A stretch of 64,000 nucleotides of DNA, from positions 15,335,013 to 15,399,012 of the forward strand of contig CM073324.1 of assembly GCA_037043015.1 (NCBI GenBank). The letters are read 5' to 3'. The translations under genes and the position numbers were made by a program. The notes under the pieces were generated by a model that saw only the letters and a program-made list of their open reading frames with translations, was not told where the DNA came from and made no database searches. Every line of letters starts with the position of its first letter. Position 1 is the stretch's first letter. This document shows, piece by piece, positions 1 through 64,000 of this stretch. This DNA is from Bryum argenteum. Lineage: Eukaryota; Streptophyta; Bryopsida; Bryales; Bryaceae.

Positions 1-2039
1 TGTAATCAAATATGTAAGGGCTAAAAATTATCACAAAATAGGAAAACCTTGTCTTTTCTACTTGCTAATCACTGACAAAGTTTGATGAATGGCTTTAAGT
101 GTCCGAAAATGGGTGTACTTACTCTTCTAGACAAAAAAATAAAATGTCAATAGGAGTTCTATTTTCAAATTTGAGTTGGAGCCCCATCCTAGAAAATGGA
201 ATGGCCGAATGGGAATCTGAATAATGGGGATCTTGGGAGGTTCGTGGGCGCCAGTCGATTCTCCGTCGAAGGCGATCACCAGAAACAGCTGGCGCGAGTG
301 CTCTCTGTGACAAGTCCGCTCCGAATCAAGAGATTTCCTGAGGAATTCGTGAAGAGAATGAATTCAAATTTGCTATACAACGACAACAACGAGAACACTC
401 AAATTGAACTATGTAGTGATCGTGTCGAATATTCGAGACGACTGTGGCCGACATTGTAAGCGCTACCAACATTTTGCGGGATGTAAATCTAATGTCTCGA
501 TCCGCGATAAGCATTTTCCACCTCAATCTCACTTTGAACCATCATCGGCGTCCCACCAGCACCAGATGATGATCTAAACCCTAAAGCGCAGCGAAGGGCT
601 GATGAGTAGTAGAAGATGAAGGAAGAGTAGGGTGATAACCAGCTATGGAATGGAATAGTTGTCACTGGAAACCTTTGTGGACCTACTGGTGTTGCAATGC
701 TTTATTCGATCCATCAACAGTTTGAAATTTTCGAATGTTCTGATGAGCCGGATTCATTCAGATGCTGCTGATTGTCAATCGTCTGTACTTTACATGCCAG
801 ACGAACAAACAATGTGTGAATGAAACAAGGGCTGTGATTCAGTAAGATTATTGCCTTAGCTTCTGGATAATGCGCTGTTAGATTTGATAGTTCGACGAAT
901 TCTTGAGGGCGCTATTCTTGAAGTTACTGGAAACGCGCTAACGAAGTCCCGTTCTCCGTCACCTAATGCAGAAAAGTACAATCTCAACCATCCTCGAGGA
1001 AACCCTTGCTGGTGAAGCTGCGCACCTGCTTCGCCGTTGGAAAGAGCTCCTTGTGGGAGCCGCAGTGATCGCAGTGAACGGCTCCTTCAATTTGTTCGAG
1101 CAGGATGCGGACTAGTGCCAGCCCCAGAATCATCACTGAAAACGTGATGGCCTACTTACCCCTTCCCGATCATGGCCAAGTCTGGCTCCTCCGCTCTCTG
1201 GCCTTTTTCTTGACACCTCCGCCTCTCTTGATCTTAGGTGATCTGAAAACTTCTTGCAGATCAGCGCTTCTCTTGCCTGTGCAAGAAACAAAATACTTTT
1301 CTTGGTGGAAGAGCCCGGGGCGAGAGTTCCGGACGGACGGGTCGGGACGGGCTGCCCGAGGTGCCCCCTCGCACTCACACTCCATTACAGAACCCTAAAC
1401 AGGACAGTAGGAAGATGCGAGAAGGCTGGGTGGGGAGTGGCGGGTGTGCAGCAACAATCTTTCTTGCTGGCCTGGGGAGGAATTTGTACAGCGCGCATCA
1501 TGGATTCGACATTCCTCACACAAGTCGCCTTTATGACACTAGAAATGATAATGAACAAAGCACGGAATGTCCCAGAGAACCATGATTGCACATCGTGTGT
1601 GAATGTGACAGGTATGTGAAGTTCATCCGCCATAGCTTCTTCAAGCAATGGCATGGTCAAAAGAGCTGAATTGTAGTCCATGCCTCACTAATTGCATTCT
1701 CGCTTGGAACTGACGATAGAGAAGGGATACATTTCCCGAACTTCAATTCGATAGCGCTCTTCTGCTTTTTCATGTTGCTTCTAATCGGTCATCAAGGTGC
1801 TGTGTTGAATCACTGGAAACTTTGTTTTGTTGTGGTAGCCGAGCGATACAATCAGCGGTACTCCACTTTTTGTGTTCTTGAAAAGAGAGAGATGCATTTC
1901 TCGATAGGCTTCTGTCCTCGTTTTTGCAGCGTTTTCTTGACACTGTTCGTTTGCAAATGTGCAGGTGTAAGGCATTATCACGGCTAGTACCGAGCAGTGG
2001 AGTAGCCCTTGTTGAGGCATTCGTGTAATTAGTGTGAAT
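1..2039. other. upstream region of the RDR gene, no certain gene
   Basis: No convincing gene is visible. The stretch at about 966-1115 is open on both strands: on the plus strand it gives a 49-residue ORF starting at 966, and on the minus strand it reads through a CDHC-like cysteine cluster. It could be a decayed exon; I do not recognise it. A GC-rich patch at 1290-1375 lies inside the same region. The last few hundred bases before 2040 are the likely promoter and 5' leader of the RDR gene. Confidence 0.5.
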
Positions 2040-5000
2040 ATGATGGAGAGAGTGAAAGTGCATGTAAATAAGATCCCACGCTCGTGCACAAGTGTGGACC
2101 TGGTGGAATTGTTGGAGAGCGCCGTGGGCAAGGGGAGCGTGTACAGTGTGACCATCGTCAATAATCCCCAGACTGGCGAGTCCAGAGGATATGGCTTTGT
2201 TGTTTTCAACACCGAAAGAGCGGCTGATTCTGCGGTTATGCTGGGGGAGCAAGGCCTTCTGAATTTACTCAACAGCCAACTCCTTGTCAAGGTCGCTGAT
2301 CGTGGCATTATAAAACGGCCTCGGCACTCTATCACTACTTGGGAAGATGTACGCCTTCTTTACTCCACTTGCCCAATGATCTGCAAGCCCTTTATGTATC
2401 TATAAGCTGCGAGCATTGTAATCATCTTGGTGTCTCTTGACAATGTGCTCTTTATGGCTGGTTACCACCTCTATCTATTCCTGCACATCTGGTTCAATGA
2501 ACTAGTTGCCCATTTTGAATTAACGTTTCTTCGTGTGAGCAGGGCAAGCTGTACTTGAGCTCTGTCGTTTCTGAGACTGAAGCAGTTTGGCAGTGGTCAT
2601 CAAACTCAAATGTGACCACCGAGTTTGACTTCCCCGGTGGAAGAGTGCAGTTTTTGGTTGATGTAATGCACAAAGGAGAGAAGCAGCATTATAGAATGGA
2701 CAGCGCGTTTGAAGAGATCGAGAGTGTCAAGTTTGCTGCAGTTGAGCCTGCTCCTACTCGAGCCTTGTTGCTGCAGGTGATCAATCAACCTTTCACCTTC
2801 TTATCGTTTCAATATCGGCTTCATCTTTTTCACCCCTGAATCTCAATAATCTCATTATTCATGTTAGGATTCGGTGTATCCACATGGTAGCTATTTCGTA
2901 TTGGTGGTTGACCCTCCAGTTTTTGGCATCCTTATCGAGCGTCTTCTAAGTATTGAAGGTGTTGGTGGTTCATATGTGTAGCTGAGGACTCCACCTTACC
3001 TCTATGAGCAAAGAGCAGTTAAATTCAAGTCGAGGGACTTCTTATGCGACCTTTTTTCAGATACAACCCCTGCGGATGATCCTTACCACTTGTGTACAGA
3101 GGAAGAGGAGGTATGGGTTCGAACGGTGGACTTCACTCCTCAGAAAAGCATCAGTCAATGCCTTTCTTACGTACTCGTGCTTCCACTCCACAGAACAGGA
3201 GAAGACATGAACGACCTCTTCAAAAAGCTTGCACAGTTTCAGTTGGCGGCTCACCCGCCTTTGATTCAACGACTCACTCTTCGGTCGGGTCCATCTTTTG
3301 CCACCTCTCAGGTGCTTGTGCCATTAGTGGAACCACCCGCAGGGGTAAAAGTCGGATTTGACCTTCTTTTCAAAGTGAACCAGCTCGTGCAATCCTCAAA
3401 GCTCGTGGGAGGAACTCTCGACTCTTCCTTCTACCAGTTGCTTCAACCAAATGTTACGCCTAATGTACATGCGATGTCAATTTTGGAGAACATTCGGAAA
3501 GGAGTCGGTCCCTGCTTTGAGCCTGCTAAGGAAATCGAGCAACAGAAGAAAATGCTTGCGAACGTGGACGCTGTTTCTATCAAGCTTGCACCAGGCTTGA
3601 GCTGGGTGCGCAGAGTCCTTGTCACCCCAACAAAGGTTTATTGTACAGGACCAGAGGTTGATACTTCAAACCGTGTTACACGCCATTATTCAAGTCACGC
3701 GGATCGTTTCTTGCGGATGTCATTTGTAGATGAGAATATGGAGCCTTTAATGTCCAATGCTCTCTCAGTGCCAACAAGAGGGGGAGCTCAAGCCGGTGTT
3801 GAGGCTGAAAGGTCACTTGTCTATGACCGAATCTTATCAGCTCTAAAACAAGGCTTGGTCCTGGGAGGTTACAGGTAACACTCATCTTTTAACCTTGCAT
3901 TCTTCTCAACTGATCGTTGCAGAATAACTGATTATGATATTAGGAACGTTCGGAGGGTAATTGTATCAAATCTTTTAGATACAGTTATTGTGTTTCATAT
4001 CGGAGGTGGACGTATGTGGAATGTGATTTCAAGATAGGTATTTGACTTCAAGATGGCGTTTTTGGGTCAGGTTTGAGTTTCTGGCGTTTTCATCCAGCCA
4101 GTTGAGGGAACAGTCTGTGTGGATGTTTGCTTCCGATGCAAAGCTGACAGCCGCAGATGTAAGGAAGTGGATGGGGGATTTTCTCAACATTCGGAATGTA
4201 GCTAAGTGTGCTGCACGTATGGGGCAGTGCTTTTCATCCTCGACACCAACCCTGGAAGTACAGAAGTATGAAGTTGATGAGATTCCGGATATTGAAAGAG
4301 AGGATGAGTTTGGAATGGGCAAGTACTGTTTCTCGGATGGCATTGGAAAGATATCCAAAGAATTCGCCACTGAGGTTGCCAAAAAGTACGGTGCAAAGAA
4401 CAAGAACCTCTCACCAGGGATGGTGCCATCTGCTTTTCAGATCCGGTATGGAGGGTATAAGGGTGTGGTGGCAGTGGATCCACACTCGAAGGCCAAACTT
4501 TCGTTACGCCCAAGTATGCGAAAATTCGATTCAGAGCATGTGAATCTTGAGGTTCTGAGCTCCTCTCGGTTCCTCCCCTCGTACCTGAATCGACAAATTA
4601 TCATGCTTTTGTCTACACTTGGAGTGAAGGACTCCGTGTTTGAGGAGCTGCAACAGCGTATGGTGACTAAGTTGGATGATATGATGAAGGATGCGGATGT
4701 TGCACGAGATGTTCTGCAGGTATCTATCGCTCCTCGTGCTTCTTGGGGCCCTTTTCCAATTGTTTAGCTATGAGATTGCTCAATCACCCTTCATAAATGA
4801 ATCTCACAATTTATTTACTTCGGTACTTTTGAGTGTTAACCTTGATATAGGATTCAAAGTACTTAGTGAATGTTCTTGCTGGAGTGTAGATGAATCATTC
4901 AGGCGGGATGCACACGAGATTGATAGCGATGCTGGCAGCCGGGTATGAGCCACATAGGGAGCCTTACGTCAAGATGCTGCTGGAAGCGTTTCGAGCATCT

Positions 5001-6608
5001 CAGCTGTTTGATTTACGGACAAAGTCTCGTATTCTTGAGCCGAAGGGACGAGTGTTGATGGGGTGTCTTGATGAAACGAAAGCTCTTTCTTATGGCGAAT
5101 GCTTCCTGCAAGTTACAGCCGCTCCAGGGCGGAGGGGAGGACTGAAAGATGGGCTAGAGAACTTTGATGCACATCCAGCGGGTCCCGAGGCAACTGGGAA
5201 TTTAGCACATGTAGTTGAAGGTTGGGTTGTTGTTGCGAAGAATCCGTGTTTGCACCCAGGGGACGTCAGGAAACTCAAGGCAAAAAACGTTCCTGGGCTT
5301 CGGCACATGGTGGACTGCTTGGTGTTTCCTCAAAAGGGCCACAGGTCGGGAAAGGCCGTCTTATTCCGTTTTCTAGGGCATCATAGTTACACTTACTGAA
5401 AATGAAGAGCTTCTTGTATGTTTCATATTAATTAGTATGTAATACGTTTGGTCTGTGGTGGGGCTTGATTGCAGGCCACATCCGAATGAGTGCTCGGGAA
5501 GTGACTTGGATGGTGATCTGTATTTCGTGAGCTGGAATGAAGACCTAGTCCCTGCCAAGGCTGACGACCCCGTCGATTACTCTTCCCCCGGAGCGAGGAA
5601 TCTGGATCATCCCGTCACAATTGAGGCAAGCCACTTGCATTGACACTAGGAGGGTTTTGGTCGTGGTAAACTTGAGCTGTCTACAGAGGTCTTCGTATGA
5701 TTACATGGCTGTGTTATAGGGATCACTGACCAGGTTTGAGTCATGGTTTATGATGCCATCTGAAGTTCCTGGAACGACGAAGACCAGTTTATATTTATTG
5801 ATGTGAGATTTTGGTGGTTATGATTCAGGAAATACAAGAGTTTTTTGTCAAGTACATGGTATGCGACAGCTTGGGCGTAATTTCGAACGCACACGTTGTG
5901 CATGCTGACAGTCAGCCAGCCATGGCACGCAGCTTCGAGTGTCAAGAGCTCGCAAAGCTGGTGTCCATAGCGGTAGATTTTCCGAAAACAGGAGTGCCTG
6001 CTATCATCCCACAGAACCTGCGCCCCAGGAGTTATCCAGATTTCATGGAAAAGAACGAGGAGAAAGAAATGTATAAATCAGAACGCGTGCTTGGGAAGTT
6101 GTTCCGACAGGTGAAGGCGGCGTCCATGGAGAAGATGCCGTGCGAGACGTCCAGGCACGATATCGAAACGGCCTTCGATCCCGACATGGTGGTGGATGGG
6201 TTTGAGGAGTTTATGGACATGGCTAAGTATCACAAGAACCTGTATGACCGGAAGCTCATTGGATTGATGAACCAGTATGGAATCGAAACCGAGGCGGAGG
6301 CTGTGAGTGGAAACATTTTAAACTTGGCACGACAGCATGCACGCCGGAAAGGGGATGTCATAGACAGGATCAAGTATGCAGTGAGCTCCTTGATTGATGA
6401 AGCCAGGCAATGGTTTGAGAGGAACGCTGATGACTTGGTGGACGATGACATCAATGCTAAAGCCTCGGCGTGGTATCATGCGGCATACCATCCTGCGCAT
6501 ATCAAGCACTGTACAAATGGGAGTCGTGAGGTCCATCTTTTGAGCTTTCCCTGGGCAGTTCATGATGTTCTTCTCCAGATCAAAAAATCGAATGGCCGTC
6601 CCTGCTGA
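2040..6608 (+). CDS. RDR: RNA-dependent RNA polymerase, alpha (RDR1/2/6) clade
   Basis: Copies single-stranded RNA into double-stranded RNA that Dicer-like enzymes cut, feeding siRNA silencing and antiviral defence (family knowledge). Seven exons fit by eye: 2040-2348, 2543-2776, 2982-3874, 4071-4719, 4890-5344, 5475-5625 and 5829-6608. They join in frame to about 1156 residues, a normal RDR length. An N-terminal RRM-like domain (about residues 2-90) has RGYGFVVF as RNP1. The RdRP core ends in ECSGSDLDGDLYF, whose DLDGD (about 857-861) carries the catalytic aspartates of the alpha clade. The C-terminal helix-rich part contains ASAWYHAAYHP, typical of RDR1/2-type proteins. The start is the first ATG in the RRM frame; a second ATG follows at once. 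Intron 6 (5626-5828) begins GC, with GAG|GCAAGC fitting a GC-AG donor. No frameshift is seen, so it is probably functional. RDR1, 2 or 6 cannot be told apart here. Confidence 0.93.
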
Positions 6609-7187
6609 CTCTTATAACAGTCTATGATCCAGAGATTACTTCACAAAAGGATGGGTACGTTCTTATATCCTGATGGGAAGCACTTCAAGCAATGACGCGG
6701 TTGAGGATCTCACCTTACAGTTGCAGCCGAGTCATGTAAATTTTTTCGGAGAGGAGTTTTTGTTCATACGTACTTTTAACTTCAAGCCCAATTTTTACCA
6801 AGTGAAGGGCAGCCTGGTAAGTTTTGGAACACTTTGTACAATCGAAAGGTGTAGCAGCCTAGCAGGCGATCTAGATTTGTCAAGGCAGTTCCATTCTCAA
6901 ATAGACATGTCATGCATACAAAATTTCAAATGGTGGTGCCGCTTGTCAAAATGGACTCTAAACATACTTCAAGATTTGGGGGACTACAAGAGAGTCCATC
7001 ATGTGAGGAAGCTCTGATTGGATTGATTGTATGGCAATTGCCGGTCTGCACCTTATTGTAGTGCTTAATTAGAAGGCAGGTATCAACCATCGTCTTTCCT
7101 GAAGCACTAAGATCTTCATGAACGTGTTTTCATATCGTAACACACTGTCCAGTTTCGGGCCCCTTCATTTGAAGGGAGCTCCCGTCC
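6609..7187. other. 3' flank of RDR, no clear gene
   Basis: This probably includes the RDR 3' UTR. An open stretch at 6673-7017 shows no recognisable domain and I do not call it a gene. Confidence 0.5.
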
Positions 7188-7224
7188 CGTAATGCCCTCT
7201 GCCCTCTCCGGAGAGGGCATTACG
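7188..7224. repeat. short GC-rich inverted repeat
   Basis: A 13-base arm (CGTAATGCCCTCT) at 7188-7200 pairs with its complement at 7212-7224. The middle contains an 18-base perfect palindrome, GCCCTCTCCGGAGAGGGC, at 7201-7218. It sits in an otherwise AT-rich flank and resembles the end of a foldback element. Confidence 0.7.
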
Positions 7225-7379
7225 ACATAACGCCCTCTCCAATTCTCACCTTACAGAAAAAAACCCGGGCAACACAAAAAAAACTATAAAATTTTTATGA
7301 TGAACATTATATTACATAAGCAACGCAAATACAAAGGAACTTGACAAATAGCAGCCGAAACCCGGGCAGTGTGTTTCGC

Positions 7380-7497
7380 AGCAGGAGCTCCCAACGGTCA
7401 GGTATTCCGCTGGGGGAAATACCCTCCGCGTCGGGCTACCGCCCTCCGCGTCGGGTATCTCCCCCGGCGGAATACCCTCCCGTCGGGGGCTCCTGCT
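7380..7497. repeat. foldback hairpin of nested GC-rich inverted repeats
   Basis: The outer arms AGCAGGAGCTCCC and GGGGGCTCCTGCT pair. Inside them GGTATTCCGC pairs with GCGGAATACC, and GGGAAATACCC pairs approximately with GGGTATCTCCC. The central part repeats CCCTCCGCGTCGGG. The whole 118-base unit folds on itself and shares the word GGAGCTCCC with the sequence near 7175. It is probably a small MITE or a foldback that could make a hairpin RNA. Confidence 0.7.
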
Positions 7498-7639
7498 ATA
7501 CATTCTCACGAAAATGCTTCAAAGAATGGGTTCGGCCTGGAAGGTTCGAAGTGAGTGTTGACTGTGCATGTCGTGTTTTATATTTAAGCAAAGTATCAAA
7601 ACAAGGCCGTCTTATATTTGAAAGATAATATAAAGGAGT

Positions 7640-7905
7640 GAATGGAAGATCGAGGGAATATGGGAACGAAGATAGAAAGATGGAAACTGAGAATGGAGGA
7701 TAGAAACCATGAGCAAATGATTGGAACCAAGAAGGGGAGTTGGGCACTGAGAAACGGGAATGGGAATAGAGGATGGGAACCTAGAACAAAAGATTGGAAC
7801 TTGGAACGGGAGTTAGAGATGAGGAACCATGAAAAAGAAAACTTAGATTGGGGAACCGAAAACAGAGGACAGGAAACAAGAACAATGGAACAGAGGACAT
7901 GCTAG
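7640..7905 (+). repeat. purine-rich degenerate minisatellite
   Basis: About 260 bases of almost pure purine on the plus strand, built from variants of GGGAAC, GATTGGAAC and GAGGAT words. It stays open in one frame because stop codons are rare in such sequence. I regard it as a decayed simple-repeat array and not a gene. Confidence 0.75.
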
Positions 7906-8736
7906 TAAATAGACTTCTATAACCAACCTTATTGGTGGTATCTTAATTGTTTCATTTTAAATTGGTATTCACATATGTATATATTTCCTTTTAGCAAATA
8001 ATATGAAATTTCTCTATATAATTCACCACAAGTAGTAACATATCAAAGAGCACCTTGGGAGTTTGAATTGCCCCTTCATGCCAATAACCCACCGTGGGTC
8101 ATTCCCATTTCATAACTACCCCTTGTGTCTGGTTCTTTTCGGTTGATTCATATCCTAAATAGGAGAGTTAGTGATAATGAATATGCACACAAATTGAGCA
8201 ACAGGCATTTCCTCTTCCCTACTCTAAATATTTTGAGTTGACAAAATGATCCACGAAAATGATTAACACGTGTATCTTGTTATAATGGGAATATTCAAAT
8301 TATCAATTGAGCTTGAGTCGAGCTAAATTGAACCCACAACAGATCGGATACTTCATTAAAAGTAGACTAAACAACTAATAGTCGTACTTTGACGATTAAC
8401 CTAATTCATAGAAAACTCATTTAGATGCTCAAAATAGGCATGTCCACATCAAGAGAATCTTCAGCATATTCTCTCTAAGCCGGTGACAACCCATTGGCCA
8501 GCACAAAAGCCACTTGGCAACCGCGTGCACAATTTTCATGAGGAACACCACAAAGGACGTTCTCAAAGCAAATCAATCAACGGTGAGGACGTGATTGGAT
8601 CGCCCCCCCCGCCTGCCTTGCCTCGATTGCCACAATCTCCTACAAAAGCACCACACCCATTTACCATTTTCTCATAACAATCCTCTCACACCTTCATCTT
8701 CACCCAATTGTTTTTTCTGCTCGATCAGTGACCATC
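7906..8736. other. upstream region of the phytocystatin gene
   Basis: AT-rich intergenic sequence. The last 100 bases are pyrimidine-rich, with CT and CA runs as expected of a plant 5' leader, and end in ATCATGGC around the cystatin start codon. No separate gene is seen. Confidence 0.5.
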
Positions 8737-10071
8737 ATGGCGTTGGCAGGAGGGAAGCGTCCTGTCGATCTGCAAAACTGCAACAACCTTGAGATCGACA
8801 AGTTGGCCAAATTCGCCGTCTCCGAACACAACAACCAGGAGGTAACTAATTAATGCTCTCATCATCATTTGCTCTCTTCTTTCTTTGAGAATCTGGGGTT
8901 TGCATAAAATTAGGGTTGTTTCCACACATGCTATTGTTAATAATTTGTTCGATGCTGTAAGTTGTCGGTACTTGTAATTGCGGTTGGTTTGAGTATTTGA
9001 TACTGTGAGTTCTTGATGTACATCTGTGGTCGTTTTAGGTTTCGTTTCTTTCGATGCCGTGTGTTGTCGGTACGTGCAATTGAGATCTCATGCGAGACTT
9101 TGTTCTGTTTGAGTGTTCGGTACATGTAATCAATACGGTGTGTTGCAGTTGCTTTCGTTTTTTGTTCTGTTTGATATCGGTACATGTAGTAGAAATTTCA
9201 TGTGGGTGTTAACAGTTTTGTTTGTTCGATGCTGTGAGTTATCGGTACATGTAATCGAGATGTCCTGCGGTTGATTTACTTTTTCTTCATGCTGTTGCTT
9301 TCGTTTTGTGTTCTGTTTGATGCCATGAGTTTTCGGTACATGTAATGGAGATTTCATGTGGGTGTTAACAGTTTTGTTTGTTCGATGCTATGAGTTATCG
9401 GTACATGTAATCGAGATGTCCTGCGGTTGTTTTACTCGACTTTGTTCATGCTTTGATTTTGTTCTGTTTGATGCCATGAGTTGTCGGTACAGATTTCACG
9501 CGGTTATTTTAGTTTTGCGATGAAGATGTGAGGTGTGGTTGTTTTCGTGACAGACTAATGCTCCGAAGAAGTCGTTCTCGAAGGTGGTGAGTGCACACAC
9601 GCAGGTGGTGCAAGGGACCATGTACCACCTGCTCATCGAGGTGGAGGAGGAGAGCAAGCCCAAGCATTACGAGGCCAAAGTGTGGGTGAAGACATGGGAG
9701 CATTTCAAGAAGCTGGAGTCTTTCACACCCAAAGACGGTAAGTACCTCTCAACATTGCAAATCTGCAAATCATTCAGACAAATTACTATTCATTTCATGT
9801 CCTACAGGACGAGTTACTATTCATCACATGTACTTGAAAGGTACATTTGATAAATGGTAACTTGTCCTATAGGACATGAAATGAATAGTAATTTGTCCAA
9901 TATGACAACCATGACAATATGTTTATCAATATGTATGCGTTCCGTGCTGTAGAAATGAGTCAACAACAATCAGACCTTTCCTTTCTTAATATACTGATTT
10001 GCAGAAGTGGCTTTCTTCTACTGATTTGTAGAAATGGATGTGTGTTGTTATGTTTTGCAGCTTCAGCGTGA
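8737..10071 (+). CDS. phytocystatin (cysteine protease inhibitor)
   Basis: A tight reversible inhibitor of papain-like cysteine proteases, controlling endogenous proteolysis and defending against herbivore proteases (family knowledge). Three exons, 8737-8841, 9554-9737 and 10061-10071, join in frame to 99 residues, the usual single-domain size. All hallmarks are visible: an N-terminal Gly pair (5-6), the plant-specific alpha-helix motif LAKFAVSEHN (23-32), the QxVxG loop as QVVQG (52-56) and the second-loop tryptophan W83 (TW in place of the common PW). There is no signal peptide, so it is probably cytosolic. The last exon contributes only about three residues and the stop. The first intron falls just after the LAKFAV helix, where plant cystatin introns are commonly found. 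Both introns host repeats (see separate entries). It looks intact. Confidence 0.93.
8945..9510 (+). repeat. degenerate minisatellite inside cystatin intron 1
   Basis: The core CGGTACATGTAATCGAGAT, or a close variant, recurs at about 8967, 9069, 9120, 9177, 9242, 9334, 9398 and 9484. Between copies lie variants of GTTCGATGCTGTGAGTT and TTTCATGTGG. Spacing is irregular (50-100 bases), so whole modules seem to have duplicated repeatedly inside the intron. Confidence 0.85.
9777..9897. mobile_element. near-perfect foldback (MITE-like) in cystatin intron 2
   Basis: A 34-base arm at 9777-9810 matches the reverse complement of 9864-9897 at 33 of 34 positions. The intervening bases continue to pair more loosely (AGTTACTATT with AATGGTAACT), leaving a loop of only a few bases near 9835. 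The element is therefore a 121-base hairpin. No clear target duplication is visible. Because it is transcribed with the intron, it could also yield a hairpin RNA. Confidence 0.85.
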
Positions 10072-10209
10072 GGACTTATCGATCGAACTGAGTTGCGTTG
10101 GATCTACGAACTGTATGGAGTAGGAGTTTTTCTATGTATATGTGTGTGCATTGTAACTGTAGGAGTTGGTTTTTGGAATAATTGTGTATTTATAATGTGG
10201 GTTATACAT

Positions 10210-10307
10210 CCAATTTGTATCTTCCCTCACTAATAGGAAGAGCATGGAGATTGTGGATATATGTTGGATTTCAATTTGTATCTTCCCTTAATAATAGGAA
10301 GAGCATG
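10210..10307 (+). repeat. 62-bp tandem duplication
   Basis: The word CAATTTGTATCTTCCCT, followed by TAATAGGAAGAGCATG, occurs at 10210 and again at 10272. This is one imperfect tandem copy just downstream of the cystatin gene. Confidence 0.8.
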
Positions 10308-10778
10308 TTGGATTTCATATAACAAAGCAATTTCTGTATTGGACGAGTTCATGAACATGTTGTATGTGAATGATTATTATGCCTTGAGTATCTTAGATGT
10401 GTCAAGTCACATTAATCTTTTAAGTAATTTTTTGTGAAATTTGGATAGTAGGTTAGATGAAATAGTGGAAAATCATTACTTAGAGATGACTTCTTTTTGT
10501 CCGAATAGAATTTATAGCAATCTAAACGTGTGAAATATCTTGGTGTCTTTATGATTTTTTGAAATTATCTATTAAAAAACTTTTCTCAAGTTTAGTTCTT
10601 CAAAAAATACTTCTTCATAAGTTCTTTATTTCGGGAAAATATTTGTAGTTTGAAATAAAATAAAATCTTAGTCTAACTATGGGAAGTGCTAAATTTCCCA
10701 CTATGTAAGTAGTTTACATGAATTTTACAATGGTAAGCTTCAAAGCTTGGTTTAAAAATTTCACATTTGTTGAAGGAA

Positions 10779-11018
10779 GAATTCAACTACACTAAATTTG
10801 ATAATTAGTGTTAGATTATTATAAGATTTGAAAATGCTATAAGTTTTTACTTTGGTTTAAAAAAATTTACCAAGAGCATTGATTCTGATACTATATAAGG
10901 ACCCCCATCTTGGCCAATATAGTGGGTAAAATTATTGAACAACAATAAAAACTTATAACATGTTTATGTAAATTAGTGTATCTAACACTAATTATCAAAT
11001 TTAGTGTAGCTTTAATTC
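10779..11018. mobile_element. AT-rich foldback element (MITE-like)
   Basis: The left arm, starting GAATTCAACTACACTAAATT, pairs with the right arm ending GTGTAGCTTTAATTC. Pairing continues through TTTGATAATTAGTGTTAGA, and again nearer the loop (ATAAGTTTTTA with TAAAAACTTAT). Total length is about 240 bases. The outer ends are approximate. No coding potential. Confidence 0.75.
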
Positions 11019-11759
11019 CAATCTATATATGGAAAGAAAACTTTTTGTTTGTTTGTTTGGTCGTCTATAGGATGGGATCTTAATAACCACTCGGGCTGAT
11101 TGGGGCACAAGAGGTATTGTCGGAAGCATGTATTTTTGTAGTTGTATGGGTACTAATTAGAGATGCTATATACGAAGAGTCAAGCCAATCATACGGCCTA
11201 AGAAGGACAAAATTTCCTCTTATGTGATTGGCCCATTCAATTTATTTCAAGAAATGGAGCATGCATATAAGAGAAATATCTTCGTGTTTCACCTCCATGT
11301 GTAGAGAAGTTAAACAAAAATCAACCATCAAAATCTGATATACAAATAGTACATCTAGATAGTTTAAAGATCTTACTAGAAAAATGATCAAATTGAGATT
11401 GTTATGACTTAGAGATAATACTTCAAATGTCATTGAGTTGTGCACATTAATTACTTTAGATGTTAAATGTTTGAATATGATGCCTCTAACAACAACTTCC
11501 TTAATAGAGAAGATTCACCCTCTAAATGTTGGTTTTCCCAACACATTATTTGTTAACATGTCTTGTTATGGCCTCTATAGACGTTTGAAACACATTATAT
11601 GAGTATAAAAGTAATGGCACATGGCGGGTGAGTAGAAATTGAAATGCTATGTATGGTTTTTCATCATCCTAAATAGATTTGTTCATTGCCACAAATAAAA
11701 CTTAAGTTCATAAATATCTTGCTTGATTGTCGGACACTACGTATTATTCTTAACCCCTA
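11019..11759. other. AT-rich intergenic sequence
   Basis: I see no gene, RNA or clear repeat structure beyond a short TTTG run near 11045. Confidence 0.5.
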
Positions 11760-12640
11760 TACGTCCTTGGGGTATGTTTAGCCAAAACTTTTTTTTAAAA
11801 AAAAGTGACATAGATGAAAATTAACATAAGCTATTTAGATCTTAACCGTACAAACTCTTAGAAGACTTCTTGTAGATCATGTGGACCAAAATTTGACTCA
11901 CAAGACCTAATAGATTGCGAGATCTTTACATTTTAGCGTGCCAAATAGGTAACAAAAAACTATCATTTTCACTTTGAAGTGAAAACAAAACCAACATGAA
12001 ATTTGCAATCAAAAACTCTCCAGCTTTATCTTTATTTTAACAAATAAATTCATCTAGAAATTATCTTGGCTCAAATAGTAGCCTTGCAATGGTGAAAATT
12101 GCCAAACATTCAACAAAGCTAAAATAGTCCAAAACTACACCTCTTGCACTCAAGTTCCATGCCTTATCTTCAATACATCTTTGATTGGGTCAAGGTTTCT
12201 ACCACTAAAACTAGACTATAATTTGAATTCATCACAACATAGAGTCAAAATCTAATAGTGGATGCAGCAAATATAGGTCCTCAATAATCATCTATTTTTT
12301 CATTTTTTCAATTTAAAACATCATTGCAATTACAATACCAAAGTTATCCTAATCAATAATCTTCCAACAACAAGAAGATGACACTTATGTAGAAAAAAGG
12401 ATTCATGACAAGCTATTTTTGACCTCACATAATACATGCCAAATGTTTGAAAATCCAAAAACAAAAGATGCTTCGACTAAAATGCATGCCATTTGTTCAT
12501 TTTATGGGTATGCAGTTTTTACCACACAAAGTAGATTTCATTTGTGACCCAATCCAAGTGAATATGTCATAAACAGATTCTAGATGAAGAAGTTATGGCA
12601 CTTCAAAGTTTTTTGCCCTTCATCCAAATGTTGTTTTTCG
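11760..12640 (+). repeat. dispersed repeat, copy 1
   Basis: This block is colinear with 18,890-19,890. Shared words include GTGACATAGATGAAAA, TTGCAATCAAAAACTC, TAGTAGCCTTGCAATGGTG, TTGCACTCAA, TCTACCACTAAAAC, GAAGAAGTTATGGC and CTTCATCCAAA, in the same order. The two copies differ by many substitutions and indels, so the duplication is old. No open frame runs through it. It could be a degraded transposon or gene fragment. Confidence 0.75.
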
Positions 12641-13849
12641 ACACTAGGGAGGTTAGGGGTTGATTAGTTGATGCCATGTATTTAATTATAGGATGTCATA
12701 TATTTAACAACCAATATTCTAGTCCAGGAGTTGAAGCATGACGAAAAAATCCAAATCGAGCAAATCCGATATTACACTTATGAGAGTGAGGTTTTGGGAA
12801 AACAAAATAGGGTAATTGGGAAGATGGTAGCAGCTTACGGATCTTCATTTGAGTCAAAGGTTTTGAGATACACCCACTGGAAGGAAGTTCGTGCCTTGAA
12901 GTCACGCAAAACACAACATGGTCATGTTTTTTCCATAGTTTGTGCCTTGAAATTACTCAAATCACAACATTGGTCATGTGTTTTTACAATAGTAGTCATG
13001 TTGCATTCTTTCTATGTTGCACTTTCACATTTACAAATGACTAGTCAACACTAAAATCAAATTTTGGTGTTGAATAGTCTTACAAAAAGGCATGCCCACC
13101 TTTGAATTCCCATATCTCATGCCCTAATTGAGCTATTGAAGTGCTTGAAGCCGTATTCACCTTCTCACATTCCATAGAATAGTCATGTGTTCAAGTTAAA
13201 TACAATTTGCAACAACTGGATCCACTCATTTATAGAACTTTTGTCAAAATAGGGGTAAACCCAACTCCTTGATCGACTTGAATGTTGAGTGTTCATTTTT
13301 TAGTTTGTGTATTCCCACTCTCGTTCGCCAAAACTAAATTTTTGAAAAACCAAAACATTTACATTAGTGATTACACTTTTAACTCATTCGTTATATATTT
13401 TGATTTCTTGTATAAGATATATCCTACAACCTACTTAGTAGATTCATGATTGTCTATTATTTTCATTATATTCATCATCTACTTTGCTTGTGATTTTAGT
13501 GAGAATCAATAATAAAGACTCTTTTGAAAATACCTCCATATCTATTGAAATTCACTTAAGGGGTCTCAAATCTTTTAAAGAACTTCCACATATTTTACAA
13601 TGACAAATAAAATCTTATTTTGAACATATTCAATCATTCTAGAGTACAAGGACAAAGTTGTAATATAGAACCTAAAAAGATTTCAACTGAAATAGATATG
13701 CCTTAAGTCACTAACTTTATTGTTACCTTCCCGACGGTGTTATTCTTTTGAGGTTAAAGCAATGTGTGCAATAACACATTTTAGAAACGCTTTACATGCA
13801 GAGTCAAGGCCAACAAATCTCCAAGCCAATTCACTAACAAATTCTGCCC
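12641..13849. other. AT-rich intergenic sequence, one unassigned open stretch
   Basis: An open stretch at 12,731-13,054 on the plus strand begins with a basic, charged peptide but has no domain I recognise. It follows directly after dispersed repeat copy 1 and may belong to it. Nothing else is evident. Confidence 0.4.
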
Positions 13850-13975
13850 AATTGGCTCCATGGGCTACTTGGAGTACACATTAAACAATCAATAAAGTGG
13901 GGGCCAATTCCCCCATGTGTAAAGCCCTTGGGGTCGATTTGTAAAAGGAAAAACAAAGCCATGGGGCCAATTCAT
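13850..13975. repeat. short interspersed repeat related to 16,435-16,560
   Basis: GC-richer than its surroundings, with words such as GGGGCCAATTC, TGTAAAGCCC and CCATGGGGCCAATTC. The same words recur at 16,435-16,560 (CCATGTAAAGCCCCTCGGG, GAATTGGCCCCATG), partly in the opposite orientation. They look like two copies of one small mobile repeat. Confidence 0.6.
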
Positions 13976-14391
13976 ATTATTAGCTACATTCCATGCTTTT
14001 GATTTGTTCACATTAAAATATTTGAGTGAAATAATGATTGTATTAAAATCAAGCAACGGCCTCTAGGTCATGAATCGGCCTTAGGCATGGCCAAGGTATG
14101 GGTATCACTTTTTGTCAAGACTAATTAGGTGATTTTTGGTTGAAACATCCAAAGTTCATCGTTATTTTCCATTTTTATCAATTACAAAGAGTACAAAATC
14201 ATTTTAAAATATCGTGTATGTACTATGTAATTGGGATCAAGATGAACATTCCTAAGAAAAAAAATTATTCAATTTTTTAATTTTTGGATCATTGAACTCT
14301 CCACAGTAAATTGCATATTGGTGGGATTTGCAGGCATCATGGTGCAAGAATTATTTATTGTTTATTTGTCAAACTAACTATCTATATTACA

Positions 14392-14459
14392 ATACAGGAG
14401 GCTTTGTCTCACACGACGGTTCCGCGCTGGAATCCGTCGTGGAGACTTGCCTCCTGTAT
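14392..14459. repeat. compact GC-rich hairpin
   Basis: ATACAGGAGGC pairs with GCCTCCTGTAT and ACGACGG pairs with CCGTCGT, with GTCTC/GAGAC between them and a short loop around GCGCT. Sixty-eight bases fold into one stem. It is a GC island in a very AT-rich field. The geometry fits a plant microRNA precursor or a very short foldback element; no target was examined. Confidence 0.65.
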
Positions 14460-14761
14460 CCACACAACCAATATTGGAATAGAAAGTAAAAAAACTAGAA
14501 GTAGATTGTAGCTAAATCTATGACTTAGAATTAAAGTAGGAACCCAAAAGTAAAAAGAGTAGGAGTAGACTGTTGGTCTTTTGAGAAAGGAACTTCTCTC
14601 AAAGAGATAAGATTGTTTTAGACCTACGGTTAAAAGATAGGAAGATCTATGCGTTAGCTCTAAAATTGAATATAAAATAAAAAGACTAGAAGTAGTCTTT
14701 AGTTTTTTTAGGTATTTAGATAGTAAAAATATAAAATGTGTTAGAAAGAAATAGGTAGCGG

Positions 14762-15907
14762 ATGTCTTTTGAGAGGTTTGATAGTCTTATTTGCGAGGAG
14801 GTCAATAGTGGTACCACTAATTTAAAAAATTGGATGCTTCAAGTTTTAGATCCTTTTGGTCCCAATTTTGACTCTTTAATGACAAAAATTTCATGGCTTG
14901 ATGCCGAGTTGATGAAATTAGTAATTGAACCTCGTAGGTTAGTACATGGGATAAACAAAGATCTCATTAGATGGATCTTTGTTGCATTTCCTCCCACTCG
15001 ATGCAGGTTATTGATTTGAACGGTAATAGGGAGGTTGCTAGACGTAGCTACGGTGTGATTTTTAAGTGTCACATAATAGGAGTCGATTTCATTCCAAGAG
15101 AAGAGGAGTACGCTTGTAAAGCCTTCATTAGTACTTGTTCATAGAAATAGTTTTCAATCAATGAACATAGAAGCCACAAGTTGTCCTTTGGTCCATCCTC
15201 TATTTATGAAATTATTTGCCATACATCCTTCTAAACCGCATGGATATATGCGATGGTGGAATCTTTGGAACTTTGAGAAGTATGGTCTTGAAGCGCAATG
15301 GAAAATCACGTATGGAGCCGGGGAGTGGATGCGACAATGTGAAGTTGTTTCAACGACTACGAATCCGATTGTCTTGGCACTTTTTATTTGGTATGCTATT
15401 TACGTATAAAAATGGTAGCATACATTGTGATTTGTCTCCGACAACATCTTATTACACAGAGAAGAAGATAATATGTACATAGGTGTTTGTGATTGGGGAT
15501 TTGCATGTAAGATAGAGTTTCCTCTGCTATCCAACTATGCATATCCATCACAAAAAGAATTGGAGCGAGATAGAATAAGACGGCCTTGGGTGGATCCATC
15601 TTTAATGAGTGTTTATGGATCAAAAGTAGCTAAATTTAGTTTAGCTACCGATGTGTATGTTACATCAAGGATAGCATCTTGGATTATAGGGCCTTTTGAT
15701 GAAGACAAAGTGAGATTTCGTCCCACAGATTATGAGATATACACTCATGGCCTATGGTTGCTCAGTAGTGAACCTGCAAACGAACGTTATAATACCCTTT
15801 TACAAAGAGTAAAGGGATTCCAACGGTCAATACCCATTTTGAGGAATGATCCAATAGAGACCATGTTTGAGACCATTGATGTATATTTTATTATTCTAAA
15901 TATATAA
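14762..15907 (+). pseudogene. broken protein-kinase-like gene
   Basis: Kinase landmarks appear in the right order but in different frames. Near 15,030-15,130 a nucleotide-loop-like SYGVIFKCHI is followed by EYACKAF, which holds the beta-3 lysine, and then a stop. At 15,161-15,409 comes an alpha-C/beta-4-like stretch (EATSCPLVHPLFMKLFAIHP). At about 15,416-15,450 SIHCDLSP replaces the HRD catalytic loop, and at 15,473-15,510 VCDWGFA replaces the DFG segment. SLATDVYVTSRIASWI then resembles the F-helix region. At least two frame changes and one stop separate the pieces. An upstream open stretch (14,762-15,019) probably belongs to its N-terminus. HCD for HRD and DWG for DFG suggest an atypical kinase family even before decay. 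The wider gene family is not identified. Confidence 0.7.
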
Positions 15908-16434
15908 ATTCGATATGTATTTTTTAATATTTTCTGTATAAACTTATTTGAAGTTTATGAATGTTTTATAGCTTTAGGCAATCCAAGTTGAACGTGCTCA
16001 ACGGCACGGGTCCCACTAGTTTTATATAATGCACAAGTACATGTAAGTCATATCCAAAAATGGTATCAAAATGTGATCCTTTGATGTATCAAATGATTGT
16101 TTCTTAGGATTTTGTGTCATTAGGACACAACTTACTTTTTCAACTAAGATACCTAATAAAAAATCTTAATATTCTTCAATGCAAATGATTTTTTTTTTTC
16201 TTTGGGTAGGCTATAAGTGCTATAAATTGAAACCACATTTGGTGTTCTCATACTTAACTTTATTTAGAAGATGGACATGTTTGACACACTTGCATGAGCT
16301 GAAATTGTAATGGGGACAACTCTTTTGGACACCCTTAGCTTAATTGTGCCCCCTTACATTCTTGAATCTTACAACTTCTCGAGCGCGGGCCGTGTCATAA
16401 CTTGTCCCCTAGCCATTATAATATAATTTCAGAA
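15908..16434. other. AT-rich intergenic sequence
   Basis: Nothing supportable is seen; there is a T-run near 16,190. Confidence 0.5.
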
Positions 16435-16560
16435 AATTGGCCTTGACTCCCCATGTAAAGCCCCTCGGGCCAATTTCAAGAATTGGACCAATCACAAGGG
16501 AGGATTTGGCCATGAATTGGCCCCATGAATGACTTCGCCCCTCGTGTAAAGCGGCCCAAA
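16435..16560. repeat. short interspersed repeat related to 13,850-13,975
   Basis: Contains CCATGTAAAGCCCCTCGGG, GGGCCAATTTC and GAATTGGCCCCATG, words shared with the block at 13,850-13,975. It includes a local inverted repeat of GGCCAATTC. It is probably another copy of the same element. Confidence 0.6.
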
Positions 16561-17504
16561 GTAGAAGAAAGACCTTACAAAGTTTAGTGTACAAACAAAT
16601 AAAGGAAAGTGCAAAATTTCGCATTCTTGCATTTCTTGCCATTCTACCTTTTTGGGACTTATTTTGAAGTCATTGTACATGTTTCCAAAAATGGTGAACA
16701 AAATCTGGTAGGTGGACCCAACATCCAAGGCGGCTCAATTTCAAAATCTTGAAAAAAATAATCCTTATGTTTGAAACATCTGAGAAAGATGGAAAGGGGG
16801 CAATGGTTGGTGTGGCCGCAATGCCTTTTGAGGAAACCCCCCCTTTAGCCTACCTGAATCCAACCACCGTATGGATAGATTCCAGTCTTTTTTTTCTTTT
16901 TTTTAAACAATCAATCTATCAGTCAATTGAGAGAAATACAATCGTGAACCAAAGTAGCGAGCTACTTGGCGGATCCCAGTTCTTATTTGATACTCCCTCT
17001 GTCCCATTATAATTGTCTAGTAGGTTTTCTCAAATCCATCTCAGAAAGTAGATCCATTATTTTCTTAAATCTGACCCATTCTACACCATTCCCTTAGCAA
17101 GTGCTTCCACATGCACATGTGTGCGTGATTGTGGTGAGTCATGGGGTAAGTCAAGTAAACATTCCTCAAGAATACAACCTAATTCCAAAAGCAATGTGCT
17201 TTCACTATTTAGTGTAGTAGATTGGACCAATTAAAATCATAAATGTTGGCTTTGACTTGAATTAGTAATGAATTTTGGAAGTGTGAGCAGTAGGTGTACC
17301 CACTTCAAAATGTACACTTTGTGTACATTATAATAGAGAAGCTAGAGACTCCTACTAGGATGCCCCCGTGTAGCAGTTCATATATGACACCCAATGGTTT
17401 TTGAGCTTTCTACCTTATGACACCTCTATTGAAGTTGAATAGACTCAACACAAATTGACATAAAATTCAAAGCTCGGTGCAAAAATATTCCCGTGCTTAC
17501 GATA

Positions 17505-17905
17505 GAGTCACTCCTCTTGCTCTTTTTTTCACATCTTTCTTTTTTGTCCGTCACTCCTCTTGCTCATATTTTCACATCCTTCTTTTTTTGTCCATCACTT
17601 CTCTTGCTCTTATTTTCACATCATTCTTTTTTTGTCGGTCACTCCTCTTGCTCATTTTTTTTTTGTCGGTCACTCCTCTTGCTCTTTTTTTTTTGTCGAT
17701 CACTCCTCTTGCTCTTATTTTCACATCCTTCTTTTTTTGTTCGTCACTTCTCTTGCTCTTATTTTCACATCATTCTTTTTTGGTCGGTCACTCCTCTTGC
17801 TCTTTTTTTTCACATCATTCTTTCTTCGTCCGTCACTCCTCTTGCTTTTTTTTTCACATCCCTCTTTTTTTGTCGGGCACTCCTCTTCCTTTAATTTCAC
17901 ATCTT
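17505..17905 (+). repeat. pyrimidine-rich minisatellite
   Basis: About ten units of GTCACTCCTCTTGCTCTT, separated by TTTTCACATCCTTC or a plain T-run ending TTTGTCG. Unit length alternates between roughly 30 and 57 bases depending on whether the CACATC segment is present. All three plus-strand frames stay open because the sequence lacks purines, so the long predicted peptides here are not genes. Confidence 0.92.
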
Positions 17906-18889
17906 TAATTATTATTTTTTTTGTTTTTTTTTTGTCATAGACCTTGTCCATAGCTAGGCCGTTTTGACAACCCATTTATTCTCGAGTGCAATTATAGACT
18001 TTAGGGGCAGACCCATCAATTCAATTTTACAGTGAATGATTATGAAGCGCAGTTAATGTGGGGTCGGTGGCGGTGTGGATGTTATCGAGCCCCCTTTTTT
18101 TTCCGTTTTTACTCCATGCATTCATCAAGAGTTTATGGCATTTTGCATTTGTCTATCCATTTGCGAACAAGGGCATGAATATTGGATCCGTGCATGATAC
18201 ACTCATTAGTATGAACACATGTCTCCAGTCATTTAAAGACCCCGCGTCTTAATTTCAATAATTCCAAATTTCTTGCACTCCATTCCTCACTTTTTTCACT
18301 TTTCCCAGTTGGAGTATAATTTGCATCCCTGACCTCGGCAGTGCATGTCCTCCGCAATCACGTCATCATACTCTCTTACAACATTCCACACGACGTTTTT
18401 CGTACTCGGTAATAGCCCCGTTATGGGGTACGTGTACTTCGTAATCAAATTCTCACTCAATGTGCATGAACAAATTGTCTTACTTATTGGCGACATTTCA
18501 AAATATCAGTCGCAAAATCATTTACTACTAAAAGTGTACTGCGCAATTTATAGCTTTTTGGAAGGAAGAAAAAAAAGCTAAGCATAGGAATTAACGCTGA
18601 TAGGTTACTGTAGAGTAATAGGTCCTAAGTTACTCAATCACAAAAATTAAAAGTGTCCACAATTATTACATTTTGAGTCACTTTAATTGAGTAGTTTTCT
18701 ATAAATTCACGTGACATGAACAATTCCAAATTTAATTGAGTTATAAGTTGATGAGAATGAATTTGAATTTGGAGTCGCTATAGACAATCATAAAAGTCAT
18801 GTTTAATTTTCTAATGATGTTCTATCTTAGAAATTGTTTAGTTGATTTACTTAGCGAGATAGATTTTGACGTTTACTCCTTAAGTTCTA
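17906..18889. other. AT-rich intergenic sequence
   Basis: No gene or repeat recognised. Confidence 0.5.
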
Positions 18890-19890
18890 AACGACCGTGC
18901 CTATTTTCAGTCTGAAAACATATGTAAAAAAAGTGTCATAGATGAAAAGTAAGGTACCTTATTGAGACCTCAATCATGTAATCTTACGGTGGACTTATTG
19001 TAGGTCATGGGACCAAAAATCTTGGTCATGAAGCCTCATAGATCGGGAGATCATATCTATTTGTCGTCAAAACAAACCGCGAAACTTCATCATTCTCTTT
19101 TTTGGTGTGGAAAGTCTATCGATTGCAATCAAAAACTCACCTACTAGAAAAGTTCTTCACTTTCATCTCAAGAATATCCTTGCACCAACAAAAGTCATCA
19201 TTTTTTTTCTTTTTTGGCTCCTATAGTAGCCTTGCAATGGTGGAAGTTGCCAAAAGAAGTAGTGGTCCAAAAATAGACCCTTTGCACTCAAACCTATGCC
19301 TTGTATGCAAAACATCTTTAATCAAGTCAAGAATTCTACCACTAAAACAAGACTCTAATCCATCCCAAAAATAAATTTGTAATCTAACAATGGATGAAGA
19401 AGATATAGCTCCTCAAACCTCATCCATTTTTTTCACTTTTTTCATTGTAGAAACATCATGACAATCCTAATACTAAATGCATTCCAATCAAAAAGCTTCC
19501 AACTTGAAAGTTGTTGAGATCCATCTTAAAATCATACTTGACTGTGTAAAAAAAGAACTATTTTCAATTTCTCATGATCCGCTTGCAATGGTAAAACAAG
19601 CCCGATGTTGGAAATCTCAAAACCAAAAGATGCTGTCACAAAAATGCATTCCATAAACTCATACTTCATTCCATGGGTGAGCAATTTGTATCACATAAAC
19701 TAGACTTGATTCGGGACCCAACCCAAGTGTGGATTGGGAGACGATGCTCAGGGGCACCTATCCTGTGATCTTCCCACTGTTAACCAACATTGCTCTCCAT
19801 GGTCTTGTCAAGAAACGGACTCCAATCCAAATGAAGAAGTTATGGCTCTTCAAAGTTCTCGGCCTTCATCCAAAATGTATCAAAACGAGT
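18890..19890 (+). repeat. dispersed repeat, copy 2
   Basis: Colinear with 11,760-12,640 and in the same orientation. It carries the same ordered words (GTGTCATAGATGAAAA, TTGCAATCAAAAACTC, TAGTAGCCTTGCAATGGTGG, TCTACCACTAAAAC, GAAGAAGTTATGGCTCTTCA, CTTCATCCAAAATG). It holds an extra T-rich insertion near 19,200 and extra bases near 19,740-19,830. Confidence 0.75.
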
Positions 19891-20023
19891 ACAAGGAAGT
19901 CGAGGGATTAATAAAGTGAAGTTGCGTCCGGAAGAAAAGAAAAGCTGCAACGTTTTTTTGTTCACATTTCTGACCATGATGTGTGCACATGGCAGGAGAC
20001 GAGAATGGCACAGCAAGTAGAAG

Positions 20024-20215
20024 TTGACATCAATCAACTATGATGGCAGGGCCGTGCTAAGGCTCCTCCTCGAGGAGCATTTGCCTTGTCAGTTCGTCCG
20101 GGTGTGGATTATCCACGTCAACCCCCGTCTCGTTTATTGGAAGGGGCGCCCTTATGTCAGCCTTGCCCCGTCTCGGAATACGATGGCTACCTCCAAACAT
20201 TTTCAAGCAGCAGCA
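20024..20215 (+). other. GC-richer open segment of unknown origin
   Basis: Two plus-strand frames are open and base composition jumps from AT-rich to near balanced. It could be a relic exon or a retroelement piece. No motif is recognised, and a run of CAG triplets closes it. Confidence 0.3.
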
Positions 20216-21362
20216 GCGATCATCATTATTTCCTTATCTATAAGTTTATGTTGTTTCTGCATCACTCCATTTTCATAGCCCTGACTGCTTGTGATTGCTC
20301 CTATCCGCTTAGTACCATTTGTTTCCCATATTTTATTTTATTTTAATTTTGGATTTTTGGATTTTTATTGACATACGTTGAAGGATTCTAATGGACCACG
20401 GCTTTTGTATCCATTCGCAAGACATTTTCGTTTTAGGGTTTCTTTCATCCTCATATGGAATAATCGTATGCATTTGAGAGAGACGCTTTTTTCATCCTCC
20501 TCCGCATGATAAGTTGGAATGTCTAGTTATCATCATGTGAAATTCAAGACATATCTCGTTCTATTGTTAAGATGTTTTTATAGAACTTGGGGTGAGGGGT
20601 ATTAATAGCTTTCTAGTTGGAAGATTTTGATTCATATAATTATGGTATTGAATTTGCAATGATGTTTCTATCTTGAAAGAAAGTGAATAAATGGATGATT
20701 TTTGAGGCCTTTGAAGGACTCAGAATTTGGCCCATAATTGTACCTCACAAGATTGTAAAGTTGAGAATTGAATATCTTACCTTCGTTTCCATTTATGAAA
20801 CTTATTTTGAGAATGCAGTGTTTTTTTCTCTACTAACGAGTCAAACCATGTAGGAGTAAACCTCATGGTGAACTCATAACAAGATTATTCAAAAATAAAG
20901 AGGGAGTTGTACAGACTTGTGGGTAATTTTTAATTATGTTTTGTCAACTTGAGATGACTAGACTAAGGTCTACTCGACATGTCTCAATTTTGGAATAGTT
21001 AGTTATAATAAACATTCTTGATTTGGAATTGGTTGTCATTAAATAGCAGATTATGTACAACCATATTAGCTTGTTCTGGAATGTGACAATTAAGTCTGGC
21101 CATGCTCATTCAATTCAAACTTTTAAAAATAACATTCAATACTTTTGTTATTCTCCTTGCTTGATCCTAAATTTGTCTCAAAAGCACGTATATTAATAGA
21201 ATGCTACCATCATCTTGGAATGAAGCATGGAACTTCTTTAATGGAACCGTTAGGAATGTCACATGCATCTCATTGTCAATAGGATCCGGCCACTTTGCAA
21301 GATCGAGAGTACCCCGAAAAACAAGGCTTCCTTAAAAAGAATTTGCTACACTTCGAAATATC
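20216..21362. other. AT-rich intergenic sequence
   Basis: No supportable feature. Confidence 0.5.
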
Positions 21363-22108
21363 TTAACCCTGGAACGTCGGAGCCCATAACCGTGCCCTGA
21401 ACTTTGATATGTCTTACTCTGAATCCTCCATTTCGCCACTTTACCTGAAAGTAAAATATTTTATTTTATTTTTCGTAGATGTGATCACATGCTTTTCATA
21501 TGCTGTAAAAATTTCAGATTTTTTTGGGAAAATTTGAAATTCAAGTGAATTTTCAAAGAAAAACCAAAAATAATTCATATCAAATACAAATCACTTTCAA
21601 AAAATCTGAAATTTTTAGAATAAGGGGACATTGTAGTGAAGAATAGCATGGTGTAATCCATGGTTTCGTGTCATGCTATATTTGAAAATTGAGAAAGAGA
21701 CCCTATAGGCATGTAAACTTAAGGTGTCAGTCAATCACTAGATATTAGGAATTTCTTGAAATTCTAACTTGGAGTAGAAACAAGACTTGGTAAGATTCAT
21801 TTTATGAATTGAGCTTGAACTCAAAAGAGATCATTTAGTTGCCTAAATTTGAGACTTAATAAAAGTAGGAAAAAGTTGCAGAAATGCACTTTGTGGTGAT
21901 TTGTTTTTAACCATTCTTTCAACTTTCATACCACATGTGATCTTAGAAAATACCCTAAATGACCTCAAATGAATTCCATGATATGCTATTATCATTCATA
22001 AATCCAATTACAAAAATCACGAATGAAATTCATCCCGCAATAATAGGTTACAGTGAAAATGTTCTGTTCATCGGACATAAAATGGCCGCTCCGACGTTCC
22101 AGGGTTAA
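21363..22108. mobile_element. TTAA-bounded MITE, copy A (746 bp)
   Basis: The left end TTAACCCTGGAACGTCGGAG (continuing with C) is matched exactly, 21 of 21, by the inverted right end at 22,088-22,108. TTAA followed by CCC at both ends is the layout of piggyBac-type elements, which duplicate TTAA on insertion. The interior is AT-rich with no coding sequence, so it is non-autonomous. It lies about 510 bases downstream of the MYB gene's stop codon. Confidence 0.85.
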
Positions 22109-22620
22109 GAATTCAAGATTCTTCCACAAAGAACATGATCCGTTTCCCTAATCGCTGGAATTCCAGAATCGATTCAATAACTCATTACTGTTTTGGACAT
22201 TACCCCAAGTGTAAAGGCATCATTCAGATCAATGTACCTGTGAATCACTACTCGCAGTGATTCAAGCTCCGTAAGATACTTATGCTACTGACTTCAATTG
22301 TGTCAACAAGAAATCCAGACAAGAAATCAGTGCAATGCCTCGACGTACTGCTAGTTCTTGTCAACAAACGCAACTTACAGTAGATTGCAGAATGGGTACA
22401 TCATACAGAGCGTTTGCAACCCCACTATACAGTTGAGGTTTAGTACCACGAACTTGCACTTTGAATTGAAGGTTTATTAACTTACAGGGTCAGAGAAACC
22501 CTTCAATTAACCGTTGAAGTCGTAACTTGAGAACTCATCGATGAAATTGTAGTGCAATATGCTAGTCACAGAGAATAGATACAGAACTATGGATACAGGA
22601 GTGAGCAATGGATTGTCAAA

Positions 22621-23791
22621 TTAGTTTGCAGATTGCTGCACTCTACAAAGCTCCAGGTTATACTCAGCTACATCGTACAAGGTGTGGCAAGTCTCGAGGC
22701 GGCCAGGATGACCAGATTCGCCATAGCCGGTCTCGCCGTAATGAATGTAAGAAGTTGCAGGGTGGGGATTCTGAGCCATGTTCATGTGCCACAGGGGCTC
22801 CCCGTGACAGTCCCACAGAGGCTCCACTGAGAGAATGGAGGTGGGCGACATGGGGTTGATGCACTGGGAGCTTCCACTGTGGTTGTCATCTTGACTGGAA
22901 GAACTCGGCGATTCCGCCGCTTGGAAACTGCCTGGGGCCACGTTCCAGAATTGCTGCGACCTCTGCACGAATTCATGTGGTATCAGTGGCGGCCTCGAGG
23001 TATCGAATTGTGTTGCTGCCGCTCTCCAGGAGCTCAGAAACGACGATGAATCTTCGACTCGCTTGGAGCTCGAGCTGCTGCTGCACAGGCGCGCCTCAGT
23101 CTCCATGCGCACCCTGTCCCACTGCGACATGTGACTCTGAGCTGATGACACCAAGCCTGTCTGGACCTCCAGATCGATCGTATCCGTCGACGACCTGCAG
23201 GGCTTGTGTGTCACTGGATCGATCCCTAGTTGCAGTAGCCGCTTCTTCAGATGCGTGTTCCAGTAGTTTTTGATCTCGTTGTCAGTCCGCCCCGGCAAAT
23301 GCGCTGCTATCGTCGACCATCTACACATTACACAAATCCACATCAGCGACTTACTTTCGTAGACTGTAGCTAGCTAGTAAGAGCACTTGGATCGATGCAG
23401 TTACCTGTTTCCGAGGATTGAGTGCACGTGAACAATCATCTGGTCTTCAGCATCGGAGAATCGACCTCGCTTGATATCAGGCCGCAGATAGTTCGTCCAT
23501 CGCAATCTACAGCTTTTGCCACACCTCAACAAACCTGCACAATCATGTTTGCAACTTATCAATACCGAAATTTGCATTCACACATTCAACCGTGACATTC
23601 TTCAAAACTGAACATCGATACCCACCTGCATTCTTCGGGAGAGCTCGCCAACTCCCGTGACCGTGCTGTTGAATGTACGCGACTAATTTGCGATCCTCAT
23701 CTGGAGTCCACGGTCCTCGTCGAAGAACCGTCTGCTGCTCAACAGCAGCAGTAGCGGCAGGAGGATCACTACAACACGGCGCTCGTCCCAT
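22621..23791 (-). CDS. R2R3-MYB transcription factor
   Basis: A DNA-binding regulator of the plant R2R3 class. Three minus-strand exons, 23,626-23,791, 23,405-23,534 and 22,621-23,320, join in frame to 331 residues. The protein opens with MGRAPCC, the signature start of many R2R3-MYBs. R2 (about residues 24-75) has the W residues in [15 protein letters not shown] and LRWTNYL. R3 (about 76-127) has RW and NYW, with I in the usual position of its first Trp, as is normal for plants. The intron positions, within R2 after PKNAG and early in R3 after GNR, are the common ones. Between MGRAPCC and the repeat lies an unusual alanine-rich insert of about ten residues. The C-terminal half is Ser/Asp-rich and low complexity, likely an activation or regulatory tail. 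Subgroup not assigned. Intact. Confidence 0.95.
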
Positions 23792-24018
23792 TGCTCAACG
23801 CGTCCAGACAGAGCTACGATTGTAACATATATACACTGAACTGTACACTCTGGACACTCCACGCTCGCAAGAGCGAGTGTCAGAGCGAGCTTGGGTCTCA
23901 CCACATGCGATGCGCAGTCGCAGACTGGCAAGCCGGAACTGAAGATTGGAATATAGCAGCATTAGCTAGCTACACTACTAGATCCGATGAGTAGTTGTAT
24001 ACATGACACTCACGGACT
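23792..24018 (-). promoter_or_regulatory. putative MYB promoter
   Basis: Upstream of the MYB start codon on the minus strand there is a TATATA word at about 23,828-23,834. It lies only about 38 bases from the ATG, which would imply a very short leader. Farther up are direct and inverted GCGAGC/GCTCGC words near 23,860-23,890. Promoter assignment is by position only. Confidence 0.35.
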
Positions 24019-24040
24019 ATGATTACTGTACAGTAATCAT
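24019..24040. promoter_or_regulatory. 22-bp perfect palindrome with GTAC core
   Basis: The sequence is its own reverse complement over 22 bases; its central 18 are GATTACTGTACAGTAATC. It lies about 230 bases upstream of the MYB start codon. GTAC is the core recognised by plant SBP-domain (SPL) factors, and a palindrome suits a dimer, but binding is inference. Confidence 0.6.
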
Positions 24041-25110
24041 GATCATTCGGGGAGTGTAAATAGGAAAGATAATGATGGCAAGTAACATTCTCTTACCATA
24101 GCCATGCCAGGGTCGTTAGCTAAAGTGGGGGGCCGGAATGGATCGAGCTAAGTTAGGAGCAGGGGTGATGTCAGAGGCGTGAGGCTCTTGAATGCGGGGC
24201 TACAAAAATAAAGGGGCGCCTGCGACTGCAAAGGCTGCAAGGGGGAACTGCAATTGCTGCTGCAAGGAGGCGAGTGCTTGCGAGCACATGCGCCGGATCG
24301 GAGGGGGCCGACCCCCTTGGAGTTGGGCCCTGGAATCTCGTTGACTCGTGGGGCGCCATTACTTTTGTGAGATCTAGTATTGGACAAATTGGACTGCCCT
24401 GCTCCTCCTGATGAATTATGTGAGTGAGTGAGTGTAAATGAGATCATTACTAGTCATTGTTTTTTGGTCTCTTGCCCTTGGGAGCTTCCATCTCCAGCAA
24501 TGCAATTCATCACTACCAAACATTTCCACTTCAATCTCGTATTCATTGGTAAAAATAAGTTTCATGAAAAAAAAAACTTTTACTTATGATTTTATACCGC
24601 ATTCATCCCATAGAGTGGAAAGGTCGTAAAAGTCCCAAGAACCCTCAACTAAGAGAAGGTTCCAACTTTCACTTTTTGATGTATATTGGGTGATCCAACT
24701 ATAGGGTCTAGTACCTTACTTGTGCATCATTCTGTATTCCATGGCCGGTTTTACAAGCTTCTATAAGTATGAGGCATGTTTCACTTTAATACCAAGCCTA
24801 TCAATAACAAAGAATTAATTCTTCAATACTTTTTTTCCACTAGTGTGATCTAGGGCTATAAGTCAACAACTTTCAAGTTGGAATTATTTTCAATCGAATC
24901 ATTAATGACTTATGAGGTAGATTTTTAGTTATGTATTCACATTCAAATAATGCACCATCCCTAAGGAGTTGAATTTCCCTCATCCGTCGTTAGGTTTTAA
25001 TCTTACTTGTTGAATTTGAGTATGTTTTAGGTCTACATTTTGTTGTGGAGAGATTAATTTGATTGAAGATGTGAGGAAGATACAATATTTATTTTAGTGC
25101 ACTTGAGGGG
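24041..25110. other. region upstream of the MYB gene, no gene called
   Basis: 24,120-24,450 is notably GC-rich, with a run of TGAG repeats near 24,420, and is open on the minus strand. It could be a distal promoter or a decayed exon. The remainder is AT-rich. Confidence 0.4.
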
Positions 25111-25479
25111 TTAACCCTTAAACGCCGAAGGTGACCCGAGGGGTCATGTTCCATCAGAATCTCCTCTGTAGCTCTCAATGTACTCAACTTTTCACTTATA
25201 TTTTGATGTCAAACTGGTCACTTTCTTGTGATGCATTCAAAAAGTGAAATTTTAGAATTCAAATCACAATTTGTATGAGTGATTTTGTGCTTTGAAAGGA
25301 TTGTGGTAGGTAGGTTGGAGTTGTACAATACATGTAGGAGGTTGCAAGCTCATCATTGATTGGATCATTCATGATGCCCAAGTTCAAAAAGTGCACTATT
25401 CATGATGCCCAAGTGCAAAAGATGTTGTGATCCAATACTGGGCTGCCCGAATCCGTATAGCTAGGCGTTTAAGGGTTAA
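25111..25479 (+). mobile_element. TTAA-bounded MITE, copy B (369 bp)
   Basis: The ends TTAACCCTTAAACGCC (25,111-25,126) and GGCGTTTAAGGGTTAA (25,464-25,479) are exact inverted repeats. The element has the same length as copy C at 29,519-29,887 and is closely related to it in inverse orientation. No coding capacity. Confidence 0.9.
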
Positions 25480-29518
<4,039 letters not shown>

Positions 29519-29887
29519 TTAACCCTTAAACGCCTAGCTATACGGATTTGGGCAGCCCAGTATTGGATCACAACATCTTTTGCACTTGGGCATCGTGAAT
29601 AGTGCACTTTTTGAACTTGGGCATCATGAATGATCCAATCAATGATGAGCTTGCAACCTCCTACAAGTATTATACAATCCCAACCTACCTACCACAATCC
29701 TTTCAAAGCACAAAATCACTCATACAAATTGTGATTTGAATTCTAAAATTTCACTTTTTGAATGCATGAGAAGAAGGTGACCAATTTGACATCAAAATAT
29801 TAGTGAAAAGTTATTGTGTTTGAGAGCTACAGAGGAGATTCTGTTGGAAACGGCCTCCTCGGGGCCGCTCAGGCGTTTAAGGGTTAA
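29519..29887 (-). mobile_element. TTAA-bounded MITE, copy C (369 bp)
   Basis: The inverse-orientation sister of copy B. Its first 80 bases match the reverse complement of B's last 80 with few changes (ACGCCTAGCTATACGGATT, GGGCAGCCCAGTATTGGATC). The ends are TTAACCCTTAAACGCC and GGCGTTTAAGGGTTAA. Immediately after it, 29,899-29,930 begins what looks like another, truncated copy (CAAACGCCCAAGG, GGGCAGCCC). Confidence 0.9.
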
Positions 29888-31659
29888 TCATTAATTGTCA
29901 AACGCCCAAGGCTCTCAAATCGGGCAGCCCGGAGAATCTGCGAAGAATCTTGAGGGGCCCGGGCAGTAACGGAGGTGGGGTCCGGAGAACCAGAACCATT
30001 GAACAGAAAAGCCATGGGAAAAGTCCCTTTTCGTGAAGAATGGCTTGCAATGCTGAAAACTCCTCACACTAGAGTTCAAGAGTTCTGATTTAATGTACAT
30101 CGATATGCAAAAGGACGACAAAAGAATTCATCATCCTTCAACGATCCCTCCACTTGACATCTCTAATTGGCTGTACCAGCTTTTCTATGCTTTTCAAGCG
30201 CAGAAATCTAAGCAGATTGCTCCAAGCCCAAAGGTGAGTCAATCAGTCGCACTTGCTTATGGATGTCAAGTGATCGTCAATCATCATGGGTTGTCAACAT
30301 TCAATAATGCAACAAAATCAGTTGGCTCTCTGATCGATTACAGTGAGATTCCTGCCCTACTTCGCCTTGTACTGATCACTTCGATCATGAAGACATCATC
30401 GAATTTGACAATGAGGATGATAGAAAACCCCTCGAAACAACTTAGAGTTCATCGAAAATTGACGATGTTGCAGATATTATCAAAAGGAAGATGTTATGTC
30501 GTATTTGTGTGAAATGAGGCAGATTTTCTTGGTACAAGCAGCAGATTCATAAGCAGAGTAGACTTGGAAAGAGCCTAGCACGAACCCCCAGAAACTTCAC
30601 CCACAAAATTTCTGCTACCTCAACGAACGCTTCCCCTACATTTCGACAAGTCAATCACAGAATGATTTAGCAAGAGGATGAGAGTATTAGATTCGTTCCA
30701 ATAGAATTCTGAAATTCTTTCAACTGTTTTCAAGCATGTCACTCCAAGTAACTTCCTCTTTCATGCTGCTGCATTTGGCGCTGGAAGGTTCCTCTCTTCA
30801 ATTCGTGATACAGCAGTCGTTTAGCATAATTCCTGTTTTGCACGTAGTAATAATTAACGTTGTCTCGTCCAAAAGATTCTAAACTGTCAAAAGAGTATGA
30901 GCTTTGCATCGGCGTCGCTAATTATTGTGGGACGAGAGTCCGATGGGGGCGAGGTTCGATTTCGAGGGACGAGGTCTACCGGTAGACGCTGCCTCGCCGG
31001 TTCGATGCAGTAAGTGTTATCGAGGTTAGAGCATGCCTTGCCCATACGGGGGGCCGGGCTGTGGGGTTGAAGGGCCCTTGATTGTAGCTCGCCATATCCA
31101 CTTTTCTGTGGTAGCCCCATTTTCATTTGAAGTTTTCATTAACTCCCTGAAATTGAGCAACATTGAAAAAGTCAAGCACCTTCAAAACTACACTCTTTCG
31201 ATGCAAGATGTAATTTTCTGACAAGCTTTGGAACCTATAACCGTAAGATCTAGTCACTAACTTGTAGATAAACATATTTACCAAAACTTAGATTCGATTT
31301 TTTTACCAATTGCGAGATCACAACGTTCAAAGTTGAAAAAAAAGTTTGTTTCCATGTTGTAAAATGGTAGAGTAATGTTTTTGGGGCAAAGAAAAACCAT
31401 TCTTGATAGAAAATTTGAAATGAGTTCCTTAAATTCTTTTTTCCTAAGTAAGTTAGGAATATGTCTATGCAATTTTTACCCTCATACATACAACATATAA
31501 AACCTAAAGAAATGCTTGATTATTCCCATAGAGGTATGGTAAATTTCAAATACAAAGGCGATTCTTTGAGAATAAGGAAGGCATCTAAAAAGTTATTCTG
31601 TTGAAACTCTAAACAATTTCATTATGCCTTACTACGTCTTCTACATGTAAAAAAAAAAT

Positions 31660-31662
<3 letters not shown>
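29888..31662. other. unassigned sequence between repeats
   Basis: 29,899-30,010 is GC-rich and starts like a truncated TTAA-family element. An open stretch at 30,093-30,512 has no motif I recognise. 30,930-31,080 is another GC-rich patch with no gene identified. Confidence 0.35.

Positions 31663-31692
<30 letters not shown>
31663..31692. repeat. (AT)n microsatellite
   Basis: About 15 AT units followed by AAATAAATA-type runs to about 31,732. Confidence 0.95.
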
Positions 31693-31698
<6 letters not shown>

Positions 31699-31999
31699 TA
31701 AAAATAAATAAAAAATAAATAAAAAATAAAAATTTGGATGAAAGGTAAAATCTCAACTGTTGGTGAATTTTTGAAGTTTCCGTAGTTTAATTGATGTTAT
31801 GCAGATTTTGGGAATAAAAGAGCATATAGCGTAGTTTGGGTTGTCTTGGGCACATTTCAAAGAGTGTTTTCAAACTTTGACCTTCAATATCTCTCAAGTA
31901 TGAGATGATTGTTCGGAAAGGTATGGAAAAACTCTACAACTTGCAAAAGGTTTCAACTTCATTAAATCTAAAAATGATAATAGAGATGTTGACCAAAGT

Positions 32000-32330
32000 T
32001 CAATCGATACGATTTGGGCCTTACTCACCCTAAGATGTCAAGCATTGGAAGGGTGCTACATGGCACTTTCTCAATGCTTTCTAGCTAAGTCTTATCTTGG
32101 AAACACAAAGCTGATTAATTTGCAAGTGATGCAAAATCTCTTGCTCCGTAGAGTGGCTCAAATACTTTTACCCAAAAATCTCCACCACAGCATTCCAAAA
32201 TTGCTCGAAACACTCCAAGGCAGTAGGATTTGCAATCCTAACGTAGTCATCATTACTATCACCGCGCACACCATCCACAAATATACGTAGAGCCGCCGTG
32301 ATCTTCTAAATGACAAGCCACTTCTTGGAA
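32000..32330 (-). pseudogene. PIF/Harbinger transposase fragment
   Basis: Read on the minus strand, 32,300 to about 32,040 gives KITAALRIFVDGVRGDS, then DYVRIANPTALECFEQFWN, AVVEIFG and further similar sequence ending near HLQINQ. This is the region just upstream of the first catalytic Asp in plant Harbinger transposases. At least two stops interrupt it, and the following catalytic part (GSIDC-type block) is not found. It is therefore a dead fragment, but evidence that this family was active here. Tourist-like MITEs at 35 kb could be its non-autonomous relatives. Confidence 0.65.
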
Positions 32331-32988
32331 TTTAAAGTCAATTCTATGTTCACTAATATATCAATAGTATGTAAAAGTTGAGATTGCACGAAGTAGTATG
32401 TATTATCGAAAGTGCCTTTTTTTGATTGAATTGGTGTTCTAATTCTAAAACCCCAAAGTTGAACCTAGGTTATCCTACCATACGCACCATTCTCATCCAA
32501 GAACTTGACAACCGCCTCGGGTACACTAAATATGCCCCATGGCCCAAACAACAAAACTTTGAGCATATCATTGGCTAATAATCGGTCATCAAATTCATTC
32601 ACCATCATGCCCCAATATATATCAAGATATTTGGCCTCACTACCTAAAAAAAAGTGCAATTCAAACTACTCACAGTTTGGAACGACGACACATCTCCCAC
32701 ACCAACCAAAACAATGGCATGTACAAAGAGGTAGATTTATTACTTTGAAGTATAATATTCCTACTGGGCAATGAAGAATTGGCGTAAACTACCTCAAAGT
32801 CATATTAAGCATCTAAACTACAAACATCTATATCTTGGAAACCCTCCACCAATGCATCCACGTATTCTCCATCTCCATGCTCATCTTGCAAAAGCCCCCA
32901 TAAACGTGCATTAGGATTCTCTAGAGAAGAATCCACTTCTGGTGCAATTACTAAGGGGTTGTGAGAATTTCCTGAGCAACTTCAAGGC
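32331..32988. other. unassigned region
   Basis: A minus-strand open stretch at 32,465-32,659 reads like protein (WLDEN-type segment, LLFGPWG) but belongs to no family I recognise. It may be part of the same decayed transposon. Confidence 0.35.
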
Positions 32989-33354
32989 TTGAGGTTCCTG
33001 GAGGACAGAGTTCATCGTTTGGACCAACCGGTACGTGCCCTAGCAGCTGGTCCGGTGCGTTCAAACCGGTCACAGATTATTCCAAGACAATCTCACCTGA
33101 CTACTGCCGACCTCCAAGCTCTGTCGAACAGATTGGGTTGTCCCTGCAGCACCAGTTGGAATGACCAATCTCTAATCAAAAGCGCCATGACGGTCAACAC
33201 CTTCTTTCTGCCCGATGCTACGATGCTTGGCGAGCTCTTCCCGACCGGCACCTTCTTCCTGCTACAACAGGCAATCAAGAATATATATAGCGTTAGTGAA
33301 GAACTGACCACGGACATTTATCGATCGATCACCCACGGTTACCACGATTTCAGG
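32989..33354 (+). pseudogene. exon-like fragment, possibly DUF679/DMP membrane protein
   Basis: An isolated GC-balanced open segment ends at a donor-like CAG|GTAGAC. It contains DATMLGELFPTGTFFLLQQA. The LPTGT-type word followed by a hydrophobic run resembles the first membrane segment of DMP (DUF679) proteins. No further exons with the remaining membrane segments are seen downstream. I treat it as a possible gene fragment; identity is weak. Confidence 0.3.
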
Positions 33355-34102
33355 CAGGTAGACATATCTAAATAATTATCGTAGGCAGAACTTGAGCTTG
33401 GTTACGGCACTAGTGCTGGGGTGCACAGGGAGCTTGTTCAAACAATACTCTGATTCATAATTAGGTCAAGCTAGAAAGATTCAGTTTCTTGAATTCTGGA
33501 AGGAGCATTCATTTTTTAAATGAGAACACCGGACATATATATTTCTCATAAGTTCGTATGCTATTACAATGCAAAAAGTTGGTGCTTCATGAGCCATGCA
33601 AAGTAAAAATGCCTTCATCACACCAACTAGCATGCCTATTGCCTGTGTTCAAGTGTAACCCGAGTTGGTTCCGATTCACAGTAAGCTGGGAATGAGGACT
33701 ACAGTCAGGTAGGATGCAGTACACATTACGATCTAATGAATCGACGATGATTGCAAAAGCACAGCTACATCAGATTACCGTCCTAATTGAGTATCTAGCC
33801 GCTCTAACTTCTGAGACTAAGTATATATTAGCATTGAGGATTATGGAAAAGTTCGAAGTCACAAATTCGAACTGCAAATTATTCTGCAAGATGATGGAGT
33901 TCTTCAAGTTTGCCATGAATCCTGTTACTTTCATCGCTAAATCGGAAAAAACACAACGCATACATGGTTATCAGTTAGTTGCTGTGAACCTAGTGACTAA
34001 CCTGGTCAACAAACTACTTTAAATACTGTGAAGTTAGTGGAGATGAATTGAGGAGGACTGGTGATGAATCGACTACGGATACGAAAAGAACAAACAAGCT
34101 TG
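33355..34102. other. AT-rich intergenic sequence
   Basis: An open stretch at 33,714-34,022 has no recognisable features. Confidence 0.45.
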
Positions 34103-34120
34103 GGCGCGTTTAAGGGTTAA
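34103..34120. mobile_element. solo end of a TTAA-bounded element
   Basis: GGCGCGTTTAAGGGTTAA matches the right terminus of copies B and C. Its partner could be the truncated start at 29,899, giving a 4.2 kb element, or it may be a stand-alone remnant. Confidence 0.6.
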
Positions 34121-35028
34121 GGGTTGTTGACGTGGTCACTTGACGAAGCCCAACACGTGATGCCTCAACAGAGGTAGATTGGCACGCTCAGAACTACAAA
34201 GTCAATACCATATTCCACAAAAGGCACTTTGATCCACCCCGCACAATCTAATAATAGCAGTAGCTCTTTATATCCAGTTAGCATATTTCAATGGGATCAA
34301 AGTAAAGGTTCCCGATCTCTCATCTCGTTCCACTCACCGTACTTCCGATTTGCAATTGCATCCCCTTTCCTGCAGTAAAAAGATGAATCTAGATGGCAGC
34401 CTTAACCACCACCACTGCCGCCTTCCGTGGTACCCGATCGACAATCCGACAGACAAGCAGACGAGAATCATACTGGAAGTACAACCTTCGTTCCATTCTA
34501 ATTAGGAATCTATTAATGATACAAGATTCTTATCGGATTTGTATGGTGCCCGAAGTGACGGTTCCTCGGAGGCAATTGCTTTCCACATGTGGTGTACGGT
34601 TAGATCCCAAAATCTCCATTGTGCTGGACCAGTCCATTCCGATACGGCGTACTATTCCAGTTCGCAAGGAAGCATCAGAACATGAAAGATCATGTCGCAA
34701 TCTGGTGATCCAATAGCCTAATATGTGCGTCAATTTTCAAGAGTCTGTCAGCCCACTTCGATCATTGGCAATCATCGCCCATATGGATGATTAAGATTTT
34801 CAAGAGGTACGAGCAAACGAGTAGCATTGAGCAAAGAAGTGAGAGTTTACCAGGCTTGAGAAGCGTTTCCAAAGGAAATAGTCAGCCGATCGATCTTGTG
34901 CTTCGACGCGATCATGCTTCCCCGGCCAACATGCAGCAGTTTTCTTCTCGTGACACGAATGGTGATAGTGGAACTCACATTGGAATTCCTGTAATAGCCA
35001 TGTGTTGTGGATTTCTGACGGCACTCTA
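34121..35028. other. unassigned region
   Basis: A moderately GC-rich open stretch at 34,393-34,716 lacks recognisable motifs. Nothing else is evident. Confidence 0.4.
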
Positions 35029-35366
35029 GGGCCCATTCCCATGTGAGACCCGTTCCTGTAATACCACTGTAGAAGCAAAACTCATGTGCCACTATCAAGG
35101 GAAGATTTTTAAGGGTCATTCACATGTCTTACCTTTAAATCCAAATTTAAGTTCTCTTTTTGAGGGAATAGTGGTCCTCCATCTGAGGGAATATTGGTCT
35201 TTCATATGAGGAAGCACTATTCATTCTCAAAAAGGCATAGATAAGATGACAAGCTTCCATATTTTGTATTACTGGTTCTAATTTTGTTTCAATGGCTTGC
35301 CACCTCCCCTTGGCAAGCCCTTGATATCTCCGTAAAACTAAGTCCTGGATATCTCTGTAAAACTAA

Positions 35367-35943
35367 GGGCCGCTTCACAGTTCACACTATGGCCGTCCAA
35401 GTCGAGAGGTCACGGAATTGAGAGTCCAAACTTTGTTGAGAGTCCAAAGAAATTTACTGAAAATAGCCAATAAAATAATGTATTTAGTGGGGCCTTTGGT
35501 CGGGCATAGTGTGAAGCCTCCAAAGGCCAAGCCCAAAGTCAAAAGCTTTGGCCATGAACTCCATGGCCTCTCAACTTGGACGGCCGTAGTGTGAAGCCTC
35601 CAAAGGCCAAGCCCAAAGTCCAATCCCATCTCACTTTATTCCTTGTTCAAGGCATCCTTTTAATCTAACGGCCAAGATCTTGTCTGTTTTTGAATTTTCT
35701 ATGAATAAAATGTGACGGCCTCTCGACCATAGTTTGGGTCTTGCAAAATGCAAGACCCAAAAAAATGCCGAGAGGCCGTCACCTTAGTCAAAAAGCATTG
35801 CCACATAGGCCATTTGAAGAGCGACGGCCGGTGAACTTTTGCTTCTAGTGTGAAGGCTCGAGAGGCCGAAACTATGGTTTCCTGCAATTTCATTGGTTGA
35901 AATTGATGGCCTCTCAACCTTCGGCCATACTGCGAAGCGGCCC
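35367..35943. mobile_element. inner Tourist-like MITE with TAA target duplication
   Basis: The termini GGGCCGCTTC and GAAGCGGCCC are inverted. Pairing continues through CAGT and ATGGCCG to GAGAGG. The 3-bp direct repeat TAA (35,364-35,366 and 35,944-35,946) flanks it exactly, the hallmark of the Harbinger superfamily. Inside, the word GTGTGAAGCCTCCAAAGGCC is repeated at about 35,510 and 35,590, and several GGCCGTC/GAGAGG inverted repeats nest within each other. Confidence 0.85.
35712..35782. repeat. strong hairpin inside the inner MITE
   Basis: GTGACGGCCTCTCG (35,712-35,725) pairs with CGAGAGGCCGTCAC (35,769-35,782). TTTGGGTCTTGCA pairs perfectly with TGCAAGACCCAAA around a three-base loop. 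Confidence 0.9.
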
Positions 35944-36033
35944 TAAGTCCTGGTTGGGTTGCATGGAAATGACCTACTTTTTTGGAGACCTTCTCATTCT
36001 ACGGGAATGGGTCTCATGTGGGAATCAGGGCCC

Positions 36034-36868
36034 TTACTATGGAAATGTAGTCCGTCTCAAGGCCATAATGTATGACGATCCCTTATGTATGCCATATTGT
36101 GCCCAAAACGTTTTAAGACACTATTTGCATGCTTTACCCTCAAAACTGCCCTTTTGAATGCAAGGTGAGAATTTTAAGTTCATGATGTATTTTCAAGTAT
36201 GCAACTGTGGGAACTAATACATGACTTCTACATGTATATGTATATAAAATCTTAGATTTGGATTTCTTATCTTTTGTGAGATCATTATCCCTATATGCGA
36301 TGAATGTAGAAAATAGCAAAAATAGCATATGTATGTGGGGCATGTTTTGCAAGCCAAATAGTTTTCATGATTTCATGATGATGATCTTAGGGTAATCCGT
36401 AACACCTCTCTAGTTGGAAGGTTCTGATCCAAATACTTTTGCTATTGGATTGCAATGATGTTTTGTCAACTATCTCCACGATCAACAATATTTTGCTTGT
36501 AAATTTGAAAGTCTTCGAAATGCTCTAGAGGGAGAAATTTCGACCCTGACCAGAAATTGCAGCTGTTAGGAAAAATTTGAAGTCTCTTACCCCATGATCC
36601 TCAAGGGCTCTTCACATGAAGGAAAAGCAGCTCCCTCATCCCTTTCAACAGGACGTTATTTGGGGCAGCTGGGATAGCATGCTCAATAATTGCGCAAATT
36701 TGGATGTAGGGCAAGCTCATTGTGGAGTCGCGAAAGGAATCATTTTGGGATAAGGAGCAAAGTTTGTGTGAGGAGGGACTATTTGGAATCATTTCCTTTG
36801 AACTTATCTTGAGTTAGTTATGATTCAATATAGAAGAAAGTGTTGTAGTTGCACCTCAAACTGCACAC
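36034..36868. other. AT-rich intergenic sequence
   Basis: No gene recognised. Confidence 0.5.
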
Positions 36869-37126
36869 AACCTCAATTCCGTTAAATTGGCATTATTCCG
36901 GTAAAATGGCACACCTCAACTTTCTGAACTGTAGTTCAAAAACCATGTGATATAACAGAATTTTAAGGTGATATTAGGGAAAACGAGTGACGATGTGTAT
37001 AAAGAAGTTATATTACAAAAAAAAATCGTGATATTACAGAATATACCATTTTATATGCGCACAAATGTAAGATCTAGTGTGACAAAATGGCACATGGCAT
37101 AGTGCCATTTTAACGGAAATGGGGTT
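36869..37126. mobile_element. AACCTCAATTC-family MITE, copy 1
   Basis: It begins AACCTCAATTCCGTTAAA and ends TTTTAACGGAAATGGGGTT, inverted repeats of about 40 bases with a few mismatches and repeated TGGCA words. ACAC flanks both sides as a 4-bp target duplication. The same termini occur at 54,964-55,214 and on either side of the giant element (41,064 and 53,234). Confidence 0.8.
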
Positions 37127-38614
37127 ACACCCTAGATTCTACCCCAAAATTTAACTCTTAGGTGTATGTATGACGCATTTAACTAAATCTCGGCTTCTCA
37201 AAATATATAATCAATAATAGTAGATATAAAATGGTTTCTGAAATTCAGGTTTTTGCTTCAAATATGTGGATTTTAGGTTTGTGGAAGGGGAATCTCCCAT
37301 GTTTGAAAGTCCATGATCAAGTCAAAAATCGAGATTTAGTTATTAAACGTAGCCTACATTGGAAGTTTGAAAATAAAAGCAAGAATCTTTCCCTTGGTAA
37401 ATTGCAAATATGGTGTTTCAATTTTTGGTGATGTTGCGGTATGTCTCTTTTTCAACTTTAGCATGGACACACTCAAATATTACAAGGTGCAAACACTAAG
37501 ACACCATTTTAGAAACATCTAATATGAATTTGCCTTCAAAACTTCATAGGACACTATAAAATAGTTTAAGAATAATGAATCCAATTTGACTATCCTTCCA
37601 TTTACTTCCCTGTGCAGTAGAACTGCATACACTATTTACTTTATTACAGATTAGGAAATCTGAAATTTGAGCCATTATTGAGCACTCTCCCCTGATTGTC
37701 ATTCGAACTGCACAAAAAAACGTTAGAGTTGAAGATATGGTAGCCGAAACCATAAAGTCAGCTTGTAGATCACGTGCAGGTTTGGAGTCAACCACTGTGC
37801 AAAAGCCAAGTTGGAGAGCAGCCACCCCTCCTGGATAAAAATTGGCCATGTCTCCGGCTTCTATACTATTTCCTTGAACCATTCAACGCATTTCTTTCTA
37901 TAATCAGTGTCATCCCGACTTTGCTTTTGTCTTATTTTTTCGAACCAATCGACGATGTATTCATTGATGGCTCCGGCTTTGTTTACCAAGTCCATTGACC
38001 CGGCGGTGTGCTAGTTGAATTTGCCGTTCGAGCGACTCGTGCGTTTTACCAGTTCAGCCTCTGGTTCGACTGGCATTTCATTAATAGCAACCACATTGAA
38101 AAGGGGACATCTCGTTTAGTGGTTTGACATTCATAAGAATATTAAATGCTTCAGATCACTATATCGCACACTATCCAGCAACTGACTCAATTTACTTGGG
38201 ATTATATAACTGCATTTTTCACCGTTCTGTCACCAACATGCGTTTGGCTTGCATCTTGAAACGCAAGTCGTGGACTGTCGGACGAAAGTGAATGTTCTGG
38301 GAATCAAGGCTTAATTTAACCCCTGGTCTCCACTACATCCCTCCAGACTGTAGTCTAAACATGCCTGTTGCTTTTTCCTATTTTCTCACCCAGGGCGCCG
38401 GACTCGGATACCATGCACCGCTCATGCAAATCTCGCCGGAGATGGATCAGGACTCCTTGCAACCCACCAGTCAGTCCGCGAAGTCGTGCCGATCGAGTAA
38501 CAAACTTACCGCAAATGGGTTGAAAGATATCGACCGATTATCCGTTGCAGCATCTCCCACTTGGAACCCCACATGCCTGATAAGTATCGATGCGTATCGG
38601 TTAGAATGTCAGTG
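37127..38614. other. intergenic sequence upstream of the germin duplication
   Basis: Mostly AT-rich. 38,290-38,600 is GC-balanced and open in one frame but shows no recognisable domain. Confidence 0.45.
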
Positions 38615-38783
38615 TCGCTTCTATCATTCTATCGATCCCTATCGTCGACACCGAAGTTCAGGTGAGCATGCTTGGGCACGTCTTCTCGTTCGCTCGATCT
38701 GGTCATAGCTTGACGTTTGTGCGTTTGCTTAAGCGGAGATTTATTAGACTTTGTAGTGTTTAGCACTTCCTATTCTCTGTTGT

Positions 38784-38984
38784 CTATTGGCGTTCAAGGA
38801 TATTCTCAATGAGAGATTGAAGCACTCCTTCCCCCTGATCAATCGCCTTTCTCTGGTGCTCGAATTCATCCATACAGTTCGATGCACTCATCTGTGATCT
38901 CATATCATGTGCCTCCTGATGTGTGGTTTGCATCATATGCGATCCGGCTGTGCCTTCTGCAAGATGTAGACGTGTGACTTCCAT
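38784..38984 (-). CDS. small divergent ORF upstream of germin-like gene 1
   Basis: A 66-residue ORF transcribed away from the germin gene, starting MEVTRLHLAEGTAGSHMM and rich in His, Gln and Met. The first 48 residues are kept in the second duplicate with only three changes (57,638-57,874), then a 4-base deletion shifts the frame. It could be a real short gene or first exon; the conservation may simply reflect the young duplication. Function unknown. Confidence 0.25.
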   Translation of the reverse strand: MEVTRLHLAEGTAGSHMMQTTHQEAHDMRSQMSASNCMDEFEHQRKAIDQGEGVLQSLIENILERQ

Positions 38985-39159
38985 AATCTACGTGCTTTGA
39001 AAATCGCTAAAACCGGACTACGTCTTCGTTTTAGGAGTCAGCTCTCTGCTTGGACTTTGGAGCTCTGTTTCAAGACAGTGCGACGGAGTGTAGCTCTTTA
39101 AGTGTTGTTTCTCTGTTCGATGCAGGAAGCGCAGGTGGAAATTCAGCTAGCTATTGAAG

Positions 39160-39880
39160 ATGATTCCTAGAGTGGCACTGTCGGTGCTACTGACGATGAC
39201 GCTGGTGCTGGCAGCGCAAGCGGCCGAGCCTGAGCCGTTAACAGACTTCTACTTGCCGCCGGGCATGAATCTGTCGGCAGTTACGGCCGACTACTTCACG
39301 ACTCTCGTATTTCGCCAACCGCCGGCCATCGTGGACCCCAAGCTGCGCGCTGTCACGAGCCTCACGTCGCTGGTATTCCCGGTGCTGACGGGACTGGCCA
39401 TTTGCCACTCGCTGGCTCAGTTTCCTCCCGGCGGCGTCAACCCGCCGCACAGTCACCCTCGCGGCACCGAGGTAACGCTGGCTTCTCCCTTACACTATTT
39501 CCTGCACACAAGTTTGTTTTTTCAAGAAGGGATTGAGGAGAGTAAAATTCCTATGCTGAATTTACTGTGATACCCTGCAGACGTTCTTCGTAACCGAGGG
39601 TACTTTTACGGTGGGTCTGGTGGACACCACCAACAAGTTGTACTTGAAGGAGTTGAAGAAGGGCGATTTGTTCGTGTTTCCCAAGGGTCTGGTGCATTTC
39701 CAGATCAACCTCGGCAAGAAGAATTCGATCGCGTTCGTCAGCTTCAGCAGCTCATCTCCTGGCACCCAATCGTTGCCGTTGACCCTGTTCGGCTCCGGCA
39801 TTCCAGACATTGTCCACACTACCGCATTCAAGGTGGACAACTCAGTCGTGGACAAGTTGCAGGCTGCGATGGGAAAGTAG
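39160..39880 (+). CDS. GLP: germin-like protein 1
   Basis: A secreted cupin of the germin family; members bind manganese and act in the cell wall, some as superoxide dismutases or oxalate oxidases (family knowledge). Exons 39,160-39,471 and 39,581-39,880 give 203 residues. An N-terminal hydrophobic signal peptide ends near AAQAAEP (about 22). Germin box 1, GGVNPPHSHPRGTE, supplies H97, H99 and E104; box 2, FVFPKGLVHFQ, supplies H143, so all four metal ligands are present. The intron lies immediately after E104. The pair of cysteines that forms a disulfide in most germins is missing (Y where the first Cys normally stands), and the protein is slightly short. AATAAA at 39,987 is a likely poly(A) signal. 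Nearly identical to the copy at 58,050. Confidence 0.93.
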
Positions 39881-40205
39881 ATTGCACTGCCTGAGGTTCA
39901 AACCAATCGATTGAAGGGCCTGCCAGAATTAGTCACTCGGTTCCCAGTCCTTCGATCACTACAATGCTTTGTGTGGTACGGATAAGAATAAAAAATTCAA
40001 ATCATTGATTGCCAATATTGTTGCATTCGCACACCTATTGAATGCGAGATTATGAATGAATCCAATTCATCCAGAATGTCTTATATTCATCACCATCACT
40101 TGAAGAAGCAGGAAGTAGGTTGCGTTCTATTCGAAATTCAAAAAACGCGTTGAGATGCTTGGTGTTGCTTTTCGTCAGCTTGTCGAAGCTCTTGGAAAAG
40201 ATCTT

Positions 40206-41063
40206 GATAAGATCTGAATTGTAGAAATATTCTCCAAAATGTTGTTGGTAACAATGTGAACAAAATGACATGAGAATTAATGTGAGTGATGACATAAAAC
40301 TTTGTCAATATAGACATGATAATAAATAGAGTTATATGCCATTACAGACATTAATCCCTTATATCATTTTGGTCACGTCGTTACCAAATTTTTGGACAAT
40401 ATTTCTACTAGACAGTGAATGTGTGCCTCATAATAAAGCATTTTCAAATTGTTCCATATATGGAAGACATCATGTGGTAATTTTCACAAATAGAATAATC
40501 GTGAGCCCTGTATGAGAAATAATCAAGTAAATATTCACAGGCGATTTTCTCCACATGGATGATTCTGAATGTAGAAGTTGCACATACACGAACGCATCCA
40601 AGGTGCTACTCTTGGACACATAACTGAACTAAATTAAATATTCTGAATGGGGGATACTATGTCAAGTATCTATAAGGCACTAGTAACTAGGCTAGAAACT
40701 AGCGTAGTTATAGTGTCCACCCTCGAGAGGGGGAAGTAGTATTGTTCTAATTTCCCCTTGTCCGGTGGCCATCGGGATATTAGCATTACAAACGGACACT
40801 TCATTCATTCACGCCGACCCCTTAGAAAGGGATCGGAGTTTCTATCTATGTTTAGAATGGTCCGAAGCCGAAGCAGGATCCGACGACTATTTTAAACAAT
40901 ATCTGTTTGATTGGATCCCGCATCAAATCTGGTATTGTGTTGAATATTGCTTAGTTTAAGTTTATTTGCAAATATGATATTAATACAAGTTTGTGATGGT
41001 TTCAAAAGATTGTATAGTATGTGGTAACTTCTAATACAACAAAGCCTACTGAAAACTAATAAC
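40206..41063. other. intergenic; contains an organelle-like patch
   Basis: 40,690-40,945 is GC-richer and unlike its surroundings, with an open frame (40,765-40,959) containing DPLERDRSFYLCLEW. The style is reminiscent of plant organellar DNA, but I cannot name a gene. The rest is AT-rich. Confidence 0.35.
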
Positions 41064-41458
41064 AACCTCAATTCTGTTAAAATAATAGTATTAGGGCTCG
41101 TGTTATTTTGCCAAAGGTAGTTCTCATGTGCCATCTTGGTCGCGCTCTAAGACATTCCATTTTACACGCATATTTTTTAATAACAATTTAGAATATTTAT
41201 GCTTGTATGGCACGTTTTTTAATATCAAGCATGTTCTTTGTAATATCAATTGATATTTGCATTATCAACTCATATATGTAATATCACCAAAATTTCCATA
41301 ACATCACACACTTTTATGATTTCGGACCTTTGAACGTGGTCAAAAGGCAATATTTATGAAGTTCCGTTGTTGTTTTTGAACAAGAGTTTAGATACATTTG
41401 CCCTTCAATGATATAAAAAATTAACACAAATGAATGTTATTTTTTCATTTTAAGCACC
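41064..41458. mobile_element. left half of an AACCTCAATTC-family MITE
   Basis: It begins AACCTCAATTCTGTTAAAAT like copies 1 and 2, then stays AT-rich to the left end of the giant element. The matching right terminus, ending in AGAATTAAGGTT, lies at 53,180-53,234, beyond the giant element. The flanks TAAC and CAAC are a near 4-bp target duplication. Confidence 0.65.
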
Positions 41459-41484
41459 GGGTGGAAGCATGCTAGGGTGGATCA
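41459..41484 (+). repeat. left terminal inverted repeat of the giant element
   Basis: Twenty-six bases starting GGGTGGAAGCATGCTAGGGT and ending ATCA. They are exactly inverted at 53,154-53,179, and no other copy was noticed in the window. Confidence 0.9.
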
Positions 41485-41845
41485 GTTTTGGACAAGTACT
41501 TGTACGTCATTTGTACACAAAATCAACGGAGTTGGCCGGCCTTGGATCCAGAAGTACTTGAGGTACTCCAGACTAAAATTAGGTGAACTACAAGCCGCTG
41601 AGTTCGCGCTTTAAACCCTGTCGATGTGATTGGCCGCCTTTTTTTTATTTTGGCTGATACGCGCATGATTTGAAATCTATTTCCGATGTGGCGACCGGCG
41701 ATCACCTGTCTCGGGGGGAGGGGGAACCGGTGGCAGCCGGTAAGTACCGTGGGAGCTATTGGCGGGAACCTGTGATGGCTGGTGCGGAGGGGTCGTCTCG
41801 CACCTCTCGCTGTGGAGAGTTACCAGCGCGCCATTGTTTTTGAAA

Positions 41846-42400
41846 TTTTGCGAGGGATTTTGAGGGTTGTGAGATGTTTTGCGAGGTTTGTGCGAGGGTT
41901 TGCGTGGATTTGCGAGGGTGAGGGTTTTTGTACTCCAGGGTTTGCGAGGGTTTAGGAGGGTTTGCGAGAAGTGTTTGTGCTCCTTTGCTACTGAGGAGTC
42001 TTAGTGTTGCTTTGTCTCGAGGGTCGTAGTGTTCGTTTGCCTCGTGGGTAGTTTTGATGAGGGTGTACAAAGCTGGTGAGTGAAGTGAGTGTCTAAGGCT
42101 GGTGAGCGAGGGTGCGAGTTGAGGGTGTCATGCTGTGGAGAGTGTGCTTTTCAGAGTCTGGTTTTGAACTTTTGCGAGGTTTGTCGATGCGCAGGAGGGT
42201 CTTACTGTGTCTTAGTTTTTAGCAGGGTGTACGAGGCCGGTGAGCAAGGTGAGGGTTAAATGCTGGGGAGCGAGAGTGCGAGGTGAGGGTTTTAGTGAGC
42301 GAGGTGAAGGTGTACTGTTGGTGGGCGAGGTGAGAGTGTACTGCTGGTGGGCGAGATGAGGGTTTAGGGTCTGTGAGCAAGGCGAGCGTGTGAGCGAGGC
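41846..42400 (+). repeat. G-rich degenerate repeats in the 5' region of the element
   Basis: 41,846-41,966 repeats TTTGCGAGGG-type words (GAGGGTTTGCG). 42,236-42,370 repeats GGTGAGCGAGGTGAGGGT-type words and GTGTACTGCTGGTGGGCGAG. The block precedes the first plus-strand coding exon and is probably promoter or 5' leader. Confidence 0.7.
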
Positions 42401-42519
42401 TGCAAGGCAAGGATTTGAGTGCTCCGACTTTCGGAGATTTTTCTTGAGTGTGTAGGGTGTTGGAAACTTGCGGGTTTCTGGGGTTTTTGGGATTTTCTGT
42501 GTTGCAGGTGTGATACAAG

Positions 42520-44325
42520 ATGACGAGGATGAAGCACACACCTGTTTTGCCGAGAGGAAAGCCTGGGGGGTCTCCCGAGAAGACTGTCGCGAAGGCTGTC
42601 TTGAAGGCTGTCCCGAAGGCTGCCTCCAAGCCTGCCTCCAAGGAGTCCAAGCCCTCCAAGGGTACCTCAAGCTCGAAAGGAGGGTTGGATGCAGCCTCGA
42701 AAGGAGGGTTGAATGCAGCCTCAAATGCTAGTGGGGAGCCCGACAACGAGCAGGAGCCTGACGAAGTCCTCGAGGTTGATAGAAGCGATTGCGATGAAGA
42801 CCTCGACCTGGTGGATGTCGAACATGCTATAGAGAAGTGCAGGCAACCACCTGCTAAGCTTTTAGTGGACGACTGGGTCAACAAGTTCGGGCTTGTGGGG
42901 GAAGGGTTGAACCCCAAACGATTTAGCAAGACATTCATGGATCCGAAGTTGATGGAGAAGTTCTTCGGCAAGCGAGCAGGGAGAGATGGGCGCTCTGGGT
43001 ACAAGTACCAGGATTGCGCTAACAAGGAAGTAGTGGCGAGGATTTTCGAGCTGCATCCCATAATCTACCAGCACGATCGAGACCACATGCCCACGCACCT
43101 GAAGGTCAAGTTTGCGGAAGGGATAGTCTACGAGTTCGAGAACGGCTGCGGGTCAGTAAATTGGGCTGGGTTTGCGCAGGTGGTGAACAACACGCAGCGG
43201 GTGAGGAGGGGTACAAAATTATGCAAGCTCGAGGAGTGCAAGGAGAATGGAGTTACGAAAGTGAGCAAGGAGGTGCTCAAAAAAAAAATTCCAGAAAGAG
43301 GCGGTTCTTCGATCTCAAAGAAGGTGAGACTGTTTGATTGGCAATTCTGATTGCTTGAATGCATTGAATGCTTTTACATGCTTGAATGTGTTGAATGGTT
43401 GAATGCTGTGAATGGTTTTGTTAGAATTGGATTTGAATGCTTGAATTCTTGAGCGGTTTAGGGTTTTTGCTTGCATTTTCCGACGTAATTGGTGTTGTTT
43501 GAGACCATGGCGGGATGTTTCGAGGTCTCCGCCTCCCGCATTCCTACTGAAGCAAGAAGAGGATTTGGGTGCATCCACGGAGAGAGGATTAAACGCCTTA
43601 CAGAATTGGCAAGAATCCTTGGACTTGAGATTGGGGCGAGAAAAGCTGCTCAGACCTCAACCACGCAACGCATCGCTGCTGGGAGGAGTGAAGTAAGGGC
43701 GATGGAGGTCAACGTGGCCCATCTCGAGGAGCGACTTGCGGTCCGAGAGCGGATGCGTGGGATGACAACGAGAATGCAAAATGGGAGATTATGGCACATG
43801 AGAGGATTTTGAAAAGAGTTCATATCCAATTTGAAGAAGCAAAAGCCGTTGTCCTCCAAGCAGAGGGAGAACTAGAAGAGATTGAGGGCCGGATAACAAA
43901 CCAGCAACGGGAGTTGGCCGCCATCAACGAGGAGGCATCACATTTGAAGTTTGGAGGCCGGCCCTCTGGATTGGACCCATGCCCGATGTTCTACCCACAA
44001 CAAGCTGCAGATGATGGCGTAGTGTCGATATCTGTGACGACTTGTGTGTTTTGCAATTTTCCATTCCCAAATTGTGATATTGTTGTATCAAGCTGCAGGC
44101 ACGTCTATCACCCATGGTGTGCTTTTGTAGTCTTCTCGAAAGGTTTTCGGTGTGCTCTGAGAACATGCGAAGCACGAGCACATCCAAGCTGGCATCAAAG
44201 CTTTGGATGGGGGATTCCGTCTGAAGAGATGGTACAAGGGGCTGCCAAGTGTGACATGGATGGTGAATTGCAGCATCTTTTGCAGCTTCGAGAGGAGAAT
44301 GTGAAGCAGCACCCATTGAATGCGG
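42520..44325 (+). CDS. element cargo: basic Lys/Ala protein with coiled-coil and RING-like domain
   Basis: The first exon, 42,520-43,323 (268 codons, donor AAG|GTGAGA), starts at an ATG. It encodes a Lys/Ala/Ser-rich basic head, an acidic stretch, then a globular part containing PTHLKVKFAEG and FENGCGSVNWAG. A second block, about 43,500-44,325, encodes coiled coil (QAEGELEEIEGRITNQQREL) and a cysteine/histidine cluster (TCVFCNFPFP, then SCRHVYHPWC) that looks like a RING/PHD-type zinc site. It ends at a donor near 44,326. Between 43,690 and 43,790 the reading frame switches, so an unrecognised intron or a frameshift must lie there. Whether both blocks form one gene is uncertain. Similar coiled-coil plus Cys/His proteins are, as I recall, multicopy in mosses. 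Confidence 0.55.
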
Positions 44326-44543
44326 GTATGTTTTTTTTTCAATTGCTTTATTTTAATGTGTGTGCAGGGTAGACATGTGTTGGAGGGTGCATGTACCATT
44401 TTGAAGGTGAAACGTTGGTACTTGTAATTTTGGAGGTATGCTTGTGTCCAAATGTGCTAATGAGTACGTCTGAGGTGAATTGGATATTCACAGAAAGTTT
44501 TAAGGTAGCGAGATTAATTGTGAGGTAGAACCGAAGGTACGCT

Positions 44544-44699
44544 GGTAGTAGTTCGGCTGAGTAAGGTAACCAAAGTTGTGTAATGGGTACTTGCTGGTAG
44601 TAGTTCGGGTGAGTAAGGTAACCAAAGTTGTGTAATGGGTAGTTGCTGGTAGTAGTTTGGGTGAGGAAGGTAACCAAAGTTGTGTAATGGGTACTTCCA
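44544..44699 (+). repeat. 52-bp tandem repeat, three copies
   Basis: Units start at 44,544, 44,596 and 44,648 with GGTAGTAGTTCGG and contain GGTAACCAAAGTTGTGTAAT. They are nearly identical, so recently made. Confidence 0.92.
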
Positions 44700-45060
44700 T
44701 TGTACTTAAAAAATAGATATGAAACTGTTTATGTAACTTAGGTACAGCCGTAGTGACATTGGAATACATTAGTACATTACAGTGCGTAGTGAGAGATAGG
44801 AGGTACTCTGTACATGCATAGTGTGTACTCCAGGGTACACATTTGTGTATACTATGTGTATAGTGTCACTCTTTCTGTGTAGTTTGTACCGTCCAAGTGA
44901 AAGTAGTATGTCGAGCAACACAGTGTACAACATGACTACTTCAGTACTAATTCTTCAGAGTATTTTGCATTTATAGATCAGGTGTATGTATTTTGGTTGT
45001 TTGTGTTGGTTTTTACGTATTCAGTTTTATACCCTGTCTAACGCACTCCAATGTGAGATT
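44700..45060. other. GTAC-dense spacer 1
   Basis: About eleven GTAC words in 260 bases (44,690-44,950), where about one is expected. Non-coding. See the matching spacers at 48,040-48,260 and 50,500-51,080. Confidence 0.8.
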
Positions 45061-45080
45061 GGAATTCCAATGTTTTAGAC

Positions 45081-46451
45081 ATGCGAACGAAGCCCTTCAA
45101 GGCACCTCCGGCTGTAGACAAGACCAACAAGGGTAAAGCGGTAGAGTCACTTTGCCACGTCAAAGACCGAAAGGTGTAATGACCGCTGACACGAATGATA
45201 GGGTGAAGACGCCCCAGCAGCCATGTGAGGTCCATGTTGCAGGTACAGCGAAGGAGCATAAGGGTGTATCTCCCCGGGTGCATGTCATGAAGAAGAAGGG
45301 CGTTTCCCCACCTCAGCCATCAAGAAATGCAGGTTTGTAAATTGACATAATTCTTGATTATTGCATTGGCTACTTCATGCATTGACATGTAATGTACATG
45401 TTTCTGTATTACAGAGCTATTGAAGGGCATTCCGGCTCAAGAATCTGAGTCGGATGAGGATACAGCCTCCTCAAAGAGGGACGAAGGATCAGACGACAAA
45501 ATGGAGTCTGACGATGGGGGGGACTCGCCTAGCAGCCACGACGCGGGGGCATTTTCGCCCACTCAAGCAATGGAAATAGCAGGCGAGGACACGCCACTCG
45601 ACTCTCAGCAAGTGGAAGTAGTTGCAGCCGCCAAAGACGCGCCAGTCAAGTCTCAGCCTCCCCCCACCGAGGACACGCCCCTCAAGTCTCAGCCTCCCTC
45701 CACCGAGGACACGCCCCTCAAGTCTCAGCCTCCCTCCACCGAGGACACGCCCCTCAAGTCTCAGCCTCCCTCCACCGAGGACACGCCCTTCAAGTCTCAG
45801 CCTCCCTCCACCGAGGACACGCCCCTCAAGTCTCAGCCTCCCTCCACCGAGGACACGCCCCTCAAGTCTCAGCCTCCCTCCACCGAGGACACGCCCCTCA
45901 AGTCTCAGCCTCCCCCCACCGAGGACATGGACATGCCATTCATCTCTCTGCCTCCCCCCACCGAGGACATGGACATGGTACTCAGCTCTGAGCCTCCCCC
46001 CACCGAGGACATGGACATGGTAGTCGACATTCAGCCTCCTCGAGCCGAGAACATGGCAGTCAAGAGTGAGCCTCCTCGCACCGAGGACATGGCAGCCAAC
46101 ACTCAGCATCCCCCCGTTGAGGACACGCCAACGCAGGCCGCCCGTGCCGAGAGTCCAAAGGATTCATCCTCTCCCTCAAGATCAGCCTTCTACGTGCAGG
46201 AGCGAGAACCAGAGACCGAGGCGTCTCCAGTCGCGGGGACTCAGCCGAATCCAGTGGTCGAGGAAGCGTCGAGGACTAGGAAGACACGACCACGGCTGTC
46301 ACCATTGGATGCGCAGGAGGACCCTGATTTTGATACACCGATTCAGGGGAAGAAGCAAAAAATGAAGAATGTGAACGCCATACAGAAAGAAGGTGCCACC
46401 TCTCAGGGCACCACCAAGACGGTGAGCAAGAAGAAAAAAGGGAAGCGATAG
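45081..46451 (+). CDS. element cargo: acidic protein with 12-residue tandem repeats
   Basis: A first exon starts at 45,081 (MRTKPFKAPPAVDKTNKGKA) and changes frame near 45,140 to a frame running through KGVMTADTNDR to a donor near 45,332. The second exon, about 45,415-46,451, encodes an acidic Ser/Asp-rich start, then eight units of PPSTEDTPLKSQ (36-bp DNA unit), three units of PPPTEDMDM type, and a lysine-rich tail ending KKKKGKR that resembles a nuclear localisation signal. It is probably disordered. It ends in a stop, but a GTGAGC donor at about 46,422 could instead splice it to the SET exons, making one long chromatin protein. The tandem repeat accounts for the long antisense ORF, which I reject. 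Confidence 0.5.
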
Positions 46452-46599
46452 TGGGGGTGTCATGTATGTTATTTTTTGTTTTAAATATAGCGGTTTAGCG
46501 TTATTGTGTATTTGTGTATGATGATAAGTTTGTCACTTATTGTCACCAATTTTTTTTATAATTACAAAGCAATGTTTCACCTTCACTGATGACCCGCAG

Positions 46600-47767
46600 G
46601 CTACCTGGTTTGATCCGATTGACCTTACGAGGGGAATGGCGCCTCTAGCTGTATCAGTTGATGTGCCTGTGGAGGTTCAATGCCCCATGGCTCCGTTTGT
46701 TTACCTCGACACCAATATAATGTCTGCACAAGTTGTTGTGGATAATGAAAGAGAAAGTAGTTGTAATTGCTTTGGGCAGGATTGCACCTTGAACCCGGGT
46801 GCATGTGAATGCATCCAAAAGATTGGCGGAAATTGCGCCTATAACGGTGACGGTCACTTGCAGGAGGTTGATGCGAGCGAGGTATCCGAGGTACTTCAAC
46901 CTTCAACCTTTGTTTTTTTTTTTTTGATGTTTTTAGCTTGGGCAAGAATGTGCTAACAGTTTGCTTGTGAGGATTTCCCAGAACCAATATTGTAAACCGG
47001 GGGAGGGGTGTTACATTCAAGAGCAAACAAGCTCGTGGGACCCTCAAGATGGAATAGTAGTTTGCAGTGGACATTTTGGGAGGAAATTTATTTTTGAGTG
47101 TAACTTGACTTGTTTGTGTCGAGGTAGCTGTAGAAACAGGATTGTACAGAAAGGTGTGAGTTTAAAACTTAGTGTGTTTTGGACGGGTAAGAAAGGGTGG
47201 GTGCTAAAAACTTTGGAGCCCATTGCAAAAGGTCAATTTGTGTTAGAGTATCATGGTGAGATCTGTACTAACGCAGAAACAATGAGGAGGACGGCAATGG
47301 AAGATAGAAACGGGTGGTATGCGGTGAGCCTCGATGCAGACTGGAGAGCAGAGGCGGCCAGCAACGACTCCACAGCGTTAAACATTGATGGACTTATTTA
47401 CGGTAATGCGTCACGTTTCATCAATCATTGCTGTGATGACGCAAATCTTATCGACATGCCAGTGAGAATCGAACGCAGTGACCCACGTTTATATCATGTT
47501 GCATTTTTTGCAAATCGGAACATTGCGGCCTTTGAGGAACTAACATGGATATGTGCATATGTTAATTTAATCCATTCCTCGTTTCGGTTTCAGTTTATGC
47601 CTATTCTTGTCGTGTTTGTGAATGGGATGGAATTCTCATTGTGTTTGTGACTTTCCGGAATGCAGGATTATGGTACGCAGTGGCAGGGTGCGGAGACAGT
47701 GAATAGAATTTGTTATTGCGGTTCCCTATTCTGTAGAAATCCACCCCTTGCAAGAGTTCGGGAGTAG
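46600..47767 (+). CDS. element cargo: pre-SET/SET histone lysine methyltransferase
   Basis: Transfers methyl groups from S-adenosylmethionine to histone lysine; the pre-SET type points to H3K9 (SUV39/SUVR class, family knowledge). Exons: 46,600-46,881, 46,982-47,548 and 47,666-47,767. The pre-SET zinc cluster is visible as CNCFGQDCTLNPGACEC and later CNLTCLCRGSCRNR. The SET core runs from GWVLKTLEPIAKGQFVLEYH through NASRFINHCC (the usual NHSC Ser replaced by Cys) to EELTW, continued by DYG in the next exon. The post-SET CYCGSLFC follows before a stop. The N-terminal start is not defined; an acceptor CAG precedes 46,600, so upstream exons, perhaps 45,415-46,421, are likely. The donor after EELTW reads ATATGT instead of GTATGT, so correct splicing to the last exon is doubtful and read-through would truncate the protein. 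Confidence 0.75.
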
Positions 47768-48035
47768 CCTTTGTACTAGTTTCTGCCTTAATCTAACAGA
47801 GGGAGCAGAACCTTTACCATTCGAAAAAATTGCACCGATGCCATTCTGTGAATGATTGTGTTTGAAGGATTGTGTCTGCAGCAGGGCCCGGCTCACGCTG
47901 TAATTGTTCTTTTCTAAAGCAGCAGCTACAACTTGCCATAAAGTAAACAAAAAACCGTCATAAGTGTTGGTAATATTGGCACCATGTTGATGTGGCCTCT
48001 CTCTCATGGAACAGTTCCATTCACCATCCTTTAAG

Positions 48036-48260
48036 AATGAACTTTTATACAGAGTACTAGAAAGTACTTCGTGCGTACTTCATACAGATGTCTACGAGAT
48101 TTTTGTACAAATAGGTACAACAATGTAATTGAAAGGAACCACCTTGTTACTGAGTGTATGCAAAGTGGACGACATGTACTCAGAGTGATTATAAATGAGA
48201 ATGAACTTTTATACAGAGTACTAGAAAGTACTTCGTGCGTACTTCATACAGATATTTCTC
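48036..48260 (+). repeat. direct repeat pair within GTAC-dense spacer 2
   Basis: About 55 bases, beginning GAATGAACTTTTATACAGAG, occur at 48,036 and again near 48,199. They contain GTACTAGAAAGTAC and further GTAC words. They lie between the convergent SET and transposase genes. Confidence 0.85.
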
Positions 48261-50513
48261 AAAGTACACAGCATATGCAGCTCAAACCAACGCCAATCCC
48301 CAACTTGGTGCACCTAACTAGCACTAGCACTCAACTTGTATCCTCTTCAGTTGCCCACCATGAAGAAAGAACTTGCTGGATCATTTCCATGGTCTCAGAA
48401 CTCATCTTGTAAACAAATTTATCACCCGCAACTATATGAGGAGCTAATATCATTGGAAATTTCAATGCCCTTACATGATGGGCAAAAATATGGGCCACCG
48501 GTTTTGAGTCCAAATAAACAAACGTGTTGGACCCTCTCCGTTCTTCCGATAGTAATATCCAAACCACGGCAAAATCTCCTTTCTCAAACTCTTCTCCCCA
48601 TGGGCAAATGAAATCTTCTTGGACCTCAAACTTGACTTTGTACACACTGGAGCACATAAAATTCAACCCCTTCGTCATTGCCCTCCATTGCCGGAATCAT
48701 GAAGTTGTCACCAACTGAGAAGAGCCGCATTCGAATCATTCTCACCGCCATGTAACCAATTATCGTGGATCATCATGAGCTTCGATTTGCTCTTGAGCAA
48801 TGACCACGTTTGTTGGTCTAAGACAAACTACCCGCCAATCTGCAACATGTGACTTCTGTTCACAACTAACCCACTCTTGATTGATGCAAGGAGCACAAAA
48901 ACATGACAAATCACGAACCATTAGCAGAGTAGGGTCAGTCAATGAACATCCAAATATACTATGGAATTGCCTAGATCCTGAAATTGTCCTACACTTCCAC
49001 TCATTGACTCTATTGACATCGCCAACACCAACATGCCAGAACACTCGTGATATGGGCACTTCATTAGAAGCATCTGATGAACTAGCAACTCGATGAGAGA
49101 ACTTCAAATTTAGAAATTCCACACATTGAAGTGCATTCGCTAATTCATACTCTGGGTGTTGGATTTGATGGGTCCTTAATGCCCTCTTCGCCACTGCTCC
49201 AGCTCCATCCCATTCTCCTGCATAAAAGGTATCACATTTTTAGAATCCGTTTTCAGTCCTCAAAATATTCTCAGGCCTACTAATGATAATTCGTATGCAC
49301 TCACAATAATTATGAGCTTCACTACAACAGCTACAGATCTCAATCACCAAAAGCAAATCTTCATGTGCAATGAAGTATACCTTTTCCATGGCCACTACCA
49401 AAAAAATTCCAGCGCATGGTGCATCCCAGCGAGGCCGGATACCGGGCCACAAAATACATGGCCCTTGACCCCTTGAATTGCCCCGCGCATCCGTCACTAT
49501 AGACCCAATGCTCATTGGGTTTTATACTACTGACCAACAACCATTTCGATGCAAAAAAGAAGGCAATCTTTGTACAAACAACGAATCATGTTTTTGTCAT
49601 CACTTATATAATAATGAGTGTGCTTGATTATGCCACCTTCCTCACCTTCACACGATGGGGGTGCCCTGTACAAGGTAATGTGCACAAGTATGGTTATTGA
49701 GGTACTAAACCAATGCATGGATTGTACCTCATTTTGAATAGCAAAGGTATAATTTTCTGCAAAATCGATGTGAGAGATTAACACACCATCAGGAACGTTC
49801 TCCATCATCTTCCTACATTCAGTATCTTGCCATGATGCAACAAAATTGTGGGTAACAAATTGTTGCACTTTTTTTTTGAAATAAGGTACAAACTCACCTG
49901 GAGATGTTTCCTTGAACACCTCTGTTATGCGCTTCTTTTCATAACCAGTTTCTTCATGCACCCCAATTACTTTCATTTCAAAACACCTCCACTTCATCAA
50001 AATATCAGTAGCAAGGGACAATTCTTGAGGACAGAAGTTTATATGATCGACACCACAATTCAAACATTGACCCATTAAACAATCAAGCTTGTGCCACTTA
50101 TCGAATTCCCCCTTTGGACACACACACGCTTGCCATAAAGAGGTGATGCGTTCGAAAGTATTGTCGGATGCACAACAATTATGACTTCCACTCCCACATA
50201 CCTCACACTTGCATATGCATCCTACATGGCAATTATTCCCCTTGGAGGTATCTCTGAATGTATTTAGAGCTTCCCTTAACAAATCCACTTCGACATGATA
50301 CACACAACAACAACTATTTTGATCCTTAAGAGTTTTTACATACCACGGCTTCAGGTATTCGAAAGAACGTTGCTTCAAGCGGCACTCTGGATGCGCTTCC
50401 TTGAAAGCGATAAACAATTGAGCCTCGCCACAAAATGCACGGTCGTAGTTACGACATCCGAGGATATAGCAATGATCACAATTTCGTACAAGAAAGTACA
50501 TTGAGTATAAAGT

Positions 50514-51080
50514 CTACACGCTTTTATGCGCCTTTTTTGCATTAAAATATACTCAAAGTACATAGTGACTGGATATGCTCCAGAACACTTCGTACAGATA
50601 GTACAACATACGAAAGCACTAATACTCTACTACCCTTTCTACCAACTTTGATATTTACAATAGACAGCATACTCCAAAGTACTCAGTTTCGTACATTGTA
50701 TACTGAACTTCCTACCAACTATACTAATAACACACAAAATCCACAAATTATGTAACCACGGTACTCTTCCCTATACTTAAAGCACTTCAAGAGTATACGA
50801 CGAGTACTTAGTGACCACAACATATGTACCTAGAATACCATGCTGTTAACTCAACAACTTCTACCACTACTGTGAACCACGCAGGTACACACACATTACA
50901 CACATTACACAAATTCTGCCAATGGAGTATCTTCATGAACATTACCAATACTATTAACACCTAAATTACATTTTAATTAGTACTTCAGTACAAACACTGA
51001 ACTCCACAGAATCAAGTGGCCAAGTGGGTACCATCCTAGGTACAAATACCATAACATTTACTCCGAGCTACCCCTTCTAC
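50514..51080. other. GTAC-dense spacer 3 (large transposase intron)
   Basis: About fourteen GTAC words in 570 bases, plus many TACT/AGTA words. It lies within the intron between the second and third transposase exons. Confidence 0.75.
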
Positions 51081-51528
51081 GCTTGAGGCCAACTACACAC
51101 TTGTATCACACATCACAGTCCAATTTCAAAAACAATACGATCCCTTTGAATGCATTTTAAAAGAGTAAGAACAATACCTGAGTGTCTGTGAGGTAATGAG
51201 TTGCGTGCACGATGTACTCATTCCTCCCTATACGACGTCGTGTCACATCTTTCTTGTTAGGAGACACACGAGATCTCCCGTGCCACCAAGCACGCACAGT
51301 TTCCTTCACGTAGGCAGACAGACCAACACGCTTTGCCCGCTCCAGAAGTTTGTATTGCTCCCGTACATCTACACATGTACTTCTCCTCTCTATAGCATTC
51401 AAAATATTCCGAGGATGCACCTGCACACAACTTTCCCTTCATCAACACATGCTGCAATTGAATTGAATGCTTCCTTCATGATCACACATCAACACACAAT
51501 ACGTTCATGCAGTAAACCACAATTCAAA

Positions 51529-51594
51529 CATGCAGTCAACCGAATCAACACATGCAGTCAACCGAATCAACACATGCAGTCAACCGAATCAAGT
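51529..51594 (+). repeat. 22-bp tandem repeat, three copies
   Basis: CATGCAGTCAACCGAATCAA plus CA, three exact units in the first transposase intron. Confidence 0.95.
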
Positions 51595-52337
51595 TTACAG
51601 ACGAAACCGTTTGTGATGCCCTCTGATCACCCACAACAAATTCTTACCCTAAACCTAGCCGCCACAGTTCATTACTGACATATTTGTGAATACTCACAGC
51701 ACCTGCGTGACTCCGCTTGCACCGCAATACGGCACCGAACAACTGGAACACACAAGCGAGTAGGATACTAAGAACGAACCTGTAACACCCTCGACAGAAG
51801 CCGTCTTGATTCAGTCCCTTCACTGACGGCCGCATCCAGAAGAACCCCCTTCCGCGCAAGAAACTCCTTCAACTGGGCACCTTTAACTGCTTGCAACTCA
51901 TTGCGATAACTCACAAGAAACGAGCATATCGATTTGGCCTCAGAAGGTCGTGGGTAATATTCCGGGAGCAAAGGCCAAATCCCGCTGTGGTTTAGGACCT
52001 TCTCGAGTACAGCGCTTTTACATGTCGGGGTATCGCAACGTTCCAACTCCTCCATGATATACTCTGCAAGCATGTTTGACCTCCGACTCGTCATCCGATC
52101 GCCCATTCCACTAGTTTCCACAGAACCTCGACTAGAGTGTCGGTTCATTTGCACACCCTGATCTCGCGCTGCTAGCCTTGCCCGATATGCCTGCATTCTT
52201 AGGCGCGAACCTTCAGCCAAGGTCGCACGTCTCACTTCAGCAGCTCCTGCGGCGTCCGCTCTTCTTTCAACAATAGCTCGTCTGATGCCAGGACGAGTTC
52301 GCTCCCGATTCCGTTGATTTCCCATCACTTCGCACAT

Positions 52338-53153
52338 GAAACTCAACAGCTATCTCAAAGCTTACAATGACCAACCCTAAGAAAAACCACTGCCTGCAAG
52401 AATGTGCAAAACCCTAAACCAACACCGTGCAGAATGTGCGACCTAAACCAACACCGGCAACACTGATCCCACCTGACATGGAAGCTCGTCTAGGGTAGAA
52501 CCCTAGATGCACCGGGTAAGGTTGACGTGGCCACATCGGATCCTGAGGCATTTAATGCCACCTCCAACGACATTTTCTATAACCAGCGGGGTCAGAGTAC
52601 AGTGAGTACGAAGAAGTATTGATTATTGATTTTCCCGCACTTCCTGCACAAGGACTTTGGCGCCAAAAATCAGGGATTCGCACCCACATGCATCTGCATA
52701 TTAGAATTCTAAGTATGTAGGGAAAAAAAAAAAAAAAAAATCAAAAAACATTAATTTTTGACTAACTTAAACCATGTCAAAGATTTAGCCCTTTGACCGA
52801 TGCAAATTGCTAGGAAATAATGAGTTTTTGGGATGTAATGATGAAATATGTTCATCATTACATTGCGCTCAATCTAACCACATAATTTTTTTTGTACTTT
52901 GTAACTTAATTTTAACCAAATTTGAGTACTTTATCACAATTTTGACTGCCGTAACGTACTTTTCTGAAAAACTTTGAGAGTAAAATCCTATATGTTCCAA
53001 AGGTTTTTGGCAAAAAAGGACAAGTGATTTGCACACTTAACGACTCCTTTTACCTAAGTTCTCAAAAACATTAGTACTTTGGATGGTGGAGGGGCCCAAG
53101 AAGGGCCCTAGAACAAGAAAATTTGACAGAATTAGAGGGCGTAACGTACTTTT
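52338..53153. other. right subterminal region of the giant element
   Basis: Upstream of the transposase start; likely its promoter. It includes an A-run (52,721-52,740), then AT-rich sequence with GTAACGTACTTTT at about 52,950 and again at about 53,140, next to the terminal repeat. Confidence 0.6.
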
Positions 53154-53179
53154 TGATCCACCCTAGCATGCTTCCACCC
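53154..53179 (-). repeat. right terminal inverted repeat of the giant element
   Basis: Exact reverse complement of 41,459-41,484. Confidence 0.9.
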
Positions 53180-53234
53180 CACCCCAAAACCCGCCATTTC
53201 ACGCGAATAAGGCCATTTTAATAGAATTAAGGTT
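53180..53234. mobile_element. right half of an AACCTCAATTC-family MITE
   Basis: The complement reads AACCTTAATTCTATTAAAAT, then GGCCTTATTC and GAAATGGC, matching the termini of copy 1 (36,869) over about 40 bases. Confidence 0.7.
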
Positions 53235-53263
53235 CAACCCATCAACAACTATCTCTACCACTC

Positions 53264-53763
53264 TTTACTATGTCACCTCCCTTATAAAATGGCTCTCCTA
53301 AAACATATATATCTTAGGGTGTTTGCTGTCACTCTTTCTTTAACCCAAACACCCAGAACGCATAATAAAAATATGTCATTATTGTAGTGTATAAACTATA
53401 AACCCCATAATTTAATCAACAATCATACAAATTGTTGAAGTTGTTGAAGTTGTCCATAAAGTCAAGAAACACCTTTGACTTAATAAAATAGTCATATGTA
53501 GTCTGTGCTCATATAATATTAACAACTAATAACTGTGTGCTTAGTGACTTCCGATCATATTTAGAAATTGAAATCACTAGGGTGGTAATCTCTTATGAGA
53601 TTCCTTTTTGATTTGATTAGATTATGAAAATTCACCAATACAAGCAATGTCAAGTCTTGTGGAGAGGGACATCTACCACAACTTAAATCTTATATACGTA
53701 GTGTCTGGAAGTCAAATGCTTGATCTTAAAAGAACATTCTATAAGGGAGGTGACATAGTAAAT
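53264..53763. mobile_element. 500-bp MITE with TTTACTATGTCACC ends
   Basis: TTTACTATGTCACCTCCCTT (53,264 on) is inverted at 53,736-53,763 with about 25 of 27 positions matching. The interior is AT-rich and non-coding. A word near its right end, GCTTGATCTT preceded by GGAAGTC, recurs at about 55,425, pointing to another related copy there. Confidence 0.8.
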
Positions 53764-54099
53764 AGTGAAATGGTGACCTTGGCTTTTAATTGATAACGAT
53801 GCACTTTCCAACACTACGTGCTTCTCCGCATTTATTGTTGAAGTTGTGTTCATGCTCCTATTTGTAATTAGACCGTTTTTTTTTCAAATGTGGAAATTAG
53901 CAACACTTAAATAAAAAAATCCTCATCTAAGATCATCCTTGCAATTCTGACACCAGATATACCAAAGAACACATGACAAATATACCAACAAACATGGCAT
54001 GGGGTCTCTGAATCTGCCAAAGAGAAAATTTCTTCCCATTCTCTTCTCTCTCTCATGGTCGCCAAGCCTTTGAGGTCATAGAACTCCTAGGTCACCATA

Positions 54100-57000
54100 C
54101 AACGCCAACTCTCATGCCTCTAGTTTAGAAAGCAAACCAACAACTTCTCTGAGCTTGCCAAGCTTCGTTCAAGCAGATCTACGATTGGACATTCATAAAG
54201 TACATGGCACGTCGTCTCTTTAAAATTATTGCGACGTAGAGGACATTCATATGTTTTTCTTAAGAGTCCTATGCAAGAGTTCCATGCACCTACTCAAAGC
54301 CTTTGTGCAATTGCAGCTTATCTTCCTTGGAATCCAATGGTGCCAAGAATGAGTAAAAAAATGCTTGCATTGTGTTATTTATTAGCCAAGCTCCACCAAA
54401 TGTATTTCAAGTAGGAGAGAAGTGCTTTGATTCCTCCACTTTATACAACAAACCCTCTTGGTTGTGTAATCTAAGAAATGAGTATTTTGCATAGAGGCAT
54501 AGAGCCTTGTCGCCTTTATTCCCATTTTTTTTTATCAAAACTCAAATCTCAAATACTATGTGATTCCAAGGTCTACAACATGTTGGACAAGAAAATGGCG
54601 CTAGGGCTGATGGGCAACATTTGGCAAGCTTTGGGTACCCTAGAGGACCGTCCAAGACCACTTTCAAGGGACCTCTTGGTCTTATTTTCCCTTTAAGTGG
54701 ATACTTTTGGCCTCTTAGATTGGAACAACTATTGTTAAGTAAGCTACATATCTTAGAGCACTCACTTTAATTGAGAATTCTCATTTTGGTTAGTTTTATC
54801 TTATTCGGATGTATCCTTTTATTGCAAATGCGAGAATTTGTCTAAAGATTGTCTGTTTTGATGAAAAGGAAGCCTTCTATACAAATAAACCTACAAAATT
54901 TTTCTTAAAACTCGTACACAAGATGTATTTGAAATTAAGCGACATTCTTGTCATACTAATAATAACCTCAATTCTATTAAAATAGCACTATTCCATGTGT
55001 CATTTTGTCACACCAAATCTTGCATTTGTACACGCACAGATTGTTGACTTCTCTAATATCTCAACTCCTTTTGCAACATCTTATGTACATTCTCACTCAT
55101 ATTCCATAATATTATCTTTAAATTTTATTATATGACATGGTATTTGAACTGCAATTGAGAAAGCTAAGATGTGCCACTTTAACGACATAATGCCATTTTA
55201 AAGAAATTGGGATTAAATGCAAAAAAATAAAAAAAATCACAACCATTAAATTATATACATTATATTTTTGGCAAAATTTCCCACTTGCCCTTAATCATTG
55301 AAAATTGGAAACTATAAATTACTTTTTTGGATATTTTTGTTCTTTATATCTCTATTAAAATGCCCTTGTAAAATTTGATAAGTAATGTGTTCGAGTCTTA
55401 TATATACTTAGTGACCGCACTCCGGAAGTCGAATGCTTGATCTTGAAAGGACAAATAAGGAAAGAAGAAAAATAGTTTAGTGTCCTTTCCGAGATATCCA
55501 AAGCTTGCAATTGCCTCAATGCTGATAACTTTTCCGGCAGTAGAATGTAATACAAGAATTACACATGCCTCATGAAGTTCTTGTGTTGAAATTGGAAGTA
55601 GAGATGGAAACAAAGAAATGAATTTACCCAAACCATGATTTGGTCCAAATGTATAACTCAACCATTTATCATTCACTAATTTGTCAAGCAAATAAAACAT
55701 TGGGAGTGTTGGAATTGTCCAAGAGGAAACAAGCCAAGTACCACACTCCAATGAAGTCGATTGTATTATGTTCAACTCTTGACATGTATCTTAAACTTCT
55801 AATGTGAGCTGAGAGATGCGATGCGATAAGAACGTGTGATCATGTAATAAGCATTATGCGGTGGGAAATGACTCCTTTTGTCATCCAAGATATCTTCAAC
55901 AAATAACAATCCCTTATTAGCCCAATTTAGAAAACAAGATTTCCTTTGCACTCCTATAGGAGAACCGTTTGTTGAGCATAAAAGCCGATTCAAAAATAGC
56001 AAATGTCGTTATTGCTCCGCTAAGAATAGTTGGAGGTAGCGTGTGGAATTGTGGATTCCCTCTTTGACCGAGGACCATGCACTCCATACTGCATTTCACA
56101 AAGCACAAAGCTCATCCTTAAGGCGAGTACAAGTGTACAACCAACATATAGATTCTCTGCAATCTTCATCACGCGTAAGCCCCGAGGGAGAGTAATGAAA
56201 GGCAGAGACAAATAAGAATGTTCCAAGATTCATTTGGGATCAAGGCTCCAGAAGACCAGAAATAAGCTTCGCTAGCAACACCTTGGTTTGAGCAAAGGGA
56301 TCAAATACCTTCAATTCACTTTTGATTGTAGAGATAATTACTATGTTCCATGGATGCCACATGTGCCTGAGCTTTAGGGTTTGCTTTGCCACTTTAAATA
56401 AAACTTCAAACGAGCGTACGTTCTTAGAGGAGGACACCCTTGGAAATGTCACAACAAGGAGTGAAGTAAAAAATATATGCCAAAACCATTTGGTTTGAAA
56501 CCAATATCTTAGCTGCAAGATATAAACATTTATTGGACAAGCTATTAAATTTATTGGAGACTTAGAACAACACCTTGGCATCCCTATCTTTTTGATGGAG
56601 TTCAACACTAAAGGAGAAACCCAAGTATCTTGTTGATTCTCCTGACTTAAGGTGTTTAAGACCTCAATGATCAAGGAGATTGAATATCGAGAAAATGTTT
56701 TACTTCTCAAACTTAAGCTTTGCACCGAAAGCCAATGAGAACAACTTTACGACCATAAATTAAAGCTCTTGAAAGATTCTCCTCATTTCCTTGTAAGAAG
56801 AGTGCGGTGTCATATGCGATGCTCTAAATTCTAATTGTGAAATTGATATGAAGTACCATCCTATGTACATCATAACTAGGATCATTAAGCATGTGACGAA
56901 GCATGTGGAAGATGAATAGAAAAAGGTTGGGTGCCAATGGGCACCCCTGTACAGAACAAAAAATCTCAAACTTCTCTAAACATTTGCAGTTCATCAGCAA

Positions 57001-57260
57001 TGGAAACTAAGTTCTTGTGTAGTGATAAGCACCAAGACACCACTTCTCATCACAACCCAACTTCCTCATTGTTGCCCCAAGAAAAGTCCTCACAGTTCAC
57101 TCGATCATATGCCTTTTAAAACTCAAATCAAACCACCACCACATCTTGATCACTTTTAGGGGCCCAATTGCTAGAATCATATGCTAAGAAAACATTTTCT
57201 AAAACACAATGTCCCTTGACAAACCCGGTTTGAGTGGGGAGAATAATAGATGGGAGCAAC
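54100..57260 (-). pseudogene. decayed LINE (non-LTR retrotransposon) with reverse transcriptase
   Basis: Read on the minus strand from 57,260 downward: LPTQTGFVKGHCVLENVFLA (a reverse-transcriptase block), then KAYDRVN (the region with the first catalytic Asp), then SVQGCPLAPNLFLFIF, and a degraded YADD-like DTALFLQGNEENL near 56,790. Further down, 56,240-56,725 and 55,398-55,775 remain open in pieces, with LKLRHMWHPWN. The end of the body near 54,100-54,700 reads like the C-terminal zinc-knuckle region. Frames change many times and stops abound, so it is dead. A MITE (54,964-55,214) has inserted into it. Confidence 0.75.
54964..55214. mobile_element. AACCTCAATTC-family MITE, copy 2
   Basis: It begins AACCTCAATTCTATTAAAAT and ends TTTTAAAGAAATTGGGATT. 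It matches copy 1 in reverse orientation (CATGTGTCATTTTGTCACAC, then TTGCATTTGTACACGC). The flanks TAAT and AAAT are a near 4-bp duplication. Confidence 0.8.
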
Positions 57261-57637
57261 TTCCCTTGTATTTAGTTTGTTGAGTCATGTGGCCTCGGAA
57301 CTCCCGGGTGACCGTTCGTGTTAGAGAAAGTTTGTTTTAAGTCACTAGAGTTAGTAGTCATATTACACCATATCGATGAGTCTCATAATTCCTCTCATTA
57401 ACCCATATTGCCTTTCCTACAAGGTGCTTGTTCACAAGTATATAAGGTGAAGGGTTGCCAGAATAATTTGGTATGTTGAATCATTTTCGCCTCTATTGTT
57501 CTATCGATCCCAATTGTCGACACCGAAGATCAGGTAAGCATGCTTGGGCACGTCTTCTCGTTCGCTCGGTCTGGTCATAGCGTGGCATTTGTAGAGAAAT
57601 GAGCAATGCTTCTCTTGTGCGTTTGCTTAAGCGGAGA

Positions 57638-57874
57638 TTAGACTGTGTAGTAATTAGCACTTCCTGTTGTCTGTTGTCTGTTCGAGTTCAAGGATATTTT
57701 CAATGAGAGATTGAAGCACTCCTTCCCTCTGATCGCCTTTCTCTGGTGCTCGAATTCATCCATGCAGTTCGATGCACTCATCTGTGCTCTCATATCATGT
57801 GCTCCCTGATGTGTGGTTCGCATCATATGCGATCCGGCTGTGCCTTCTGCAAGATGTAGACGTGTGACTTCCAT
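57638..57874 (-). pseudogene. divergent small ORF, frameshifted second copy
   Basis: Starts MEVTRLHLAEGTAGSHMM as in copy 1. A 4-base deletion near 57,735 changes the frame, giving a different C-terminus. Confidence 0.25.
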
Positions 57875-58049
57875 AATCTACGTGCTTTGAAAATCGCTTA
57901 CACCGGAATTCATCTCTGTTTTCAGAGTCACCTCTCTGCTTGAGCTTTGGAGTTCTGTGTCAAGACAGTGCGACGGAGTGTAGCTCTTTAAGTGTTGTTT
58001 CTCTGTTCGATGCAGGAAGCGCAGGTGGTATTTCAGCTAGCTATTGAAG

Positions 58050-58770
58050 ATGATTCCTAGAGTGGCACTGTCGGTGCTACTGACGATGACGCTGGTGCTG
58101 GCAGCGCAAGCGGCCGAGCCTGAGCCGTTAACAGACTTCTACTTGCCGCCGGGCATGAATCTGTCGGCAGTTACGGCCGACTACTTCACGACTCTCGTAT
58201 TTCGCCAACCGCCGGCCATCGTGGACCCCAAGCTGCGCGCTGTCACGAGCCTCACGTCGCTGGTATTCCCGGTGCTGACGGGACTGGCCATTTGCCACTC
58301 TCTGGCCAAGTATCCTCCCGGCGGCGTCAACCCGCCGCACAGTCACCCTCGTGGCACCGAGGTAAGGCTGGCTTCTCCCTTACACTATTTCCTGCACACA
58401 AGTTTGTTTTTTCAAGAAGGGATTGAGGAGGGTAAAATTCCTATGCTGAATTTACTGTGATGCCGTGCAGACATTCTTCGTAACTGAGGGTACTTTCACG
58501 GTGGGTCTAGTGGACACCACCAACAAGTTGTACTTGAAGGAGTTGAAGAAGGGCGATTTGTTCGTGTTTCCCAAGGGTCTGGTGCATTTCCAGATCAACC
58601 TCGGCAAGAAGAATTCGATCGCGTTCGTCAGCTTCAGCAGCTCATCTCCTGGCACCCAATCGTTGCCGTTGACCCTGTTCGGCTCCGGCATTCCAGACAT
58701 TGTCCACACTACCGCATTCAAGGTGGACAACTCAGTCGTGGACAAGTTGCAGGCTGCGATGGGAAAGTAG
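58050..58770 (+). CDS. GLP: germin-like protein 2
   Basis: Exons 58,050-58,361 and 58,471-58,770 give 203 residues that differ from germin-like protein 1 only at the SLAQFPP/SLAKYPP segment (two changes). The metal ligands H97, H99, E104 and H143, the signal peptide and the intron position are all kept, and the intron length (109 bases) is the same. The poly(A) signal AATAAA is at 58,889. The near absence of amino-acid change points to a recent duplication, or to older copies kept alike by gene conversion. Confidence 0.93.
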
Positions 58771-59105
58771 ATTGCACTGCCTGAGGTTCAAACCAATCGA
58801 TTGAAGGGCCTGCCAGAATTAGTCGGTTTCCATTCCTTCGGTCACTACAATGCTCTGTGTTTTGTCTCTAGCCGGGGTACGCAAGAAGAATAAAAATTCA
58901 AATCGTTGATTGCCAATATTGTTGCATTCGCACATCTATTGAATGCGAGATTATGAATGAATCCATTTCATCCAGAATGTCTTGTACTCATCACCATCAC
59001 TTGAAGACGCAAGAAGTAGGTTGGGTTCTATTCGAAATGCAAAAACGCAACGAGCTGCTTGGAGTTGCTTTCCGTTAGCTTGTCGAAGCTCTAGGGAAAA
59101 TCTTT

Positions 59106-60819
59106 CGAGTACAGTTTAGACGACCATACCTTGACGTAAACCCAGTCGGCGAACAGTCGGGCGTTACTTCCAGCGCATGATCTGCTGTGTTTAATTATCA
59201 TATTTACCAGTATGATCTTTGCAGCCTTGCCAATTGCCCAATTGCTCCTCTTGTTTTTCTTTTAGATTAGGCCATTTTTGTAATTTTTTGTGATTTGGGG
59301 CCATAATTACTTGGCAATGCTATACCACAAGATCGATAGCCCGATTCACTATGGATTGCTTCCCGCTCCTCTAAAGCAAATCCGCTTCCAACAACACCTC
59401 ATGAGCCCCAATCCGACAAACCGTAAGTTCCCAAAATCATAATGTCACTCATACACTCAGAAAACAAACTATCAGCCTTAAAATATAGGTGAAATTACAA
59501 AATAGATATAATAGATATAATTATCTTTGCGTAAGCGCGTGGAATTGGTAATCAATGCGTTCGTACATTTTTATTGATCAAAAGGAATTTCAAAACATCT
59601 CCGAGTTACAACCAATCTACAGATTATGGCCTCATTCTGCATGGAGAAGAAATGACCTTGTTTTTCGATGTGTATATTCACATTGAAGGCCGCACACGAC
59701 AATTGACTGGAGAATGATTCAGAGCTTGAAGTTACCAATTATATCGAAATTCTACACTTTATACAATGCTAAATTCGTGCATCTCCTGAACATCGAACAC
59801 TCTTTAAAACCCGAAACCGGTCTTGGAGGTTCCCACAGGAGAAAAACTTAGCCAACTTTGACCTAAATAATCTCACAAATGAGGAAGCATGAACGCTTCA
59901 AATTTGGTATGTGAGAAAAATGTTAAGTGAACTTTGAGATCTTACGGTTGAATCTTTCAAATAATGCTTAGATTGAGATTTTTTGAGCTTAATCTAAAGG
60001 AAGGTCAAATTTTGTGATTTAGATTATTTTGCAACAAGGAGATTTAGGGGTTAAACCAACCACTGTAGATTCTTTTCTACTTTCTAGATTTCATGTAGAA
60101 GGATATACCTCATGTGCACCTGGAGCATGTCAACGGTTTAGGTAATGTGGTGCATGTCACTCCTAAATTTTTTACTTACTTTTACAGGTGCTTAAAAAAT
60201 TATATTACAAAGATATAGGAAACACTTTATTTCTTCATGTCTATTATTGAAAAATATTGACTTACATATTTCAAGTTTCCAACTATAGTGTCGTCCTTAA
60301 ATGCACGCTTTAAGAATTGTCTACCTTATCCCTGTTTAGTTCTAAAAAAAATTCAATTGCATGAGTATTAACCACGACATTCTTCAATAGTCCTTGCAAA
60401 TAAGAACCACTCCTTCCTTGTAGCCGTTCATCACTTCAATGACTCATGAATAAAGATTGTTTACAAGGTAGCTAAAAAAATGTAAACAAATGGGACACTA
60501 TCCTCAAAGTTGATTGCAGGTACCTGTCTTTTGCGTTGCTATATGTTGATTGTACATAGTACATTGTATGATACTAAGTATTGACCATATATTGTATGTG
60601 GCAACACTAAACAAATATTCTATATAGAAGTTGTACTGTGTATATTGTATAACTCCTAAAGCAAACATGGGCCCGATTCAAGTCTATTTCACATTTTCAC
60701 TACGGTTAACCTCTCATATACTAATATATTTAATGCATGAAGTTTAAACCTTTTGGAGGTTGTAGAGTTTTTTATTACCATTCGAAAAAGACCATTCAAG
60801 CCTCAATATTCCTCATACT
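59106..60819. other. AT-rich intergenic sequence
   Basis: No gene or repeat structure recognised. Confidence 0.5.
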
Positions 60820-61052
60820 TTAACCCCTAAAGGTCTGAGCGTGCCGTGGCGACCAGTAGAATACGGTGTATTATGGTTGTATTTAGAATGATTGCACACC
60901 TTTAATGGGTTTGAGTTCAAAGAAGAAGTTGACATTTGAATTAATGCGGTTCTAGTGAGCTATTACGATTCCAGTTTGGAGTTTCTTGTTGCTAGCAAAT
61001 CCTAATTATACAACAGCGTACATACTATCGCCAAGGGACTTTTAAGGGTTAA
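60820..61052. mobile_element. TTAA-bounded MITE, copy E (233 bp)
   Basis: It begins TTAACCCCTAAAGGTCTGAG and ends GACTTTTAAGGGTTAA; the ends match 14 of 16 when inverted. The left end agrees with copy A's terminus at 16 of 21 positions, so it belongs to the same broad family. Confidence 0.75.
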
Positions 61053-61258
61053 GAGATATTTCTATTCAAAGTTTGAAAGCATTATTTGAAATATGCCCAA
61101 ATTACGGTATATACTTAAAATGTGCCCAAAACCATATATTAAAACCGCAAGATCACTTTTCTTTTTCTTTTTCTTTTTTTTTTTCTTCTGTATGTATGTA
61201 AATAAGGTCCTAATTTCGAAGCCATTGCCTCACCGTTTTGATTAGTTTCCCAATAAAC

Positions 61259-61260
<2 letters not shown>

Positions 61261-61354
<94 letters not shown>
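61261..61354. repeat. (AT)n microsatellite
   Basis: About 47 TA units followed by a T-run. Confidence 0.98.
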
Positions 61355-62839
<1,485 letters not shown>

Positions 62840-63146
62840 GGACGACATATCCGGACCTGGCACGTCCTGGTGCTTGAGGATGACTTTTGTAAAATTGAGC
62901 AACAGCATCAGGTGCATTTTCAAGATTTTCAGCTGGTTCCCAAGAGTTCTCCTCTGGTCTATATCCTTCCCAAGAAACCAGGTACTGTAACTTTTTCCAA
63001 CGGCCGAATAATCTCGAGTCCAAAACTTGGTGAACTTCCCACTCAATGTTGCCCTCTGGAGTAATAATAGGTGGGGGTCTTGTTTTACAACGACCTCGAA
63101 TGGTATCTTGATTGTACTTTTCGAGATTTGATACATGCATGTGCAA
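62840..63146 (-). pseudogene. chromovirus (Ty3/gypsy) integrase tail with chromodomain
   Basis: On the minus strand HVSNLEKYNQDTIRGR, the usual end of a gypsy integrase, is followed by a chromodomain. That domain is seen as EWEVHQVLDSRLFGR, then LQYLVSWEGYRPEENSWEP and NLENAPDAVAQFYKSH, with its aromatic cage residues present. Chromodomains target these retrotransposons to heterochromatin (family knowledge). No upstream reverse transcriptase or integrase core is readable in frame from 63,147 onward, and no LTR was recognised, so this is a truncated remnant. Confidence 0.88.
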
Positions 63147-64000
63147 CTCTTTCCTCTACGTGATATTTTGTTGGTAATATGATTCACGCTTGTTGCCATA
63201 CAATATGGGTGTTGTCTTATTAGTCGTGAGTCTAAATTATGGTTATATAGAATGGAGAAGTCTATCGCTGGTTTGCACAGCTCCGTTTGGTATTCCGCGG
63301 GAAGCCACGCACATATGGTAGCGATGCTCATAAGGTGGCATATGCCCTATCTTATATATCAGGGGCTGCGCAAAATTGGGCCATGCCTCTACTCCAAGCA
63401 CTTGATGAGGGGCACGAACACACACGACGAAGAATTGATCCCCGGGACTAGCATGGATACCGGACCTAACATTCATACACTAGCCATGTACATAGTAATG
63501 ATATTTGTTATTTTTGCGTAACGGTGCATACACTCTACGCTAGTATCCTCTTCATTTTGAAAGCACCACAATTAAAATGTATGCATTAATAGTCTCACTT
63601 TGATTGTAAAAAGTTGAGCTTGGTGACCAAATTTTGAGTGAAGAAGTACGTGACGTAGTTTAGGGTTTGCGTCCGACGTAAGTACATCTTCGTCGTTCAC
63701 GTTGCAGAGGCGAAATCTCACAAGAGAAGCTATAAAGGTGGGGCGAATGAAAACCGTCGTGGCCGATTGTGCGTCCAAATGGAAGGGAAAGCGTGATTTC
63801 AGAAGTGGCTGCTCGCCATTGGACGGATGCCAAGTTCACACCACCATGCAACCTGGGACCGATCGATGCCGTTGCTTCCTCGATGCCAAAAGGACAGATG
63901 GTGCCAGGAAAACCAGAAGGTGCTGTCTCGCTCCTCAGCATCTCGATCGCGTGCTACGCAATTCACCCAATTCCGCTCGCTTCCTAAGAACTAGGAATTT
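63147..64000. other. window end, no certain gene
   Basis: 63,660-63,990 is GC-balanced and open on both strands. It could be the start of a gene that leaves the window, but I recognise no domain. Confidence 0.35.

Follow-up and report, generated by a model that had tools for sequence, protein, structure and literature searches.

The window, a 64,000-nucleotide stretch of the Bryum argenteum genome, contains an 11.7-kb element (41459-53179) flanked by perfect 26-bp inverted ends, with CACC immediately outside both. This element is a DNA transposon and belongs to a large, diverse family, whose mode of transposition is presumably cut-and-paste. Transposase exons occupy the right part of the element on the reverse strand, and a second series of coding exons, ending in a SET domain, approaches them from the left on the forward strand (Table 1). 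The window copy itself is a decaying member of its family: the RING and T3-T4 frames are broken, and the donor of the intron after the SET exon has been lost.

Table 1. Features of the window element, in window coordinates, and the basis on which each was placed.
Feature	Position	Strand	Basis
Target-site duplication CACC, left copy	41455..41458	.	Two aligned empty-site repeats have CACC once
Left 26-bp terminal inverted repeat	41459..41484	+	Sequence repeat; genome matches
P1 exon; domain conserved, no Pfam match	42520..43323	+	End placed by eye
Coiled-coil and RING-like exon, frame broken here	43525..44325	+	Compared with L009 and L025; ends by eye
Possible small exon, frame unsettled	45079..45332	+	By eye, this copy alone
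Acidic exon, tandem repeats of 36 and 42 bp, ending at a splice donor	45415..46421	+	Donor compared across copies
Pre-SET exon	46600..46890	+	Pfam Pre-SET 2.9e-9; acceptor phase 0; end by eye
SET exon with NHxC, Tyr, EELTW	46960..47548	+	Pfam; start approximate
Final exon, with the SET DYG and the post-SET cysteines	47666..47767	+	Sequence reading, other copies
Transposase C-terminal exon T6	48331..48696	-	Ends approximate
Transposase exon T5 with the third conserved Asp (W-D-G-A-G)	48760..49217	-	Motif in other copies; ends approximate
Transposase exon T3-T4: Cys cluster, DFAENY, SDGC; frame broken here	49381..50430	-	Ends approximate
Transposase exon T2	51178..51420	-	Ends by eye
Transposase exon T1, protein start	51780..52325	-	Ends by eye
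Right 26-bp terminal inverted repeat	53154..53179	-	Sequence repeat; genome matches
Target-site duplication CACC, right copy	53180..53183	.	Flank letters; paired copies

Ends, duplications and empty sites

Across the Bryum argenteum genome, the 26-bp end word with up to three mismatches has 264 matches (129 forward and 135 reverse) versus 0 forward and 0 reverse for a control in which the end pattern was read backwards; chance is therefore excluded. From 46 of the 100 end matches listed, 22 end pairs were assembled. Of these, 21 are bordered by exact 4-bp duplications whose sequence varies, the remaining pair agrees at 3 of 4 bases, and a duplication of 5 bp or more was found in none of the 22. 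Four of the paired copies measure only 0.80-0.85 kb and keep the ends without the genes, as expected for non-autonomous derivatives.

Two insertions were compared with their empty sites, and both sit within dispersed repeats. When the flanks of the window copy are joined, at least 38 other genomic places match across the junction at 72-77% identity (40 matches listed, two of them the copy's own flanks), and the two of these repeats that were aligned carry a single CACC. The same comparison for another copy, C3:5165225-5178108, listed 41 matches, of which 40 cross the junction at 92-97% identity; the three of these that were aligned carry a single TGCC. The preliminary description had claimed the perfect inverted ends and suggested CACC as a possible target duplication, and both are confirmed, the first by the genome matches and the second by the 4-bp duplications and empty sites. 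Its term "composite" transposon is wrong because no second element bounds the unit: within 40500-54200, no further repeat of 20 nt or more connects both ends.

A transposase-like gene and a probable RING-SET gene

The transposase-like gene recognized earlier recurs at 129 matches across the genome, but a Pfam search with its exons gave no credible match; PDB profiles, viral contigs and prokaryote genomes likewise yielded no usable match. In an alignment of nine transposase rows the Asp of DFAENY is unchanged in all nine, and those of SDGC and DGAGA are identical in the five that extend that far. These three residues are putatively catalytic and would fit a transposase of the DDD type, the type given for Sola elements.

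A SET lies within 10 kb of 89 of the 129 transposase matches when one SET query is used, always tail-to-tail, and of 98 when two are used, again tail-to-tail in 98 of 98; shift controls gave 1, 0, 0 and 1 of 129. RING matches occur within 15 kb of 82 of the 129, in 80 cases tail-to-tail, against 4, 1 and 1 in the shift controls, and 105 of 150 RING matches have a SET within 8 kb, with the RING upstream on the same strand in 104. Twenty loci cut at 10 kb (L009-L028) share a single gene order, with SET and transposase T3 in 20 each, RING in 16 and P1 in 15. The second gene, chromatin-modifier-like and probably comprising P1, a coiled coil, the RING-like domain, an acidic linker and pre-SET/SET/post-SET, is a standing gene tail-to-tail with the transposase.

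What had been described as at least three cargo coding blocks are probably exons of this one standing gene (tail-to-tail at 98 of 129 matches), and the supposed repeat-rich basic/acidic protein is a repeat-rich acidic stretch within an exon, probably of the same gene. The pre-SET/SET part of the claimed methyltransferase is borne out, as both SET (3.7e-17) and pre-SET (2.9e-9) of the window copy pass Pfam cut-offs; the claimed RING-like protein stands as a RING-like domain, but its best E-values (5.8e-4 and 0.0013) fall under the Pfam gathering cut-off. A reading of P1 and RING as two genes is rejected, for locus L030 contains both in one 649-aa frame. Because splice sites are conserved, we infer one P1-to-SET gene with two forms: the spliced form would add the SET domain, and the unspliced form, which meets an in-frame stop at 46449-46451, would end in a short basic tail. 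That stop right behind the acidic exon is likewise conserved across copies, and given this the SET may be encoded by a gene of its own or occur in a rare isoform; it likely belongs to the same gene as P1 and RING.

The SET domain has the features of a SUV39/G9a-type methyltransferase, with pre-SET, SET and post-SET and the NHxC, Tyr and DYG motifs all present. NHxC occurs in 20 of the 21 SET copies compared, and 18 of 19 have a GT donor behind the SET exon. The closest solved structures, EHMT2, SETMAR, SUV39H2 and SUVH6, are H3K9 writers, and by sequence kinship the element SET is a candidate H3K9-type lysine methyltransferase. The Bryum argenteum genome holds 156 SET matches, though in some cases several of these are pieces of a single gene; two long-frame genes (L034 and L035), SUVH-like by eye, score about 99 bits against the element SET profile.

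The second gene diverged together with the transposase under purifying selection. Median omega is 0.21 for SET (37 usable of 210 pairs), 0.27 for pre-SET (57 of 190), 0.26 for RING (21 of 136) and 0.40 for P1 (29 of 168), with transposase T3 at 0.15 (110 of 210) as a comparison. The acidic and coiled-coil parts are weakly constrained (0.44 each), and certain recent pairs have values near or above 1 (RING L023-L024, 1.39; SET L013-L027, 1.01). SET and transposase distances correlate at 0.87, a value reached in 0 of 2000 permutations. Catalytic motifs, purifying selection and codivergence with the transposase together indicate that the SET is used.

Among the matches listed, 31 of the 129 for the transposase lack a SET within 10 kb, and five of the 31 have a tail-to-tail SET within 30 kb. 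Besides locus L036, eight matches at 67-68% identity lack one within 10 kb; for two of the eight a SET lies within 20 kb. At L036 the SET is absent save a pre-SET remnant and the RING and acidic parts are retained, a loss that is secondary; L032 (44%) has P1 and RING and no SET by profile search. The SET is not indispensable, because nearly a quarter of the matches lack one nearby and L036 lost its own secondarily; it is unnecessary for spread, at least given help in trans. Two findings had been named beforehand as refuting: transposase copies that lack the cargo and the same ends, and an end word widespread without the internal genes. The outcome is mixed, since transposase loci without a nearby SET and ends without internal genes (the four short copies) both occur, yet the association stands.

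Relation to described transposons

The traits of the family agree with those of the Sola superfamily. The cited extracts on Sola describe 4-bp duplications, terminal inverted repeats, lengths that may exceed 10 kb and occurrence in moss, with Sola1 recorded for the moss Physcomitrella (PMC10741241, PMC9033089); the inverted repeats range from 11 to 1124 bp (PMC10741241), and Sola2 also has 4-bp duplications (PMC3627910). These same extracts mention no RING-SET gene, in which the window family differs (PMC10741241, PMC9033089, PMC3627910). With its 4-bp duplications, 26-bp inverted repeats (inside the Sola range), length above 10 kb and moss host, the window family is probably related to Sola, the likeness being one of features.

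Two other placements are rejected. Membership in HarbingerS would agree with the SET, but the transposase is without a Pfam transposase match and the duplications are 4 bp, where those of Harbinger are 3 bp and those of MuDR 8-10 bp. AcademX transposases carry an XPG-type nuclease domain, and Pfam found no nuclease in the transposase exons submitted. AcademX duplications are given as 3-4 bp in the extract cited (PMC10045372).

Other mobile elements have also been linked to epigenetic enzymes. According to an extract of PMC12730594, which cites Kojima and Jurka (Repbase Reports 2014), HarbingerS and MuDR elements of Phytophthora carry a SET histone lysine methyltransferase. These are DNA transposons encoding SET, as here, but they have oomycete hosts and belong to other superfamilies; the Bryum family, unlike them, has a plant host, 4-bp duplications, a transposase that no Pfam model matches, and a RING-like and an acidic part with the SET. 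Fungal DNA transposons with TET/JBP as an extra gene (PMC12730594, in part) likewise pair a DNA transposon with an epigenetic enzyme. They differ in host and in that the enzyme targets methylated DNA, not histones. The anti-silencing protein of Vandal elements, named VANC, is to our knowledge not a SET enzyme. Encoded by plant MuDR elements, as an extract of PMC12730594 reports, it resembles the present case as the protein of a plant DNA transposon that steers its own epigenetic state. Finally, SETMAR of primates has a SET domain adjoining transposase sequence (PMC8994322, in part), but it is a single domesticated host gene and not a gene of a mobile family. The earlier view that this is not a described plant system agrees with the open-licence papers listed, among which no SET-bearing DNA transposon of a plant was found, but it does not extend beyond plants, given the published SET-bearing elements of Phytophthora (PMC12730594, in part).

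Possible roles of the SET enzyme

The role we would assign to the SET enzyme is self-silencing. The RING-SET protein would act in trans upon the element's own chromatin and deposit H3K9 methylation there, leaving most copies quiet yet viable; the parasite, rather than the host, would set its own silencing. We give an even chance to this explanation as a whole, namely a two-gene DNA transposon with H3K9-type RING-SET self-silencing in trans, probably related to Sola and represented in the window by a decaying copy. More tentatively, the lineage may have carried an H3K9 writer joined to a RING-like module from a time before the subfamilies had drifted apart to about 50% protein identity, and may install self-made heterochromatin on its copies with the SET optional by splicing. 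It would then be a parasite that restrains itself, its silencing encoded in its own genome.

It is possible, if rather doubtful, that the protein instead serves counter-defence and weakens host silencing, either through a ubiquitin-ligase activity of the RING or through a SET that places marks wrongly or methylates a silencing factor other than a histone. Proteins of Arabidopsis Vandal elements weaken it by other means. Plant transposon proteins that steer the silencing of their own element do exist (PMC12730594, in part). The retention of RING and acidic parts in L036, where the SET was lost, and of RING in L032, where none was found, also fits such a role. However, the nearest relatives of the element SET are H3K9 writers, which plants use for silencing.

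An unlikely alternative to self-silencing is that the SET protein makes or recognizes H3K9-methylated chromatin for target choice or post-integration safety, placing insertions in heterochromatin or repeats. Both insertions checked for an empty site lie within dispersed repeats, but these are two sites alone, the empty-site test works only in repeats, and SET-less copies spread as well. That the SET gene, once captured by an ancestor, has since been hitch-hiking and decaying without function is now disfavoured and strikes us as very improbable: the broken window copy and the loss of SET at one locus at least (L036) accord with it, but the median omegas (0.21 for SET, 0.26 for RING), the kept catalytic residues and intron sites and the codivergence of SET with the transposase do not. 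The notion of host SET genes merely beside unrelated transposases is rejected by the 98 of 98 orientation and the 0-1 of 129 in shift controls and, like that of an assembly artefact, found no support, is opposed also by the 4-bp duplications and empty sites, and deserves practically no credence.

If the enzyme is active, the family raises the question of whether a transposon profits by encoding the mark that normally silences transposons, an old question in the host-parasite conflict over chromatin. SET-bearing and SET-less relatives within one genome offer a ready-made comparison, and the family may account for many extra SET genes that annotation could take for host regulators.

Transposon ends and insertion sites

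The preliminary description gave the 11.7 kb unit perfect 26-bp inverted ends and a possible CACC target duplication; the ends are borne out, and CACC adjoins each on its outer side. In the Bryum genome itself (258.8 Mb, 25 contigs; the window spans C4:15335013-15399012), allowing up to three mismatches, the end word occurs 129 times forward and 135 times in reverse, against 0 for the same pattern read backwards. Pairing drew on 46 of 100 listed end-word matches, 44 of which formed 22 elements ranging in length from 0.80 to 27.1 kb. Twenty-one of these elements carry an exact 4-bp duplication, the remaining one agrees at 3/4 bases, and no duplication longer than 4 bp was found among the 22; four, at 0.80-0.85 kb, are MITE-like. 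When the two flanks of the window copy are joined, matches span the junction at 38 other places (72-77% identity, among matches listed); for a second copy they do so at 40 of 41 listed places (92-97%). The 4-bp word is single in five aligned empty-site places drawn from both sets. Based on the ends, the 4-bp duplications, and the single-word empty sites, we conclude that the unit is a DNA transposon inserted with a 4-bp duplication.

Sola elements, in the passages of PMC10741241 concerning them, encode a DDD transposase, generate 4-bp duplications, and are present in Physcomitrella and apparently uncommon among flowering plants; part of PMC9033089 tabulates Sola1 of Physcomitrella. For AcademX, the relevant section of PMC10045372 gives duplications of 3 or 4 bp.

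Separately, in G000:C9:3764751-3794185 one transposon end recurs four times at ~9.8 kb spacing, each time with the same bases beside it (listed matches); this array is probably a tandem duplication containing an insertion.

Positions of the unit, its repeats and neighboring features in the window
Feature	Position	Remark
Unit	41459-53179	
Left inverted end	41459-41484	26 bp
Right inverted end	53154-53179	26 bp
Near-palindrome GATAAGT...ACTTAT	46520-46545	between acidic exon and pre-SET; by eye
Direct repeat, identical	48034-48089, 48198-48253	56 bp; between the two genes
Inverted repeat, 94% complementary	53259-53291, 53735-53767	33 nt, 443 nt apart, shortly beyond the right end; perhaps a further MITE
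RNA-dependent RNA polymerase-like frames	2982-6608	by eye
R2R3-MYB-like frame	22621-23373	by eye; together with the polymerase-like frames, points to a land-plant host

Two genes of the unit

The transposase-like gene is multi-exon (T1-T6) and lies on the minus strand, with long open frames in divergent relatives (632 aa in L033, 560 aa in L030). A Cys set and the DFAENY motif are invariant across nine aligned copies. In the five of the nine rows that extend to SDGC and DGAGA, each motif's Asp is the same throughout; with the Asp of DFAENY, these two form, by inference, a putative DDD triad.

The second gene reads, on the plus strand, P1, coiled coil, RING-like, acidic repeat, pre-SET, SET, and post-SET; among the unit's gene parts, only SET and pre-SET pass Pfam thresholds. 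A single 649-aa frame in L030 spans P1, coil, and RING. The stretch from acidic exon to pre-SET was compared in 19 copies (subfamilies of the 20 loci L009-L028), with donor, acceptor, and stop read in part of these. In copies read through, a donor at the acidic exon's end and an acceptor making a phase-0 join are kept, and a stop few codons beyond that donor, after a basic tail, is mostly kept too. From the joint frame, splice sites, and stop, we conclude that the parts from P1 through SET probably belong to a single gene that could end in either of two places. A GT donor begins the last SET intron in 18/19 copies, and an AG acceptor closes it in 14/16 where the next exon was found; NHxC is retained in 20/21 copies, and 18 of the 27 SET matches that score over 300 bits lack an internal stop. 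The near-palindrome, seen by eye in other copies including the SET-less L036, may act as a signal for splicing or for the RNA end.

The window copy (aligned DNA identity 94.4% with L009, 93.6% with L025) is itself decaying. Small indels break its transposase and coiled-coil/RING frames relative to L009, L025, and other copies, and the last SET intron's donor is lost; the same places are open in other copies, all sequences being taken uncorrected. Given these broken frames and the lost donor, the window copy is unlikely to be autonomous.

Pairing of transposase and SET across the genome

Searching with the transposase yielded 129 matches (129/364 candidates scored), and the first SET query gave 156 (150/327 candidates scored), the 150 listed being used in counts. 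Among matches listed, SET lies within 10 kb of 89/129 transposases, tail-to-tail in 89/89. With 27 further matches from a second, more divergent SET query, picked by eye as new, this rises to at least 98/129, again all tail-to-tail (98/98); transposases shifted by 200 kb, 500 kb, -300 kb, and 1 Mb have SET near 1, 0, 0, and 1 of 129. By transposase identity, SET is within 10 kb at 7/7 (≥85%), 30/33 (70-85%), 31/41 (60-70%), 7/9 (54-60%), and 23/39 (<54%). For RING (150 listed matches used; 150/325 candidates scored), SET lies within 8 kb of 105/150, and in 104 of these 105 RING shares SET's strand and lies upstream of it; 82/129 transposases have a listed RING within 15 kb, 80 tail-to-tail (shift controls 4, 1, 1). 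L009-L028, each cut at 10 kb, share a single order, with SET and T3 in 20/20, RING in 16/20, and P1 in 15/20.

No SET was found within 10 kb of 31/129 transposases among SET matches listed, a count that may be too high (the second query picked up a SET near L033 missed by the first); five of the 31 have a tail-to-tail SET within 30 kb. These SET-less loci count against the necessity of SET. In L036 (67% transposase), no SET was found; coil, RING, and acidic part are present, and SET absence is secondary loss, since a pre-SET remnant of ~34 residues (E 0.002) is retained. Among the five divergent loci, L030 has P1, RING, pre-SET, and SET; L029 and L033, RING and SET; L031, SET only; and L032 (44%), P1 and RING only, its SET, not found by profile, being either lost or never acquired.

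Distances across 25 loci correlate at 0.87 for transposase-SET, 0.75 for transposase-RING, 0.70 for transposase-P1, and 0.95 for SET-RING, each reached by 0/2000 permutations. Median omega (NG86; mutually dependent pairs with dS 0.02-1.5, many being dropped as saturated or too close, including 173/210 for SET) is 0.21 for SET, 0.27 for pre-SET, 0.26 for RING, 0.40 for P1, and 0.44 for both acidic part and coiled coil; for T1 to T6, it is 0.32, 0.09, 0.15, 0.13, 0.21, and 0.20. Several recent pairs come close to 1 or exceed it (RING 1.39 and 1.02, SET 1.01), the pattern expected of decaying copies.

Putative role of the RING-SET protein

In Phytophthora, HarbingerS and MuDR families took up SET methyltransferase genes, according to the relevant part of PMC12730594.

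In Bryum, two long-frame genes resembling SUVH (L034, L035) are presumably host genes.

The element's SET is nearest by sequence to EHMT2/G9a (3e-32), SETMAR (1e-31), SUV39H2 (1e-29), and SUVH6 (2e-26). EHMT2, EHMT1, and SUVH6 are H3K9-specific per their entry names. SETMAR is placed near this group. Counter-defence and target choice are both live rival roles for the RING-SET protein. The leading mechanism, held with moderate confidence, is that the element's SET protein would putatively direct H3K9 methylation to the element itself.
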